Shown in pieces: positions 1-64,000 of a DNA stretch of 64,000 bases. Position 1 is the stretch's first letter; each line of letters begins with the position of its first letter. A program made the position numbers and the translations under genes. Under the pieces are notes generated by a model, which was given only the letters and a program-made list of their open reading frames with translations, was not told the origin of the DNA and ran no database searches. The DNA lies in assembly GCF_024436035.1 (NCBI RefSeq), contig NZ_JANFNG010000033.1, forward strand, positions 1 through 64,000. Direction: 5' to 3'. Source of the DNA: Streptomyces humicola. Lineage in GTDB: Bacteria; Actinomycetota; Actinomycetes; Streptomycetales; Streptomycetaceae.

Positions 1-170
1 CGGGCTCCGCCGGGCTCCGCCGGGCTCCGCCGGGCTCCGCCGGGCTCCGCCGGGCTCCGCCGGGCCCCGCCGGGCTCCGCCGGGCCCCGCCGGGCTCCGC
101 CGGGCCCCGCCGGGCCCCGCCGGGCCCCGCCGGGCCCCGCCGGGCTGAGCCGGGCTGCGCCGGGCTCAGC
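1..170. repeat. 10-bp tandem repeat array (CGGGCTCCGC)
   Basis: Seventeen consecutive 10-bp units fill the window start. Most read CGGGCTCCGC or the one-base variant CGGGCCCCGC, and the last three (141-170) are diverged. The array begins before the window edge, so its full length is unknown. The stop codon of the dioxygenase gene (166-168) lies in the last degenerate unit, so the array sits directly downstream of that gene. It could form GC-rich structure and act as a termination or recombination-prone segment; that role is inference. Confidence 0.9.
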
Positions 171-1119
171 CGACTTCCCGGTTCACGGCGAAGTCCGCGG
201 GGGGCTGCGGACCCCACAGAAAGAACCCGTTCTCCGGTTTGTGCTGCCGCGCCGTCCAGTCCATTCCGCAGGGAATGTAGTCCATGGCGGCCGAGTACTC
301 GGAGTAACTGCCCCAGGGGTCACGGACGTAGTGGAAATAGTTCGACCCCAGAACGTGGCGGCCGAGACCCCAGCCGTGGGGAAAGCCCCGGTCTGCCATC
401 TGCATGGCCCCCAGGCCGACTTCGTCGACGGAGGCGACGTCCCAGCTGCAGTGGTGGAAACCGGGGCCGTTCGATACGGCGAACGCCAGCAGGTGGTGGT
501 CGCTGCCGTGCACGCCGTGCATGAACGCGACGTCACCTGCCTGGTCCGACAGCCGCAGCCCCAGCACGCGGCCGTAGAAGGCGATGGCCCGATCCAGGTT
601 CCGTGTGAAGATCAGGACGTGCTGCAGGCGGCGCGGCCTGATCTCCTCGGCCTCGTCGCGCAGCGGAGCGCACCGCACGCCAGGGGGCGAGGTGGCCATC
701 GCGGCCTGCGACTTCGCGTCCGGGGAGCTCTTGGGCGCGCTCTTCAGCTCGACCGGCAGGCCGTCGCAGTCGTGGAACCACAGGCCGTCGCTGTCGACAC
801 CAGGCGGCGGATCGATGCGCTCTATGCCCAGCTGCCCGAGCCTGCGACGGAAGCGCGGCAGGTCGTCGGGGTACACGGCGAACGACAGATGCCGCAGTTT
901 CTTGCCGGGCCCTTCGGAGAGCGTTCCCCAGCAGTGCAGGTGGCCCTCGGTGTACAGTCCGAGCCCGTTTCCCTGCTCTGCCACGTGGAGACCGAACTTC
1001 CGGTAGAAGCTCTGTGCCTGCGCCAGGTCGGGGACGGCCAGGCTGAAATTGTCGAGAGAATGCACTCCGAGGAGGTCGGTGCGGTGCGTGGACTGCGCGG
1101 GGCGCGGAATGTCGTCCAT
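166..1119 (-). CDS. Two-domain extradiol (catechol 2,3-type) dioxygenase, VOC superfamily
   Basis: This 317-residue protein has two vicinal-oxygen-chelate modules (about 16-125 and 163-280), the layout of type I extradiol dioxygenases such as BphC. The C-terminal module keeps likely Fe(II) ligands: His167 in RLQHVLIF, His222 or His223 in GFHHCSWDV, and Glu274 in SYSEYS, with the typical DPWG turn just before. By family it should open a catechol-like ring next to the two hydroxyls. The start at 1119 follows a good ribosome-binding site (GGGAGAA), and upstream in-frame codons look non-coding. The gene is divergent from the FAH-family gene at 1325, so the two probably share a control region. The 35-residue linker between modules is poorly conserved-looking. 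Family assignment is firm; the substrate, possibly a hydroxylated 3,4-AHBA derivative, is inference. Confidence 0.85.
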   Translation of the reverse strand: MDDIPRPAQSTHRTDLLGVHSLDNFSLAVPDLAQAQSFYRKFGLHVAEQGNGLGLYTEGHLHCWGTLSEGPGKKLRHLSFAVYPDDLPRFRRRLGQLGIERIDPPPGVDSDGLWFHDCDGLPVELKSAPKSSPDAKSQAAMATSPPGVRCAPLRDEAEEIRPRRLQHVLIFTRNLDRAIAFYGRVLGLRLSDQAGDVAFMHGVHGSDHHLLAFAVSNGPGFHHCSWDVASVDEVGLGAMQMADRGFPHGWGLGRHVLGSNYFHYVRDPWGSYSEYSAAMDYIPCGMDWTARQHKPENGFFLWGPQPPADFAVNREVG

Positions 1120-1324
1120 GGTCTTCTCCCGGGCCAGAGGTTCGGGTACCGCCCGTGACCGTAGGAGATCGTCGCGGCGGAGACGACCAGAATGTTGCTG
1201 CCGAAAAGGGGCACGCCCTCCGCCCGGGTTCGCCCGCAAGAACCGGAGTGATGTGCCCGGGCGGCGGATTGGAGACTCGCACCGTCGACAGGCCCGGCCG
1301 AACCCGAGACGTAAGGCGGAGCTC
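1120..1324. promoter_or_regulatory. Divergent intergenic control region
   Basis: This 205-bp gap separates the leftward dioxygenase gene from the rightward FAH gene and must hold promoters for both. Ribosome-binding sites are visible at each end (AAGGCGGAG before 1325; GGGAGAA on the other strand before 1119). I could not identify a convincing -35/-10 pair or an operator by eye. Confidence 0.5.
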
Positions 1325-2176
1325 ATGAAGCTGGTGCGTTATGGACAGCCCGGACGCGAGAAGGCGGGAATACTCGACCGCGACGCGCGGGTGCGTGATC
1401 TGTCCGGGGTCCACCCGGACATCAGCGCGGAGACCCTGGCCCGCGACGTCCTGGACGAGCTGCGGAGCATCGACCCGGAGACTCTGCCGCTTGTGGACGC
1501 CACGGAGCGGATCGGGCCGTGCGTGTCGGATGTCTCGAAGGTCGTCTGCATCGGCCTCAACTACCGTGACCACGCCAACGAGACGGGCAAGCCCATCCCG
1601 TCCGAGCCGGTGCTGTTCATGAAGGCGACGACGTCGATCTCGGGTCCCTACGACGACGTCGTCCTGCCCAAGGACGCGGAGAAGGGCGACTGGGAGGTGG
1701 AACTCGGCCTCGTCATCGGCGAGAAGGCGCAGTACGTCGCCGAGGCGGACTGGCAGCGGTACGTGGCCGGATACTGCGTGGTCAACGACGTCTCGGAGCG
1801 AGCCTTCCAGGTGGAACGCGGCGGGCAGTGGGTGAAGGGCAAGAGCAGCGACACGTTCTGCCCGCTCGGCCCCTGGCTCGTCACGCCGGAAGAGATCGCC
1901 GATCCCCAGGCGCTGGCGCTCACCGCGGAGGTGAGCGGCGAGATCATGCAGGAGGGCTCGACCCGCGACATGATCTTCAACTGCGCCGAGATCGTCTCCT
2001 ACGTCAGCCGGTTCATGACCCTGCTGCCCGGTGACGTGATCGCTACCGGCACGCCCGCCGGCGTTGGCTTCGCGCGTAACCGTTTCCTCAAACCCGGGGA
2101 CACCATGCGGCTGTCGGTGGCGGGGCTCGGGGAGCAGCGCCAGCGCGTCGTGGCCCACGAGGACAGGATCCGCTGA
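1325..2176 (+). CDS. Fumarylacetoacetate hydrolase (FAH) family protein
   Basis: This 283-residue protein belongs to the FAH superfamily, which hydrolyses, decarboxylates or isomerises 2,4-dioxo and 2-hydroxydienoate acids using Mg2+ or Mn2+. A short N-terminal domain (1-70) precedes the catalytic FAH domain, with the signature GDWEVELGLVIG (metal ligands Glu124 and Glu126) and CVVNDVSER (Asp155). Overall pattern is closest to the 2,4-diketo-3-deoxy-acid hydrolase and HpcE-like branch. It starts at ATG 1325 behind AAGGCGGAG. It lies 13 bp before the flavin hydroxylase gene, probably in one transcript, and opposite the ring-cleavage dioxygenase. Processing of a ring-opened product is therefore the natural reading, but the exact substrate cannot be told. 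Confidence 0.85.
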   Translation: MKLVRYGQPGREKAGILDRDARVRDLSGVHPDISAETLARDVLDELRSIDPETLPLVDATERIGPCVSDVSKVVCIGLNYRDHANETGKPIPSEPVLFMKATTSISGPYDDVVLPKDAEKGDWEVELGLVIGEKAQYVAEADWQRYVAGYCVVNDVSERAFQVERGGQWVKGKSSDTFCPLGPWLVTPEEIADPQALALTAEVSGEIMQEGSTRDMIFNCAEIVSYVSRFMTLLPGDVIATGTPAGVGFARNRFLKPGDTMRLSVAGLGEQRQRVVAHEDRIR

Positions 2177-2189
2177 GGCGGCGTCCGGC

Positions 2190-3851
2190 ATGGACCTTGT
2201 GGCACGGACCCCTGTGGTCATCGTGGGCGGCGGCCCAGTCGGTCTCGTCCTCGCCCTCTTCCTCGACGCCCAGGGTGTGCCGTGCGTGGTGTGCGAGGAG
2301 CGCGACGAAACGGACCCCTCCTTCGACCACCCCCGGGGCAACACCCACAACGCGCGCACCATGGAGCACTACCGCCGGCTCGGCATCGCCGACCGGGTGC
2401 GCGCCGTGGGCCTGCCCGACGAACACCCCACGGACGTGGCCTACTTCACCCGCTACAACGGCTATGAGCTGGCGCGCCTGCCGATGGCGTCCAGCGCCGC
2501 CAAGCGCCGCCGCGTCGCCTCGGCGCCGCGGGCGGACCAGGTACCGGAGCCGCTGCACCGGGCCAACCAGATGTACGTCGAGCGGTTTCTCGTCCGTCAT
2601 GCCCGCACCCGGTCCGCCATCACCCTTCGGTACGGCTGCGGGGTGGAGCGGGTCGTCCCGGACGCGGACGGCGTGACGGTGCACGATGTGCGCGGCCGGC
2701 GGCTGAGGGCTCGGTACGTGGTCGGCTGCGACGGCGGGCGGAGCTTGGTGCGCCGCTCGGCGGGGATCGCCTATGCCGGGCACTCCCGTCTCGACCAGGA
2801 CATTCTCGGGCGGCGGGCGACCGCGGCGCATCTGCGGCTGCCCACCCTGCGCCGGGACCTGCTCGGCGGGCGTGACGCATGGAGCTACTGGGCCGTCAAC
2901 GCCGAGGTCGTCGTCAACCTCATCGCTCTCGACGGCGCCGATGAGTACTCCCTGCTCACCAGCTCGGTCGACCCCGACAGCTTCGACGCGGAGCGGCTCG
3001 CGCGAATCGTGCGCTGCGCCGCGGGCACCGACCTGCCGGTCGAGGTGCTGGGCCACCGGCCGTGGACGCCGGGGGTGGCGCTGGTGGCCGAGAGCTTCGG
3101 GGAGGGGCGGGTGTTCCTCGCCGGGGACGCGGCCCATCTGTTCACGCCAACAGGCGGGTTCGGCATGAACACCGGCATCGACGACGTGGCCAACCTCTCC
3201 TGGAAGCTGGCCTCCCGCGTGCACGGCTGGGGCGGGGCACGGCTTCTGGACAGCTACGGCACGGAGCGCCGCCCGGTCGCGCTGCGGAACACCGCCGCGG
3301 CGCGTAACCTCAACCGCAACCTCGGGGAGATCGACCGGCCCGGCCATCTCGAGGAGGACTCGCCGACGGGGCGGGGTGCGCGGGCGGCGCTGGGCAACCG
3401 ACTCGGGGCGCTCGGTGAGCAGTTCGCGTCCATCGGCATACAGCTCGGTGCCCGTTACGACGGCTCGCCTGTCGTCGCCGACGGCGACCGGGACGCACCG
3501 CCCGCCGACTCCCTCACCACCTACATGCCCAGTGGCGTCCCCGGAGGCCGAGCCCCGCATTTGTGGCTGAACGGACGCCGTGACGCGGGAAGTTCGCTCT
3601 ACGACCGGTTCGGAACGGGGTTCACCCTGCTGCGTCTGGGCGGATCGCCGCCGGACGCCGGCGCGTTGCGCTCCGCGGCGGTCGCACGCGGGATTCCGCT
3701 GGCGGTCCTCGATCTCCCCGACCCGCTGGCGCGTGATCTCTACGGGCGCGACCTGGCTCTTGTCCGCCCGGACCAGTACGTGGCGTGGCGCGGCAACCGT
3801 CCACCGCCGGACGCCGACGCCCTGCTGGACCAGGTGACCGGCGCCCGTTGA
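2190..3851 (+). CDS. FAD-dependent aromatic hydroxylase (PHBH/MhpA type)
   Basis: This 553-residue flavoprotein of the p-hydroxybenzoate hydroxylase superfamily has all three FAD/NADPH motifs: GGGPVG at residues 13-18, the CDGG 'DG' motif, and the GDAAHLFTPTGGFG 'GD' motif followed by MNTGIDDVANL. The C-terminal thioredoxin-like tail typical of MhpA/PheA-like members is also present. By family it hydroxylates a phenolic ring, which could create the catechol for the dioxygenase next door. It follows the FAH gene by 13 bp and ends before a strong terminator at 3927-3967. It is clearly paralogous to the protein at 11721-13424; both contain the string QNARTMEHYRRLG or NARTMEHYRRLG. The copy here looks fully active. 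Substrate unknown. Confidence 0.88.
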   Translation: MDLVARTPVVIVGGGPVGLVLALFLDAQGVPCVVCEERDETDPSFDHPRGNTHNARTMEHYRRLGIADRVRAVGLPDEHPTDVAYFTRYNGYELARLPMASSAAKRRRVASAPRADQVPEPLHRANQMYVERFLVRHARTRSAITLRYGCGVERVVPDADGVTVHDVRGRRLRARYVVGCDGGRSLVRRSAGIAYAGHSRLDQDILGRRATAAHLRLPTLRRDLLGGRDAWSYWAVNAEVVVNLIALDGADEYSLLTSSVDPDSFDAERLARIVRCAAGTDLPVEVLGHRPWTPGVALVAESFGEGRVFLAGDAAHLFTPTGGFGMNTGIDDVANLSWKLASRVHGWGGARLLDSYGTERRPVALRNTAAARNLNRNLGEIDRPGHLEEDSPTGRGARAALGNRLGALGEQFASIGIQLGARYDGSPVVADGDRDAPPADSLTTYMPSGVPGGRAPHLWLNGRRDAGSSLYDRFGTGFTLLRLGGSPPDAGALRSAAVARGIPLAVLDLPDPLARDLYGRDLALVRPDQYVAWRGNRPPPDADALLDQVTGAR

Positions 3852-3926
3852 GCGCGGCCGCCGTTTCGCCGGTCCCCCTTTCCACGGCGTTCATCGGTAA
3901 TTCTCTTCAGCGGTAAGAATTCACCA

Positions 3927-3967
3927 AAAAGACGGCACGAGCCGCCCGCGGGCCCGTGCCGTCTTTT
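3927..3967 (+). terminator. Rho-independent terminator
   Basis: A 13-bp perfect stem (AAAAGACGGCACG at 3927-3939 with CGTGCCGTCTTTT at 3955-3967) encloses a GC-rich 15-nt loop and runs into TCTTTTTG. It separates the FAH/hydroxylase transcript from the 3,4-AHBA operon. Confidence 0.85.
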
Positions 3968-4087
3968 CTTTTTGTCGGAGGCGGGAACTCCGCTTCCCTG
4001 TAGCACCTCTGTGCAGATCCTGGTGTTTTCGCCCGCACACTCTTCATATGCGTCGTGCATGAATTTCATTGCACAAGGGAGTGCCCG
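3968..4087 (+). promoter_or_regulatory. Leader/promoter of the 3,4-AHBA operon with inverted repeat
   Basis: This gap lies between the terminator and the aldolase start. An imperfect inverted repeat occupies 4055-4074 (GTGCATGAA ... TTTCATTGCAC, one unpaired base), just upstream of the AAGGGAG ribosome-binding site at 4076-4082. It could be an operator for the Ada/AraC-like regulator encoded downstream, but no second copy was found to support that. No sure -10/-35 was recognised. Confidence 0.4.
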
Positions 4088-4915
4088 ATGTTGAGAATGT
4101 CTTCCACGGGAAAGTCGCGGCGTCTGGCCAGGCTGTCCGGTCACGGTGACGGCCGTTATCTGTTCGTGCCGCTCGACCACTCCGTCTCCGACGGCCCGAT
4201 AGCCGGCGTCGAACGCTTCGATGAGCTGGTCCGCGACGTGGTCGCCGGCGGTGCCGACGGCATCGTCGTGCACAAGGGCCGCGCTCGCGTCATCGATCCC
4301 GAACTCCTCAGGGACTGCTCACTGATCGTCCACCTGAGTGCCAGCACCGCGCACGCCCCCGATGTGGACGCCAAGGTCCTCGTCGGCGACGTCGAGGACG
4401 CCATCCGCCTCGGGGCGGACGCGGTCAGCGTGCATGTGAACATCGGCTCGCGGACCGAGGCTGCCCAGCTCGCCGACCTCGGAGCCGTCGCCGCGGCGTG
4501 CGACCGGTGGAACATGCCGCTGCTCGCCATGGTCTATCCGCGTGGCCCCCGGGTCACCGACCCCTCCGATCCCGTTCTGCTGTCCCATGTGGTCAACATC
4601 GCGGCCGACCTGGGGGTCGACATCGTCAAGACGGTGTTCGCCTCCCCCGCCGAGCGAATGGCCGAGGTCGTCGACAGCTCGCCCCTCCCGATCATCGTGG
4701 CAGGCGGCGATCTCGACGGCAGCATCGCGGACTTCGCGGCCTCAGCCCTCGCCGTCGGATGCCGTGGACTCGCCGTCGGGCGCAGGGTGTTCGGTTCCGC
4801 CACGCCTCGCGCCACCGTCCTCGAACTCGCCGGCATCGTCCACGATTCGGCCGGCTCCCTCCTTGACCGTCCCTCTCCGTCCCATCCCTCCCCGCGAATG
4901 GCAGGTGCTCTGTGA
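4088..4915 (+). CDS. griI: GriI-type aldolase (3,4-AHBA pathway, step 1)
   Basis: This 275-residue class I aldolase is of the DhnA / 2-amino-3,7-dideoxyheptulosonate synthase family. GriI-type members condense aspartate semialdehyde with dihydroxyacetone phosphate to a C7 amino-sugar-like precursor. Visible features are the phosphate-barrel start FVPLDHSVSDGP, the Schiff-base lysine in DIVKTVF (Lys181), and the late loop IIVAGGDLDGS. Length agrees with GriI/NspI/CreI proteins. ATG 4088 is chosen for the AAGGGAG site 5-6 bp upstream; an upstream ATG at 4055 would add 11 residues that look non-coding. The stop overlaps the next start (GTGA), which pairs it with the GriH-type gene. The pairing is what distinguishes 3,4-AHBA synthesis from archaeal-type shikimate entry. 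Reaction assignment rests on family knowledge. Confidence 0.88.
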   Translation: MLRMSSTGKSRRLARLSGHGDGRYLFVPLDHSVSDGPIAGVERFDELVRDVVAGGADGIVVHKGRARVIDPELLRDCSLIVHLSASTAHAPDVDAKVLVGDVEDAIRLGADAVSVHVNIGSRTEAAQLADLGAVAAACDRWNMPLLAMVYPRGPRVTDPSDPVLLSHVVNIAADLGVDIVKTVFASPAERMAEVVDSSPLPIIVAGGDLDGSIADFAASALAVGCRGLAVGRRVFGSATPRATVLELAGIVHDSAGSLLDRPSPSHPSPRMAGAL

Positions 4916-6015
4916 AGCTCAGCTGGATCGACATCCGTTCCGTCGGATCGGCGAAGGAAGCCGTCGTCGAAGAGGCGATCCACGCCCGGGTCGACGGCAT
5001 ACTCGCCTCCGACCCGGCGGAACTGTCCGCTCTGCCGCCGACGGTGAAGAAAATCCTGTTCCCCCAGGGCCAGACCCTCCCCGAGGACTTCGGGTCCGCG
5101 GACGTGGTCATCGTGGATCCGGCCAAGCACGGTGAACCGGCGGAACTGGCGCTGCGCCACCCCCAGGTGGAGTTCGGACGCTATGTCGAGATCGTCGACG
5201 CCGGGACGCTGGAGGAGGCCTGCCGCTCCGGACGTACGGAGAAGTGGAGCCTGCTGGACTTCCGTGATCCGACGAAGATCCCGCTGGAGATCGTGATTGC
5301 GGCGGCGGCCAAGGCCGACGGCAGTCTCATCACCATCGCCCGGGACGTCGAGGAGGCGGAGATCATCTTCGGCGTCCTCGAACTCGGCTCGGACGGCGTG
5401 CTCATGGCGCCGGCCAAGGTCGGCGACGCCACCGCCCTGAGGAAGTCAGCCGAGGCCGGTGTGCCCGATCTGCAGCTGGTGGAGCTGGAGATCACCGCCA
5501 CCGCTCATGTGGGCATGGGCGACCGGGCCTGTGTGGACACCGCCACCTACTTCCGTGAGGACGAGGGGATCCTGGTCGGCTCCCACTCCAAGGGCATGAT
5601 CCTCTGCGTCAGCGAGACCCACCCGCTGCCCTACATGCCGACGCGCCCCTTCCGCGTCAATGCCGGCGCCATCCACTCCTACACCCTCGGCCAGAACGAA
5701 CGCACCAACTACCTGAGCGAGCTGAAGGCGGGCAGCAAGGTCACCGCCGTGGACATCCACGGCAGGACCCGGCTGGTGACCGTGGGCCGCGTCAAGATCG
5801 AGAGCCGTCCGCTCATCTCCATCGATGCGGTCGGCCCCGAAGGCCGCACCGCCAATCTGATCCTCCAGGACGACTGGCACGTCCGCGTGCTCGGCCCGGG
5901 CGGGGTGGTGCTCAACAGCACCGAACTCAAGCCGGGGGACAAGGTGCTCGGCTATCTGCCCGTGGAGGACCGCCACGTCGGCTACCCGATCGACGAGTTC
6001 TGCCTGGAGAAGTGA
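4912..6015 (+). CDS. griH: GriH-type 3-amino-4-hydroxybenzoate synthase (DHQS-II family)
   Basis: This 367-residue protein is of the archaeal-type 3-dehydroquinate synthase II family. GriH/NspH/CreH members take the C7 product of GriI and aromatise it to 3-amino-4-hydroxybenzoic acid. Diagnostic stretches include KWSLLDFRDPTKIPLE (about residues 104-119), GDRACVDT, VGSHSKGMILCVSE and PTRPFRVNAGAIHSY, all evenly conserved, so it appears intact. It starts at GTG 4912 inside the stop of the aldolase (GTGA), implying translational coupling. An ordinary Streptomyces makes dehydroquinate with AroB, so this homologue in a cluster points to 3,4-AHBA. Known products built on 3,4-AHBA include grixazone, bagremycin, platensimycin and cremeomycin. 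Confidence 0.9.
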   Translation: MKLSWIDIRSVGSAKEAVVEEAIHARVDGILASDPAELSALPPTVKKILFPQGQTLPEDFGSADVVIVDPAKHGEPAELALRHPQVEFGRYVEIVDAGTLEEACRSGRTEKWSLLDFRDPTKIPLEIVIAAAAKADGSLITIARDVEEAEIIFGVLELGSDGVLMAPAKVGDATALRKSAEAGVPDLQLVELEITATAHVGMGDRACVDTATYFREDEGILVGSHSKGMILCVSETHPLPYMPTRPFRVNAGAIHSYTLGQNERTNYLSELKAGSKVTAVDIHGRTRLVTVGRVKIESRPLISIDAVGPEGRTANLILQDDWHVRVLGPGGVVLNSTELKPGDKVLGYLPVEDRHVGYPIDEFCLEK

Positions 6016-6018
6016 GAA

Positions 6019-6939
6019 GTGAGCCCGGTGGAGGAGAAGGCGTTGATCGCGGCGCGGGAGTTCGGCGACGACGAGGCGCGCTGGCATGCAGTGCTGCGGC
6101 GCGACCGGCGGGCGGACGGAGCGTTCTGCTACTCGGTGCTGACGACCGGCACCTACAGCCGTCCGTCGTGCGGATCCCGGCACGCTCGCCGCGCCAACAC
6201 GATCTTCTTCCCCGATCCGGCGGCAGCGGAAAGAGCGGGCTTCCGTCCGTGCCGGCGCTGCCGCCCGGACCGGGCATGGCACGACGCGCACGATATACAC
6301 GTCGAAGCAGTCCTGCGCTCGTGCCGGCTGATGGAGGCTCCGGGACCGGCCCCGTCGCTCGGTGAGCTCGCGGCCGCCACGGGATTCAGCCGGTTCCACT
6401 TCCACCGCGTCTTCACCTCGCTGACGGGAGTCACCCCCAAGGCCTACGCCGTCGCCTGCCGCGCCGACCGGCTCCGGCAGGCGATCCCCAGGACGAGGAC
6501 CATCACCGAAGCCATCTACGAAGCCGGGTTCAACTCCAGTGGAAACTTCTACGCGTTGGCGCAGCACCTGCTCGGCATGACCCCCACCGCGTTCAAGAAC
6601 AGCGGGCGCGGTGTGCGTATCCGTTACGCATGCGCCGAGTACGAGCTCGGCCGGCTGCTCATCGCCGCGACGCCCACCGGCATCTGTTCCGTGCTCTTCG
6701 GAACCGACACCGAGACCCTCGTTCGGCGACTGCGTGCCCGTTTCGCCGAGTCGGGACTGTCCGCTGCGGAACCCGGCCTCGACCGGAGACTGGCCGTGAC
6801 ACTGCGCGGTGCGGCGCCACTTGCGGGAAGCCACGGCATCCCCTGGGACATCCGCCGCAGGGCACTGGGGGAATGGCTTCGCTCAGCGCTCAACGAGTCG
6901 AACGTGTCATGGGCACAGACACCGACGGCCCAATGCTGA
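6019..6939 (+). CDS. Ada-like AraC regulator with lost methyl-acceptor Cys and truncated C-terminus
   Basis: This 306-residue protein has the Ada layout: an N-terminal zinc domain (about 25-90), an AraC-type helix-turn-helix (about 105-195), and the start of an Ogt-like domain. The four zinc/acceptor positions keep exact Ada spacing, but the first is serine: Ser47, Cys51, Cys78, Cys81 correspond to E. coli Cys38, Cys42, Cys69, Cys72. Cys38 is the methylphosphotriester acceptor that switches Ada on. The C-terminal domain stops before the PCHR active site, so O6-methylguanine repair is impossible. The stop lies in the first copy of a 13-bp direct repeat (6927-6939 and 6949-6961), perhaps a deletion scar. 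It begins 3 bp after griH. It probably regulates the cluster and no longer repairs DNA; whether it senses alkylation another way is open. Confidence 0.85.
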   Translation: MSPVEEKALIAAREFGDDEARWHAVLRRDRRADGAFCYSVLTTGTYSRPSCGSRHARRANTIFFPDPAAAERAGFRPCRRCRPDRAWHDAHDIHVEAVLRSCRLMEAPGPAPSLGELAAATGFSRFHFHRVFTSLTGVTPKAYAVACRADRLRQAIPRTRTITEAIYEAGFNSSGNFYALAQHLLGMTPTAFKNSGRGVRIRYACAEYELGRLLIAATPTGICSVLFGTDTETLVRRLRARFAESGLSAAEPGLDRRLAVTLRGAAPLAGSHGIPWDIRRRALGEWLRSALNESNVSWAQTPTAQC

Positions 6940-6961
6940 TCCCATGCCGGCCCAATGCTGA
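6927..6961 (+). repeat. 13-bp direct repeat at the end of the Ada-like gene
   Basis: GGCCCAATGCTGA occurs at 6927-6939 and again at 6949-6961. The first copy contains the stop codon of the Ada-like gene. Such a repeat is what a slipped-strand or recombination deletion could leave, fitting the missing Ogt active-site half. Confidence 0.8.
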
Positions 6962-6997
6962 CCGAAAGCCGATCGATGGCTCAAGAGAGGCACACCA

Positions 6998-8761
6998 ATG
7001 ATCATTTTCGGGTCCCAGCGGACCGTCGCCCAGCGCCTGCGCCTGACGGCGAACCGGCGGCTCGGCGCGGGCAACTTCTTCTGGCACGCCTGGCAGACCG
7101 CGAACGACCGGGACAGGCCGATCCTGTTCCACCCCGATACCACCTCACCCACCTGGGACGAGGGCGAGCTGCCGGGCGTGTCCCTCAACGAGATGCGGAT
7201 CCGCGTCATCAGGTACGCGCACTGGTACCGCAGCCACGGAGTCGTGCCGTCGACCCATGTCGGAGTCTGCACGCGCAACGGCCTGTTCGGGCTGCTACAC
7301 CACATAGCGATCACCAGCCTCGGCGCGGTCGCCGTGCACTGCAACCCCAACATGCCCACGGATACGGCCGCCGAGTACTTCCGGCGCACCCGCACGACGA
7401 TCCTCGTCGCGGACCAGGACCGGCTGGCCGGCTGTGCCGAGGCCTGGTCCCAGTCGGGCGCCGCCTCGGGCAAGGCGATCCTGACCGAGGACATCGCCAC
7501 GCTCGAGGCGACCGCCCCGCGGCCGACCGGGCCGCTGCCGGGATTCCCGTACCGGCACCAGGGCGACGACCTGGTGATGATCTCGCACTCCTCCGGAACG
7601 ACCGGCCGGCCCAAGGCACCGGTCTTCACCCACGAGTCGTTCTTCAACGGCAAGCGGGAACGACTGTGGACCTTCCCGTCCCTGCGTTCCGACCGGATGC
7701 TCACTGCGCTGCCGCACAGTCACTCCGCGGGCATCAGCTATCTGAGCATGGCCGTGATGCTGGGCATCCCCACCCTCGTGCTGGACGCGACGGACGGTGC
7801 GTCGGTGGCCCGGGCGATCAACCGCTTCCGGCCCACCTTCGTCCTCGGATTCCCGCTCACCCTGGCGGAGACCGACGTCTCCCGCATCACCCCGTACGCA
7901 GCACAGGCCATCCACTCCTGGTACGGCATGGGGGACGCCTCCCATGAGCGGCACATCCGCCCGCTGACGTCACTGGGCACGCGGCGCCACAGGGGCCGCA
8001 GGCTCACCGGCTCCCAGTACATCGACGGCCTGGGCTCGTCCGAGATGGGGATGGTCCTGTTCAAGCAGGTGTTCACCCCCGAAAGCTCCGGCTACGGGCG
8101 GCTGATCGGCAGGCCGGTCAAGGCCGTGCGTGATGCCGCGGCCCTCGACGGGCAGGGCCGTCCGCTGCCGGACGGCGAAGCCGGGCTGCTCGGGGTCCGC
8201 ACGCCCAGCATCACTCCCGGGTACTGGGACGACCCGGCGCTGAGCCGGGATTCCGTCAGCAACGGCTATTTCCTGACCGGGGACGTCGTCCGGAGGGACG
8301 GCAACGGACTGTGGTACCACCTCGACAGGACCCCCGATGTGATCGGCACCGCCGACGGCCCGGTGTACAGCCTCCCGCTCGAAGAGGCCGTCCTGATGAC
8401 GACTCAGGCGCTCGACGCGGCGGTCGTCGCCGTGGACGATCCCGACAACGCGGGGACGTCGCTCCCCGCAGCCGTCGTCATGTTCGGCGACGAAGCGGCC
8501 AGCTCCCCGCAGGAGCTGCTGGACCGGTGCACTGCGGCGCTGCGCAACCGCGGGCTGGTGCCGCTCAGTGCCCTGGTCGTCGCCGCAGACCGCAACGAGC
8601 TTCCCGTCGGCCCCACCGGCAAGGTGCTCAAGCGACGGCTGCGCGAAGCGCACCGCGACATCCTGCGCCGGCCGGCGGAAGGGGCCGTCGCCCACCACCG
8701 CACGGCGCAGGCGCGGCCACCGGCACGGCCACAGCCGCAGCCACAGCCACAGGCCGAATAG
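6998..8761 (+). CDS. creM: CreM-like AMP-forming ligase, candidate aryl-amine diazotase
   Basis: This 587-residue acyl-adenylate-forming enzyme has A3 motif SHSSGTTGRPKAP, A5 IDGLGSSEMG, A7 FLTGDVVRRDG, A8 DRTPDVIGTADGP and A10 PTGKVLKRRL with the adenylation lysine Lys542. The A8 hinge is unusual, without the common glycine pair before the following strand. In cremeomycin biosynthesis the homologous CreM uses ATP and nitrite to diazotise an ortho-hydroxy aryl amine. The same role is likely here because nitrite-forming and 3,4-AHBA genes flank it. A plain carboxylate CoA- or AMP-ligase is the alternative. ATG 6998 has an AGAGAGG site 7 bp upstream. The last 25 residues are a low-complexity Pro/Gln tail. 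The gene ends 55 bp before the methyltransferase gene. Confidence 0.8.
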   Translation: MIIFGSQRTVAQRLRLTANRRLGAGNFFWHAWQTANDRDRPILFHPDTTSPTWDEGELPGVSLNEMRIRVIRYAHWYRSHGVVPSTHVGVCTRNGLFGLLHHIAITSLGAVAVHCNPNMPTDTAAEYFRRTRTTILVADQDRLAGCAEAWSQSGAASGKAILTEDIATLEATAPRPTGPLPGFPYRHQGDDLVMISHSSGTTGRPKAPVFTHESFFNGKRERLWTFPSLRSDRMLTALPHSHSAGISYLSMAVMLGIPTLVLDATDGASVARAINRFRPTFVLGFPLTLAETDVSRITPYAAQAIHSWYGMGDASHERHIRPLTSLGTRRHRGRRLTGSQYIDGLGSSEMGMVLFKQVFTPESSGYGRLIGRPVKAVRDAAALDGQGRPLPDGEAGLLGVRTPSITPGYWDDPALSRDSVSNGYFLTGDVVRRDGNGLWYHLDRTPDVIGTADGPVYSLPLEEAVLMTTQALDAAVVAVDDPDNAGTSLPAAVVMFGDEAASSPQELLDRCTAALRNRGLVPLSALVVAADRNELPVGPTGKVLKRRLREAHRDILRRPAEGAVAHHRTAQARPPARPQPQPQPQAE

Positions 8762-8816
8762 CCACCGGCCGCACAGCAGACACGCCACAACACCCCGACA
8801 CCGAAAGGCTCGACAC

Positions 8817-9890
8817 ATGGCCGGCAGGCATCCCGCACGCCGCGTGGTGGACATCCTCACCGGTGCCTGGCAGGCGCAGGCGCTCTACGCGGCCGCCGCA
8901 CTGGATCTTCCCGACCACATCACCGCCGGGAACACCACCGCCGCCCGACTGGCCGCCGTCACCGGATCCGACCAGGACGGCATCGAGCGTCTCATGCGGC
9001 TGCTGACCGCCATGGGCGTTGTCGACGGCACGCCCGGGGAGGGCTACCGGCTGACGGATGTCGGCACTCTGCTGCGCTCGGACGACGACCGGTCGATGCG
9101 CGACATGGCGGTGATCTACGGCGAGGAGTTCCACCGTGCCTGGGGCGAGGTGGTCCCCGCCGTACGCACCGGCACATCCGGATTCGAGCACGCCTTCGGC
9201 ACCCCGCTGCGCGGCTACCTGGAGCGGGAGCCGGGCGCGGCAGTGCGGTTCCAGCGGGCCATGAACGCCGGCAATGTGTTCTTCGCCGACGTGGTGAAGG
9301 CGTACGACTTCACCGCCTGCCGCACCGTCGTCGATGTGGCAGGGGGCAGCGGCATGCTGCTCTCCACCATCCTGCAGGCCCACCCGCACCTGCACGGGCT
9401 GCTCTTCGACCTCCCGCACGTGATACCCGTGGCGGAGGAGCACCTCTCCCGGACGCTGGGGCCCGGCCGCTGCCGCACCGTCGGAGGGGACGCCTTCCGC
9501 GCCGTTCCGCCGGGAGCCGACGCGTATCTGCTCTCCCGTGTGCTGCAGGACTGGGACGACGCCAGGTGTACACAGCTGCTCTCCACCGTCCGCGCGGCGA
9601 TGCCCGACACGGCCCGGCTGCTGATCCTCGAGCGGGTCATCCCCACCGCCGGCTCCACCGCCGACTCCACCGACGGCGAGGGGGTCCTGGCCCTGCTGTG
9701 GGATCTGCACCTCCTCATGGCGGCCGGCGGCAGAGAACGCACCCTCGACGGTTACCGGACCCTCCTGGACGGGGCCGGACTGCGGCTGGAATCCGTCGTC
9801 CCGCTGGCCCTCGAAACCAGCCTGCTGATCGCGGCGCCGGCGCAGGACCGCCCGGTCGCCCCGCAGACGCGCGAACACAAGGAAGCGTGA
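8817..9890 (+). CDS. SAM-dependent O-methyltransferase
   Basis: This 357-residue class I methyltransferase is of the acetylserotonin/plant-type O-methyltransferase family. An N-terminal winged-helix dimerisation domain (about 1-100) precedes a Rossmann domain with the SAM loop VVDVAGGSGM (about 163-172) and the following acidic strand LLFDLPHV. Members methylate phenolic hydroxyls. Cremeomycin carries a methoxy group installed by such an enzyme, so ring O-methylation of a hydroxylated aminobenzoate or diazoquinone is likely. ATG 8817 is preceded by GAAAGG. The stop overlaps the next ATG (TGATG at 9888-9892), so it is coupled to the flavoprotein. It is the only obvious SAM user in the cluster served by the metK cassette. 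Confidence 0.88.
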   Translation: MAGRHPARRVVDILTGAWQAQALYAAAALDLPDHITAGNTTAARLAAVTGSDQDGIERLMRLLTAMGVVDGTPGEGYRLTDVGTLLRSDDDRSMRDMAVIYGEEFHRAWGEVVPAVRTGTSGFEHAFGTPLRGYLEREPGAAVRFQRAMNAGNVFFADVVKAYDFTACRTVVDVAGGSGMLLSTILQAHPHLHGLLFDLPHVIPVAEEHLSRTLGPGRCRTVGGDAFRAVPPGADAYLLSRVLQDWDDARCTQLLSTVRAAMPDTARLLILERVIPTAGSTADSTDGEGVLALLWDLHLLMAAGGRERTLDGYRTLLDGAGLRLESVVPLALETSLLIAAPAQDRPVAPQTREHKEA

Positions 9891-11728
9891 TGAACTCATC
9901 CCGTCGACCGACCCCGGCCGACCGGCACACACCCGTTCTGATCGTGGGCGGCGGGGGGTCCGGGCTCACCGCCTCCCTCGTCCTGTCCGACCTCGGCATC
10001 GGCTCGCTGCTCGTCGAACGACACCCCAGCACGTCGGTGCAGCCCAAGGCGCACATCCTCAACGCCCGCACGATGGAGATATTCGCCCACCACAAGGTGG
10101 CCGACGACATCTACCGCGAAGGAGCTCCGCAGGAGAACTGCGGTGCCATGGTGTGGCTCTCCAGCCTCGGCGGCGACGAGCCCTACGACCGCAAGGTGCT
10201 GCACCGGGCCGACGCGTACGGCGGTGGAGCACTGGCCGGCCGTTACGCGCAGGCATCCGCCTACCGGCACGCCAATCTCGGCCAGCGGTGGCTCGAACCC
10301 CTGCTGCGCCGCCACGCCGAGGAACGCGCCCCGGGCAGCCTGCTCTTCCACCACGAACTGACGGACCTCACCGAGGACGACGACGGAGTGACGGCCACGG
10401 TGCTGGACCGCACCTGCGGCCGGAGCTTCCAGGTGCGTGCGGCGTACGTCATCGCCGCCGACGGCGGCAAGACCGTCGGCCGGCTGCGGTCCATCCCCAT
10501 GCTCGGCACGCCGACGTTCATGGAGTGGATCAACCTCCATGTGCGGGCCGACTTCTCGCCGTTCATCCCCTACGACGACGCCGTCGTCAACCGCGTCTCC
10601 AGCCTGTCGGAGGACGGAACCCTGGAGCACTGCGGCGTGGTGCCCATGGGACCGCGCAACTGGGGCCGCTTCTCCGAGGAGTGGACCTTGATGTTCTCCA
10701 GGCCGCCCGGCGACCGCGACGCGGCCGGGCTCGACGACGAGACCATCGTCAAGATGGTGCGCCGCACGCTGAAGCTCTCCGACGACCACGCCATGGAGGT
10801 GCAGAGCATCAGCCGCTGGCCCGTGGAGGGAACGGTCGCCGAGCGGTTCCGCTCCGGCCGCGTCTTCCTCGTCGGGGACGCCGCACACCGCCATCCGCCC
10901 TCCGGTGCCCTCGGTCTGAACACCGGTGTCCAGGATGCGCACAATCTCGCCTGGAAGCTCGCCTACGTCATCGACGGCCTGGCGGGCCCGTGCCTGCTCG
11001 ACAGCTATGAGGCCGAGCGTCGCCCGGTGGCGCAACGCGTCGTGGAGCGTGCCCTTTTCTCGCTCTTCAACCAGATCGCCTTCACCTCGGGGACTGCAGT
11101 GGTGCCGGGCGCACGGCCGGAGTGGAACCGCGCCCAGATGACGGCGCTGTTCTCCGACACCCCGGACGGTGAGACCAGGCGAGCCGTCCTGCGCGAGTAC
11201 TTCGACACCAACCGGATCACCACGGCCCACCTCGGCCTCGAGATGGGATACGACTACGCCGATGCGGGCTTCGTCGGCGACGACCGGACCGCGCGCCCCC
11301 AGCCGGACCCGCTCGGTCTCACGCTGGTGCAGTCCGCCCGGCCGGGCTCCCGGCTGCCGCACTCCTGGCTGCGCCATGGCCAACAACGCCTCTCCACACA
11401 CCAGTTGCAGGCTGCTGCGGGATCGTTCCTGCTGGTGGCGGGCGCGGGCGGCGCCGCCTGGCTGTCGGCCGCGAGGAAGCTGTCGGAGGCGCGCGGCGTC
11501 CCCGTCACAGCCCACGCCGTCGGGGCCGACGGCGGCCCGGTCGACGCCGACGGCACCTGGACGCGGCTGCGCGGCCACGACGAGGACGGCGCGGTGCTGG
11601 TCCGCCCGGACGGCTATGTGGCCATGCGCTGGCTGTCGGGATGCGCGCAGCCTGCCGATGCTCTCGACGCGGCGCTCGACGCCGCTCTCGCCCGCGAGCC
11701 GGGAGGGAGTGCGCCGACGGATGAGTGA
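9890..11728 (+). CDS. FAD-dependent aromatic monooxygenase (CreL candidate)
   Basis: This 612-residue PHBH-superfamily flavoprotein has intact motifs: GGGGSG at residues 20-25, AADGGKTVG as the DG motif, and GDAAHRHPPSGALG followed by LNTGVQDAHNL as the GD motif. It also carries a C-terminal thioredoxin-fold tail of the phenol-hydroxylase subgroup. It is more distant from the other two cluster flavoproteins than they are from each other, so it is a separate lineage. In the cremeomycin pathway a flavin enzyme (CreL) hydroxylates 3,4-AHBA at C2, and this gene is the best candidate by neighbourhood. It overlaps the methyltransferase stop by one base and the next gene by 8 bp. The substrate is inferred. 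Confidence 0.85.
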   Translation: MNSSRRPTPADRHTPVLIVGGGGSGLTASLVLSDLGIGSLLVERHPSTSVQPKAHILNARTMEIFAHHKVADDIYREGAPQENCGAMVWLSSLGGDEPYDRKVLHRADAYGGGALAGRYAQASAYRHANLGQRWLEPLLRRHAEERAPGSLLFHHELTDLTEDDDGVTATVLDRTCGRSFQVRAAYVIAADGGKTVGRLRSIPMLGTPTFMEWINLHVRADFSPFIPYDDAVVNRVSSLSEDGTLEHCGVVPMGPRNWGRFSEEWTLMFSRPPGDRDAAGLDDETIVKMVRRTLKLSDDHAMEVQSISRWPVEGTVAERFRSGRVFLVGDAAHRHPPSGALGLNTGVQDAHNLAWKLAYVIDGLAGPCLLDSYEAERRPVAQRVVERALFSLFNQIAFTSGTAVVPGARPEWNRAQMTALFSDTPDGETRRAVLREYFDTNRITTAHLGLEMGYDYADAGFVGDDRTARPQPDPLGLTLVQSARPGSRLPHSWLRHGQQRLSTHQLQAAAGSFLLVAGAGGAAWLSAARKLSEARGVPVTAHAVGADGGPVDADGTWTRLRGHDEDGAVLVRPDGYVAMRWLSGCAQPADALDAALDAALAREPGGSAPTDE

Positions 11729-13424
11729 CTCCCCCGACTCTCTGCACACGCCGGTGGCCGTCGTCGGAGGCGACCCGGCCGGCCTGATGCTCGCCCTCTT
11801 CCTGGACCACCATGGCGTGCCCAGCGTGGTCTTCGACGTCTGCGACCCCGACGGCGCCCCTCGGAACCCGCCGTGCGCCACCACGCAGAACGCGCGGACG
11901 ATGGAGCACTACCGGCGCCTGGGCGTCTCCGCCTCGATACGCCGTCTCGGCCTGCCCTGCGAACACCCCACCGACATCGCGTTCTTCACCCGGTACAACG
12001 GCCACGAACTGTCGCGCCTGCCGTTGCCCGGCACCACGCAGCGGCTGCGCCGGGTCGCCGCGGCGCCCCGCACGGACCAGCTGCCCGAGCCGGCCCACCG
12101 CGTCGACGACACGCGCGCCCGCGCGTTTCTGCACGACCATGTCCGCACCCGGCCGAACATCACGGTGATGTCCGGACGAACGGTCACCGGCGTGGAGCAG
12201 GACGCGGACCGGGTGCGGGTACGGGCCGAGCGCCCGGGCCACGCCCGTGAGGAGTGGACGGCCCGCTACGCAGTGGTGAGCGACGCCGGACGGGACCTCG
12301 TGCACCACACTCTCGGCATCCGCTACGAACGGCCCGGCCCGCTCGACCGGAACAGCCGCGGGTACGGAGTGACCACGGCGCACCTGCGCCTGCCCGGCTT
12401 CCACCGGGACGTGCTCGCCGGAGCGCCTGCATGGAGCCACTGGGTGCTGAACGCGGAACTCGTCGCGCAGCTCGTCGCGCTGGGCGGTGCGGATGAGTTC
12501 CTGTTCCGGGTGGCCGGCCCGGCGGACGCCGGCCCGCTTGGAGAGGGCCGGCTCACCGACGTGGTCCGGCGGGCCGCGGGAACCGCCCTGCCCGTCGAGA
12601 TCCTCGGCCCGTGCTCCTGGACTCCCGCCGCGGCTTACGTGGCGGAACGGTTCATAAGGGGAAGGATCTTCCTTATGGGGGATTCCGCCCATCCGGCGGG
12701 CCTCTATGGCGACTTCATGATGAACGCGGGCGTCGACGACGCCGCCAACCTCGCCTGGAAGCTCGCCGCTGTGCTGCAGGGCTGGGGCGGACCGCAGTTG
12801 CTTGCAAGCTACGAGGCAGAACGGCGGCCTGCCGCCGTGCGCGCCCTCGCCGCCGCACGCGAACTCGACGCCGAACTGAACGCAATCACCCGCCCGGCGG
12901 CCCTGGAGGCGTGCACTGCCGAGGGGGAAGCCGTCCGTGACCGCACGGGGGCGCTGCTGCGCGGATTCGGCGAGCACACCCACGCCGTCGGCATCCAACT
13001 CGGCACCCGCTATGACGATTCACCGGTCGTCGCCTCTCAGGCGCAACCGCCCGGTGACTCCTGGGGTACCTACGTTCCCACGAGCGTTGCGGGCGGCCGT
13101 GCCCCGCACTTGTGGCTGGACGACTGGCACGGCCGGGGCAGTTCTCTGTTCGACAGGTTCGGCCCCTGCTGTAGCCTGCTGCGCCTGGGGCCCGAGCCGC
13201 CCAGCGGGAAGCCGCTGCAGGCCGCTGCCCAGGCGAGCGGCATGCCGTTGACCGTGCTGGACGTCGACGGCGACGCCGCCCGCGACCTGTACGAGCGGGA
13301 CCTGGTGCTGATCCGCCCCGACCAGCATGTGGCGTGGCGGGGGAACCGGTGGCCGACGGACCCGGGCGACCTGGTCGCGCTGGTGACCGGAGCGGGACAG
13401 CAGTGGCCGGGGAGGCGGGTATGA
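11721..13424 (+). CDS. Degenerate PHBH-type flavoprotein, probable pseudoenzyme
   Basis: This 567-residue protein is a full-length paralogue of the hydroxylase at 2190-3851, sharing for example NARTMEHYRRLG, FFTRYNGHELSRLP and the whole C-terminal thioredoxin-like tail. Its cofactor motifs are broken. The Rossmann loop reads GGDPAG instead of GGGPVG (Asp18 for Gly), the DG motif reads VVSDAG instead of VGCDGG, and the GD-motif loop reads HPAGLYGDFMMNAG instead of HLFTPTGGFGMNTG. The arginine after the second strand (HPRGN) is replaced by a cysteine-containing segment. The frame is open throughout with normal codon use and tight overlaps to both neighbours, so it is maintained rather than a dead gene. 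It may be a structural partner or chaperone of the active paralogue, or use a modified cofactor mode. Confidence 0.82.
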   Translation: MSDSPDSLHTPVAVVGGDPAGLMLALFLDHHGVPSVVFDVCDPDGAPRNPPCATTQNARTMEHYRRLGVSASIRRLGLPCEHPTDIAFFTRYNGHELSRLPLPGTTQRLRRVAAAPRTDQLPEPAHRVDDTRARAFLHDHVRTRPNITVMSGRTVTGVEQDADRVRVRAERPGHAREEWTARYAVVSDAGRDLVHHTLGIRYERPGPLDRNSRGYGVTTAHLRLPGFHRDVLAGAPAWSHWVLNAELVAQLVALGGADEFLFRVAGPADAGPLGEGRLTDVVRRAAGTALPVEILGPCSWTPAAAYVAERFIRGRIFLMGDSAHPAGLYGDFMMNAGVDDAANLAWKLAAVLQGWGGPQLLASYEAERRPAAVRALAAARELDAELNAITRPAALEACTAEGEAVRDRTGALLRGFGEHTHAVGIQLGTRYDDSPVVASQAQPPGDSWGTYVPTSVAGGRAPHLWLDDWHGRGSSLFDRFGPCCSLLRLGPEPPSGKPLQAAAQASGMPLTVLDVDGDAARDLYERDLVLIRPDQHVAWRGNRWPTDPGDLVALVTGAGQQWPGRRV

Positions 13425-15400
13425 GCGCAAGCGGTCTCGAGGTCTGCATCGTAGGGGCAGGCCCGCGCGGACTGTCGGTGCTGGAACGACTCTGCGCCAA
13501 CGAGCGCACCCATGCCTCGCATTCGTCCCTCGTCATCCACGTCGTCGACCCGTTTCCTCCGGGCCCGGGCCGGGTCTGGCGCACCACCCAGTCCGGTCTG
13601 CTGCTGATGAACACGGTGGCCTCTCAGGTCTCCGTCTTCACCGACGACAGCGTGGAGATGGACGGTCCTGTCGAGCCGGGTCCCAGCCTCTACGAGTGGG
13701 CCGAGTCCGTGGTCCGGTCCGGTGGTCCGGACCGGTACGACGACAGGACCCTCGCCGAGGCCCGCGACCTCACCCCGGATGCGTACCCGACCCGCGCCTT
13801 CTACGGTCACTATCTGGCCGACGCCTACCGGCGGGTCAAACAGAAGGCGCCCTCGCACTGCACCATCCGGGAACACCGCACGCGGGCGGTTGCACTGCAC
13901 GACGCCGGCGGCGTCCCCGGCGGCCCGCAGACCCTCGTCCTCGCGGACGGAACCCGGCTCACCGGCCTGGACGCGATCGTCCTCGCCCAGGGGCACCTGC
14001 CGGCCCGCCCGACCGCGCAGGAGCAGGAATGGGCCCGCACCGCCGCTGCGTGCGGGCTGACCTACGTACTGCCCGCCAACCCCGCCGACCTTGACCTGAC
14101 CGCCGTGAAGCCGGGCCGGACGGTGCTGATGCGCGGGCTCGGCCTGAACTTCTTCGACCACATGGCACTGCTCACCCGGGGCCGCGGCGGTTCGTTCGAA
14201 CGGCACGGCGACCGGCTGGTCTACCACCCCTGCGGGCAGGAGCCGCGCATCTGGGCCGGTTCCCGGCGCGGAATCCCCTACCACGCGCGGGGCGAGAACG
14301 AGAAGGGCGCCCACGGCCGCTACATCCCGCGCCTCCTGACGCCGGAGATGATCGGCCGGCTGCGGAGCCGGGCCGTGGACGCCGAGCGCGTCCACTTCGG
14401 CACCGACCTGTGGCCGCTGATAGCCAAGGAGGTCGAGAGCGTCTACTACGAGACGCTCCTCGCCGCACGGAGGCAGGAACACCAGGCACCGCGCTTTGCG
14501 CGCCGCTACCTTGCGGCCGGCGACGGCGAGGCCGAACACCGCGTGCTGGACGACTTCGCGATCGCCGCGTCCGAACGGTGGGACTGGGAGGCCGTCGCCC
14601 GGCCAATCGGACGACGGCGCTTCGCCGACCGCGACAGCTTCCGCGGCTGGCTGCTCGACCATCTGGCACGGGACGTGCACGAGGCAAGGGCCGGCAACCT
14701 CAGCGGGCCTCTCAAGGCTGCCCTGGACGTCCTGCGCGACCTGCGCAACGAGATACGGCTCGCCGTCGACCACGGCGGTCTCGAAGGCAACTCCTACCGC
14801 GACGACCTGCAGGGCTGGTACACACCGCTCAACGCCTACCTGTCCATCGGCCCTCCCGCCTCCCGTATCGAGGAACTGCGCGCCCTCATCGAGGCGAACG
14901 TGGTGGACATCATCGGCCCGGACCTGGAGATCGGCATCGACACCGGCGACCGCCCGGCGTTCGTGGCCGTCTCCAAGGCGGTCGACGCCGAACCCGTCCG
15001 GGCCGAGGTCCTCATCGAGGCCCGGCTGCCCGAGCCCGACCTCAGGCGCACCGGCGACGCCCTGCTGCGCCAGTTGATGATGAGCGGCCAGGCAGTCCCG
15101 TACCGCCTCGAAGGCAGCTGCGGCACCACCTACGAGACCGGCGGTCTGGCGATCACCGAGCGCCCCTACCGGACGGTGGACGCCCACGACCGCGTCCATC
15201 CGCGCCGCTTCGCCTACGGCGTCCCCACGGAAGCCGTGCACTGGGTGACGGCGGCCGGCATACGGCCCGGCGTGAACTCGGTGACGCTCGGGGACTCCGA
15301 CGCCATCGCCCGCGCGGTACTGTCCCTGGCTCCCGCACCGACTGCCCCTGCCACTTCCACGGGCCGGCATGGCTCCGCACTGGTGGAGATGACGACATGA
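13421..15400 (+). CDS. creE: CreE-like flavin N-oxygenase (aspartate to nitrosuccinate)
   Basis: This 659-residue protein is an FAD/NAD(P)-binding protein of the large NAD_binding_9 type. The N-terminal FAD site is VGAGPRG (residues 11-17), and a second nucleotide loop is visible as RGLGLNFFD (about residue 232). A long C-terminal part includes the arginine-rich GSRRGIPYHARGENEKG region. CreE/FzmM-type members oxidise the amine of L-aspartate through three rounds to nitrosuccinate with NADPH and oxygen. Identification relies on overall family appearance plus the directly coupled lyase gene (ATGA overlap at 15397). It also starts in an ATGA overlap with the degenerate flavoprotein. An ornithine-type N-hydroxylase is less likely, since no siderophore genes are near. 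Confidence 0.83.
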   Translation: MSASGLEVCIVGAGPRGLSVLERLCANERTHASHSSLVIHVVDPFPPGPGRVWRTTQSGLLLMNTVASQVSVFTDDSVEMDGPVEPGPSLYEWAESVVRSGGPDRYDDRTLAEARDLTPDAYPTRAFYGHYLADAYRRVKQKAPSHCTIREHRTRAVALHDAGGVPGGPQTLVLADGTRLTGLDAIVLAQGHLPARPTAQEQEWARTAAACGLTYVLPANPADLDLTAVKPGRTVLMRGLGLNFFDHMALLTRGRGGSFERHGDRLVYHPCGQEPRIWAGSRRGIPYHARGENEKGAHGRYIPRLLTPEMIGRLRSRAVDAERVHFGTDLWPLIAKEVESVYYETLLAARRQEHQAPRFARRYLAAGDGEAEHRVLDDFAIAASERWDWEAVARPIGRRRFADRDSFRGWLLDHLARDVHEARAGNLSGPLKAALDVLRDLRNEIRLAVDHGGLEGNSYRDDLQGWYTPLNAYLSIGPPASRIEELRALIEANVVDIIGPDLEIGIDTGDRPAFVAVSKAVDAEPVRAEVLIEARLPEPDLRRTGDALLRQLMMSGQAVPYRLEGSCGTTYETGGLAITERPYRTVDAHDRVHPRRFAYGVPTEAVHWVTAAGIRPGVNSVTLGDSDAIARAVLSLAPAPTAPATSTGRHGSALVEMTT

Positions 15401-16818
15401 CGCAGGGATTCGACGGCGGGCCCGACACCGGGCTGCTCTCGCCGGTACGGGCCGGCGTACCGGTCGAAGAAGCCGTCTGCGATCGTGCGTGGCTGCAGGC
15501 GATGCTCGACGCCGAGGCGGCGCTGGCCAGAGCCCAGGCTGCGCTGGGGACCGTACCGGCGTCGGCCGCCGCCGCGATCACCCGCGCCGCACGCGCCGAG
15601 CAACTGGACCTGCGCGTGCTGGCACTGGCAGCCCGGGAGACCGCGAATCCGGTCGTCGGCCTCGTCCAGGCCCTCACCCGGACGGTCGCGGCCACCGACC
15701 CCGCCGCCGCCGAGTACGTGCACCGGGGATCGACCAGCCAGGACGTACTGGACACCGGGGCCGTGCTCGTGTGCAGCAGGGCACTGGGGCTGATCCGCGC
15801 CGACCTCACGCAGGCGGCCACGGCCCTGACCCGGCTCGCCGAGCGGCACCGCGGCACGGTGATGGCCGGCCGCACGCTCTCCCTGCACGCGGTGCCCACC
15901 ACGTTCGGGCTCAAGGCCGCCGGATGGCGCCAGCTGATCGTGGACGCGGAGGCACGGCTGGCCGGCGTGCAGCGTGCGCTGCCGGTGTCGCTGGGCGGAG
16001 CCGCGGGCACCCTCGCCGGCTACCTGGAATACGCGGCTCTCGACGGACCCGGGATGGATCCCGGGGCCTACCTCGACCGGCTCGTCGACCGGTTCGCCGC
16101 CGAGACCGCGCTGGCCCGGCCGGTCCTGCCCTGGCATGCGCTGCGCACACCGATCGCCGATGCGGCCGCGGCACTCTCCTTCACCGCGGGAGCGCTGGGC
16201 AAGATCGCGGCCGATGTGCAGGTGATGGCCAGAACGGAGATCGACGAGATTTCCGAACCCGGCCCGGCCGGGCGCGGCAGTTCCTCCGCGATGCCCCACA
16301 AACGCAATCCCGTGCTGACCACCTTGATCCGCAGCGCCACCCTCCAAGTCCCCGCACTCGCCACCGCTCTGACCCAGTGCATGGTCTGCGAGGACGAGCG
16401 TTCGGCCGGCCCGTGGCACGCCGAGTGGCTGCTGCTGCGCGAATGCCTGCGGCTGGCCGGCGGCGCCGCCCACACGGCGGCCGAGCTGACCGGGGGACTG
16501 GTCGTCAAACCGGACCGCATGCGGGAGAACCTGGCGCTCACCGGCAGCAAGGTGGTGACCGAGCGAGTCGCCGCGGTGCTCGCTCCCCGGCTCGGCAAGG
16601 CCCGTGCGAAGGAACTGCTCACCCACGCCTCGACCACCGCGGACCAGGAGGGACGTCCGCTCGCCGAGGTGCTCATCGAAATCCCGGACGTCGCCCGGCA
16701 TCTCGACGCGAAGGCGCTGGAAGAGCTTCTCGACCCCACCGCCTACACCGGTGCCGCCGAGGCACTGGTGGCGCGCGCACTTGACGTACGTGCACCGACT
16801 GACCAACGGACCGCCTGA
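15397..16818 (+). CDS. creD: CreD-like nitrosuccinate lyase (aspartase/fumarase superfamily)
   Basis: This 473-residue protein belongs to the fumarase/adenylosuccinate lyase/carboxymuconate cycloisomerase superfamily. The first conserved region is [12 protein letters not shown] and the signature loop is [12 protein letters not shown], with the catalytic serine among Ser295-297. CreD-type members eliminate nitrous acid from nitrosuccinate, leaving fumarate. Sequence alone would also fit 3-carboxy-cis,cis-muconate cycloisomerase or adenylosuccinate lyase. The one-base-pair-level coupling to the CreE-like gene makes nitrosuccinate lyase the best call. A muconate role would need an intradiol dioxygenase, and the one in this cluster is extradiol. 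The gene ends 16 bp before metK. Confidence 0.83.
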
Positions 16819-16834
16819 CCAAGGGACCGTATTC

Positions 16835-18043
16835 ATGGCAAAGCGCCTGTTCACCTCGGAATCCGTGACCGAGGGACACCCCGACAAGATCGCCGATCAG
16901 ATCAGCGACACCATCCTCGACGAGCTCCTGCGTCAGGACCCGGCCTCCCGGGTCGCCGTGGAGACGCTCATCACCACCGGCCAGGTCCACATCGCGGGCG
17001 AGGTGACCACCACCGCGTATGCGCCGGTCGCCGAGCTCGCCCGCAACAAGATCCTCGAGATCGGATACGACTCGTCGGCGAAGGGCTTCGACGGGGCCTC
17101 CTGCGGCGTCTCGGTCTCCCTCGGCGCGCAGTCGCCCGACATCGCCCGAGGTGTCGACAGCGCCTACGAGCAGCGGATCGAGGGCGCCGGCGAAGAGCTC
17201 GACCGGCAGGGCGCGGGCGACCAGGGCCTGATGTTCGGCTATGCGACCGACGAGTGCCCCACCCTGATGCCGCTGCCGATCGAACTGGCGCACCGGCTCT
17301 CCCGCCGGCTGGCCGAGGCGCGCAGGGACGGCACCATCCCCTATCTGCGGCCCGACGGCAAGACCCAGGTCACGGTGGAGTACCAGGGCAGCCGCCCGGT
17401 ACGACTCGACACCGTGGTCGTCTCCTCCCAGCACGCGGGCGACATCAGCGTGGAGCAACTGCTCACCCCCGACATCCGCGAATACGTCGTCGATCATGTC
17501 CTCGCAGGACTCGCCGACGACGGGATCAAGCTGGAGACGGAGGGTCACCGGCTGCTGGTCAACCCCACCGGCCGTTTCGAGACCGGCGGCCCGATGGGCG
17601 ACGCCGGCTTGACCGGACGCAAGATCATCATAGATACGTACGGCGGCATGGCCCGTCACGGCGGCGGCGCCTTCTCGGGCAAGGACCCCTCGAAGGTGGA
17701 CCGTTCGGCCGCGTACGCGATGCGGTGGGTGGCCAAGAACGTGGTGGCCGCGGGCCTGGCCTCGCGGTGCGAGGTGCAGGTGGCGTATGCGATCGGCAAG
17801 GCCGAGCCGGTGGGTCTGTTCGTGGAGACCTTCGGCACCGCGGTCGTGGCGCAGTCGCGGATCGAGCAGGCCATCGCCGAGGTCTTCGACCTGCGCCCGG
17901 CCGCGATCATCCGCGACCTGGACCTGCTGCGCCCGATCTACGCCCAGACCGCCGCCTACGGCCACTTCGGGCGCGAACTGCCCGACTTCACCTGGGAGCG
18001 CACCGACCGCGTCGACGCGCTGCGCGCGAGTGCAGGAGTCTGA
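16835..18043 (+). CDS. metK: S-adenosylmethionine synthetase
   Basis: This 402-residue MetK makes SAM from methionine and ATP. The N-terminal signature [20 protein letters not shown], the ATP-binding GxGDQG equivalent [12 protein letters not shown], and the P-loop [19 protein letters not shown] are intact, and length is normal. A Streptomyces already has a housekeeping metK elsewhere, so this is probably a cluster copy raising SAM supply for the O-methyltransferase. ATG 16835 has a weak AAGGGA site. It is followed 1 bp after its stop by the adenosine-kinase-like gene. Confidence 0.95.
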
Positions 18044-18044
18044 G

Positions 18045-19028
18045 ATGCGCATCGCCGTCACCGGTTCGATCGCCACCGACCACCTGATGGTCTTCCCAGG
18101 ACGCTTCGCCGAGCAGCTGATCCCCGGTCAACTGGACCGCGTATCCTTGTCGTTCCTCGCCGACTCCCTTCAGGTGCGGCGCGGAGGAGTGGGCGCCAAC
18201 ATCGCCGTCGGCCTGGCGCGGCTCGGTCTGCGGCCGCTCCTCGTCGGTGCGGCCGGCAAGGATTTCGCGGAGTACGACGCCTGGCTGCAGAACACCGGAG
18301 TGGACACCGGGTCGGTGCGGGTCAGCGAGACTGTGCACACTGCCCGCTTCATCTGCACCACCGACGCCGACCACAACCAGATCGCCACCTTCTATGCCGG
18401 TGCGATGTCCGAAGCCGGTCAGATCACTCTCGCCTCGGTCGGCGGACGCGCCGGCGTGCCCGACTTGGTGGTGATCGCACCCAACGATCCCCAGGCCATG
18501 CTGCGCCACACCGAGGAGTGCCGAAAGCTCGGCCTGCCGTTCGCCGCCGATCCCTCCCAGCAGTTGGCGCGGCTCGGCCGGGAGGAGGCGCGCCTGCTGG
18601 TGGAAGGCGCCGACTTCCTGTTCACCAACGAGTACGAGGCGGCCCTGCTGCAGGAACGCACCGGCTGGACGCGGGCCCGCATACTCGCCACGACCGGCGC
18701 CTGGGTGACCACCCTCGGCCCGCAGGGTGCGATGATCGCCCGGCAGGATCAGCCTCCCTTGCACGTCGCCGCCGTGCCCACCACGGAGGCGGCCGACCCC
18801 ACCGGCGTAGGCGACGCGTTCCGGGCCGGACTCCTGGCGGGTGTCTCCTGGCGGTTGCCCCTGCGGCGGGCCGCTCAACTCGGTTGCGCGGTTGCCACGG
18901 TGGTCCTCGAATCGGTCGGCACACAGGAGTACAAGCTGGTGCCGGCGGACCTGCTGAGCCGCATCACGACGGCCTATGGCCCGGCCGAGGCATCGGAGAC
19001 CGAACCGTACCTGGTGGGCCTGTTATGA
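18045..19028 (+). CDS. adoK: PfkB-family adenosine kinase
   Basis: This 327-residue ribokinase/PfkB-fold kinase resembles actinobacterial adenosine kinase: N-terminal [15 protein letters not shown], substrate glycine pair [17 protein letters not shown], and the catalytic loop [14 protein letters not shown] with the base Asp. Adenosine kinase would remove adenosine released when S-adenosylhomocysteine is broken down, relieving product inhibition of methyl transfer; that is why it fits beside metK and metF. The final sense codon (19023-19025) is TTA, a rare codon in Streptomyces read by the bldA tRNA, and it overlaps the metF start (ATG 19025). Another sugar or nucleoside substrate cannot be excluded. 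Confidence 0.85.
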
Positions 19029-19957
19029 CGACGCTGCGCGACATCCTGGCCTCAAACGAGCCGCTGTATTCCTTCGAGTTCTTTCCGCCCAGGACGCAGG
19101 CGGGCGAAGGCCTCCTATGGCAGACGATCCGGCAGATCGAGGCGTTCTCCCCGGCCTTCGTCTCGGTCACCTACGGCGCGGGCGGCTCCTCTCGGGACCG
19201 TACCGTCGAGATCACGCGGCGTCTGGCGGCAGAGACGACCCTGCGCCCCGTCGCCCATCTCACGGCGGTGGGCCACTCGGTGACCGAACTGCGCCACATC
19301 ATCGCCCGGTACGCGGACGCCGGCATCCGGGACGTGCTCGCGCTGCGCGGTGACCCGCCCGGCGATCCCCGGGGCCGCTGGGTCCCGCACCCCGAGGGCT
19401 TCGAGCACGCGATCGAGCTCGTCCGCCTCATCGGTGCACTGGGCGACTTCAGCATCGGCGTTGCCGCCTTCCCCGAACGTCACCCCCGCTCACCGGACTG
19501 GGAGAGCGAGGTGCGCCACTTCGTGGCCAAGTGCCGTGCCGGCGCCGACTATGCGATCACCCAGATGTTCTTCCACGTGGAGGACTATCTTCGGCTGCGC
19601 GACCGGGTGGCTGCTGCGGGATGCGAAACGCTCATCATCCCGGAGATCATGCCGGCCACCGATGTACGGCAGATCCGCCGTTTCGCCGAACTCAGCAACG
19701 CCTCGTTCCCCGGGGACCTGGCTCGCCGCCTGGACGCCGCGCGTGACGACCCGGCCGAAGGGCAGCGGATCGGCGTCGACCACGCGACCGCCATGGCCCG
19801 ACGCCTTCTCGATGAGGGCGCGCCCGGCCTGCACTACATCACCCTCAACCGCTCGACCGCAGTGCTGGAGATCCATCGCGCCATCTGCGGGGGCCGTACC
19901 GCCATGTCCGATTTCCGCCGGTTGCCGCACCCGGACCGGCGCATAGTGGTGGGGTGA
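19025..19957 (+). CDS. metF: Methylenetetrahydrofolate reductase
   Basis: This 310-residue FAD enzyme reduces 5,10-methylene- to 5-methyl-tetrahydrofolate, the methyl donor for remaking methionine. The MetF start [14 protein letters not shown], the folate/FAD segment [17 protein letters not shown], and FAITQMFF-type strand [13 protein letters not shown] are all present. It overlaps adoK by four bases (ATGA), giving a tight metK-adoK-metF cassette for SAM turnover. No homocysteine methyltransferase or SAH hydrolase is in this cassette, so housekeeping enzymes must close the cycle. Confidence 0.93.
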
Positions 19958-19994
19958 GGAGCGCAACAGGGCATGAGGGGCATGAGGGGCACGA

Positions 19995-20519
19995 GTGACC
20001 GAGGCGATGAGGCTGTACACCACGTTCGGCAGCCCGCTGGGAGAATTTCTGCTGGTGGGTGAGGAGTCCGCCACGGCACGCGGTGGCGTCGCCCTCGCGT
20101 CGCTGTCGATGCCGGGCCAGCGGAACGCAGCGGTCGTCCAGGACGGCTGGCGTCCCGATGCGTGCGCGTTCGCCGAGGTGACGCGGCAGCTACGTACATA
20201 TTTCGGCGGCGAACTGACCGATTTCGACATCGAGTTCGTGCCCGGCGGATCACCGTTCCAGCAACGCGTCTGGTCGGCCCTGGAGCATATTCCGTACGGC
20301 ACGACGACCACCTACGGAGCCCTCGCGGACCGGATCGGAGCCGAGCGCGCGGAAGTCCGTGCGCTGGGGGCGGCGATCGGCGCCAATCCGCTTCTGCTGG
20401 TACGTCCGTGCCACAGGGTCATCGGCGCGGACGGCACGATGCGCGGCTATGCGGGAGGCATCGAGCGCAAGCGGGACCTGCTCGTCCACGAGGGCGCCCT
20501 GCAACCCACGCTCTTCTGA
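19995..20519 (+). CDS. ogt: Methylated-DNA-protein-cysteine methyltransferase
   Basis: This 174-residue stand-alone O6-alkylguanine-DNA alkyltransferase has an intact active site, LLLVRPCHRVIG, with acceptor Cys139. It also has the helix-turn-helix segment PYGTTTTYGALADRIGA and the FQQRVWSAL element. It removes O6-alkyl groups from guanine in a suicide reaction. GTG 19995 follows GAGGGGC; ATG 20007 is an alternative. It sits 37 bp after metF and may belong to the same transcript. Being next to diazo-type genes and complementary to the Ada-like protein that lacks this domain, it probably serves self-protection against alkylating intermediates. That role is inference. Confidence 0.92.
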   Translation: MTEAMRLYTTFGSPLGEFLLVGEESATARGGVALASLSMPGQRNAAVVQDGWRPDACAFAEVTRQLRTYFGGELTDFDIEFVPGGSPFQQRVWSALEHIPYGTTTTYGALADRIGAERAEVRALGAAIGANPLLLVRPCHRVIGADGTMRGYAGGIERKRDLLVHEGALQPTLF

Positions 20520-20523
20520 CGTC

Positions 20524-21231
20524 TCACTTGGCGTCGTGGAAGACCAGGCCGAGGGTGCGTCGCCGACCGGTACGCACCGTACTCACGCCGTGCCGCATGG
20601 GGGCGGTCGACCACCCGCGTGCCGAACGGACCGGGCGGTCGCGGGTGGTGAAGACCAGCCCCTGGCCCTGGGGCAGCGTGGTGGACGATCCGCGGGACTG
20701 GGCGCGGGGACGCTGCTCGGTCATCAGGAACTCGCCACCGCTGTAGTCGGCTCCGGGCCGGTCCAGCCCGATGACGACCTGCAGGGGGAAGACGGCCTCG
20801 CCGAACACGTCCTGATGCAGTGCGTTCCAGTCACCGGGCCCGTAGCGCAGCAGAATCTGCGCCGACTTGGGCTGCCCGGCTTCGTGACAGATCGCCAGCC
20901 ACTCCTTCAGCGTGTCGGGCCAGGGGGCCGGACGGCCGAGTTTTTCGGCCCAGTCGCGGGCGATCGGCAGGAGGCGGGGGTAGAAGGCCTCGCGCAGTTC
21001 CCTCACCGGCTGCGGGAGGGGGTTGGCGAAGTAGCGGTACTGGCCTGAGCCGAACCGGTAACGGGCCATGTCGACCGTGGACCGGAACCGCTCCACGTCG
21101 TCGTACATGGCGGCGACCTCACGGCATTCCCCGGGGGTGAGAATCCGCGGGGTGAGCGCGCTGCCGTACTCGCCCAGCTCCTCGGCGAGTGCCGTCCAGT
21201 CGCCCGCCGCCAGGCCGGTGGCCTCGCTCAT
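20524..21231 (-). CDS. 2-oxoglutarate/Fe(II)-dependent oxygenase
   Basis: This 235-residue protein has a double-stranded beta-helix oxygenase core. The iron triad is visible as HQD in NALHQDVFG (about residues 138-140) and the distal His in MRHGVSTV, followed by the 2-oxoglutarate arginine in RTGRRRTLG. Relatives of this small family are often annotated as prolyl-hydroxylase-like. Many sit beside Ada or Ogt genes, suggesting a link to alkylation damage as with AlkB, though it is not a canonical AlkB. It converges on ogt with a 4-bp gap and no terminator between them, so antisense readthrough is likely. Repair enzyme and tailoring oxygenase are both possible. Confidence 0.75.
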   Translation of the reverse strand: MSEATGLAAGDWTALAEELGEYGSALTPRILTPGECREVAAMYDDVERFRSTVDMARYRFGSGQYRYFANPLPQPVRELREAFYPRLLPIARDWAEKLGRPAPWPDTLKEWLAICHEAGQPKSAQILLRYGPGDWNALHQDVFGEAVFPLQVVIGLDRPGADYSGGEFLMTEQRPRAQSRGSSTTLPQGQGLVFTTRDRPVRSARGWSTAPMRHGVSTVRTGRRRTLGLVFHDAK

Positions 21232-21476
21232 GGCTCCTCGCTTCCTCGCGTACCCGCTGCTTGCCGTCCCCTCCCACTGTGAGGCGTTGCGATCACGCTT
21301 GCTGGCGGAAATCGGACATCAAGTGGCCGGCGGCCTGCTCCGGCCGAGGAGGCGTGGCCGGGGCGCAGACTGCGGGTCCGGTCGCAGACGGCCGACCGCG
21401 GTCCTCGATTTCCTTAAGCCTGCCAACAGTTGCGCTTCACGATCGCTCCGACCAGCCGCGGGCTGCTTGCGCAAAG
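21232..21476. other. Intergenic stretch with decayed signal-peptide coding
   Basis: These 245 bp lie between the leftward 2OG oxygenase start and the first trusted part of the solute-binding protein. The expected lipoprotein signal peptide is not readable in the frame of the downstream protein. A partial candidate (…TSRGLLAQS) appears in another frame and ends at a stop just where the true frame begins. No other gene, repeat or clear promoter was seen. Confidence 0.5.
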
Positions 21477-23063
21477 CTGACCGTTTCCAGGCTGCCCGCC
21501 CTGGCAGCCTGCTCAGGCGGCGGTCTCACCGGAGAGGCGGGAGCCGCCGCCTCCGCCAAGGTGAAGCTGCCCACCTACGTCCCCGCCAAGGCGGCGCCAC
21601 CGGACCTGCCCGGCAATGTGCAGGGCCTTGACCCCGCCTATCTGCACTACCCGACCGACCTCGTGCAATCGGTGGCCACGCCACCCGGTGATGGAGAGCC
21701 GATCACCGCGCTGACGGAAACCTTCACCACCCCGCCGCCGGACATGAGCCGCAACGCCTACTGGCAGACGCTCAACAAGGCTCTCGGTTCCGATTTCCAG
21801 ATGGACATCGCCACCGATGCCGGCGACGGCTACCCGGCCAAGTTCAACACCGTCATAGCCGGCGGCACCATCCCCGATCTGGTGTGGTTCCCCCCGAACC
21901 AGTTCCTCCAGCACGTTCCGGAACTGCTGGAGGCCAAATTCCACGACCTGACCCCCTATCTGTCCGGCGACGCGGTCAAGGCGTACCCGAACCTCGCCAA
22001 CCTGCCGACATACGCATGGCAGACCGCCGTGGTCAACGGAAAGATCTGGGGCGTGGCCGTCGCCTACGGCCGGATGGGCCAGGTCTACCTGTTCGATGAG
22101 GACTTCTGGCAGCCCGTCGGCGGCCCGTCCTTCACCAGCGCCGACGACTTCCTCGCCAAGGGCAAGGAACTACTCGACGTCAAGCGCAACAAGTACGTGC
22201 TCGAATTGGCCGCCTACAACCACTGCTCACACTTCGCACAGTGGCACGGTGCCCCCAACAAGTGGCGCCTGGAGGACGGGAAACTCACCTACCTGTACGA
22301 GACCGACGAGTGGCATGCCGCCCTGGAGTTCCTCGTCAAGGTGGCCGGCGCCCAGCTCTTCTGGCCGGACAACACCATCTCCACCACGACCATGATGGAT
22401 CTCCTGCAAGGAGGCACCATCGGCGCCTACGTGCAGTCCTTCCCGAACTATCTCAACGACTCCAAGCAGTACAACCTGCCGCTCACACCGGTGACCCCGT
22501 TCCCCGCAGCCCCCGGCGCCACGCCGCACTGGTGGTACGGCTACGGCTCGGTCGGCTTCACCGCGATCAGCAAGCAGGACGACGACAAGCGGGTCAAGAC
22601 CCTGTTGAATGTCCTCAACTACCTGTGCGCACCCATGGGCACCAAGGAACGGCAGCTACTCGACAACGGAGTCGAGGGCGTCCACTACACCCTGGCGGGC
22701 GGTGACATCCACCTCACCGCGCGAGGCAACGCCGAGGTGGTCTCCACCGCCCAGCCGCTGGACTTCCTCGCCAACGGGCCGCAGTACCTGCACATTCCGA
22801 GCAAACCGCAGACCACTTCGGCGATCCACCGGACCGAGACCGCGCTGATGGAGATCGCCGTCACCGACCCCACCATCGGCCACTACTCCGCTGCCTACAC
22901 CAACAGCTTCCCCGGCAACTACCAGAACATCGTGCAGTACGTCACCGACCTGGCAGCCGGCCACCGGTCGCTGTCGGAGTGGCCATCCGTGCTCAAGGCC
23001 TTCCAAACGGGATGCGGAAACCAGATGCGGCAGGAATACGAAGAGTCTCTCGCCAAGAGCTGA
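21477..23063 (+). pseudogene. Extracellular sugar-binding lipoprotein with damaged N-terminus
   Basis: The 500-residue body is a typical Streptomyces extracellular solute-binding protein of the large carbohydrate ABC family: mature start KVKLPTYVPAK, then PGNVQGLDPAYLHYP, WQTLNKALGSDF and GTIPDLVWFPPNQF. A lipobox (LAAC, Cys codon at 21510) with SGGG after it is present. Upstream there is no in-frame ATG, GTG or TTG near by and no hydrophobic segment; the coordinates begin at a CTG codon only for convenience. The open frame extends up to 21189 but overlaps the divergent gene and encodes an unlikely peptide. A frameshift in the signal region is the simplest explanation. No ABC permease is beside it, so the transporter is incomplete here. 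If translated, it would probably not be exported. Confidence 0.6.
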
Positions 23064-23074
23064 AAGGAATCTCC

Positions 23075-24256
23075 GTGGACGACCTGCGCATCGGCGTGAT
23101 CGGACTGGGGCTGCGCAAGAGCATCGGCCTGGCCGCCCACCGCCCAGGGCGCGGCGCTCGCGTCGTGGCGCTCGCGGACACCGACCGATCGGCGCTACGC
23201 GCCAACGCACCACGCTTCCACAAGCCGACGCTCTTCGACGACCACCGGGCACTGCTGAAGGATTCCGGAGCCGATGCGGTCATCGTCGCGACCCCCGACG
23301 ACACCCATGAGCAGATCGCCTGCGACGCACTGCGCGCCGGTGTGCCGGTCTTCGTGGAGAAGCCGCTCGGCATCACCGTGGAGCAGTGCGACACCATCCT
23401 GCGCACCGCACAGCAGACCGGCACCCGACTTTACGTCGGCCACAACATGCGGCACATGGGCGTCGTCCGGCTCATGCGGGACATCATCGCCCGAGGCATC
23501 ATCGGCGAGCCGAAGACGGTGTGGGTACGCCACTTCGTCTCCTACGGAGGTGACTACTACTTCAAGGACTGGCACGCCGAACGCTCCCGCACCACCGGCC
23601 TGCTGCTGCAAAAGGCCGCCCACGACCTGGACGTCATCCACTGGCTGGCCGGCGGCTGCACCCAGCGGGTCAACGCACTCGGCGACCTGATGGTCTACGG
23701 CGACCTGCCGCGCCGCGCACCGGGCACGCCGCGCCCGGAAGGCTGGCTGAGGGAGTTCACCTGGCCGCCCACCGCCCACCGGGACCTCAACCACAGCGTG
23801 GAGGTGGAGGACGTCTCAGTGATGAACATGCGGCTGGACAACGGGGTGATCGCCGCCTATCAGCAGTGCCATTTCGCCCCGGACTACTGGCGCAACTACA
23901 CCGTCATCGGCACCGAGGGGCGCCTGGAGAACTTCGGTGACCGTCCCGGCGACCTGGTGAAGGTGTGGAACACCGGACCTTCCGACTACCGGGTCGAGCC
24001 CGACGTCACCTACCGCATCCCGGATGCCCACGGCAGCCACGGCGGGGCCGACGGCCAGATCATGGACGAGTTCCTCCGCTTCACCCGCGACGGCGGACAC
24101 ACGGACACCAACCCTGTCTCCGCCAGGATGAGCGTGGCCGCCGGGGTGATGGCCACCCGCTCACTGCGCGACGGCGGCACCCCCTACGACGTACCACCCC
24201 TGGACCCCGGACTCGCCGCCTACTTCGCACTCGGGCAGACCACGTCTGCCCGATGA
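23075..24256 (+). CDS. Gfo/Idh/MocA-family oxidoreductase
   Basis: This 393-residue NAD(P)-dependent sugar oxidoreductase has a Rossmann start RIGVIGLGLR, the EKP motif VFVEKPLGIT with the catalytic-loop lysine, and the substrate-side motif KAAHDLDVIHWLAGG. GTG 23075 follows AAAGGA. It lies 11 bp after the sugar-binding protein and was probably in its operon, acting on an imported cyclitol or sugar. It converges on sdaA with a 23-bp gap, which marks the border of the accessory region. Substrate unknown. Confidence 0.85.
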   Translation: MDDLRIGVIGLGLRKSIGLAAHRPGRGARVVALADTDRSALRANAPRFHKPTLFDDHRALLKDSGADAVIVATPDDTHEQIACDALRAGVPVFVEKPLGITVEQCDTILRTAQQTGTRLYVGHNMRHMGVVRLMRDIIARGIIGEPKTVWVRHFVSYGGDYYFKDWHAERSRTTGLLLQKAAHDLDVIHWLAGGCTQRVNALGDLMVYGDLPRRAPGTPRPEGWLREFTWPPTAHRDLNHSVEVEDVSVMNMRLDNGVIAAYQQCHFAPDYWRNYTVIGTEGRLENFGDRPGDLVKVWNTGPSDYRVEPDVTYRIPDAHGSHGGADGQIMDEFLRFTRDGGHTDTNPVSARMSVAAGVMATRSLRDGGTPYDVPPLDPGLAAYFALGQTTSAR

Positions 24257-24279
24257 CATCCCCCCGCGACGCCGTTCCG

Positions 24280-25647
<1,368 letters not shown>

Positions 25648-25766
25648 AGGGCTGACTCCCTTGTCTGCTCGTGGGTGGTGCGGATGTACGTGAGGGGAGG
25701 CGACGCGGGAAGGGGCGCCGGCGCACTGGTCCAGTGTGCACGGCGCCCCACCGCCGCGTGACCCCG

Positions 25767-27029
25767 TCAGCCCAGGCCGGGGTAGAGGGGGAACTTCGCC
25801 GCGAGCGCAGAGACGCGGGATGTCAGCGACTCGGCGTCGCAGGACGGCTTGAGCGCCTCAGCGATCACGTCGGCGACCTCGCGGAACTCCTCCGCGCCGA
25901 AGCCGCGGGTGGCCAGCGCCGGCGTGCCGATACGCAGGCCGGAGGTGATCATCGGCGGACGCGGGTCGTTCGGGATCGCGTTGCGGTTGACGGTGATGCC
26001 GATCCCGTGGAGGCGGTCCTCGGCCTGCTGACCGTCGAGCTCGCTGTTGCGCAGGTCGACGAGGACGAGGTGCACGTCGGTGCCGCCCGAGAGCACCGAG
26101 ACGCCCGCCTCGGTGGCGTCAGGCCGCGTCAGCCGCTCGGCGAGGATCTTGGCGCCTTCGAGCGTGCGGCGCTGCCGGTCCTTGAACTCCTGGCTTGCGG
26201 CGACCTTGAAGGCCACCGCCTTCGCCGCGATGACGTGCTCCAGCGGGCCGCCCTGCTGACCGGGGAAGACCGCGGAGTTGATCTTCTTCGCGAGCTCCGC
26301 GGTGGAAAGGATCACACCGCCGCGCGGGCCGCCCAGCGTCTTGTGCGTCGTCGTGGTGACGATGTGCGCGTGCGGCACGGGCGAGGGGTGCAGACCCGCC
26401 GCGACCAGGCCCGCGAAGTGCGCCATGTCGACCATCAGGTAGGCGCCGACCTCGTCGGCGATCCGGCGGAACGCGGCGAAGTCCAGCTGACGCGGGTACG
26501 CGGACCAGCCCGCCACGATCAGCTGCGGCCGGTGCTCCTTGGCGAGCCGCTCGACCTCATCCATGTCGACGAGGTTGGTCTTCTCGTCGACGTGGTAGGG
26601 GACGACGTTGTAGAGCTTGCCGGAGAAGTTGATCTTCATTCCATGGGTCAGGTGCCCGCCGTGCGCGAGGTTCAGACCCAGGATGGTGTCACCCGGCTTG
26701 AGCAGCGCGAACATCGCCGCCGCATTGGCCTGTGCGCCGGAGTGCGGCTGGACGTTGGCGGCCTCGGCGCCGAACAGCTCCTTGACCCGGTCGATGGCGA
26801 TCTGCTCGGTGACGTCGACGTGTTCGCAGCCGCCGTAGTAGCGGCGACCCGGGTAGCCCTCGGCGTACTTGTTGGTCAGGACGGAGCCCTGGGCCTCCAT
26901 CACCGCCACCGGAGCGAAGTTCTCCGAGGCGATCATCTCCAGGGTGGACTGCTGGCGGTGCAGTTCGGCGTCGACGGCGGCCGCGACCTCGGGGTCGAGC
27001 TCGTGCAGGGAGCTGTTGAGAAGCGACAT
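25767..27029 (-). CDS. glyA: Serine hydroxymethyltransferase
   Basis: This 420-residue PLP enzyme interconverts serine and glycine with tetrahydrofolate. The PLP lysine sits in [14 protein letters not shown], and the N-terminal [11 protein letters not shown] and [13 protein letters not shown] segments are typical. ATG 27029 is chosen because AGGAGA lies at proper distance and the protein then starts [13 protein letters not shown] as in relatives; a GTG at 27050 would add seven residues. It lies between gcvH and sdaA. The 128-bp space to gcvH carries a 47-bp perfect direct repeat, so it may have its own signals. Confidence 0.95.
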
Positions 27030-27070
27030 CAGGTCTGTCTCCTGGCTCACTCGGGGGCGACAGGTGGGCG

Positions 27071-27171
27071 CAGCGGCGCGCAGCGCCTCGGTTGAGGGTG
27101 GTGGTGGGTGACGGGCGTGTATTACAGCGGCGCGCAGCGCCTCGGTTGAGGGTGGTGGTGGGTGACGGGCG
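27071..27171. repeat. 47-bp perfect direct repeat between glyA and gcvH
   Basis: The same 47-base sequence, starting CAGCGGCGCGCAGCGCCTCG and ending GGTGACGGGCG, occurs at 27071-27117 and 27125-27171, with a 7-bp spacer TGTATTA. The second copy abuts the end of gcvH (stop near 27178). A recent tandem duplication of a gcvH terminator or glyA leader element is the likely origin. Copy number could vary between strains. Confidence 0.92.
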
Positions 27172-27177
27172 GGCGGG

Positions 27178-27558
27178 TCACTCGCCGATGAAGGCGTCGT
27201 ACTCGGCGGCGGAGATCAGGTCGCTCGGCTCCTCGGTCAACCGGACCTTGAACAGCCAGCCGCCCTCGAAGGGCGCGGAGTTCACCAGGCTGGGGTCGTT
27301 GACGACATCTTCGTTGATCTCGGTGACCTCACCGGTGACCGGCGAGTACAGGTCGCTCACCGACTTGGTGGACTCCAGCTCGCCGCAGGTCTCGCCCGCG
27401 GCGACGGCCGACCCGGCCTCGGGGAGCTGGACGAAGACGACGTCGCCGAGCGCGTCGGCCGCGTGAGAGGTGATGCCCACGGTGGCCACGCCGTCCTCGG
27501 CGGGCGAGAGCCACTCGTGCTCCTTGCTGTAGCGCAGCTGCTCAGGGTTGATGCTCAT
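27178..27558 (-). CDS. gcvH: Glycine cleavage system H protein
   Basis: This 126-residue lipoyl carrier shuttles the aminomethyl group between the P, T and L proteins. The lipoylated lysine is in [14 protein letters not shown], in the standard hairpin position. Start [17 protein letters not shown] is typical for Streptomyces. It lies 87 bp after gcvT in a leftward operon. The P protein gene (gcvP) is not in this block. Confidence 0.96.
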
Positions 27559-27645
27559 GTGGGGAATTCTCCTGGATCGGGGGAGTGCTCGCGAACACGG
27601 ATTCGGGAATGTTGATCGGGCGAGGGGGCCGGGAAGGGAAGTGGA

Positions 27646-28773
27646 TCAGCGCTCGCGCTTGTAGAAGGGGAGCACGACGACCTCGTACGGTTCTCGCGTC
27701 CCGCGGATGTCCACGGCGACGCCTTCGGTGCCGGGGGCCGCGTGCCCGGCGTCCACGTACGCCATCGCGATCGGCTTGCCCAGGGTGGGGGAGGGGGCGC
27801 CGGAGGTCACCTGTCCGATCGTGGCACCGTCGGCGTCCACGACGGCGTACCCGGCGCGCGGCACACGGCGTCCGGTGGCGACCAGACCGGCCAGCTTGCG
27901 CGGCGGCGTGGCCTGCGCCTTCTCCGCGGCCTGTTCCAGCGCCTTGCGGCCCACGAAGTCGCCGGGCTTGTCGAACTTCACCACGCGGCCGAGTCCGGCG
28001 TCGAACGGCGTGAGTGCCGTCGTCAGCTCGTGCCCGTACAGCGGCATGCCGGCCTCCAGGCGCAGCGTGTCCCGGCACGACAGGCCGCACGGCACCAGGC
28101 CGTGGGTCTTGCCCGCCTCGGTGAGCGCCTGCCACAGCGCCTCGGCGTCGGAGGGCGCGACGAACAGTTCGAAGCCGTCCTCGCCGGTGTAGCCGGTACG
28201 GGCGATCAGCGCGGGGACCCCGGCGACGGTGCCGGGCAGGCCCGCGTAGTACTTCAGGCCGTCCAGGTCGGCGTCGGTGAGCGACGTCAGGATCGCCGGG
28301 GAGTTCGGGCCCTGCACCGCGATCAGGGCGTAGGCGTCGCGGTCGTCCCGTACCTGGGCGTCGAAGCGTGCGGCGCGCTCGGTGACCGCGTCGAGCACCA
28401 CCTGGGCGTTGGAAGCATTGGCGACGATCATGTACTCGGTCTCGCCGAGCCGGTAGACGATCAGGTCGTCGAGGATCCCGCCGTCCTCGGCGCAGATCAT
28501 GGTGTAGCGGGCGCGGCCGACGGCGAGTGCGGACAGGTGTCCCACCAGCGCGAAGTCCAGGGCCTCGCCCGCCTGCGGGCCGGTCACCGTGATCTCGCCC
28601 ATGTGGGAGAGATCGAACAGCCCCGCACTGGTACGCACGGCGTTGTGCTCCTCGCGCTCGCTGGCGTAGCGCAGCGGCATCTCCCAGCCGGCGAAGTCGG
28701 TCATCGTCGCGCCGAGCGTGCGGTGCACGGCATCGAGCGCGGTGCGGCGCGGAGCGTCGGGGGCGGTGGTCAT
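27646..28773 (-). CDS. gcvT: Aminomethyltransferase (glycine cleavage T protein)
   Basis: This 375-residue tetrahydrofolate-dependent enzyme releases ammonia and methylene-THF from the H-protein-bound intermediate. Early motifs LGATMTDFAGWEMPLRY and FDLSHMGEI, and the later YTGEDGFELFV, are intact. ATG 28773 has a GGGAG site; an upstream in-frame extension passes through the riboswitch and is not coding. It is the first gene of the glycine operon and directly follows the tandem glycine riboswitch, so it is expected to be glycine-induced. Confidence 0.96.
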   Translation of the reverse strand: MTTAPDAPRRTALDAVHRTLGATMTDFAGWEMPLRYASEREEHNAVRTSAGLFDLSHMGEITVTGPQAGEALDFALVGHLSALAVGRARYTMICAEDGGILDDLIVYRLGETEYMIVANASNAQVVLDAVTERAARFDAQVRDDRDAYALIAVQGPNSPAILTSLTDADLDGLKYYAGLPGTVAGVPALIARTGYTGEDGFELFVAPSDAEALWQALTEAGKTHGLVPCGLSCRDTLRLEAGMPLYGHELTTALTPFDAGLGRVVKFDKPGDFVGRKALEQAAEKAQATPPRKLAGLVATGRRVPRAGYAVVDADGATIGQVTSGAPSPTLGKPIAMAYVDAGHAAPGTEGVAVDIRGTREPYEVVVLPFYKRER

Positions 28774-28849
28774 GTACGGGCTCCCAGGTGCAGGCGTGCC
28801 GTGACGTCGCCGAGACGACGTCCTCGGGTTCGGGCGATGAAGGCAGATG

Positions 28850-29072
28850 GCGGCGGTGTCCTCCCCATCTGTCATCGGAACCTGAGAGGTTCGCCGGAAG
28901 CCCCGAACGGGGCGCGGCTTGCACCTTGGGTGGGACAGCCGGGGCTGCCCGCTTTTCAGATGTGCCTCACCTGTGCGGTAACGGGGCCTGAGAGATTCAA
29001 GGGAGGGCTTGCTCCTTCGGCGCCCCGGCACATGTTGCGCGATGGCTGGGCTGGGGACTCTCCCGCACGGGT
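28850..29072 (-). ncRNA. Tandem glycine riboswitch
   Basis: On the minus strand, upstream of gcvT, two glycine aptamers follow each other. Aptamer 1 has GTGCGGGAGAGTCC (about 29070-29053), the core GGCGCCGAAGGAGCAAGCC (about 29025-29008) and AATCTCTCAGG (about 28998-28987). Aptamer 2 has CCAAGGTGCAAGCCG (about 28929-28914) and GCGAACCTCTCAGG (28894-28881). These are the consensus elements of the gcvT riboswitch class, which in bacteria usually turns on glycine cleavage when glycine binds. The expression platform between 28850 and the gcvT start was not resolved. Confidence 0.92.
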
Positions 29073-29212
29073 TCGAACGGCCGGTATGCAGTTGGCGCCG
29101 CCATCATTGCACGCTCCGGGCCGTGGGTGCCAGGGACGTCCGCGGCGCTGTGCGCGGTCGCGGGGGACGTTAAGGTTCAGCAGGTAGTACGCAGGGCAGC
29201 AGGCGGGTGGAG

Positions 29213-30157
29213 ATGGGCATTCCGGCGCAGTACGGGTACGGGGAGCAGGAGCCGGACAGCGTAAACGGTGCAAACGGGGTGAGCAGGATGAACGGGGCGG
29301 GCGAGGCGTTCGGTGCGTACGGATCACACGACCCGTACCTCCCGTATGGCCCGTACGGCCCGCGGGGCGCCGACGACTCTGGGCCTCCTGCGGCTCCGCC
29401 GGGCGGCGGCTGGCCCGCCAACGACCTCGAAGAGGTCCTCTCCGCCGCGCTCGGCGACCCCGGCGCGACGCCGCGCGTCGTCGAGGTGCTCGGCCGCTCC
29501 CAGGTGTGGGTGCCCCTGCCGTCCGGCGGTCCTTCCGCCGATCCGTCCGGCGACCGCACCCCCGACCCCTCCGTCGACCTGCCCGGTATGCAACTGCACG
29601 GGCTGCCGTACGTACCGGTCTTCAGCTCGGAGGAGCAGTTCCGGCGCGCCGCGCCCGGCATGCCGTATGCCGTGATGCCGGCCCGTGACTTCGCCCGCGG
29701 CCTGCCGCCCGGCGTCGGCATGGCCGTCAACCCCGGCGGAGCCGTCGGCATCCCGCTGCCAGCCGTCGCCGTGGAGGACCTGTGCCGCAGCGGGGCGGGC
29801 GGCGGTGACGGCGGACCGTTGAAGGGCGGCCGGGTGCGCTTGTGGGAGCCGGATCCGGACGACGAGCCGGTGGACTTCCTCGCCGCGGCCGCCGGCGAGT
29901 TCGCGATCACCCCCGTGGTGCTCTCGGCGCGCCGCGCCCTGGGCTCCGTGGAGGGCGAGCGCCCGACGCTGTTCATCGGCGTCGAACTCGACCGCTGGCA
30001 GGAGGAGGACAGGGCGGCCGCGATGGACGCACTCGGCCGGGCACTCGGCGCCGAGTCCGTGCCGTGGGCGGTCAACCTGCTGCTGCTCGACGTCGCACAG
30101 GACCCGCTCGCTGATCTGATGCACGACCGGATCTCCCCGTTCTTCTCCCGGGACTGA
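29213..30157 (+). CDS. SseB-like protein (enhanced serine sensitivity), first copy
   Basis: This 314-residue protein is of the SseB family, named for raised serine sensitivity of E. coli when overproduced; the molecular role is unknown. A low-complexity Tyr/Gly/Pro-rich N-terminus (about 1-65) leads into the SseB N domain with ANDLEEVLSAALGDP and VVEVLGRSQVWVPLP, and a C-terminal part containing ITPVVLSARRALGSVEGERP. ATG 29213 is used; GTG 29207 is possible. It is divergent from the glycine operon and 57 bp before a second SseB-like gene. Context supports a link to serine/glycine metabolism. Confidence 0.78.
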   Translation: MGIPAQYGYGEQEPDSVNGANGVSRMNGAGEAFGAYGSHDPYLPYGPYGPRGADDSGPPAAPPGGGWPANDLEEVLSAALGDPGATPRVVEVLGRSQVWVPLPSGGPSADPSGDRTPDPSVDLPGMQLHGLPYVPVFSSEEQFRRAAPGMPYAVMPARDFARGLPPGVGMAVNPGGAVGIPLPAVAVEDLCRSGAGGGDGGPLKGGRVRLWEPDPDDEPVDFLAAAAGEFAITPVVLSARRALGSVEGERPTLFIGVELDRWQEEDRAAAMDALGRALGAESVPWAVNLLLLDVAQDPLADLMHDRISPFFSRD

Positions 30158-30214
30158 CCCCGGGAGAAACTGGAACGGGCGTGAGGGCATGAGCGTACGA
30201 AGGGGCGGTGCCGG

Positions 30215-31135
30215 GTGAACGCGGGCGCGGCAGGAGGCGTGGGGGGCATCCCGCAGTCGGGCGTGGAGCTAGCGCTGCGCCAGGTGGTGCCCGGCCGCCT
30301 CGACGCCTACGAGGCGCTGTTGCACGCGCTCGGCGACGGCCAGGTGTGGATGCTGCTCTGGCAGGGGCAGCCGGGCTCGCCCGACGCCCAGTACGGGAAC
30401 ATGGACGTCGACGGCCACGGCTACGCGCCGTGCGTCACCTCGGCCCTGGAGCTCACCGCCAGCCGCTGGAGCAGATCGCACGAGATCGTCACCGGCCGTG
30501 CCATCGCCGCCGAGCTCTACCGTGAACGGTGGGGCCTGTGGCTCAATCCGCACGACGCGTCAGGCGGCGTCGGCATCCCCTGGCTCGATCTGCGGCGCGT
30601 TGCCGTCGGACTCGACCGAGTGCCCGCAGGGCCGCTCACCATCACCGAACCGGCTCTGCAGATCCCGCAGTTCTACGCGCTGCTGACGCAGACCGCCTAC
30701 CGCACACCCGTGGTCCGCGCGCTGCGCACCGCGTGGGTTCACCCCGCCTTCGGTGAGGCCTTCCTGGCGATCGGGGTGGAGCTGTACGACAACAGCCCGC
30801 AGTCGGGCGAGGCGGTCCGGGGGATGGTGCAGCACGCGGCGGCCGGCGCCCCGGCAGGACTGCCGCTGTCCACGGTCGCGATGGCGGACGAGTACGACCC
30901 GGTCGCGATGTGGATGCGGGCCTTCGCGCGACCGCTGTTCGACCGCGAGGCGTACGGCACCACGGTGGGCGCCACCGGGCCGATACCCGGCGGCGCGCCC
31001 GGGCCGGTGCCGGGGCCGCCACCGCCCTCCGTACCTCCCCAGCCTGCGGTGCCGCTGCCGGGCGGGGCGTGGCCCACCGCGCAGAACGTTCAGCCCACCT
31101 TCCCCGCGCCGGGCCCCTGGCCACGCCCCTACTGA
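30215..31135 (+). CDS. SseB-like protein (enhanced serine sensitivity), second copy
   Basis: This 306-residue protein has the SseB C-terminal-type layout: RQVVPGRLDAYEALLHAL and GDGQVWMLLWQGQPG near the start, and VRALRTAWVHPAFGEAFLAIGVEL in the middle. A proline-rich tail of about 50 residues (PGPVPGPPPPSVPP) follows, suggesting a disordered C-terminus. GTG 30215 follows AAGGGGCGG. It is probably cotranscribed with the first SseB-like gene. Function is not known beyond the family name. Confidence 0.75.
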   Translation: MNAGAAGGVGGIPQSGVELALRQVVPGRLDAYEALLHALGDGQVWMLLWQGQPGSPDAQYGNMDVDGHGYAPCVTSALELTASRWSRSHEIVTGRAIAAELYRERWGLWLNPHDASGGVGIPWLDLRRVAVGLDRVPAGPLTITEPALQIPQFYALLTQTAYRTPVVRALRTAWVHPAFGEAFLAIGVELYDNSPQSGEAVRGMVQHAAAGAPAGLPLSTVAMADEYDPVAMWMRAFARPLFDREAYGTTVGATGPIPGGAPGPVPGPPPPSVPPQPAVPLPGGAWPTAQNVQPTFPAPGPWPRPY

Positions 31136-31206
31136 TCCGCTGATCCGTGACTGATCCGTGACTGATCCGTGACTGATCAGCGACTGGGCCGCGACTGGTC
31201 CGCTAC
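31131..31206. repeat. 11-bp tandem repeat between convergent genes
   Basis: Three perfect units TGATCCGTGAC (31141-31151, 31152-31162, 31163-31173) are followed by decaying units TGATCAGCGAC, TGGGCCGCGAC and TGGTCCGCTAC up to 31206. The array links the stop of the second SseB-like gene (TGA 31133-31135) with the stop of the convergent peptidase gene (31203-31205). Every unit adds stop codons in the plus direction. Confidence 0.88.
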
Positions 31207-32744
31207 TGACCGGCCCGCGCGGACGGGCCGCCGGCCAACGCCCGCTCCAACAGCCCCAGCGGCGGGCTGCCCAGCGCCAGCAGCGCACTGTGGAAGCCCG
31301 CGAGCGAGTAGCCGGACCCCCACTCCTTGCGCGCGCGCTCCCGCAATCGCATCAGCTCCAACTTCCCCCACGTGTACCGGCCATAGGCGGCATCGAACGT
31401 CCCGCGGCGCGCCTCGGAGGCGGCCGCCGCGCGCGCGAGACGGGCGTCGCACACAAAGCGCTCCGTGGCCTCCGCGACGTCCATCGCACCCGTGTGCAGC
31501 CCGATCGCACACGTCAGCCGGGTCACCCGGACCAGCGCCTCCAGCGCCACCCCGATGGCGAACCGCGGATCCCCCTCCCGGAACCCCTCCTCCAGGCACA
31601 TCTCCTCCGCGTAGTGCGCCCAGCCCTCGCAGAACGACAGCGAATGCAGCGCCCGCCGCACATCCGTCGGAGCGTGCCGCAGAGCCCGCCCGTGCGCGAA
31701 ATGGCCGGGCGCGACCTCGTGCACCGTGATCGCGGGCAGGCTGGTCCGGCTGAAGATCGTCAGCCATTCCTCGCGCTCCCGCTCCGGCCAGTCGGGCTGC
31801 GGCGGCGTGATGTGGTACCAGGACGGCGCGTCCGCCTCGTACGGCGCCGCCCACGTCATCATCGCCGACGACCAGCGGCGCGAGGCCGGTGCGGGACCGA
31901 CCAGGCACTCGCCGTCCGTGTACGGGACAAGGCTCCGCTCCCGGGTGAAGGCGATCACCTCGTCGGCGAGCCGGGCCGCCTCCGGGACCACCCCGTCGGC
32001 GTCGGGGTGGTCGGCGAGCAGCTCCGGGACGAGCTCGGCCGTCGTGCGCTTCGGGTCGTACGCCCGGCACGCCTCCTCCAGCAGCCCGGACAGCCGTTCC
32101 CGCTCGCGCTCCGCCGTCGCGGCGAGCGCCGACAGGTCGACCTCCACGCCCTCCTGACTCCCCATCAGGCGAGCCAGCGCGGCCCCGCCCAGACGCGGAT
32201 CTGGGTCGCCGGTCTCCGCGACTCTCGCGACGTGCGCCACCAGCCGCTGGTGCGCCGCGAGCGCGGAGCGCGTCTCCGCCCCCTCCGCCGGGTCGAGCCC
32301 GGCCGCAAGACCCTGTACCGCACGCAGCAGCGCCGCCGCGACGACAGCGCTCACCCGGTCGAGCGAGGCGATTGCGGCGTCCACCGCGTCCGGCCACTGC
32401 GCCAGATGGCGCCGCCGGGCCGCGGCCCGTTCTTCCTGCGGTGCGTACTCCCGGTCGTAGGCGGTGAGTTCGAGGTTGGACAGATGCACATACGGGTCGC
32501 GGCGGTGCAGTTCGAGCTCCCCGAACTGCACATGCAGCGCGTCCTCGAAGACGGTCAGATGCGCCTCGTCCTGGGGATCGGCGAGCGGTTCGCCGTCCCG
32601 CCGGGCGCGCGCCAGCGCGTCGAGTCCGCGGCGCACGCCGTCGGGGGAGAGGTCCTGCACCGTGCCGTCGTACTCGTGCAGCCCGGCCATCTCGCGGACT
32701 ACGGGGACCATCAGGTCGCAGACCGATCGGATTCGGTTGTCCAT
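31203..32744 (-). CDS. DUF885 family putative metallopeptidase
   Basis: This 513-residue cytoplasmic protein belongs to the DUF885 family, helical proteins distantly like M32/M3-type peptidases. The likely zinc site is VHEVAPGHFAHG with HExxxGH, followed by FCEGWAHYAEEMCLEEGF, which supplies a further Glu and His. No signal peptide was seen. Length is normal for the family. It converges on the SseB-like gene through a short tandem repeat and is the mirror neighbour of the secreted protease, 30 bp away on the same strand. Substrate is unknown. Confidence 0.8.
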   Translation of the reverse strand: MDNRIRSVCDLMVPVVREMAGLHEYDGTVQDLSPDGVRRGLDALARARRDGEPLADPQDEAHLTVFEDALHVQFGELELHRRDPYVHLSNLELTAYDREYAPQEERAAARRRHLAQWPDAVDAAIASLDRVSAVVAAALLRAVQGLAAGLDPAEGAETRSALAAHQRLVAHVARVAETGDPDPRLGGAALARLMGSQEGVEVDLSALAATAERERERLSGLLEEACRAYDPKRTTAELVPELLADHPDADGVVPEAARLADEVIAFTRERSLVPYTDGECLVGPAPASRRWSSAMMTWAAPYEADAPSWYHITPPQPDWPEREREEWLTIFSRTSLPAITVHEVAPGHFAHGRALRHAPTDVRRALHSLSFCEGWAHYAEEMCLEEGFREGDPRFAIGVALEALVRVTRLTCAIGLHTGAMDVAEATERFVCDARLARAAAASEARRGTFDAAYGRYTWGKLELMRLRERARKEWGSGYSLAGFHSALLALGSPPLGLLERALAGGPSARAGQ

Positions 32745-32774
32745 GAAGGCGACCGTAGCGGCCGTAGGGCCCGG

Positions 32775-33848
32775 TCAGGGGCGGACGGGGGCGATGCCCG
32801 ACACGGCTGCGTTGTAGAGCCGCCTGATGTCGCTGCCGAAGTACGAGCTGTACGAGACGTCGGCGGTCGGGCCGCCGGTGTCCCAGCCGCCTATCAGGCC
32901 GACGAGATCGCCGGTCTGCCTCGTGCCACCCACGTGGATGAGGAACGGTCCGCCGCTGCTGCCGGTCGAGTAGCCGTTGCACGCGATGCGCAGAAACGAT
33001 CCGGGCACGTTGCCGGGTGTGAACTTCGTGGTGGCGTTGGTGCAGGTGAGCGGGCGGGAGGCGGAGCCGGGGTAGGCGATCAGCCGCACACTCCCGTAGG
33101 TGTAAGGACCGCCGGTGACAAGGGCGTTGGCGCCGACGACGTCCTGCACCTGCTTGCCGTTGCTGCCCGCTCCGAGTTCGGCGAAGGCGACGTCCCACTG
33201 GTCGCCCTGCACCCGCCCCTCGGCGTAGTACCGGGGATCGATCCAGATCCGGCCGAGCCCGCTGGAGTCCTGGTCGACCGGGAAGATCCCGTACGGCTGG
33301 GGCTTCGCCTTCGTCCACTGCGGTACGAAGGCGATCGGCTCGCCGGGGTTCGCCTGGTCCAGGCAGTGCGCGGCGGTGGCGACGAGGTCGTGGTGCGGGC
33401 TGGAGACGACACTGGCGGTGCAGAAGTAGGATCCGCCGCCCCGCATCAGATACATCCGCCCGACCGTCGGCACCCCGCCGAACGGCGTGGAGACCGGCGA
33501 CGGGCCGCCGGTCCCGGCAGGCGAGGCCGTGGAAGCCGTCGAGGCCGCCGAGGCCATCGAGCGGAGCGGCGGGGCGCTGTCCGCGCTCGACTGCCGCCGG
33601 GACTGCGGCAGCGGCTGGGCCTGCGCCATGCGCTGCAGCGTCCAGAACCGCGCCGCGTCCTCGGCCGTCCAGGGCTTGGCGGTGGAACGATTCGGCGCGG
33701 GCGCGGGCGCGGGCGCAGCGGAAGGCGCGGGCGCAGGCGCCGCGTTGCCGATGGAGAACGTCCCGATCCCCGCGACCACAGCGCCGGCGATCCCCAGCGT
33801 CGCCGCCCTCAACGGCGTTATACGGAACGGTGGTTTGTGGCGCGCCAC
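32775..33848 (-). CDS. Secreted trypsin-like serine protease
   Basis: This 357-residue exported protease begins with basic residues and a hydrophobic run ATLGIAGAVVAGIGTFSIG, then an Ala/Pro-rich linker (about 37-55) and a propeptide-like region to about 125. The chymotrypsin fold shows the triad: His in VATAAHCLD, Asp in QWDVAFAEL and Ser in STGSSGGPFLIHVGG. Cysteines around FCTASV and TAAHC fit one disulfide. It is divergent from the channel gene at 33978. Confidence 0.88.
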   Translation of the reverse strand: MARHKPPFRITPLRAATLGIAGAVVAGIGTFSIGNAAPAPAPSAAPAPAPAPNRSTAKPWTAEDAARFWTLQRMAQAQPLPQSRRQSSADSAPPLRSMASAASTASTASPAGTGGPSPVSTPFGGVPTVGRMYLMRGGGSYFCTASVVSSPHHDLVATAAHCLDQANPGEPIAFVPQWTKAKPQPYGIFPVDQDSSGLGRIWIDPRYYAEGRVQGDQWDVAFAELGAGSNGKQVQDVVGANALVTGGPYTYGSVRLIAYPGSASRPLTCTNATTKFTPGNVPGSFLRIACNGYSTGSSGGPFLIHVGGTRQTGDLVGLIGGWDTGGPTADVSYSSYFGSDIRRLYNAAVSGIAPVRP

Positions 33849-33977
33849 GGACTTCCCCCAGGATGGTCGGCCCCGGACATGACAAACGGAAGGCAGACTC
33901 TACGCGATCGCATCGACGCCATCGCATGGAGCCCGGGGTGCGCGGCGGTCAGGCAGCCGCCCGGTAGAACTGTCGGC

Positions 33978-34658
33978 GTGACCTCACCCCCGACCCCGCA
34001 CCTCTTCGACCCCGAAATCCAGCAGGCGCTGGACCTCGCCGGGATCTTCGTCTTCGCGATCTCCGGAGCGTTGCTCGCCGTCCGCAAGAACCTCGACGTC
34101 TTCGGCATGGTGGTGCTCGCCGAGGCCACCGGTCTCGGCGGCGGGGTGATCCGGGATCTGATCATCGGTGCCGTCCCGCCCGCCGCCTTCACCAACCTCG
34201 GCTACTTCCTCACCCCGCTGCTCGCCGCGGGGCTCGTCTTCTTCCTCCACCCGCAGGTCGAACGGATCACCCGCGCGGTCATGGTCGTGGACGCGGCCGG
34301 CCTCGGCCTCTTCTGCGTCACGGGCACGACGAAGGCCCACGCCTACCACCTGGACCTGACAGCCTCCGCCACGCTCGGCGTCGTCTCGGCGGTGGGCGGC
34401 GGCGTCATCCGCGACGTGCTGGCGCAGGAGGTCCCGTCACTGCTGCGCTGGGACCGCGACCTGTACGCCGTACCGGCCATGGTGGGCGCCGCCATCGTCG
34501 CGCTGCTCTTCCACTTCCACGCCTTCACAGGGGTGGGCGGCGGCATCGCCGCGCTGGTCACCTTCGTCATGCGCCTGCTCGCCATGCGCTACGGCTGGCA
34601 CGGCCCGCGCGCCTGGCGCCGCCGCAGCGCGCGGGCGGAGGTGGCGCAGGAGATCTGA
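33978..34658 (+). CDS. TRIC/UPF0126-family membrane channel
   Basis: This 226-residue protein has seven predicted membrane segments in two repeated halves, each with a glycine-rich kink: GLGGGVIRDLIIG and AVGGGVIRDVLAQE. This is the prokaryotic TRIC cation-channel family (former UPF0126/YadS). The basic tail WRRRSARAE is cytoplasmic. GTG 33978 starts MTSPPTPHLFDPEIQ. It is divergent from the protease and 54 bp before the cysteine desulfurase. Confidence 0.88.
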   Translation: MTSPPTPHLFDPEIQQALDLAGIFVFAISGALLAVRKNLDVFGMVVLAEATGLGGGVIRDLIIGAVPPAAFTNLGYFLTPLLAAGLVFFLHPQVERITRAVMVVDAAGLGLFCVTGTTKAHAYHLDLTASATLGVVSAVGGGVIRDVLAQEVPSLLRWDRDLYAVPAMVGAAIVALLFHFHAFTGVGGGIAALVTFVMRLLAMRYGWHGPRAWRRRSARAEVAQEI

Positions 34659-34712
34659 AGCCGTCCGCGGGGGCGAGAAGGCACAGCCGCTCCTCGTAGA
34701 ATCGGGATCACC

Positions 34713-35882
34713 ATGGCCTACCTCGACCACGCCGCCACCACTCCGATGCTTCCGGAGGCGGTTCAGGCGATGACGGTGCAGCTCGCCGTCACCGGAAACG
34801 CTTCGTCCCTGCACGCGGCCGGACGGCAGGCCCGCCGTACCGTCGAGGAGGCGCGTGAGGCGCTCGCCCAGGCGATCGGCGCGCGGCCCAGCGAGGTGGT
34901 GTTCACCAGCGGCGGCACCGAGTCCGACAACCTCGCCATCAAGGGGCTGTACTGGTCGCGACGGGCCGCCGACCCGGCCCGCACCCGCGTCCTCGCCAGC
35001 CGGGTCGAGCACCACGCCGTCCTCGACGCCGTGCAGTGGCTCGCCGACCACGAGGGCGCCCACGTCGACTGGCTGCCTGTCGACGCCTACGGGAGGGTGC
35101 ACCCGGACGCACTGCGCGAGGCAATCGCACGCAATCCCGCCGACGTGGCGCTGGCCACCGTGATGTGGGCCAACAACGAGGTCGGCACCGTTGTGCCGAT
35201 CCGCGAACTCGCCGACGTGGCAGCCGAGTTCGACGTGCCGCTGCACTCCGACGCCGTCCAGGCCTTCGGCCAGCTCGAGGTCTCTTTCGCCGGCTCCGGC
35301 CTGGACGCGATGACCGTGACCGGCCACAAGATCGGCGGCCCGTACGGCGTCGGCGCGCTGCTGCTGCGCCGCGACGCCACCCCCGTACCGCTGCTGCACG
35401 GCGGCGGCCAGGAGCGGGATGTACGCTCCGGCACCCTCGACGTGCCCGCCATAGCCGCCTTCGCCACCGCCGCCACGCTCGCCGCCGAGCGGCGCGCCGA
35501 CTTCGCCCGCGAGGTCGGTGCCCTGCGGGACGACCTCATCGCCAAGATCCGGCAGGCCGTCCCGGACGCGGTCCTCAACGGCGACCCGGCGCCCGATGGC
35601 CGCCTTCCCGCCAACGCGCACTTCTCCTTCCCCGGCTGCGAGGGCGACTCACTCCTGCTGCTTCTGGACGCCCAGGGCATCGAGTGCTCCACCGGCTCCG
35701 CCTGCACCGCGGGCGTCGCCCAGCCCAGCCACGTCCTGCTCGCCATGGGCGCGGAGAGCGACCGTGCCCGCGGCTCGCTGCGCTTCTCCCTCGGCCACAC
35801 CTCCACCCAGGGCGACGTGGACGAGCTGGCCAAGGCCATCGGCCCCGTGGTCACCCGCGCCCGTGCGGCGGGGCTCAGCTGA
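34713..35882 (+). CDS. Cysteine desulfurase (NifS/IscS family)
   Basis: This 389-residue PLP enzyme takes sulfur from cysteine as a persulfide. The N-terminus [10 protein letters not shown], the PLP lysine in [12 protein letters not shown], and the active cysteine in [17 protein letters not shown] are intact. It lies 25 bp before mnmA, so its sulfur probably goes to tRNA 2-thiouridine rather than mainly to Fe-S clusters. Confidence 0.95.
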
Positions 35883-35907
35883 GGGCTGCCCTTACCCTGG
35901 ACGGGTG

Positions 35908-37071
35908 ATGTCAGAGTTCGCAGGTGTTCCCAGCGGCCCCCGCAAGGGCGGCCTCCTCCGTGTGCTCGCCGCCATGTCCGGCGGCGTGGATTCCGCCGTC
36001 GCCGCCGCGCGCGCCGCCGAGGCCGGTCACGAGGTCACGGGCGTCCACCTCGCGCTCTCCGCCAACCCGCAGTCCTTCCGCACCGGCGCCCGCGGCTGCT
36101 GCACCATCGAGGACTCGCGCGACGCCCGCCGCGCCGCCGACGTGATCGGCATCCCCTTCTACGTCTGGGATCTCGCCGAGCGGTTCCGTGAGGACGTCGT
36201 CGAGGACTTCGTCACCGAGTACGCGGCCGGCCGCACCCCCAACCCGTGCCTGCGCTGCAACGAGAAGATCAAGTTCGCGGCGCTGCTCGACAAGGCGCTC
36301 GCCCTCGGCTTCGACGCCGTCTGTACCGGCCACTACGCGAGGATCGTCACCCGCGACGACGGCTCCCGTGAGCTGCACCGCGCCGACGATCACGCCAAGG
36401 ACCAGAGCTATGTGCTCGGCGTCCTCGACGAGCGCCAGCTCGCCCATGCCATGTTCCCGCTCGGCGACACGCACACCACCAAGGACGAGATCCGCGGGGA
36501 GGCCGAGCGCCGAGGCCTCGCGGTGGCCCGCAAGCCCGACAGCCACGACATCTGCTTCATCGCCGACGGCGACACCCAGGGCTTCCTCGCGAAGCGGCTC
36601 GGCACCGCCGAGGGCGACATCGTCGACGAGAGCGGGCGCAGGCTCGGCACCCACACCGGCGCCTACGGGTTCACGGTCGGCCAGCGCAAGGGACTGCGTC
36701 TCGGCGTCCCGGCACCGGACGGCAAGCCGCGCTTCGTTCTCGACATCTCGCCGGTGAACAACACCGTCACGGTCGGCCCGGCCGAGGCGCTGGAGGTGAT
36801 CGCGCTCACCGGCATCAAGCCGCGCTGGTGCGGCGAGCCGCCGGCCGGCCCGGGTTCGTACACCGCGCAGCTGCGCGCGCACGGCGACGACGTCCCCGTC
36901 ACGGCCGAGCTCGTCAGCGACGAGCTGCGGGTTCGCTTCGAGGAGCCGGTGCGCGGCGTGGCGCCGGGCCAGGCGGTCGTGCTCTACGACGGCAGCCGCG
37001 TCGTCGGCTCGGCGACGATCGCGTCGACGCAGCGCGCGCGTGACACGGCATCCGCCGGCTCGGGAGCCTGA
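35908..37071 (+). CDS. mnmA: tRNA-specific 2-thiouridylase
   Basis: This 387-residue enzyme thiolates U34 of Lys, Glu and Gln tRNAs. The PP-loop is [14 protein letters not shown], the two catalytic cysteines are in [11 protein letters not shown] and [10 protein letters not shown], and the C-terminal beta-barrel begins near [13 protein letters not shown] 35908 is used; GTG 35905 is adjacent and equally possible. Partner sulfur donor is the desulfurase upstream. The last 20 residues are a weakly conserved tail. Confidence 0.95.
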
Positions 37072-37114
37072 CGCCTCCGCCCCACCGCTCGGCGCTCGGT
37101 TACGCTCCCCGCTC

Positions 37115-37855
37115 ATGAGCGACGACGTGCGCAACATCATCCTCGGACTTGCGGCCAGCGCCGTCAGTGCGGGTTTCGGCTGGTTCGTCCGTACCTGCCT
37201 ATGGCGGCGGCGACTGAGGCGGATGCAGCGCTTCTTCGGGCTGCCGGCCGGCTCCGAATGCCTCCTGGTGGTCAACCGGGACATCAAGGCGGAGAGAGAG
37301 ACGAGCGTGGGCCGGCACGACGTGTACGCGCTCATGGAACTGGCGGCCGTGGTCAAGGAATGCGGCGCGCACGCCGAGGTCCTGCCGCACGACGCGGTGC
37401 AGCAAGGATTCGGCGTCCGCACGGAGTTCTGCGTCGGCGGGCCGGCGTCCAACACGCGCATGGCAGCGCATCTGAGATCCATGCTTCCCGGGGTCACCGT
37501 CGACGTCGATGCCCCACCCGGCCCGGACCAGGGCGCCTTCACCATCGGGGGTGAGATCTACCGCAAGGAGAAGGGAGTCGTGGAATACGTCCTGCTGGCG
37601 CGCCTTACGGCCGGCAAGGACGCCGGCAACGACCGCCCCGTGTTCCTCGCCTGCGGCCAGCGCGGCATAACCAACCAGGCTGCGATCCGCTATCTCACGC
37701 GTCACCATGCCGGCCTCGCGCGCCGCCATGGGGCCGACGCCACCTTCTGCCTGCTGCTCAAGGTCGTCAACTCCCAGGCGTACGGGCCGGACATGGCCGA
37801 ACTGGTCGCCGACGTGACGCGCACGGCGACCACGGCGCCCGCGAAGGCCGCCTGA
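37115..37855 (+). CDS. Membrane-anchored hypothetical protein
   Basis: I do not recognise this 246-residue protein. It has one N-terminal hydrophobic segment (NIILGLAASAVSAGFGWFV) followed by basic WRRRLRRMQRF, which predicts an anchor with a cytoplasmic domain. The soluble part includes LLVVNRDIKAE and FLACGQRGITNQAAIRYL, with an alternating alpha/beta pattern resembling a small nucleotide-fold domain. It is between mnmA and the LmeA-like gene with ordinary codon use. No function is proposed. Confidence 0.65.
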   Translation: MSDDVRNIILGLAASAVSAGFGWFVRTCLWRRRLRRMQRFFGLPAGSECLLVVNRDIKAERETSVGRHDVYALMELAAVVKECGAHAEVLPHDAVQQGFGVRTEFCVGGPASNTRMAAHLRSMLPGVTVDVDAPPGPDQGAFTIGGEIYRKEKGVVEYVLLARLTAGKDAGNDRPVFLACGQRGITNQAAIRYLTRHHAGLARRHGADATFCLLLKVVNSQAYGPDMAELVADVTRTATTAPAKAA

Positions 37856-37949
37856 CAGCAGGTGGTCGAACTCCCCCGCCCCGCGGCGCCTGTCCGGTCC
37901 GTATCTGTGGAGTTGCGTCGAGGGGGGCGCGTCATGATTGGGTGAACCG

Positions 37950-39008
37950 ATGCGCACAACCGTACGACGCAGAAGCAGAAAGAGGGTTCGCCGCCTGCCT
38001 CGGCTGTTCCGCTATCTGATCGCCGGTGCCATCACCGCGGTGGCGTTGGTACTGGCGGACCGCTGTGCCCTGCTGTACGCGCAGGACAAAGCCGCCGAGG
38101 AGATAAAGAAACAACTCGACCTGGCAGCGGCGCCTGAAGTCCGGATACACGGCTTCCCGTTCCTGACCCAGATCCTGGACAAGCAGATCGACCAGGTGGA
38201 CGCCGTCGTCCCCGACATCCCCGCAGGGCCTGTGACCATCTCGAAGGTGCAGGGCGACGTACGCGACATCCGCATCGTCGGCAGTCTGCCCTCCTCGATC
38301 AGCGGCGCCGTCGTCGGCCGGCTGCAGGGGCAGGCGGTGCTCTCCTTCGACGACCTCGACCGGGAACTCGGCAGCTCCCAGGTGAAGTACTCGCAGATGG
38401 ACGCCGATTCGATACAGGCCGTCGGAACGCTCCCGATGCAGGTGGCCGGTCACACGGTGACGGCACGTGCCCAGGCGCACGTCACCCGGACCGCAGACGT
38501 CGTCACCACCCGGGTGGACAACATGCGGCTCGACGTCTCGGGGCTCGGCACGTACACGCCCGGTCCGCAGGGCGGCCTGACCCTCGCGCCCCAGCAGGCG
38601 CAGCGGCTCAGCCACGACACGGCGCGCGTGCGTGAGCTGCTCTCCGTCCCCGCGGTCGCCCAGCAGCTCGGCGTCGGCCAGGCAGAGGCCCAGCGCGCCG
38701 CGTACGACGCCCAGGCGCTCGCCGAGATCACCGGGAATCCGAAGTTCACCGACGCGCTCACAGCGAGCACCAAGGTCGCCAATGCCGTCGCGCAGAGCCC
38801 TGATGCGCTGCGTGCGGTGGGCATCAGCCCGAGCGTGATCACGGACCTGGAGAACCTCAACGTCCCCGGCCTGGCAAGTCAGTTGTCATTTTCGGCCAAG
38901 GTTCCCAAGCTCCCAGCCGGTGTTCAGCTCGACGACATCCAAGTCACGGCGGTGGGCGTCCAGGTGAATGTCAGCGGCGTGAACATGCCCCTCGGAAAGT
39001 CCGCCTGA
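37950..39008 (+). CDS. LmeA-family (DUF2993) phospholipid-binding protein
   Basis: This 352-residue protein has a very basic start (RTTVRRRSRKRVRRLPRLF) and one membrane segment IAGAITAVALVLADRCALL, then a periplasmic-side DUF2993 domain. VRIHGFPFLTQILDKQIDQVD and the later SVPAVAQQLG/FSAKVPKLPAGVQL strands match the tubular lipid-binding LmeA family, which in mycobacteria affects lipomannan. ATG 37950 is used; TTG 37938 is in frame. Lipid ligand in Streptomyces unknown. Confidence 0.82.
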   Translation: MRTTVRRRSRKRVRRLPRLFRYLIAGAITAVALVLADRCALLYAQDKAAEEIKKQLDLAAAPEVRIHGFPFLTQILDKQIDQVDAVVPDIPAGPVTISKVQGDVRDIRIVGSLPSSISGAVVGRLQGQAVLSFDDLDRELGSSQVKYSQMDADSIQAVGTLPMQVAGHTVTARAQAHVTRTADVVTTRVDNMRLDVSGLGTYTPGPQGGLTLAPQQAQRLSHDTARVRELLSVPAVAQQLGVGQAEAQRAAYDAQALAEITGNPKFTDALTASTKVANAVAQSPDALRAVGISPSVITDLENLNVPGLASQLSFSAKVPKLPAGVQLDDIQVTAVGVQVNVSGVNMPLGKSA

Positions 39009-39105
39009 TGCCACGCCATGCCACGCCACGTACATATGTCCCCGGTGGCTGCGGCGGACGGTCGCCGCACACGACCGTCCGTCGCCGTTTCGGCTATCGT
39101 CCGTC

Positions 39106-39243
39106 TCAGCCTTCGTCAATGATCTCCGTGACGATGATGTCGGAGAGATCGGCCGTCGCGTGGCCCCCCATGCGGCTCACAGCTTCGGCCAATGCCTGCG
39201 CCTCTCGGCCGATGGATTCCGTCGGGTCGTCTGATCGCTCCAT
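39106..39243 (-). CDS. Small acidic protein (45 residues)
   Basis: A leftward frame encodes a 45-residue acidic peptide beginning MERSDDPTESIGREAQALAE and ending IIVTEIIDEG. It has an amphipathic helical stretch and protein-like composition, unlike the frames opposite it. The start codon lies in the perfect palindrome CATCACGTGATG (39241-39252). The ribosome-binding site is weak (GGACC). I do not recognise a family. It fills most of the 312-bp gap between the LmeA-like gene and the LOG gene. Confidence 0.42.
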   Translation of the reverse strand: MERSDDPTESIGREAQALAEAVSRMGGHATADLSDIIVTEIIDEG

Positions 39244-39252
39244 CACGTGATG
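39241..39252. promoter_or_regulatory. 12-bp perfect palindrome
   Basis: CATCACGTGATG is a perfect inverted repeat centred in the gap between the small leftward ORF and the rightward LOG gene. It could be an operator for either gene. No second copy was noticed in the window. Confidence 0.35.
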
Positions 39253-39320
39253 GTCCGGCTGTCGGCAGGCAGCCGCTGCCGGGCCGTTCGATAGCCGGAT
39301 CCCGCCCGTAGAGTGACCGC

Positions 39321-39860
39321 ATGAATATCTGTGTCTTCTGCTCCGCGGCCGATCTCGACGAGCGGTACACCCGGCCTGCCCGCGAGCTCGCCGAGCGGAT
39401 CGGCAAGGGCGGGCACACCCTCGTGTGGGGCGGATCCGACGCCGGCCTGATGAAGGTGATGGCCGACGGCGTCGAGGAGAACGGCGGCACGCTGATCGGG
39501 GTCTCCGTGGGGTTCCTGCAGGACAAGGCACGGTCGCGGGCCGACGTGATGGTGATCGCCGAGGACCTCGCGCAGCGCAAGGCGGAGCTGCTCAAGCGCG
39601 CCGACGCGATCGTGATCATGGTGGGCGGCACGGGGACGCTCGACGAGGCGACCGAGATCCTCGAGCTGAAGAAGCACGGCATGCACAGCAAACCGGCTGT
39701 GCTTCTCAACACCGCCGGGTTCTACGACGGGCTCAAGCAGCAGTTCGAGCGGATGGAGGCCGAGGGGTTCCTGCCGCTGCCCCTCGCCGAGCTTGTCTTC
39801 TTCGCGGAGGACGGGGCGAGCGCCCTCGCCTACATCGAGAAGGCGGCGGGCATGCAGTGA
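39321..39860 (+). CDS. LOG family protein (TIGR00730)
   Basis: This 179-residue Rossmann-fold protein has the motifs GGSDAGLMKVMA and VGGTGTLDEATE, corresponding to the PGGxGTxxE active site of the lonely-guy family with Val instead of Pro. Members cleave cytokinin- or nucleotide-ribose phosphates to free bases. Length is normal. It is 29 bp before the SDR gene and probably cotranscribed with it. Confidence 0.88.
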   Translation: MNICVFCSAADLDERYTRPARELAERIGKGGHTLVWGGSDAGLMKVMADGVEENGGTLIGVSVGFLQDKARSRADVMVIAEDLAQRKAELLKRADAIVIMVGGTGTLDEATEILELKKHGMHSKPAVLLNTAGFYDGLKQQFERMEAEGFLPLPLAELVFFAEDGASALAYIEKAAGMQ

Positions 39861-39889
39861 GATGCGCGCGGTGATGCGAGCATGGCGGC

Positions 39890-40579
39890 ATGTCGATTCA
39901 CGTGATCACCGGTGCCGGCTCGGGCATCGGTGCAGCCCTGGCGCGCCGGCTCCTCGGACGCGGCGACGATCTGTGGCTGCTGGCGCGCGACGCGGGCCGC
40001 GCCAAGGAGCTGGCCGAGGAGTTCCCCGGCGCCCGCACCCTCGTCGGCGATCTCGCCGAACCCGACCGGCTCTCCTGGGCGCTCGGTCACCAGGCGCTGC
40101 CCGACCGGCTCGACTCGTTGCTGCACGTCGCGGGCGTCGTCGACCTCGGCGAGGTGGTCGAGCTGACCACCAAGGTCTGGAACCGCACGCTCGCCGCCAA
40201 CCTCGTCGCGCCCGCCGAACTGACCCGGCTGCTCCTTCCCCAGCTGCGGCTCTCCCGCGGTCACGTCGTCTTCGTCAACTCGGGCGCCGGCTTGCGCGCC
40301 AACGCCGGCTGGAGCGCCTACGCGGCCAGCAAGCACGGCCTGAAGGCGCTCGCCGACTCGCTGCGCGAGGAGGAGCACGGCAACGGCGTCCGCGTCACCA
40401 GCGTCTACCCCGGCCGCACCGCGACACCCATGCAGGAGAAGGTCCACCGGCAGGAGGGCAAGGCCTACGACCCCTCCCGCTGGATCGATCCCGAGTCGGT
40501 CGCCACCACCGTCCTGACCGCGCTCGACCTGCCGCGCGACGCCGAGGTCACGGATCTCGGCGTCCGGCCGGGGCGCTGA
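39890..40579 (+). CDS. Short-chain dehydrogenase/reductase
   Basis: This 229-residue SDR has the NAD(P) motif TGAGSGIGAALARRL at the N-terminus, the NSG catalytic strand VVFVNSGAG, and the YxxxK motif in YAASKHGLKALADSL. It is a classical-type SDR of minimal length. The substrate cannot be told from sequence. It lies between the LOG and MetE-like genes. Confidence 0.9.
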   Translation: MSIHVITGAGSGIGAALARRLLGRGDDLWLLARDAGRAKELAEEFPGARTLVGDLAEPDRLSWALGHQALPDRLDSLLHVAGVVDLGEVVELTTKVWNRTLAANLVAPAELTRLLLPQLRLSRGHVVFVNSGAGLRANAGWSAYAASKHGLKALADSLREEEHGNGVRVTSVYPGRTATPMQEKVHRQEGKAYDPSRWIDPESVATTVLTALDLPRDAEVTDLGVRPGR

Positions 40580-40616
40580 CCGTCCGCCCGTCCTGACCGG
40601 CGATTACGCTTCCGTC

Positions 40617-41669
40617 GTGAGTGATGTCAGCACGCAGAGCACGCAGAGCAGGAAGTCCGGCTGGGGCGCGGGCGCCGCGACCGGCATCGGGTCGATGCCC
40701 GGCGCGGACGCCCGGGAGGCGGCCCGGACGGTCACGGGGGAGCTGGAGGCGCTGCCGTTCCTCCCCGAGCTGCCGGCCCGCGGGCCCGGCGCCGACATGA
40801 TCGGGCGCACGCTCGGGATGCTCGTCGAGCTCTATGCCCGCGTCGAACCCAGCGGCTGGCGCTTCGGCGACCGGCCGGGGCGCGATACGCGGCGCGCGTG
40901 GGCATGGCTGAGGGAAGACCTCGACGCGTTCGAGGAGTTCACCCAAGGCTACGAAGGGCCGCTGAAGGTGCAGGCGGTCGGCCCCTGGACGCTAGCCGCC
41001 TGCGTCGAGCTGCACGGCGGCCAGGCGGCGCTGTCGGACCCCGGCGCCTGCCGGGACCTGACCGCCTCGCTCGGTGAGGGGCTGCGCCGGCACATCGCGG
41101 ACGTACGGCGCAGGGTGCCGGGCGCCGAGGTGGTGCTGCAGCTCGACGAACCGTCGCTCACCGCCGTCCTGCAGGGGAGGGTGCGGACCGCGAGCGGCTA
41201 CCGCACTCACCGCGCCGTCGACCGGGCCGTCGTCGAGGGCGCGCTGCGGGAAGTCGTGACGGCGGCCGGGACGCCGGTGATCGCCCACTCGTGCGCGCCC
41301 GCCGTGCCGTTCGGCCTGCTGCGGCGGGCCGGGGTGGCGGGCGTCTCGTTCGATGCCGGGCTGCTCACGGAGGGTGAGTACGACGTGATCGGGGAGGCCG
41401 TCGAAGGGGGCACGGCGCTCTTCGCTGGGGTGGTGCCCGGCACGGACGCGGGTTCGAGCGCAGGACCGGCGGAATTGTCAGACCCTGCCGGTAGCGTCAG
41501 TGGTGTCAGGTCGCTCTGGCGCAGGCTGGGGCTGCCGCCGGGGACTCTCGGGGAGTCCGTGGTGGTGACTCCGTCGTGCGGTCTTGCGGGGGCTTCGCCC
41601 ACGTATGCCCGTCGTGCACTGGCGCACTGCGTCAAGGCGGCCCGGACACTCGTCGACGACCCTGAGTGA
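40617..41669 (+). CDS. MetE-like (cobalamin-independent methionine synthase family) protein
   Basis: This 350-residue protein is about the size of one MetE barrel. It starts with the family's TGIGSMPGAD loop and keeps zinc-type positions in IAHSCAPAVPFG (His and Cys) and VVTPSCGLAGAS (Cys). It lacks the N-terminal half of full-length MetE (about 750 residues). Such single-barrel proteins resemble archaeal/core methionine synthases that use a different methyl donor. GTG 40617 is used. It is followed 3 bp later by ligA. Confidence 0.82.
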   Translation: MSDVSTQSTQSRKSGWGAGAATGIGSMPGADAREAARTVTGELEALPFLPELPARGPGADMIGRTLGMLVELYARVEPSGWRFGDRPGRDTRRAWAWLREDLDAFEEFTQGYEGPLKVQAVGPWTLAACVELHGGQAALSDPGACRDLTASLGEGLRRHIADVRRRVPGAEVVLQLDEPSLTAVLQGRVRTASGYRTHRAVDRAVVEGALREVVTAAGTPVIAHSCAPAVPFGLLRRAGVAGVSFDAGLLTEGEYDVIGEAVEGGTALFAGVVPGTDAGSSAGPAELSDPAGSVSGVRSLWRRLGLPPGTLGESVVVTPSCGLAGASPTYARRALAHCVKAARTLVDDPE

Positions 41670-43877
<2,208 letters not shown>

Positions 43878-44071
43878 TCCAGGAGTTCACCCGTTCGGCG
43901 CATACCAGACGGATGTGCTGTGCAGGGTTCCATTCGGGCAACCCCTGTGGATCGCTGCCCGCAACAGGCTTTTGCAGCCTACTGTTGAGGTGCGCTCCTG
44001 CCGGGCATCAATCTTGCAGCCGGGCGTGGCCATCCGCGGGCGCAGCACACCTGGCTGTGAGAGGGACGGGC

Positions 44072-46258
44072 ATGAAACCGACGGAGAACGCCGGAACGGC
44101 GCCGCGCCAGCGGCCCTCCGCCGTACCGCTGGTGCACCCGGCGGTGCTGCGCGGAGCAGTCGTGGCCGCGGCGGCACTGGCACTGGTCGGGGGAGTCACC
44201 GATCTGCTGCTCGACGGCCGTGCACTCTTCCCCGGCGGGCCCGCCGGGTGGGCGTTCGCCGTTCTGACCGGTCTCATCGTGGGCCACCTCGTCGCCCTCG
44301 GCCGCGACCGCTGGTGGGGCGGCACCGGCTCGGGCGCGGCGCTGACGCTCGCCGTGCTGCTGCTCTACGGCTATGTGCCGGGCGTCCTGGTCAGCCTGGC
44401 GGTGGTGGTCCTCGTCGGGGCGGCGCGCCGGCACCGGTGGCGGCAGGCGCTGCTGCACGGCGCAGTGGACATCCTCGGCATAGGCGCGGCCGCCCTTGCC
44501 CTGGTGGCGACCGGCGGCCACCCTTCGGTCGAACACCCGTGGACCCCCGACAGCTGGGGCATCGCCGCCGTACCGGCCGTCCTCGCCGCCGCCCTGTGCT
44601 ACCTCGCGGCGACCCGTGCGCTGCTGTGGTACGCGGTCGCCCCGCGCGGCGGTGTCGGGCTGCGCAGCGTGGCCCGTACCGCGCTCGTGCGGCAGGCGCT
44701 CGTCGGCGTCGCGCTCCTCGGGATCTCCCCGCTCATGGCTGTCGTCGCGGTCCATCTGCCGGTGCTGCTCCCGCTGTTCGCGGTGCCGCTCGTCGCGCTC
44801 GACTCCACGCTGTGGATAGCGCGCGCCCGCGCCGAGGAGCAGTTGCGCGACCCGCTCACCGGCCTGCCCAACCGCCAGTGGCTGCTGGAACGCACCTGGT
44901 CCGCGCTGGACCACGCCGAGCGGCTCGGCGAACGCGCCGCCTTGGTCCTGATCGACCTCGACCGCTTCCGCTCCGTCAACGACACCCTCGGGCACCTGGC
45001 CGGCGACCGCCTGCTGCTGCAGATCGCCGACCGGCTGCGGCTCGCGCTGCCGCGCGGCGCGGAGGCCGCCCGCCTCGGCGGCGACGAGTTCGCGGTGCTG
45101 CTGCCCGGCTGCGACTCCCCGACCCGCGCCCAGCGGGTGGCCCGCACTCTCGTGGCGGCGCTCGGTTCGCCCCTCAACCTCGACGGCCTCACGCTGGTAC
45201 TGGAGGCCAGCGCCGGCGTCGCGGTCTTCCCGGACCACGCCGTTGACGCCGAGGGGCTGCTGCGCCGCGCGGACGTGGCGATGTACGAGGCGAAGCGGGA
45301 CCGCAGCGGTGTCGAGGTGTACGAGGCGACACGGGACGGAAACACACCGGACCGGCTCGGTCTGCTGGGCGACCTGCGGCGCGCGCTGGACTCCGGCGAC
45401 GTCGAACTGCACTACCAGCCCAAGGTGCGGTTCGACGGCAAGGTGGCGGGACTCGAAGCCCTGGTGCGCTGGGTGCACCCGGAGCGCGGCCGGGTCAGCC
45501 CCGAGGAGTTCATCGCCATCGCCGAGACCTCCGGCCTGATGCCGCAGTTGACGGAGTACGTGCTGGAGACCGCGCTCGCCCAGGTCGCGCGGTGGCGGAA
45601 CATGGGTATCGATGTGCCCGTCGCCGTCAACGTCTCGCCGCGCGACGTGCACACCCCCGGCTTCGCCGGCTCCGTCGCCGCCCGGCTCGCCCGTCACGGA
45701 GTCCCGCCAGGCGCGCTGCAGCTGGAGATCACCGAGCACGTCCTGCTGGAGGACCCGCAGCGCGCTGCGGACACCCTCGCGGGCCTGACCGGCCACGGCG
45801 TGAAGATGTCGCTGGACGACTTCGGCACGGGTTATTCCTCCCTCGTCCACCTGCGCCGCCTGCCGGTGAGCGAGCTGAAGATCGACCGGTCCTTCGTGGC
45901 CAGGCTCGTCGTCGACACCGAGGATGCCGAGATCGTCCGCTGCACGGTGGACCTCGCGCACTCGCTCGGCCTGCTCGTGGTGGCCGAGGGCGTCGAGGAC
46001 GACGAGACATGGGAACGCCTGCGGGACATGGGCTGCGACGCCATACAGGGCTGGCTGGTGGCGGCGGCGATGCCGCCGGAGGAGACGACGGCGTGGCTGC
46101 GCATCCGCGCGAAGAGCGGCTGGCACCGCGGGGACGACGCGGACGATCTCGCCGGGAGGGCAGCGGAGGCCGAGAGGGCCGCCGTGCCCGAGAAGACCGC
46201 CGAGGCGGCGGAGGCCGCGGAGGTCGCGCAACGGCCGTCCGGCCAGGTTGTGAAGTGA
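44072..46258 (+). CDS. rmdB: Membrane GGDEF-EAL protein, RmdB-like c-di-GMP phosphodiesterase
   Basis: This 728-residue protein has about six hydrophobic segments (residues 25-245), then GGDEF (DPLTGLPNRQWLLE; site RLGGDEFAVLL) and EAL domains. All EAL catalytic elements are present: GLEALVRW, VAVNVSPRD, LEITEHVLL, SLDDFGTGYSS, LKIDRSF and VAEGVEDDE with IQGW. It should therefore hydrolyse c-di-GMP, and the GGDEF site also looks competent. Position just after ligA matches, from memory, S. coelicolor SCO5495 (RmdB). The family influences the switch from vegetative growth to aerial hyphae. ATG 44072 follows GAGAGGGACGGG. The tail is Glu/Ala-rich. Confidence 0.9.
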   Translation: MKPTENAGTAPRQRPSAVPLVHPAVLRGAVVAAAALALVGGVTDLLLDGRALFPGGPAGWAFAVLTGLIVGHLVALGRDRWWGGTGSGAALTLAVLLLYGYVPGVLVSLAVVVLVGAARRHRWRQALLHGAVDILGIGAAALALVATGGHPSVEHPWTPDSWGIAAVPAVLAAALCYLAATRALLWYAVAPRGGVGLRSVARTALVRQALVGVALLGISPLMAVVAVHLPVLLPLFAVPLVALDSTLWIARARAEEQLRDPLTGLPNRQWLLERTWSALDHAERLGERAALVLIDLDRFRSVNDTLGHLAGDRLLLQIADRLRLALPRGAEAARLGGDEFAVLLPGCDSPTRAQRVARTLVAALGSPLNLDGLTLVLEASAGVAVFPDHAVDAEGLLRRADVAMYEAKRDRSGVEVYEATRDGNTPDRLGLLGDLRRALDSGDVELHYQPKVRFDGKVAGLEALVRWVHPERGRVSPEEFIAIAETSGLMPQLTEYVLETALAQVARWRNMGIDVPVAVNVSPRDVHTPGFAGSVAARLARHGVPPGALQLEITEHVLLEDPQRAADTLAGLTGHGVKMSLDDFGTGYSSLVHLRRLPVSELKIDRSFVARLVVDTEDAEIVRCTVDLAHSLGLLVVAEGVEDDETWERLRDMGCDAIQGWLVAAAMPPEETTAWLRIRAKSGWHRGDDADDLAGRAAEAERAAVPEKTAEAAEAAEVAQRPSGQVVK

Positions 46259-46391
46259 TGTGACACCCCCGCGCTGATGCTCCCGCAACCTCGCCGGAGC
46301 CGGACGCCGGGCGAAACCGTTTCGCGGGGCAGGTGCGCGCCGCCATAGGATTGGCCGCGGAACCCACACACTCACCCCTGAGGATCGCTGC

Positions 46392-46688
46392 ATGCCTGGC
46401 ATCACGCGCGAGGAGGTCGCCCACCTCGGCCGGCTGTCGCGTCTTGAGCTGAAGGACGAAGAGCTCGATCACTTCGCCGGACAGCTCGACGAGATCATCG
46501 GCGCGGTGGCGCGCGTCTCCGAGGTGGCGGGCGAGGACGTCCCGCCCACCTCGCACCCGCTGCCGCTCACCAACGTCATGCGCCCCGACGTCGTCCGGCC
46601 GTCGCTGACCCCGCAGCAGGCGCTGTCCGGCGCCCCTGCACAGGAGCAGCAGCGCTTCAAGGTGCCGCAGATCCTGGGGGAGGAGTGA
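46392..46688 (+). CDS. gatC: Glu/Asp-tRNA(Gln/Asn) amidotransferase subunit C
   Basis: This 98-residue subunit stabilises the GatA-GatB complex that amidates misacylated Glu-tRNA(Gln) and Asp-tRNA(Asn). The GatC start [17 protein letters not shown] and the [17 protein letters not shown] belt are typical. The 133-bp gap upstream should hold the operon promoter. Its stop is 5 bp before gatA's ATG. Confidence 0.96.
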
Positions 46689-46693
46689 CCGTC

Positions 46694-48187
46694 ATGGCTG
46701 ACCTGACACGGCTCACCGCCGCCGAGACCGCGGCCGCCATCGCCTCCGGCGAGGCCTCCGCGGTGGAGGTGACCCAGGCCCACCTGGACCGCATCGCCGC
46801 CGTCGACGAAAAGGTGCACGCCTTCCTGCACGTCGACACCGACGGCGCGCTGGGGGCGGCCGAGGCGGTCGACGCCAAGCGAGCCAAGGGCGAGGAGCTG
46901 GGCCCGCTCGCCGGTGTCCCGCTCGCGCTCAAGGACATCTTCACCACCGAGGGCGTGCCGACCACCGTCGGCTCCAAGATCCTCGAAGGCTGGATCCCGC
47001 CGTACGACGCGACGCTCACCAAGCGCCTGAAGCACGCCGGCGTCGTCATCCTCGGCAAGACCAACATGGACGAGTTCGCCATGGGGTCCTCGACCGAGAA
47101 CAGCGCGTACGGCCCGACCGGCAACCCGTGGGACCTGACCCGCATCCCCGGTGGCTCCGGCGGCGGCTCCGCCGCGGCGCTCGCCTCCTTCCAGGCGCCG
47201 CTGGCGATCGGCACGGACACCGGCGGGTCGATCCGCCAGCCCGCGGCCGTCACCGGCACCGTCGGCGTCAAGCCCACCTACGGCGGCGTCTCCCGGTACG
47301 GGATGGTGGCCTTCTCGTCCTCCCTGGACCAGGGCGGGCCGTGCGCCCGTACCGTCCTCGACGCGGCGCTGCTGCACCAGACCATCGCCGGCCACGACCC
47401 GATGGACTCCACATCCATCGACGCGCCCGTGCCGCCGGTGGTCGAGGCCGCTCGCAACGGGGACGTCCGGGGTCTGCGCGTCGGCGTCGTCAAGGAGTTC
47501 GCCGGCGAGGGCTACCAGGCCGGCGTCATGCAGCGCTTCACCGAGTCGGTCGAGCTGCTGCGTGAGCTGGGCGCCGAGGTCGTCGAGGTGTCCTGTCCGT
47601 CGTTCACGTACGCGCTCGCCGCGTACTACGTGATCGCGCCCTCCGAGTGCTCCTCGAACCTGGCGCGCTTCGACGGCCTGCGCTACGGCCTGCGGGTCGC
47701 GGACGACGGCACGCACTCCGCGGAGGAGGTCACCGCGCTGACCCGCGAGGCGGGCTTCGGCCCCGAGGTCAAGCGCCGCATCATGCTCGGCACGTACGCG
47801 CTCAGCTCCGGCTACTACGACGCGTACTACGGCTCGGCGCAGAAGGTCCGCACGCTGATCACCCGCGACTTCCAGCGTGCGTTCGGCGATGTGGACGTGC
47901 TCGTCTCGCCGACCACGCCGACCACCGCGTTCCCCATCGGGGAGCGTGCGGACGACCCGATGGCGATGTACCTCGCCGACCTGTGCACCATCCCGGCCAA
48001 CCTTGCGGGCAATGCGGCGATGTCGCTGCCGTGCGGCCTCGCGCCCGAGGACGGGCTCCCGGTCGGACTGCAGATCATCGCCCCGGCGATGGCGGACGAC
48101 CGACTCTACCGGGTGGGAGCCGCGGTCGAGGCCGGCTTCGTGGAACGCTGGGGCCACCCGCTGCTGGAGGAGGCACCAGCGCTGTGA
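46694..48187 (+). CDS. gatA: Glu/Asp-tRNA amidotransferase subunit A
   Basis: This 497-residue amidase-signature enzyme frees ammonia from glutamine. The Lys-cisSer-Ser triad is visible: [21 protein letters not shown] and [18 protein letters not shown] 46694 is set by GGAGGAG; a GTG at 46685 overlaps the gatC stop. It precedes a small gene and gatB. Confidence 0.97.
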
Positions 48188-48272
48188 GCGTCGACCGCGC
48201 GGCCGCCGGGCCGCAGATGACATTCGAAGCCGCGCCCCTCGCCGCGCGGTCGCAGAAGCGAACGGAGGCACG

Positions 48273-48512
48273 GTGAGCACCTTGCAGAAGGCCAAGGGCT
48301 TCAAGAAGTCCAAGCCCGGCACCTACCTGTCCATCGGCACCACGCTGTTCGGTTCGGTGGGCGTGATCAAGCAGGCGCGCACCGCACGCAACGATCACGA
48401 CACGCTCAAGCTGATCGACGCGGTCGTCGGCGGCGTGGCGATCGTCACCGGCGTGGCCCTGCTCGTACGCGAGCTGCGCCGGATGGACAGCGGCGACGTG
48501 CTTGCCGACTGA
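48273..48512 (+). CDS. Small conserved-looking membrane protein between gatA and gatB
   Basis: This 79-residue protein has a basic start (STLQKAKGFKKSKPGTYLS), one likely membrane segment LIDAVVGGVAIVTGVALLV and a charged tail. GTG 48273 follows ACGGAGG. It is inserted between gatA and gatB and is probably cotranscribed. Function is unknown. Confidence 0.75.
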   Translation: MSTLQKAKGFKKSKPGTYLSIGTTLFGSVGVIKQARTARNDHDTLKLIDAVVGGVAIVTGVALLVRELRRMDSGDVLAD

Positions 48513-48537
48513 CGCGGGCTGAGAGGGAAAGTTTTCC

Positions 48538-50049
48538 GTGACTGTCACTGACGAACTGGTGTCGTACGAGGACGCGCTGGAGTCCTACGACCCCGTCATG
48601 GGCCTCGAGGTCCACGTCGAGCTCGGCACCAAGACCAAGATGTTCTGCTGCTGTTCCACCAGCCTCGGTGCCGAGCCGAACAGCCAGACCTGCCCGACCT
48701 GCCTCGGGCTGCCCGGCTCGCTGCCGGTCGTCAACGCGACCGGCGTGGAGTCGGCCATCAAGATCGGTCTCGCGCTCAACTGCGAGATCGCCGAGTGGTG
48801 TCGCTTCGCCCGGAAGAACTACTTCTATCCGGACATGCCGAAGAACTTCCAGACCTCGCAGTACGACGAGCCGATCGCCTTCAACGGCTATCTGGACGTC
48901 GCCCTGGAGGACGGCGAGATCTTCCGGGTCGAGATCGAACGCGCCCACATGGAGGAGGACACCGGCAAGTCCACCCATATCGGGGGCGCCACCGGCCGGA
49001 TCCACGGAGCCTCGCACTCGCTGCTCGACTACAACCGGGCCGGCATCCCGCTGATCGAGATCGTCACCAAGCCGATCGTCGGCGCGGGGGCGCGGGCGCC
49101 CGAGGTCGCCAAGGCGTACGTCACCGAGCTGCGCGAGCTCATCCGGGCGCTCGGGGTCTCCGAGGCCCGCATGGAGATGGGCCAGATGCGCTGCGACGTC
49201 AACCTGTCGCTGCGCCCGAACGGCACCGAGACCTTCGGCACCCGCTCGGAGACGAAGAACGTCAACTCGCTGCGCTCCGTTGAGCGTGCGGTGCGCTTCG
49301 AGATCCAGCGGCACGCCGCGGTGCTCGACTCCGGCGGCACGGTGGTGCAGGAGACCCGGCACTTCAACGAGGACACCGGTTCGACCACCTCCGGCCGGAT
49401 CAAGGAGGAGGCCGAGGACTACCGGTACTTCCCCGAGCCTGACCTGGTGCCCATCGCTCCCGAGCGTGCATGGGTCGAGGAGTTGCGCGCCGCCCTGCCG
49501 GAGCTGCCACGGGTGCGCCGCCAGCGGCTCAAGGCCGAGTGGGGCATCTCCGACCACGAGATGCAGTCGGTGCTCAACGCCGGCGCGATCGATCCGATCG
49601 TCGCGACGATCGACGCGGGCGCACCGGCCGACCAGGCACGCAAGTGGTGGATGGGCGAGCTGGCCCGCCGCGCCAACGAGGACGACGTGGAGCTGTCGGC
49701 GCTGCCGATCACCCCGGAGCAGGTGGCGCGGGTGTGCGCGCTGGTCGCCGAGGGATCGCTCAACGACAAGCTGGCCCGCCAGGTGATCGAGGGCGTGCTC
49801 GCGGGCGAGGGCGACCCGGATCAGGTCGTCGACAAGCGCGGCCTTGCGGTCGTCTCGGACGAGGGCGCGCTGGGCGCCGCTGTGGACGAGGCCATCGCGG
49901 CGAACCCGGGCGTCGCCGACAAGATCCGGGGCGGCAAGGTCGCCGCTGCCGGTGCGCTCGTCGGCGCCGTGATGAAGGCGACGCGTGGCCAGGCGGACGC
50001 GGCGCGGGTGCGCGAGCTGATCCTGGAGAAGCTCGGCGTTCAGGGCTGA
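48538..50049 (+). CDS. gatB: Asp/Glu-tRNA amidotransferase subunit B
   Basis: This 503-residue subunit binds the misacylated tRNA and transfers ammonia. The signature [18 protein letters not shown], the zinc cysteines CCCSTSLG and [12 protein letters not shown], and the later [16 protein letters not shown] are intact, with the C-terminal tail domain complete. GTG 48538 follows AGAGGGAAAG. A strong terminator comes 18 bp after the stop. Confidence 0.97.
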
Positions 50050-50067
50050 ACTGCACATACAGCGCAC

Positions 50068-50104
50068 AAGGGGCGGGGCTCCCGTGGCGGGAGCCCCGCC
50101 CCTT
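50068..50104 (+). terminator. Strong hairpin terminator after gatB
   Basis: A 17-bp perfect stem, AAGGGGCGGGGCTCCCG (50068-50084) with CGGGAGCCCCGCCCCTT (50088-50104), has a 3-nt loop. There is no long T run, as is common for Streptomyces terminators. It ends the gat operon. The rest of the gap to 50331 is plain, with no gene seen. Confidence 0.85.
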
Positions 50105-50331
50105 GGTGCTCTTCGGTGCGGTGCTCTTCGGTGCACCGAGGTGCTCTCCGGGCCGCCGATTGCCTTATCCGAGGCGGCGTAAGGCGGAAATAAGCCCTTG
50201 TGAGGAAGCACACGAAAGCCGCAAAGGATCTCTTAATGCTGCCACTGTTGAGGGCTGGACGGCACGGCTTCGGCCGCCGTTGATCGGCATTCGGGCGCCA
50301 TCGGACAGGGAAGCAGACAGGTATTCAGGGT

Positions 50332-52605
50332 ATGGCCGTACTCGCCCGGTGGTGTCTTCACCGCCGCCTCGCCGTCATCGTTCTGTGGCTGGCAGCCCTC
50401 GCAGGCGTCTCGACCGCCGCGGCCCTCACCGGCTCCGCGTACTCGCAGAACTACTCCGTCCCCGGCACGGAGTCCGACAAGGCGGCCGCGCTGTTGCGGG
50501 AGGCGTTCCCCGGCCGGACCGGCGACACCGACACCATCGTCTGGCACACCACGGGCACCAAGGGCACCACGGTCAGGGCCGCCTCCGTGGAGCAGCGGAT
50601 GACCGGCGCCCTCGACAAGGTCGCGGGGCTCCCCGGCGTCGGGAGCGTGACCAGTCCGTACACCGTCGACGCCGCAGCAGAGGCCGACGGCACCGCGCAG
50701 ATCAGCCCGGACGGCCGCACCGCCTACGCCACCGTGACCTTCGACGCCTCCACCGACCACCTCAAGGCGAGCGAGGTCCAGCGCGTTGTCGACACCGCCA
50801 AGGCGGCCTCGTCGAGCGATCTGCAGGTGGAGCTCGGCGGCGATGGCATCGGGCTCACCGAGCAGTCCACCGGGCACCTCAGTGAGATCATCGGCATCGC
50901 GGTCGCGGCCGTCGTCCTGCTCTTCGCCTTCGGTTCGGTCGCCGCGATGTGCCTGCCCATCGCCACCGCCGTCGTCGGCGTCGGCACCGCGTACATGGGT
51001 ATCCAACTGCTCGGGCATCTGATGACCGTCGCCGACTTCGCACCGATGCTCGGCACGCTCATCGGCCTCGGCGTCGGCATCGACTACGCGCTGTTCATCG
51101 TCACCCGGCACCGCAGAGGGCTCAGACGCGGCCTGAGCGTGCAGCAGGCGGCGGAATGCGCGGTGGCCACCTCCGGGCGTGCCGTGGTCTTCGCGGGCGG
51201 CACCGTTTGCGTCGCCGTGCTCGGGCTGCTCGCACTCGGCCTGAGCTTCCTCAACGGCGTGGCGATCGCCGCCTCGCTCACCGTCCTGCTGACCGTAGCG
51301 GCCTCCGTGACGCTGCTGCCGGCGCTGCTCGGCGTCATCGGCGAGCGGGCGCTCAGCAAGCGCGAGCGGCGGCGGCTCGCCGAGCACGGCCCGATACCCG
51401 AGCTGCCGACCGGGCTTGCCGCCCGCTGGTCCGCCTTCGTCGAGCGTCACCCGAAGCTGCTCGCGGGCGTCGCCGCCGCTGTCATGCTCGTCCTAGCGGT
51501 GCCCACCCTCTCCCTGCGCCTCGGCACCTCCGACCAGGGCAACGACCCGGCAACGTCCACCACCCGCAAGGCGTACGACATGATCGCCGAGGGCTTCGGG
51601 CCCGGCGTCAACGGACCGCTCCAGATCGTCGCCCAGACCTCCAACGCCGCGGACCGGGTCGCCGCCGACGAACTCACCGACACCCTACGCACCACGCCTG
51701 GTGTCGCCTCCGTCACGGCGGGCAGCACCCAGGGCGCCGGGGACATCGAGGTGATCACGGTCGTCCCCACCAGCTCTCCGCAGTCGCAGGCGACGAGCGA
51801 CCTGATCGACCACCTGCGCCACGACGTGATCCCGCGCGCCGAGCAGGGCACCTCGCTGCAGGTCTACGTCGGCGGTGAGACGGCCGGCTACGACGACTTC
51901 GCGGCGGTGCTCGTCGGCAAGCTGCCGCTCTTCGGCGGGGTGGTCATCGCTCTCGGCGGGGTGCTGCTGCTCGTCGCCTTCCGCAGCCTCGGCATACCGC
52001 TCAAGGCGGCGCTGATGAACATGGCCGCCGTCGCCTCCTCGTTCGGCGTGGTGGTGGCGATCTTCCAGTGGGGCTGGGGCAGCGAGCTGATGGGGCTGGG
52101 CAGGGCGGGCCCGATTGAGCCCTTCCTGCCGGTGATCATGCTCTCGGTGCTTTTCGGGCTCTCCATGGACTACCAGGTCTTCCTGGTCAGCCGGATGTAC
52201 GAGGAGTGGCTCGCGACCCGCGACAACCGGCGCGCGGTACGCGTCGGGCTCGCCGAGACCAGCCGCGTGATCAACTCGGCCGCGGTAATCATGATTTCGG
52301 TATTCCTCGCCTTCGTGCTCAGCGGCGACAGGACGATCGCGATGTTCGGCATCGGGCTCGCGGCCGCCGTCGCGCTGGACGCGTTCGTCCTGCGTACCCT
52401 CCTCGTTCCGGCGCTGATGCACCTGCTCGGCGGCGCCAATTGGTGGCTGCCCGCATGGCTGGACCGACGGCTGCCCAGAATCGGCATCGAACCGCCCGAG
52501 GAGGTCCACCCCGCCGTGGCTGCCGAGTTCGGTGTCCAGACCGAGCCGAACGGGCGCGCAGCGGGAGCCGGCGCCGAGGCGGACCCGATACGGGATCCCG
52601 GATAG
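50332..52605 (+). CDS. MMPL-family (RND-type) membrane transporter
   Basis: This 757-residue protein has the MMPL layout: one N-terminal helix (RRLAVIVLWLAALAGVS), a periplasmic domain, five to six helices, a second periplasmic domain, and a second helix bundle. The family motif GLGVGIDYALFIVTRHR and the second-half equivalent VLFGLSMDYQVFLVSRM are both present, so proton-relay aspartates are kept. Actinobacterial MMPL proteins export lipids, siderophores or drugs; the substrate here is unknown. Confidence 0.9.
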   Translation: MAVLARWCLHRRLAVIVLWLAALAGVSTAAALTGSAYSQNYSVPGTESDKAAALLREAFPGRTGDTDTIVWHTTGTKGTTVRAASVEQRMTGALDKVAGLPGVGSVTSPYTVDAAAEADGTAQISPDGRTAYATVTFDASTDHLKASEVQRVVDTAKAASSSDLQVELGGDGIGLTEQSTGHLSEIIGIAVAAVVLLFAFGSVAAMCLPIATAVVGVGTAYMGIQLLGHLMTVADFAPMLGTLIGLGVGIDYALFIVTRHRRGLRRGLSVQQAAECAVATSGRAVVFAGGTVCVAVLGLLALGLSFLNGVAIAASLTVLLTVAASVTLLPALLGVIGERALSKRERRRLAEHGPIPELPTGLAARWSAFVERHPKLLAGVAAAVMLVLAVPTLSLRLGTSDQGNDPATSTTRKAYDMIAEGFGPGVNGPLQIVAQTSNAADRVAADELTDTLRTTPGVASVTAGSTQGAGDIEVITVVPTSSPQSQATSDLIDHLRHDVIPRAEQGTSLQVYVGGETAGYDDFAAVLVGKLPLFGGVVIALGGVLLLVAFRSLGIPLKAALMNMAAVASSFGVVVAIFQWGWGSELMGLGRAGPIEPFLPVIMLSVLFGLSMDYQVFLVSRMYEEWLATRDNRRAVRVGLAETSRVINSAAVIMISVFLAFVLSGDRTIAMFGIGLAAAVALDAFVLRTLLVPALMHLLGGANWWLPAWLDRRLPRIGIEPPEEVHPAVAAEFGVQTEPNGRAAGAGAEADPIRDPG

Positions 52606-52756
52606 GGCGCTTCTAAGGCACCGGGCGCCGACAGGGCCTGTCGCCTAAGGCCCGCGGACGTGGAGAGATCGGGAAGTCGCCCGATGTGCGCAGCCCCCCT
52701 TGCAGACGAGGCTTGAGGCAGTCAGCAAGCCACGACCGAAGCCCGAGGGGGGCGCC

Positions 52757-53020
52757 ATGCACTACTACGAAGCGGAGTTCAGGTACCGGGAATCCGAGCT
52801 GCGTCGCGAGGCCGCGCAATGGCGGCTGGCGCGTGAGGCGCTGAAGGAGCTGGAGACCGAGCTCGACGCACTGGCGGAACCAACCGAACCGGCCGAACCG
52901 ACCGAATCGGCCGAATCGGCCGAGCCGCAGGCCGCCGGGGCCCGCTCGGTGACCGGGGCCCGCGTCACGCGGCCCAAGGCCACCTCCCGGCTGCGGTCCT
53001 GGTTCCGTACGGCCGCGTGA
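52757..53020 (+). CDS. Small coiled-coil protein with EPTE repeats
   Basis: This 87-residue protein has an Arg/Glu-rich helical first half (YRESELRREAAQWRL then LKELETELDALAE), probably coiled coil. A 9-bp-period repeat (52878-52926) encodes EPTEPAEPTESAESAEPQ, and the tail is basic. ATG 52757 follows GAGGGGGGCG. No family is recognised. It is upstream of the LuxR regulator. Confidence 0.65.
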   Translation: MHYYEAEFRYRESELRREAAQWRLAREALKELETELDALAEPTEPAEPTESAESAEPQAAGARSVTGARVTRPKATSRLRSWFRTAA

Positions 53021-53105
53021 ATGCACCGCGTTCATGTCCCGCGCGAATGTCCCGGTATCCGGGACGACCCGGATAAGCGATGCCGGATTGTCGGACCCCT
53101 GTGCG

Positions 53106-56100
53106 ATGCTCAGCTCCGTGCAGACTCAGTCCGTCTCCCCGGTGTTCGTCGGCCGCGCCCGTGAGCTGAAGGCGCTCGGCGCCGCGCTCGCCCGCGCCCA
53201 CGCGGGCGAGCCGCAGGCGCTGCTCGTCGGAGGCGAGGCGGGCGTCGGCAAGACCCGGCTGCTGGAGGAGTTCTGCGCCGCGGCGGGCGCCGCGGGCGCC
53301 ACGACGGCGGTGGGCGGCTGCGTGGAGATCGGCGCCGACGGCCTGCCCTATCAGCCGATATCCACCGCTTTGCGCGTGCTGTACCGAAGCCTCGGCGACG
53401 AACTCGCCCGCGCCGCCGCAGGGTTCGAGGACGAACTGGCTCGCATCCTGCCCGAATTGGGCGAAGCAGGACGAGAGGGGCGTGACGAGTTCGGGCGCGC
53501 CCGGCTCTTCGAGCTCACCGCCCGCCTCATCGAGCGGCTCAGCGCCGACCGCACCCTCGTCCTCGCCTTCGAGGACCTGCACTGGTCCGACCGCTCCACC
53601 CGCGAACTGCTCGCCCACCTCTTCCGCGCGGTGCACCGCGCGCGGGTCGTCATCGTCGCCACCTACCGCACCGACGACATCCACCGCCGCCACCCGCTGC
53701 GCCCCTTCCTCGCCGAACTCGACCGGCTGCGCACCGCCCAGCGCATCGAACTGTCCCGGCTCAGCTGCGACGAAGTACGCCGCCAGATGGCCGGCATCCT
53801 GCAGGGCGAACCCGACCGCAGCCTCGTCGACCGCGTCTTCAAGCGCTCCGAGGGCAACCCGTTCTTCGTCGAGGAGCTCTCCTGCAACATCCGCGAGGGC
53901 TGCGACAGCGGGATCAGCGAGTCGCTGCGGGATGTGCTCCTCGTCCGGGTGGAGGCGCTGCCGGAGGACGCCCAGCGCATCGTCCGCGTCGCCGCCGAGG
54001 GCGGCTCCCAGGTCGGGCACGCGCTGCTCGCCGCCGTCGCCGCCATGCCCGACGACGAGGTGAACGAGGCGCTGCGGGCGGCCGTCGGCGCCAACATCCT
54101 GCTGCCGAGCGACGACGGGGACGGCTATCGCTTCCGCCACGCGCTGGTACGCGAAGCAGTCGTCGACGATCTGCTGCCGGGCGAGCGCAGCCGCATCAAC
54201 CGCCGTTACGCGGAGGCGCTGGAGGCCGAACCCGGTCTCGTCTGCGCCCCGGAACGGGCTGCCCGTCTCGCCAGCTACTGGTATCACGCACACGACGCGA
54301 GCAAGGGCCTGCCCGCGGTGCTCGAAGCCGCCGCGCAGGCGCGTCGCCGCCATGCGTTCGCCGAGCAGCTGAAGTTGCTGGAACGGGCGATGGAGCTGTG
54401 GGACGACGTACCGGAGGAGGAGCGGCGCGAGCTGCGCAACACCGGCTCCGCCGAGTCCTACCCGCCGTGCGGCTGCCACAAGGAGACCGCCGACCTGCAG
54501 CTGCACTACCTCGACCTGCTCGCCCAGGCCGCCGTCGCCGCCCGCCTCTCCGACTCCCGCGACCGCGGATACACCCTGGTGAAGCGGGCGCTGAAGCTGG
54601 TCGACTGCCGACGTGACCCGGTGCGCGCCGCCTGGTTCTGGCTGGAGCGCTCACGCCTGGTGATCGGCCTCGGGCGCGGCGACGGCTGCGAGGAGCTGGC
54701 GCGCGCCGAGGAGCTGGTCAGCGGCCTGCCGCCGTCGGGGGTGCACGCCGACGTTCTCGCCCAGCAGGCGGGCTGGGAGATGTGCTATGCGCCGAGCGAC
54801 GAGACCATACCCAAGGCCGAACGGGCCGTGGAGCTCGCCCGGTTGGTCCAGGCCGAGGACGTCGAGCTCAACGCACGGGTCACGCTGGCGACACTGCGGG
54901 TGAACGCGGGGGAGGAGCAGCTCGGCATCACCGAACTGTACGAGCTGCGCGAGCGGGCCGAACGGATCGGTGCGACGCGTGCGCTCACCCGCGCGCACGG
55001 CAACCTGGTGCACGCGCTGGAGCAGATCGGCCGGTCGGCGGAGGCGGTGCAGGCGGCGAAGACCGGCCTCGCGGTCGCCCAGCGCCGCGGCTCGCGTTCC
55101 AGCACCGCGTTCCTGAGCAGCAATCTCTTCGACGCCCTGATGTCGCTCGGTGAGTGGGACGCGGCCGATGCGCTCCTCGGCACGGCGAGCGAGGGCATCA
55201 AGGGCGGCGCTCTGGCCGCCATCGAACTGCGGGCCGCCCAGATGGCCCTGCTGCGGGGCGACCACGAGCGGGCGGCGGAGCGACTGGCGGGCTGCCGCGG
55301 GGCGTTCGGCCCCGCCGGAGGAGAACCGCAGCACGCTATACCGCTGGCGGAGGCCGAGATCGCCGTCGCCGCCGCCCGCGGGCGCCACGCCGAGGCACGG
55401 GCACGCCTGGTCGAAGCGCTGGACGCAGGTCTGGCGACGCTCGGCCACGAGTCGTACTGGTGGCATCTGCTGGCACGGGGGGCGGCCACCGAGGCGGACG
55501 CGCGCGGCCTGCCGGGGATGGATGAGGGCCGGTACGAGGTGCTCGACCGTCTCGCGCGGACCGCACGCTCACTGGCGTGCGTCGCGCCCGTGTGGGAGGC
55601 GTGGTCCAAGCACTTCACGGCCGAACTCGCCCGGGCCCGCGGCGAGTCGCAGCCGCGCCACTGGGCCGAGGCGGCCGGGGCGTTCGAGCCGTTGGAGCGG
55701 CCGTATCAGCTGGCGCAGACCCGCTTCCGCTGGGCGGAGTCACTGCTCGCGCGGACCGGCGCACGCGAGGAGGCGGAGGAGCTGCTGGCACAGGCGCACG
55801 AGACCGCGGCCCGGCTCGGCGCCCGTCCGCTGCGCGAGCAGATCGTCCTGCTCGCGGAACGGGCCCGCATTCGCCTCGCACCGCCCGCGCCGTCGGGGAA
55901 GGGCGCCGAGATCATCGACATGCCGGAGCCCGCCGACGCCGTCGACCCCGCGGACTCCTTCGGCCTCACGCCGCGCGAACGCGACGTCCTGCGGCTGGTC
56001 GCGGCAGGCCGGACCAATCGCGGTATCGCCGAGGAGCTGTTCATCTCGCCCAAGACGGCGAGCGTGCACGTCTCCAACATCCTTGCCAAGCTTGGCGTCT

Positions 56101-56174
56101 CCGGCCGAGGCGAGGCGGCGGCCGTGGCCCACCGCCTCCGTCTCGTCACGGAACGCGCCGAGCCGGTCGCCTAG
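53106..56174 (+). CDS. Large LuxR-family (LAL/MalT-like) transcriptional regulator
   Basis: This 1022-residue regulator has an N-terminal AAA ATPase (Walker A GGEAGVGKTRLL near residue 40; Walker B LVLAFEDLHWSD), a long helical TPR-like middle, and a C-terminal LuxR helix-turn-helix beginning LTPRERDVLRLVAAGRTN. It fits the LAL class, whose ATP and effector binding control DNA binding. ATG 53106 or GTG 53118 start possible; the conserved start is SPVFVGRARELKAL. No target is evident nearby. Confidence 0.9.
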   Translation: MLSSVQTQSVSPVFVGRARELKALGAALARAHAGEPQALLVGGEAGVGKTRLLEEFCAAAGAAGATTAVGGCVEIGADGLPYQPISTALRVLYRSLGDELARAAAGFEDELARILPELGEAGREGRDEFGRARLFELTARLIERLSADRTLVLAFEDLHWSDRSTRELLAHLFRAVHRARVVIVATYRTDDIHRRHPLRPFLAELDRLRTAQRIELSRLSCDEVRRQMAGILQGEPDRSLVDRVFKRSEGNPFFVEELSCNIREGCDSGISESLRDVLLVRVEALPEDAQRIVRVAAEGGSQVGHALLAAVAAMPDDEVNEALRAAVGANILLPSDDGDGYRFRHALVREAVVDDLLPGERSRINRRYAEALEAEPGLVCAPERAARLASYWYHAHDASKGLPAVLEAAAQARRRHAFAEQLKLLERAMELWDDVPEEERRELRNTGSAESYPPCGCHKETADLQLHYLDLLAQAAVAARLSDSRDRGYTLVKRALKLVDCRRDPVRAAWFWLERSRLVIGLGRGDGCEELARAEELVSGLPPSGVHADVLAQQAGWEMCYAPSDETIPKAERAVELARLVQAEDVELNARVTLATLRVNAGEEQLGITELYELRERAERIGATRALTRAHGNLVHALEQIGRSAEAVQAAKTGLAVAQRRGSRSSTAFLSSNLFDALMSLGEWDAADALLGTASEGIKGGALAAIELRAAQMALLRGDHERAAERLAGCRGAFGPAGGEPQHAIPLAEAEIAVAAARGRHAEARARLVEALDAGLATLGHESYWWHLLARGAATEADARGLPGMDEGRYEVLDRLARTARSLACVAPVWEAWSKHFTAELARARGESQPRHWAEAAGAFEPLERPYQLAQTRFRWAESLLARTGAREEAEELLAQAHETAARLGARPLREQIVLLAERARIRLAPPAPSGKGAEIIDMPEPADAVDPADSFGLTPRERDVLRLVAAGRTNRGIAEELFISPKTASVHVSNILAKLGVSGRGEAAAVAHRLRLVTERAEPVA

Positions 56175-56185
56175 GCCCTGACCGC

Positions 56186-57178
56186 CTAGTCCCACGAACC
56201 CCGGGCCCGCGGCAGCGCCGCGATCTCCGCCAGGTCGGCGTCGCTGAGCCGCACATCCGCCGCCGCTGCGTTCTCCACTGTCCAGCGCTGCTTCTTCGCG
56301 CCCGGGACGGGTACGACCTGCGGCCCCTGGGCGAGCACCCATGCCAGGGCGATCTGCGCCGCCGTCGAGTCGTGGCGCCCGGCGACACGTCGCAACCCGG
56401 CCACGATCGGCTGGTTGGCCGCCATCATCTCGGCCGTGAACCTCGGATGCCGCGCCCGGATGTCGTCCGGCTCGAACCCCTGGCCGGGCGTCAGGGTCCC
56501 GGTCAGGAAGCCGTTTCCGAGTGGCATCGCCGCCATGAAGCCGACGCCGCGCGCCGCGCACCAGGGCAGCAGATCCTCCAGCGCCTCCGCCGCCCACACC
56601 GACAGCTCCGCCTGCACGCACGTGACGGGGAAGACCTGCTGGGCACGTTCCAACTGCCGTATCGTCGCCGTGTGCAGGGCGTTTCCCGTGCGGCGGCTGC
56701 CGCGTGCCCCGACCGCGCACAGCCCCAGCGCCCGCACCTTCCCGGCCGCCACGAGCTCGGCCATCGCACCCCAGGTCTCCTCGATCGGCACCTCGGGATC
56801 GACGCGGTGCAGCTGGTACAGATCGATCACGTCGGTCTGCAGCCGCCGCAGCGACGCGTCGCATGCCCGCCTGACGTACGAGGGCCGTCCGTTGGCGACG
56901 ATGTGCTGCTCGCCGACGAGCAGTCCGACCTTGGTGGAGACGAAGGCATCCGCTCGCCGGGTCCGCAGCACCCGGCCCACCAGCAGCTCGTTGGTGAACG
57001 GACCGTACATGTCGGCCGTGTCGAGCAGTGACACCCCCGCGTCCATCGCGGCATGCACCGCCTTCAGCGAACTCTCGCCCTCCTGCTGCGAGGCGGTGTA
57101 GGCCCAGCTCATCGGCATGCACCCCAGTCCCACGGCGCCAACGCCGAGAGCCGTCGCACCGATCGTCCTGCGCTCCAC
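56186..57178 (-). CDS. Aldo/keto reductase
   Basis: This 330-residue NADPH-dependent reductase has the tetrad in place: Asp and Tyr in DTADMYGPF, Lys in VSTKVGLLV and His in YQLHRVDPE. The cofactor-binding C-terminus PVPGAKKQRWTVENAAA is typical of the AKR13/YajO-like group. GTG 57178 starts MERRTIGATALGVG; a longer upstream frame overlaps the divergent gene's leader. It converges on the LuxR gene. Confidence 0.92.
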   Translation of the reverse strand: MERRTIGATALGVGAVGLGCMPMSWAYTASQQEGESSLKAVHAAMDAGVSLLDTADMYGPFTNELLVGRVLRTRRADAFVSTKVGLLVGEQHIVANGRPSYVRRACDASLRRLQTDVIDLYQLHRVDPEVPIEETWGAMAELVAAGKVRALGLCAVGARGSRRTGNALHTATIRQLERAQQVFPVTCVQAELSVWAAEALEDLLPWCAARGVGFMAAMPLGNGFLTGTLTPGQGFEPDDIRARHPRFTAEMMAANQPIVAGLRRVAGRHDSTAAQIALAWVLAQGPQVVPVPGAKKQRWTVENAAAADVRLSDADLAEIAALPRARGSWD

Positions 57179-57376
57179 CTGGACCTGCCCTCCTCGCACG
57201 CCCCGACCCCGAAGGGGCGCAGACCAAGGTAACGTCCTGCTACGACAATCCGAACGACAGCCCGTGCGAGCGGCGCACGCGAGCAGGCGGAGGGGGTCCC
57301 CCGCGGAGCCTGGGAGCCGGGCGACCGCAACCCTGCGCCGCTGCCGCGGCGGGGCGAACGGAGGGACCGAGCGATC

Positions 57377-58300
57377 ATGCCCCTCACCGTGTGGCTGCCT
57401 CTCCCGGCAGCCGACATCCCCGGCCTGCCCGAAGGCCCGGTCTACGTCCACTGGGACGGCGAGGACGACTTCCCCGCCGACCCGGCCGACGCCGACTTCT
57501 ACGTACCGCCGTACCTGAAGGGTGCCGAGGTCGCCACCCGCCCGCTGCGCCACGGCGCCCGCCCCCGCGTGGTCCAGACGCTCACCGCGGGCACCGACCA
57601 CGTCCAGCACGAGGTGCCGCCGGGCACCGTACTGTGCAACGCCCGCGGGGTGCACGAAGCCAGCACCGCCGAACTCGCCCTGACGCTCATCCTCGCATCG
57701 TTGCGCGGCATCCCGTCCTTCGTCCGCGGCCAGGACGCGCAGGAGTGGCGGGCGGGCTACTATCCGGCGCTCGCCGACCGCACCGCCCTCGTCGTCGGAT
57801 ACGGCGCCATCGGCAGCGCGATCGAGGACCGGCTCGTGCCGTTCGAGTGCGAGGTGCTGCGGGTCGCCCGCACCGCCCGCGATTCGTCACGCGGGCCCGT
57901 TCATGCCCTCGCCGAACTGCCGGCACTGCTGCCGCGCGCCGACGTGGTGATCCTGTCCACGCCGCTCACCGACGCCACCCGCCACCTCGCCGACGCGGAG
58001 TTCCTCTCCCGGATGCGGGACGGCGCTCTGCTGGTGAACGTCGCCCGGGGACCCGTCGTCGACACCAAGGCGCTCCTCGCCGAGCTGGAGTCGGGCCGGC
58101 TGCGTGCGGCACTCGATGTCACGGATCCGGAACCGCTTCCCAAGGGCCACCCGCTGTGGCACGCGCCGGGCCTCCTCGTCAGCCCTCACGTGGGCGGCAG
58201 CACCTCCGCGTTCTTCCCCCGCGCGAAGCGCCTGCTGCGCTCCCAGCTCCTCCGCTTCGTCGCCGGGGAGCCCCTGGAGAACGTCGTGACCACCGGCTGA
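57377..58300 (+). CDS. D-2-hydroxyacid dehydrogenase
   Basis: This 307-residue NAD-dependent dehydrogenase has the Rossmann loop VVGYGAIGSAI. The catalytic set is Arg in VNVARGPVVD, Glu in TDPEPLPKGHP and His in SPHVGGSTSAFF. ATG 57377 has AGGGACCGAGCG upstream. It is divergent from the aldo/keto reductase across about 198 bp. The gap 58301-58541 shows no gene. Confidence 0.92.
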   Translation: MPLTVWLPLPAADIPGLPEGPVYVHWDGEDDFPADPADADFYVPPYLKGAEVATRPLRHGARPRVVQTLTAGTDHVQHEVPPGTVLCNARGVHEASTAELALTLILASLRGIPSFVRGQDAQEWRAGYYPALADRTALVVGYGAIGSAIEDRLVPFECEVLRVARTARDSSRGPVHALAELPALLPRADVVILSTPLTDATRHLADAEFLSRMRDGALLVNVARGPVVDTKALLAELESGRLRAALDVTDPEPLPKGHPLWHAPGLLVSPHVGGSTSAFFPRAKRLLRSQLLRFVAGEPLENVVTTG

Positions 58301-58541
58301 AAGGCGGCAACGGCACAGCGTGACCGTACATTAACTGCCGCAGCCCCCCTCCGGTTACGCTCAGTAGAGCAACTATGTCCCTGTGTGACTGGACTGGTGT
58401 ATCGTCCCGATCGGGGGTGCGTCGCACGTATCGCTCATTTCGTGAGCGATTCTGCGAACGCACATCAACAGCCCACGACCGCAGTACGGGCAGACCGCAG
58501 TACCGGCAAGAGTTACTGGACGCGAGGGGGATGACGGGCGT

Positions 58542-61481
58542 GTGCGGCCGATGCAGACAACAGACGACACAGGACACCCGCCACCCGCGGAGCGATTGCC
58601 GGGCGGCCGGATGAGTGCGCCGGGGGCAGTGCTCGCCAGCGCGCCCTCCTCCGTGGCCCGATCAGGACTGCTGCCCCAACTCCTCGTCGCCGTGCTGTGC
58701 GGCGCGTACGCCATGGGCGCGGCGTTCGGATGGGGATCCGCCGCCGTCGCTCTGGTCATGGGCGACTTCGGTCTGTCCGCCGCAGCCCTGGCGGCCTGCG
58801 TCTCCTGCCTGTGGTACGCGAAGGTGGCGCCCGGAGCCGGCCGCCCGGCGTGGGTGCTCTTCGCCGTCTCCTCCGCCATGGTCGCCGCGGGCAACGGCGT
58901 CTGGGGCTGGTACGAGGTGGTGCTCGGCGCCCCGGTGCCGCGCGCATCGCCGGCCGACTTCTGCTTCCTGTTCTTCGCCCCGCCCGCGATCATCGGACTG
59001 CTGGTGCTCGCCAAGCGCCCGGTGACCAGGGCCCGCTGGATCTGCCTCGCGCTCGACGCCTCGCTCATCGCGGGGTCGCTGCTCACCCTCACCTGGAGCC
59101 TGGCACTCGCCCGCGCCGCCGAGTGGGATGGCCGCAGCACCGCGCGGATCGCCCTCTCCCTCGCCTATCCCGTCCTCGACATCATGCTCGTCTCCATGGT
59201 GCTGGCGCTGCACTTCCGCCGTTCGTCCGCCAACCGCTCGGCGATCAACACGGCGCTCGCCGCGTTCGCCCTCACCGTCCTGTGCGACGCGCTGTTCACC
59301 TCACCCCTGCTGCGCGAGCACTACCGTTCCGGGCAGATCCTCGACGCCGGATGGTTCGCCGGCAGCCTGCTGCTCGCCTACGCCCCCTGGGTCGGACACC
59401 GCAAGGACTCCCGGCCGGGCGACGCCGAAAGGCCGTGCCCCGAGCGGAAAGCCGCAGGCGCCCTGGCGGCGCTCACCCCGTACCTGGCAGCCGCCGTCTG
59501 CACGCTGGCCATCCTCCACAACATCATCGACGGCCGGAAGATCGACCGGGTGGTGCTCGTCAGCGGCTGCGCCGTCGCACTCATCCTCGTCGTGCGACAG
59601 GGCATCATGCTGCTCGACAACATCTCCCTCACCCAGGAACTCGCGCAGAAGGAGAACCACTTCCGCTCCCTCGTCCAGGGATCGAGCGACGTCATCATGA
59701 TCGTCGCCCCGACCGGTGTACTGCGCTACGTCAGCCCCGCGGCCCAGGGCGTCTACGGGCGGGACGCCGAGGAGATGCTCGGCACCGAACTCGCCTCCCA
59801 CATCCACCCCGAGGATCTCGGCCGCGTCCTGCACGAAGTGCGCCGCTTCCTCGCCGCGCCACCCTCCGACGAGCCCGCCACCCGCATCGAATGCCGCATC
59901 CGCTCTGGCGACGGCGGCTGGCTGCACGTCGAGTCGTCCGTCAACCGCTACCAGGGCGGCCTGATCTTCAACAGCCGGGACGTAACCGAACGTGTCCAGC
60001 TGCAGGCCCAGTTGCAGCACAACGCCTCCCACGACCCGCTCACCGACCTGCCCAACCGCGCATTGTTCACCGAACGTGTCGGCCAGGCGCTGGGCGGGCG
60101 GCGCGCCGGGGACGGCGACTGCGCCGTCCTCTTCATCGATCTCGACGGCTTCAAGGCCGTCAACGACACCATCGGGCACCAGGCCGGCGACGAGCTCCTC
60201 GTCCTGGCGGGCCGCAGGCTCGCCGAATCGGTGCGCGCCGGGGACACCGCGGCCCGCCTCGGTGGCGACGAGTTCGCCGCTCTCATCTGCGGAAGCATGG
60301 GTGACCGCCGGTTGCGCGAACGGCAGATCCGCGAGATCGCCGACCGGCTGCGGCTCACCCTCTCCGAGCCCTACGTCCTCGGCGGCGCGCAGGTGAAGGT
60401 GGCCGCGAGCATCGGCGTCGCCTTCGCCGAGCCCGGCATGGGCCCTGCCGAGCTGATGCGCAACGCCGATCTCGCCATGTACCGGGCGAAGACATCGGGC
60501 AAGAACCGCGTCGAGATGTACGCGCCGCAGATGCAGGCCGAAGTGATGCGCCGGGCCGAACTGGCGGCCCGGCTGCGAACCGCCCTGCGCGACGGCGAGT
60601 TCACCCTCCTCCATCAGCCCGTCGTCGACCTGGAGACCGGCGAGGTCGACGCGATCGAGGCGCAGGCCCGCTGGCGCTCCACCCAGGGCATCCTCTTCAC
60701 ACCCGCCGAATTCCTGCGGATCACCGAGACCCGCGGCAGGGGGAACCACCCGCCGCAGGCGGGGGGAGCCGACGGCGCAGACGGGGACCGCTCCGAAGTC
60801 AGTCGCTGGCTGCTCGAAGAGGCCATGATCCAGGCCGCGCACCGCCACCGGAACGGCCATGCCGTGCCCGTCGCGGTACGGATGTCGGCACGCCGCCTGA
60901 TGGGCCGCGAGCTGCCGGTACGTACCGTCGAGGCACTGCTCGACCGCCATGAGCTGCCGCCGGGCGCGCTCGTTCTCGTGCTCACCGACCACGACCCGCG
61001 GATCCCGCTCGACGAGCTGGAGCGCCGCCTGGTCGCACTGCGCCGCCTCGGCGTACGGATCGCGCTCGACGGCTTCGGCGCCGGCTACGCCGCGATGGCC
61101 GCGTTGCGCCGCCTTCCCGTCGACGTGCTCAGGCTCGACCGCTCCTTCACCGAGGGCCTCGTGGAGTCGGCCCGGCTGCACAAGATCACCTCCGGCCTGC
61201 TGCGCATCGCGCGCGACCTCGGCCTGCGTTCGGTCGCGGACGGCGTCGACAGACCCGAGCAGGTCGTGGCGCTGCGGGAGATGGGGTGCACCCACGGGCA
61301 AGGCATGGCCTTCTCGGGGCCGCTCGACGAGCACCGGCTGCGCGGCTCACTCGCGCGCGGCAGCTACCCGCTGCCGCAGGCCGCCGAGCGGGAGCTGCTC
61401 ACCTCGGGCCGCTCGCTTCCCCTGCCCGTACGGCGTAACGGGTCACCCGACCCCGATCAGCCGAGCACGGCGCCGATGTAG
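58542..61481 (+). CDS. cdgC: Membrane PAS-GGDEF protein with degenerate EAL domain (CdgC-like)
   Basis: This 979-residue protein has about nine hydrophobic segments (residues 43-360), a PAS domain (about 375-490, SLVQGSSDVIMIVAPTG), an intact GGDEF (RLGGDEFAALI) and a C-terminal EAL-like domain. The EAL domain lacks several catalytic residues: EAQ for EAL, VRMSARR for VNVSPxx, LVLTDHD for LEITE, LDGFGAG for DDFGTG and VADGVD for AEGVE. It should therefore make c-di-GMP rather than degrade it. A low-complexity insert (GGADGADGD) splits the EAL-like part. GTG 58542 is used; ATG 58551 or 58611 are possible. Its position just upstream of ilvB matches, from memory, S. coelicolor SCO5511 (CdgC). 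Confidence 0.82.
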   Translation: MRPMQTTDDTGHPPPAERLPGGRMSAPGAVLASAPSSVARSGLLPQLLVAVLCGAYAMGAAFGWGSAAVALVMGDFGLSAAALAACVSCLWYAKVAPGAGRPAWVLFAVSSAMVAAGNGVWGWYEVVLGAPVPRASPADFCFLFFAPPAIIGLLVLAKRPVTRARWICLALDASLIAGSLLTLTWSLALARAAEWDGRSTARIALSLAYPVLDIMLVSMVLALHFRRSSANRSAINTALAAFALTVLCDALFTSPLLREHYRSGQILDAGWFAGSLLLAYAPWVGHRKDSRPGDAERPCPERKAAGALAALTPYLAAAVCTLAILHNIIDGRKIDRVVLVSGCAVALILVVRQGIMLLDNISLTQELAQKENHFRSLVQGSSDVIMIVAPTGVLRYVSPAAQGVYGRDAEEMLGTELASHIHPEDLGRVLHEVRRFLAAPPSDEPATRIECRIRSGDGGWLHVESSVNRYQGGLIFNSRDVTERVQLQAQLQHNASHDPLTDLPNRALFTERVGQALGGRRAGDGDCAVLFIDLDGFKAVNDTIGHQAGDELLVLAGRRLAESVRAGDTAARLGGDEFAALICGSMGDRRLRERQIREIADRLRLTLSEPYVLGGAQVKVAASIGVAFAEPGMGPAELMRNADLAMYRAKTSGKNRVEMYAPQMQAEVMRRAELAARLRTALRDGEFTLLHQPVVDLETGEVDAIEAQARWRSTQGILFTPAEFLRITETRGRGNHPPQAGGADGADGDRSEVSRWLLEEAMIQAAHRHRNGHAVPVAVRMSARRLMGRELPVRTVEALLDRHELPPGALVLVLTDHDPRIPLDELERRLVALRRLGVRIALDGFGAGYAAMAALRRLPVDVLRLDRSFTEGLVESARLHKITSGLLRIARDLGLRSVADGVDRPEQVVALREMGCTHGQGMAFSGPLDEHRLRGSLARGSYPLPQAAERELLTSGRSLPLPVRRNGSPDPDQPSTAPM

Positions 61482-61597
61482 TCAGCTGTGCAGCCGGGGG
61501 AGGGGGCCGGGACGCAGACCGAATGCGTAGCCCGAATGCTGAGACGACCGTCCCACTCACTTGACACCCGCACCGTATCCGGAGGAGGGTCGGAGCC

Positions 61598-61639
61598 ATG
61601 CGCACCCGAATTCTCGTACTTGGACGGCGCGTCGGCTGA
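61598..61639 (+). CDS. ilvB leader peptide (13 residues)
   Basis: ATG 61598 behind GGAGGAGGG encodes [13 protein letters not shown], ending at TGA 61637-61639. Five of 13 residues are Ile, Leu or Val, including Ile-Leu-Val-Leu in a row, so ribosome stalling when branched-chain aminoacyl-tRNA is scarce is expected. Very similar leader peptides precede ilvB in other actinomycetes. Confidence 0.88.
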
Positions 61640-61682
61640 TCCGGGGCCACTTCAACGCCCCGCTGACAGCACCGGCGCGCTT

Positions 61683-61716
61683 CCCCTCGCTTGCCTCCAG
61701 GCACGAGGGGTTTTTT
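61683..61716 (+). terminator. ilvB attenuator terminator
   Basis: CCCCTCG (61683-61689) pairs with CGAGGGG (61704-61710), with an inner TGCC/GGCA stem, followed directly by TTTTTT (61711-61716). It stops transcription before ilvB unless the leader ribosome stalls. Confidence 0.88.
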
Positions 61717-61785
61717 GTTGCACTGGCACCTCCCGCCCCCCATACGATTGGGAAAGGGGCGGCCTCTTCGAGAAGAGATACGCAG

Positions 61786-63660
61786 ATGACCGAGCAGGCC
61801 ACAGGGGCCCATCACCCGCAGCCGCGGGCCCCTCGCGCGGCACAGCAGCCCATCACCGAGCACGTGACGGGCGCCCAGTCCCTCATCCGTTCTCTGGAGG
61901 AAGTCGGCGCCGACACTGTATTCGGCATCCCCGGCGGGGCGATCCTTCCTGCTTACGACCCCATGTTCGACTCGAAGCGGGTGCGTCACATCCTCGTCCG
62001 GCACGAGCAGGGCGCGGGGCACGCCGCCACCGGATATGCGCAGGCCACGGGGAAGGTCGGGGTGTGCATGGCCACCTCGGGCCCCGGTGCCACCAACCTG
62101 GTCACGCCGATCGCCGACGCGCACATGGACTCGGTGCCGCTGGTGGCGATCACCGGCCAGGTCAACTCCAAGTCGATCGGCACGGACGCCTTCCAGGAGG
62201 CGGACATCTGCGGCATCACCATGCCGATCACCAAGCACAACTTCCTGGTCACCAAGGCCGAGGACATCCCGCGCACGATCGCCGAGGCGTTCCACATCGC
62301 CGCCACCGGCCGTCCGGGCCCGGTGCTGGTGGATATCGCCAAGGACGCGCTGCAGGCGCAGACGGTCTTCTCCTGGCCGCCGCAGCTGGACCTGCCCGGC
62401 TACCGACCGGTGACCAAGCCGCACGCCAAGCAGATCCGCGAGGCGGCCAAGCTGATCGTCCAGGCCAAGCGCCCGGTGCTCTACGTCGGCGGCGGTGTGC
62501 TGAAGGCGCGGGCCACCGAGGAGCTGCGCATCCTCGCCGAGCTGACCGGTGCGCCCGTGGCCACCACGCTGATGGCGCTGGGCGCGTTCCCCGACTCGCA
62601 CCCGCAGCACGTCGGGATGCCGGGCATGCACGGCTCGGTCTCGGCGGTCACGGCGATGCAGAAGGCCGATCTGCTGGTGGCGCTGGGCGCGCGGTTCGAC
62701 GACCGGGTCACCGGAAAGGTCGACACCTTCGCGCCGTTCGCCAAGATCGTGCACGCGGACGTCGACCCCGCCGAGATCGGCAAGATCCGGGCCGCGGACG
62801 TGCCGATCGTCGGGGATGCCCGTGAGGTGATCGCCGATCTGATCGTCGCGATCCAGGCCGAGCACGAGGCCGGACGCCGTGGCGACTACGCCGAGTGGTG
62901 GACGCAGATCGACTCCTGGCGCAAGACCTACCCGCTCGGCTACGACCTGCCGGAGGACGGCTCGCTGTCGCCGCAGCAGGTGATCGAGCGGATCGGCAAG
63001 CTCGCGCCGAAGGACACGATCTACGCGGCCGGTGTCGGCCAGCACCAGATGTGGGCCTCGCAGTTCATCGACTACGAGAAGCCGTACACGTGGCTGAACT
63101 CCGGCGGCGCCGGGACGATGGGCTACGCGGTGCCGGCGGCGATGGGCGCAAAGGCCGGTATGCCGGAGAACACCGTGTGGGCGATCGACGGCGACGGCTG
63201 CTTCCAGATGACCAATCAGGAGCTGGTCACCTGCGCGCTCAACAACATCCCGATCAAGGTCGCGATCATCAACAACGGCGCGCTGGGCATGGTCCGCCAG
63301 TGGCAGACCCTCTTCTACAACGAGCGCTACTCCAACACCGTGCTCCACTCGGGCCCCGCAGAGTCCAACAGCGGCTCCGCCGCGGGGAAGCAGAAGGCGG
63401 AGAGCCTGGGCACCCGTACCCCCGACTTCGTGAAGCTGGCCGAGGCGATGGGCTGCGTGGGCATCCGCTGTGAGGACCCGGCCGACCTCGATGCGGTGAT
63501 CGAGAAGGCGAACTCGATCAACGACCGCACGGTCGTGGTGGACTTCATCTGCCACGAGGACGCGATGGTCTGGCCGATGGTCGCGGCAGGCACCTCCAAC
63601 GACGAGGTCATGGCGGCCCGCGGGGTCCGCCCCGACTTCGGCGACATGGAAGACGACTGA
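61786..63660 (+). CDS. ilvB: Acetolactate synthase large subunit
   Basis: This 624-residue ThDP enzyme makes acetolactate or acetohydroxybutyrate, first common step to Val, Leu and Ile. The catalytic Glu lies in [16 protein letters not shown], and the ThDP motif is [18 protein letters not shown]/substrate segments such as [19 protein letters not shown] are intact. It is controlled by the leader attenuator upstream and followed 34 bp later by ilvN. Confidence 0.97.
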
Positions 63661-63694
63661 GGACCGAGAGACAAGAGACAGAGGAAACTGCCAC

Positions 63695-64000
63695 ATGTCC
63701 AAGCACACGCTCTCCGTCCTGGTGGAGAACAAGCCCGGCGTCCTCGCCCGGATCACCGCCCTGTTCTCCCGCCGCGGGTTCAACATCGACTCGCTCGCCG
63801 TCGGCACCACCGAGCACCCGGACATCTCCCGGATCACCATCGTTGTCAATGTCATCGAGGACCTTCCCCTCGAGCAGGTGACGAAGCAGCTCAACAAGCT
63901 CGTCAACGTGCTGAAGATCGTCGAGCTGGAGCCGTCGTCCGCCGTCCACCGCGAGCTCGTCCTGGTCAAGGTGCGCGCCGACAACGAGACCCGCTCCCAG
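63695..64000 (+). CDS. ilvN: Acetolactate synthase small subunit (partial)
   Basis: The first 102 codons of the regulatory subunit are present; the gene is cut by the window edge. The ACT domain [20 protein letters not shown] and [19 protein letters not shown], which binds valine for feedback inhibition, is complete. ATG 63695 follows GAGGAAAC. Confidence 0.97.

What the first reader, a model, noticed from the sequence alone, without database searches (positions are those of the whole stretch)
4088..16818. Cremeomycin-type diazo cluster: 3,4-AHBA, nitrous-acid and diazotase genes together
Sequence shows GriI/GriH-type genes, a CreE-like N-oxygenase, a CreD-like lyase, a CreM-like ligase, an O-methyltransferase and flavin hydroxylases in one strand. 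From known cremeomycin chemistry these would make an ortho-hydroxy aryl amine, make nitrite from aspartate, and join them into a diazo group. The product here may differ because extra genes are present.
Basis: partly seen in the sequence, partly recalled or inferred. Interest (0 to 1): 0.85.

Follow-up and report, generated by a model that had tools for sequence, protein, structure and literature searches.

The report
Nitrite-arylamine cluster with DNA-methylation defence genes
A soil bacterium's gene cluster for joining a home-made aromatic amine to home-made nitrite travels with the same DNA-methylation repair and control genes as streptozotocin-type clusters, so its unknown product probably methylates DNA.

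Summary
GriI, GriH, an ANL ligase, an O-methyltransferase, two ring hydroxylases, a CreE-type aspartate N-hydroxylase and a CreD-type nitrosuccinate lyase (67% identical to CreD) lie at the stated places. The cluster is larger than reported: metK, PfkB, MTHFR, an O6-alkylguanine transferase (OGT) and an AlkB-like Oxygenase-NA follow, and an Ada-derived regulator was missed. Of 28 related clusters, 23 carry OGT, Oxygenase-NA or an MGMT/Ada-zinc fusion gene; four of the other five are cut by a contig end. In 21 of 28 an ECF sigma gene accompanies the fusion gene; in the window's genome that pair is on another contig. A motif, GCAAC-N15-GGTGTT, precedes these and other cluster genes (46 sites; 0-1 per shuffle). 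Outside these clusters the fusion gene sits beside SznF (streptozotocin type) in 9 of 12 loci, two of which also hold the aminohydroxybenzoate genes. So the product probably methylates DNA. One paper noted a single similar region, without product or mechanism (PMC12224297).

The parts
166..1119 (-). glyoxalase/extradiol-dioxygenase-fold protein, possible cluster member
   Evidence: Pfam Glyoxalase; homologue in the S. monashensis cluster between the sigma gene and GriI
1325..2176 (+). fumarylacetoacetate-hydrolase-family protein, possible cluster member
   Evidence: Pfam FAA_hydrolase; in 3 of 28 clusters
2190..3851 (+). flavin ring hydroxylase (third), homologue of 11721-13424
   Evidence: Pfam FAD_binding_3; this hydroxylase family occurs in 27 of 28 clusters
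4088..4915 (+). GriI-type DhnA aldolase, first step to 3-amino-4-hydroxybenzoate
   Evidence: BagB/FevI model 271 bits (cut-off 500)
4912..6015 (+). GriH-type 3,4-AHBA synthase (DHQS-II family)
   Evidence: BagC/FevH model 680.8 bits (cut-off 750)
6019..6939 (+). Ada-derived AraC regulator without its methyl acceptors (Cys38 is Ser, C-terminal PCHR motif absent)
6998..8761 (+). ANL-family nitrite-activating ligase (putative diazotase or N-nitrosase)
   Evidence: at 58-85% identity in 25 named loci
8817..9890 (+). SAM-dependent O- (or N-) methyltransferase, Methyltransf_2 with dimerisation domain
   Evidence: family in 27 of 28 clusters
9890..11728 (+). flavin ring hydroxylase A
   Evidence: in 9 of 28 clusters
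11721..13424 (+). flavin ring hydroxylase B
13421..15400 (+). CreE-type L-aspartate N-hydroxylase (to nitrosuccinate)
15397..16818 (+). CreD-type nitrosuccinate lyase (nitrite release)
   Evidence: 306 of 458 aligned residues identical to CreD
16835..18043 (+). S-adenosylmethionine synthetase, one of three copies in this genome
18045..19028 (+). PfkB-family sugar/nucleoside kinase, possibly adenosine kinase
   Evidence: family in 18 of 28 clusters
19025..19957 (+). methylenetetrahydrofolate reductase
   Evidence: family in 10 of 28 clusters
19995..20519 (+). O6-alkylguanine-DNA alkyltransferase (OGT) with PCHR motif
   Evidence: PCHR in 21 of 21 cluster OGTs
20524..21231 (-). Oxygenase-NA (2OG/Fe(II), AlkB-like DNA-damage oxygenase)
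   Evidence: within 40 kb of CreE in 9 of 10 in-group and 0 of 140 other listed CreE loci

Best explanation
A biosynthetic cluster that (1) makes 3-amino-4-hydroxybenzoate (GriI/GriH), (2) hydroxylates and methylates it (flavin hydroxylases, methyltransferase, with SAM supply by metK/PfkB/MTHFR), (3) makes nitrite from aspartate (CreE/CreD), and (4) joins nitrite to the arylamine nitrogen with an ATP-using ANL ligase. The product, or its breakdown, methylates or otherwise alkylates DNA. The producer protects itself with the cluster's own direct-reversal repair: OGT for O-alkyl bases, Oxygenase-NA for N-alkyl bases. It ties expression to this through an ECF-sigma circuit whose partner is an MGMT/Ada-zinc fusion that keeps the methyl-accepting motifs, plus an Ada-derived regulator that has lost them. 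Shown by sequence: the enzymes, their order, conservation, association with the repair module, and the promoter motif. Inferred: each reaction, DNA alkylation, sensing, and the nature of the N-N group.
For: Enzyme families. Conserved cluster. OGT, Oxygenase-NA or fusion gene in 23 of 28 clusters; of the other five, four are cut by a contig end. Oxygenase-NA within 40 kb of CreE in 9 of 10 in-group against 0 of 140 other listed CreE loci, fusion gene 8 of 10 against 0 of 140. Of the 23 sampled genomes with the fusion gene, 11 hold this ligase and 9 of the other 12 loci hold SznF. AHBA genes and SznF in one cluster in 2 genomes. Promoter GCAAC-N15-GGTGTT: 46 sites, 45 within 300 bp upstream of a gene, 0-1 in each of 10 shuffles. 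Own genome: fusion, sigma and a second OGT gene, with the motif, on contig C56.
Against: No chemistry or expression data. CreM itself could not be compared. The Ada regulator in the window cannot be methylated at the classical site, so it is not itself evidence of sensing. S. iconiensis has the core genes (58% ligase) without the module. In G065 the Oxygenase-NA gene is 4 Mb from the cluster. CreD is absent from the stretches of G065, 4-A2 and DH5, and CreE from DH5, though the rest of the order is kept. Three fusion-gene loci have no SznF and not this ligase. Linkage of C56, C33 and C52 to the window contig is inferred from gene order in relatives. SAM-cycle genes would equally serve plain O-methylation.
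Confidence: 0.72

Rival explanations
1. An ordinary cremeomycin-like cluster: the ligase diazotises a methoxylated aminohydroxybenzoate to an ortho-diazoquinone. Repair genes guard against incidental damage from this reactive diazo compound.
For: AHBA, CreE, CreD, ligase, hydroxylase and methyltransferase set as in cremeomycin; best named ligase relative is a diazotase.
Against: OGT and AlkB-like enzymes reverse alkyl lesions rather than aryl adducts (general knowledge); the module is shared with SznF methylating-agent clusters; none of the 140 other listed CreE loci has Oxygenase-NA or the fusion gene near.
Confidence: 0.4
2. An N-methyl-N-nitroso arylamine (or methyl-triazene): the methyltransferase N-methylates the arylamine and the ligase stops at N-nitrosation, giving a streptozotocin-like methylating warhead by a route without SznF.
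For: Module shared with SznF clusters; AHBA genes together with SznF, and no close relative of this ligase found, in G103 and G232; methyltransferase gene directly after the ligase gene in 27 of 28 clusters; the crx authors propose an N-methylation, possibly by CrxN (PMC11429834, discussion read).
Against: The methyltransferase family is mostly O-specific (general knowledge); no substrate evidence; N-nitroso-N-methylanilines are weaker direct methylators than nitrosoureas (general knowledge).
Confidence: 0.32
3. The repair genes protect against nitrite itself, which nitrosates cell amines into methylating or carboxymethylating species, whatever the product.
For: CreE/CreD make nitrous acid (PMC11705231, passages).
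Against: 0 of 140 other listed CreE loci have Oxygenase-NA or the fusion gene within 40 kb.
Confidence: 0.1
4. The repair genes are chance neighbours or genomic-island passengers.
For: The OGT domain occurs 4-8 times per genome in the 24 searched.
Against: Conservation across genus labels, Fisher p about 1e-13 and 1e-11, and a common promoter.
Confidence: 0.03

Closest known systems
Cremeomycin cluster (cre, BGC0001295, Streptomyces cremeus)
   Same: AHBA synthesis, CreE/CreD nitrite pathway, ANL ligase and methyltransferase (passages of PMC11705231 and PMC11429834; the CreL hydroxylase is recalled)
   Different: Two to three hydroxylases here, Ada-derived regulator, metK/PfkB/MTHFR, OGT and Oxygenase-NA; whether cre has the repair genes could not be checked (primary papers not held; no S. 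cremeus-like CreD in one sample of 391 genomes)
Streptozotocin-type SznF clusters
   Same: ECF sigma gene and MGMT/Ada-zinc fusion, often OGT, in some Oxygenase-NA, with the same promoter motif before the sigma gene
   Different: No SznF match in the 28 window-type stretches; N-N bond predicted from nitrite plus ANL ligase
Region in NZ_CP047019.1 (PMC12224297, section 9 read)
   Same: Cremeomycin-like aldolase, DHQS-II, CreE-like and CreD-like genes with streptozotocin-like 2OG oxygenase, two MGMT and a sigma factor, found through a small SARP gene: apparently a member of the larger (type II) form
   Different: That section notes the similarities in one paragraph; no ligase, promoter, sensor or product discussed there
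crx cluster (crexazones, PMC11429834)
   Same: AHBA genes, CreD/CreE/CreM/CreN homologues
   Different: LuxR/TetR regulation; no repair genes mentioned in the sections and passages seen
ava and cma clusters (avenalumic and p-coumaric acid)
   Same: CreE/CreD and an ATP-dependent diazotase (abstract of PMC10777205 and passages of PMC11705231)
   Different: Polyketide aryl amine and removal of the diazo group

Membership tests
Cremeomycin-type AHBA/nitrite N-N cluster | GriI/GriH-type AHBA genes | tested here: met
   (exception-type models below cut-off, subfamily models above)
Cremeomycin-type AHBA/nitrite N-N cluster | CreE aspartate N-hydroxylase and CreD nitrosuccinate lyase | tested here: met
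Cremeomycin-type AHBA/nitrite N-N cluster | CreM-type ATP-dependent diazotase | tested here: inconclusive
   AvaA6 model 342 bits against cut-off 975; CreM sequence not at hand
Cremeomycin-type AHBA/nitrite N-N cluster | Diazo product | not testable with these tools
   needs chemistry
Streptozotocin biosynthesis | SznF N-nitrosourea synthase | tested here: not met
   no SznF match in the 28 cluster stretches searched
Streptozotocin-type repair and sigma module | ECF sigma, MGMT/Ada-zinc fusion, OGT, 2OG oxygenase together | tested here: met
   OGT and oxygenase in the window; sigma, fusion and a second OGT on own contig C56, linkage to the window inferred
Ada adaptive-response regulator | Methyl-acceptor Cys38 | tested here: not met
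   Ser there in the window and in 12 of 12 rows, the window's included, that have the stretch; 2 of 14 lack it
Ada adaptive-response regulator | C-terminal PCHR alkyltransferase motif | tested here: not met
   0 of 14
Ada adaptive-response regulator | AraC-type DNA-binding domain | tested here: met
3-carboxymuconate cycloisomerase or purB (rival for the lyase) | Best match to that family | tested here: not met
   nitrosuccinate lyase model 775.5 bits; cycloisomerase 403.7, purB 188.6
Ornithine N-hydroxylase (rival for the flavoprotein) | Match to that family | tested here: not met
   the only PDB match is the aspartate N-hydroxylase 8cp2; only Pfam match NAD_binding_9

The most novel reading that the evidence does not exclude
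Nature has a second, SznF-independent route to a DNA-methylating N-N warhead: aspartate-derived nitrite is put by an ANL ligase on a SAM-methylated aminohydroxybenzoate. The producer runs a cluster-borne adaptive response in which an MGMT/Ada-zinc fusion senses self-inflicted DNA methylation and releases or activates an ECF sigma factor, which in turn drives repair, export and biosynthesis genes from a common promoter.
Probability: 0.33. Interest if true: 0.87.

Novelty: new variant of a known kind. Interest (0 to 1): 0.72.

Why it matters
It ties an orphan family of at least 28 clusters to a predicted mode of action, DNA methylation, without any isolated compound, and gives a marker (the sigma/MGMT-fusion module and its promoter) to look for more natural methylating agents. 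It also offers a testable case of a DNA-damage sensor controlling antibiotic production, and asks whether CreM-like ligases can make N-nitroso groups in vivo.

Tried and rejected
Chance neighbourhood of repair genes: rejected. Ada regulator as a working methyl sensor: rejected, acceptor Ser and no PCHR motif. MGMT fusion as an obvious anti-sigma fold: not supported; the AlphaFold model (mean pLDDT 68, the four other models 39.7-44.1) matches MGMT structures over about 165-195 alignment columns and shows no anti-sigma match among the 50 rows listed. Finding S. cremeus through its CreD: none in 391 sampled genomes at E 1e-220. Out-group ligases at 41-45% identity: no module genes in the 11 stretches fetched, but only 2 of 11 sat with CreE/CreD, so they are a weak control. 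Repeated transfer of the fusion gene between SznF and AHBA clusters: the best tree needs 4 changes, but well-supported branches force only 1, so not shown; the grouping used did not test it. Genes right of 21231 (orf500, Gfo/Idh, glycine-cleavage operon) were not found conserved with the cluster and are left out; the window right of about 37000 was not studied. I first took gene family F17 for a transporter; it is a ring hydroxylase. Literature: searches listed nothing; one search listed one review that bears only on azaserine (passage); PMC12224297 appeared and was read in part.
Full report
What is there. The lyase is a nitrosuccinate lyase by a curated model above cut-off, with PDB CreD as best structure hit and 306 of 458 aligned residues identical. 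The flavoprotein matches only the solved aspartate N-hydroxylase 8cp2 in the PDB, which PMC10404684 describes as making nitrosuccinate (abstract and passages seen). GriI and GriH match AHBA-type families. The ligase is an ANL enzyme whose best named model is the diazotase AvaA6, but far below cut-off.

What was missed. Between GriH and the ligase lies an Ada/AraC gene; after CreD come metK, a PfkB kinase, MTHFR, an OGT and, on the other strand, an Oxygenase-NA. The genome holds three metK copies. The window is base 1-64000 of a 67,368-base contig, so anything to the left is missing.

Relatives. The ligase alone (as an alignment of six members) was used to find 25 named loci in Streptomyces and Streptacidiphilus. 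Two forms appear. Type I has the window's order, with hydroxylase A (9 of 28). Type II puts GriI/GriH further away and adds, in various combinations, an HpaB hydroxylase, flavin reductase, a second methyltransferase, berberine-type oxidases, cupin, SDRs, MFS pumps and SARP regulators; some of these occur in type I too (one member of each family scanned). Family counts over 28: methyltransferase 27, CreE 27, CreD 23, MetK 20, PfkB 18, GriH 18, GriI 17, MTHFR 10, OGT 18, Oxygenase-NA 14, Ada 14, sigma gene 21, MGMT fusion 21. Several stretches are cut by contig ends or by my 20-40 kb limits, so most are lower bounds. But some absences are real within the order: DH5 has neither CreE nor CreD between hydroxylase and MetK, and G065 and 4-A2 have no CreD. 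OGT, Oxygenase-NA or the fusion gene is in 23 of 28, 24 if the Ada regulator is counted. Of the five without, pyxinae, niveiscabiei, ISL-66 and roseolus are cut by a contig end downstream, and S. iconiensis is intact there and lacks them.

The module. Next to many clusters an ECF sigma gene is followed, with overlapping stop and start in 20 of 21 cases, by a gene for a fusion of an MGMT domain and a C-terminal Ada zinc domain. The fusion keeps PCHR in 19 of 21 and an Ada-type acceptor motif in 20 of 21. Its model matches MGMT structures; model confidence is modest. The window's own genome has OGT, fusion and sigma genes, a methyltransferase and a cupin gene on contig C56 (4,565 bases), with the motif before the sigma gene. 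At the right end of contig C33 it has a SARP, an SDR and an F8-type ligase gene, again with the motif, and contig C52 holds an MFS pump 83% identical to one in the S. monashensis cluster. Gene order in S. parvus, A0958 and S. monashensis suggests that these are missing parts of this cluster. That is inference.

Control. Of 150 listed CreE loci, 10 belong to this ligase group. Oxygenase-NA lies within 40 kb in 9 of 10 against 0 of 140, and the fusion gene in 8 of 10 against 0 of 140. The two without the fusion gene near have it on another contig; the one without Oxygenase-NA near, G065, has it 4 Mb away. The limit was chosen after seeing the data, and a few of the 140 may lie outside the two samples. 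The fusion gene occurs in 23 of 367 family genomes. Eleven of the 23 hold this ligase (one, G073, in pieces). Of the other 12 loci, 9 hold SznF: the member in L117 matches PDB SznF over all 471 residues at 988 bits and the others are 71-93% identical to it. One more (L114) holds another gene of the SznF set on a short contig; L112 and L116 hold neither SznF nor this ligase, though L112 has other genes of the type II set. In G103 and G232 SznF lies in one cluster with GriI, GriH and F8/F14/F1-type genes. In the fusion-gene tree the SznF and AHBA rows are intermixed (4 changes), but well-supported branches force only one, so repeated sharing is suggested, not shown.

Promoter. Enumeration before the sigma gene gave GCAAC-N15-GGTGTT. 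It is found 46 times in 23 of 28 clusters, 45 within 300 bp upstream of a gene, where 12.5% is expected; 10 shuffles gave 0 or 1 each. Targets: sigma gene 17, SDR gene F7 14, MFS gene F16 4, ligase-like F8 3, ring hydroxylase F17 2, others 5, none 1. The 17 sigma sites were used to derive it; the others were not. It also precedes the sigma gene in 13 of the 14 module loci L106-L119 (read). The own genome has 11 sites against 2 for the reversed pattern; six of the 11 have 16 bases between the halves and may be chance. None lies in the window.

The Ada regulator. Alignment with E. coli Ada shows Ser in place of the methyl-accepting Cys38 (the number 38 is recalled), in 12 of 12 rows that have the stretch, the window's included, and none of 14 has PCHR. 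It is probably a repurposed, non-methylatable activator. That the change makes it permanently active would be a guess.

Mechanism and verdict. Steps to AHBA and nitrite follow from families with tested members (grixazone, cremeomycin: PMC11429834 discussion and PMC11705231 passages). The methyl-cycle genes fit a product that needs methylation. [quoted passage not shown] PMC10957082 (sections 6 and 8 and passages) describes a methylation-responsive regulator in Caulobacter whose targets include an AlkB-like gene, a parallel for the logic. I therefore conclude that the product most likely methylates DNA, with confidence about 0.7, and leave open whether the N-N group is diazo, N-nitroso or triazene.

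Prior notice. PMC12224297 (section 9 read) describes one region with cremeomycin-like and streptozotocin-like genes as a candidate cluster. It gives no product or mechanism there. The association is thus partly in print. The spread, control, promoter, fusion protein and acceptor-less Ada did not turn up in searches, of which I saw the listings only, apart from the papers named; these cover open-licence papers only.

Noticed in passing
G103:C12 (L157, L108) and G232:C1 (L115, L158): SznF-type N-nitrosourea genes lie in one cluster with GriI, GriH, F8 ligase, F14 and berberine-type oxidase genes and the sigma/MGMT-fusion module: a possible aminohydroxybenzoate-nitrosourea hybrid.
   Followed up: partly
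L047 (Streptomyces sp. DH5): The type I order is kept but CreE and CreD are absent between hydroxylase and MetK; nitrite would have to come from elsewhere, or the cluster is dead or altered.
   Followed up: no
L106 (G000:C56) 4230-4565: The right end of contig C56 reads like a transposase gene start (my reading of the letters), which could explain an assembly break there.
   Followed up: no
window 1-145: The window opens with a short tandem repeat of about ten bases (CGGGCTCCGC-like), at the contig edge.
   Followed up: no
L034 14798-15604 (G065): The MGMT fusion has Thr in place of the PCHR cysteine in this genome, and no CreD was found in its cluster.
   Followed up: no
L066, L100, L101 (Streptacidiphilus sp. 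4-A2): Cluster genes match in several short pieces, ligase, CreE and hydroxylases alike; sequencing errors or decay.
   Followed up: no
L064 (Streptomyces iconiensis): GriH, ligase, methyltransferase, GriI, CreE and CreD in a different order, with no repair module found in the stretch: a natural contrast case.
   Followed up: no
window 21561-23063: A 500-residue protein with no Pfam match next to a Gfo/Idh/MocA oxidoreductase gene, not found conserved with the cluster.
   Followed up: no
L160 and L161 (G056, G165): Oxygenase-NA, OGT and short F10 genes sit about 14-15 kb from the fusion gene in these SznF clusters too.
   Followed up: partly
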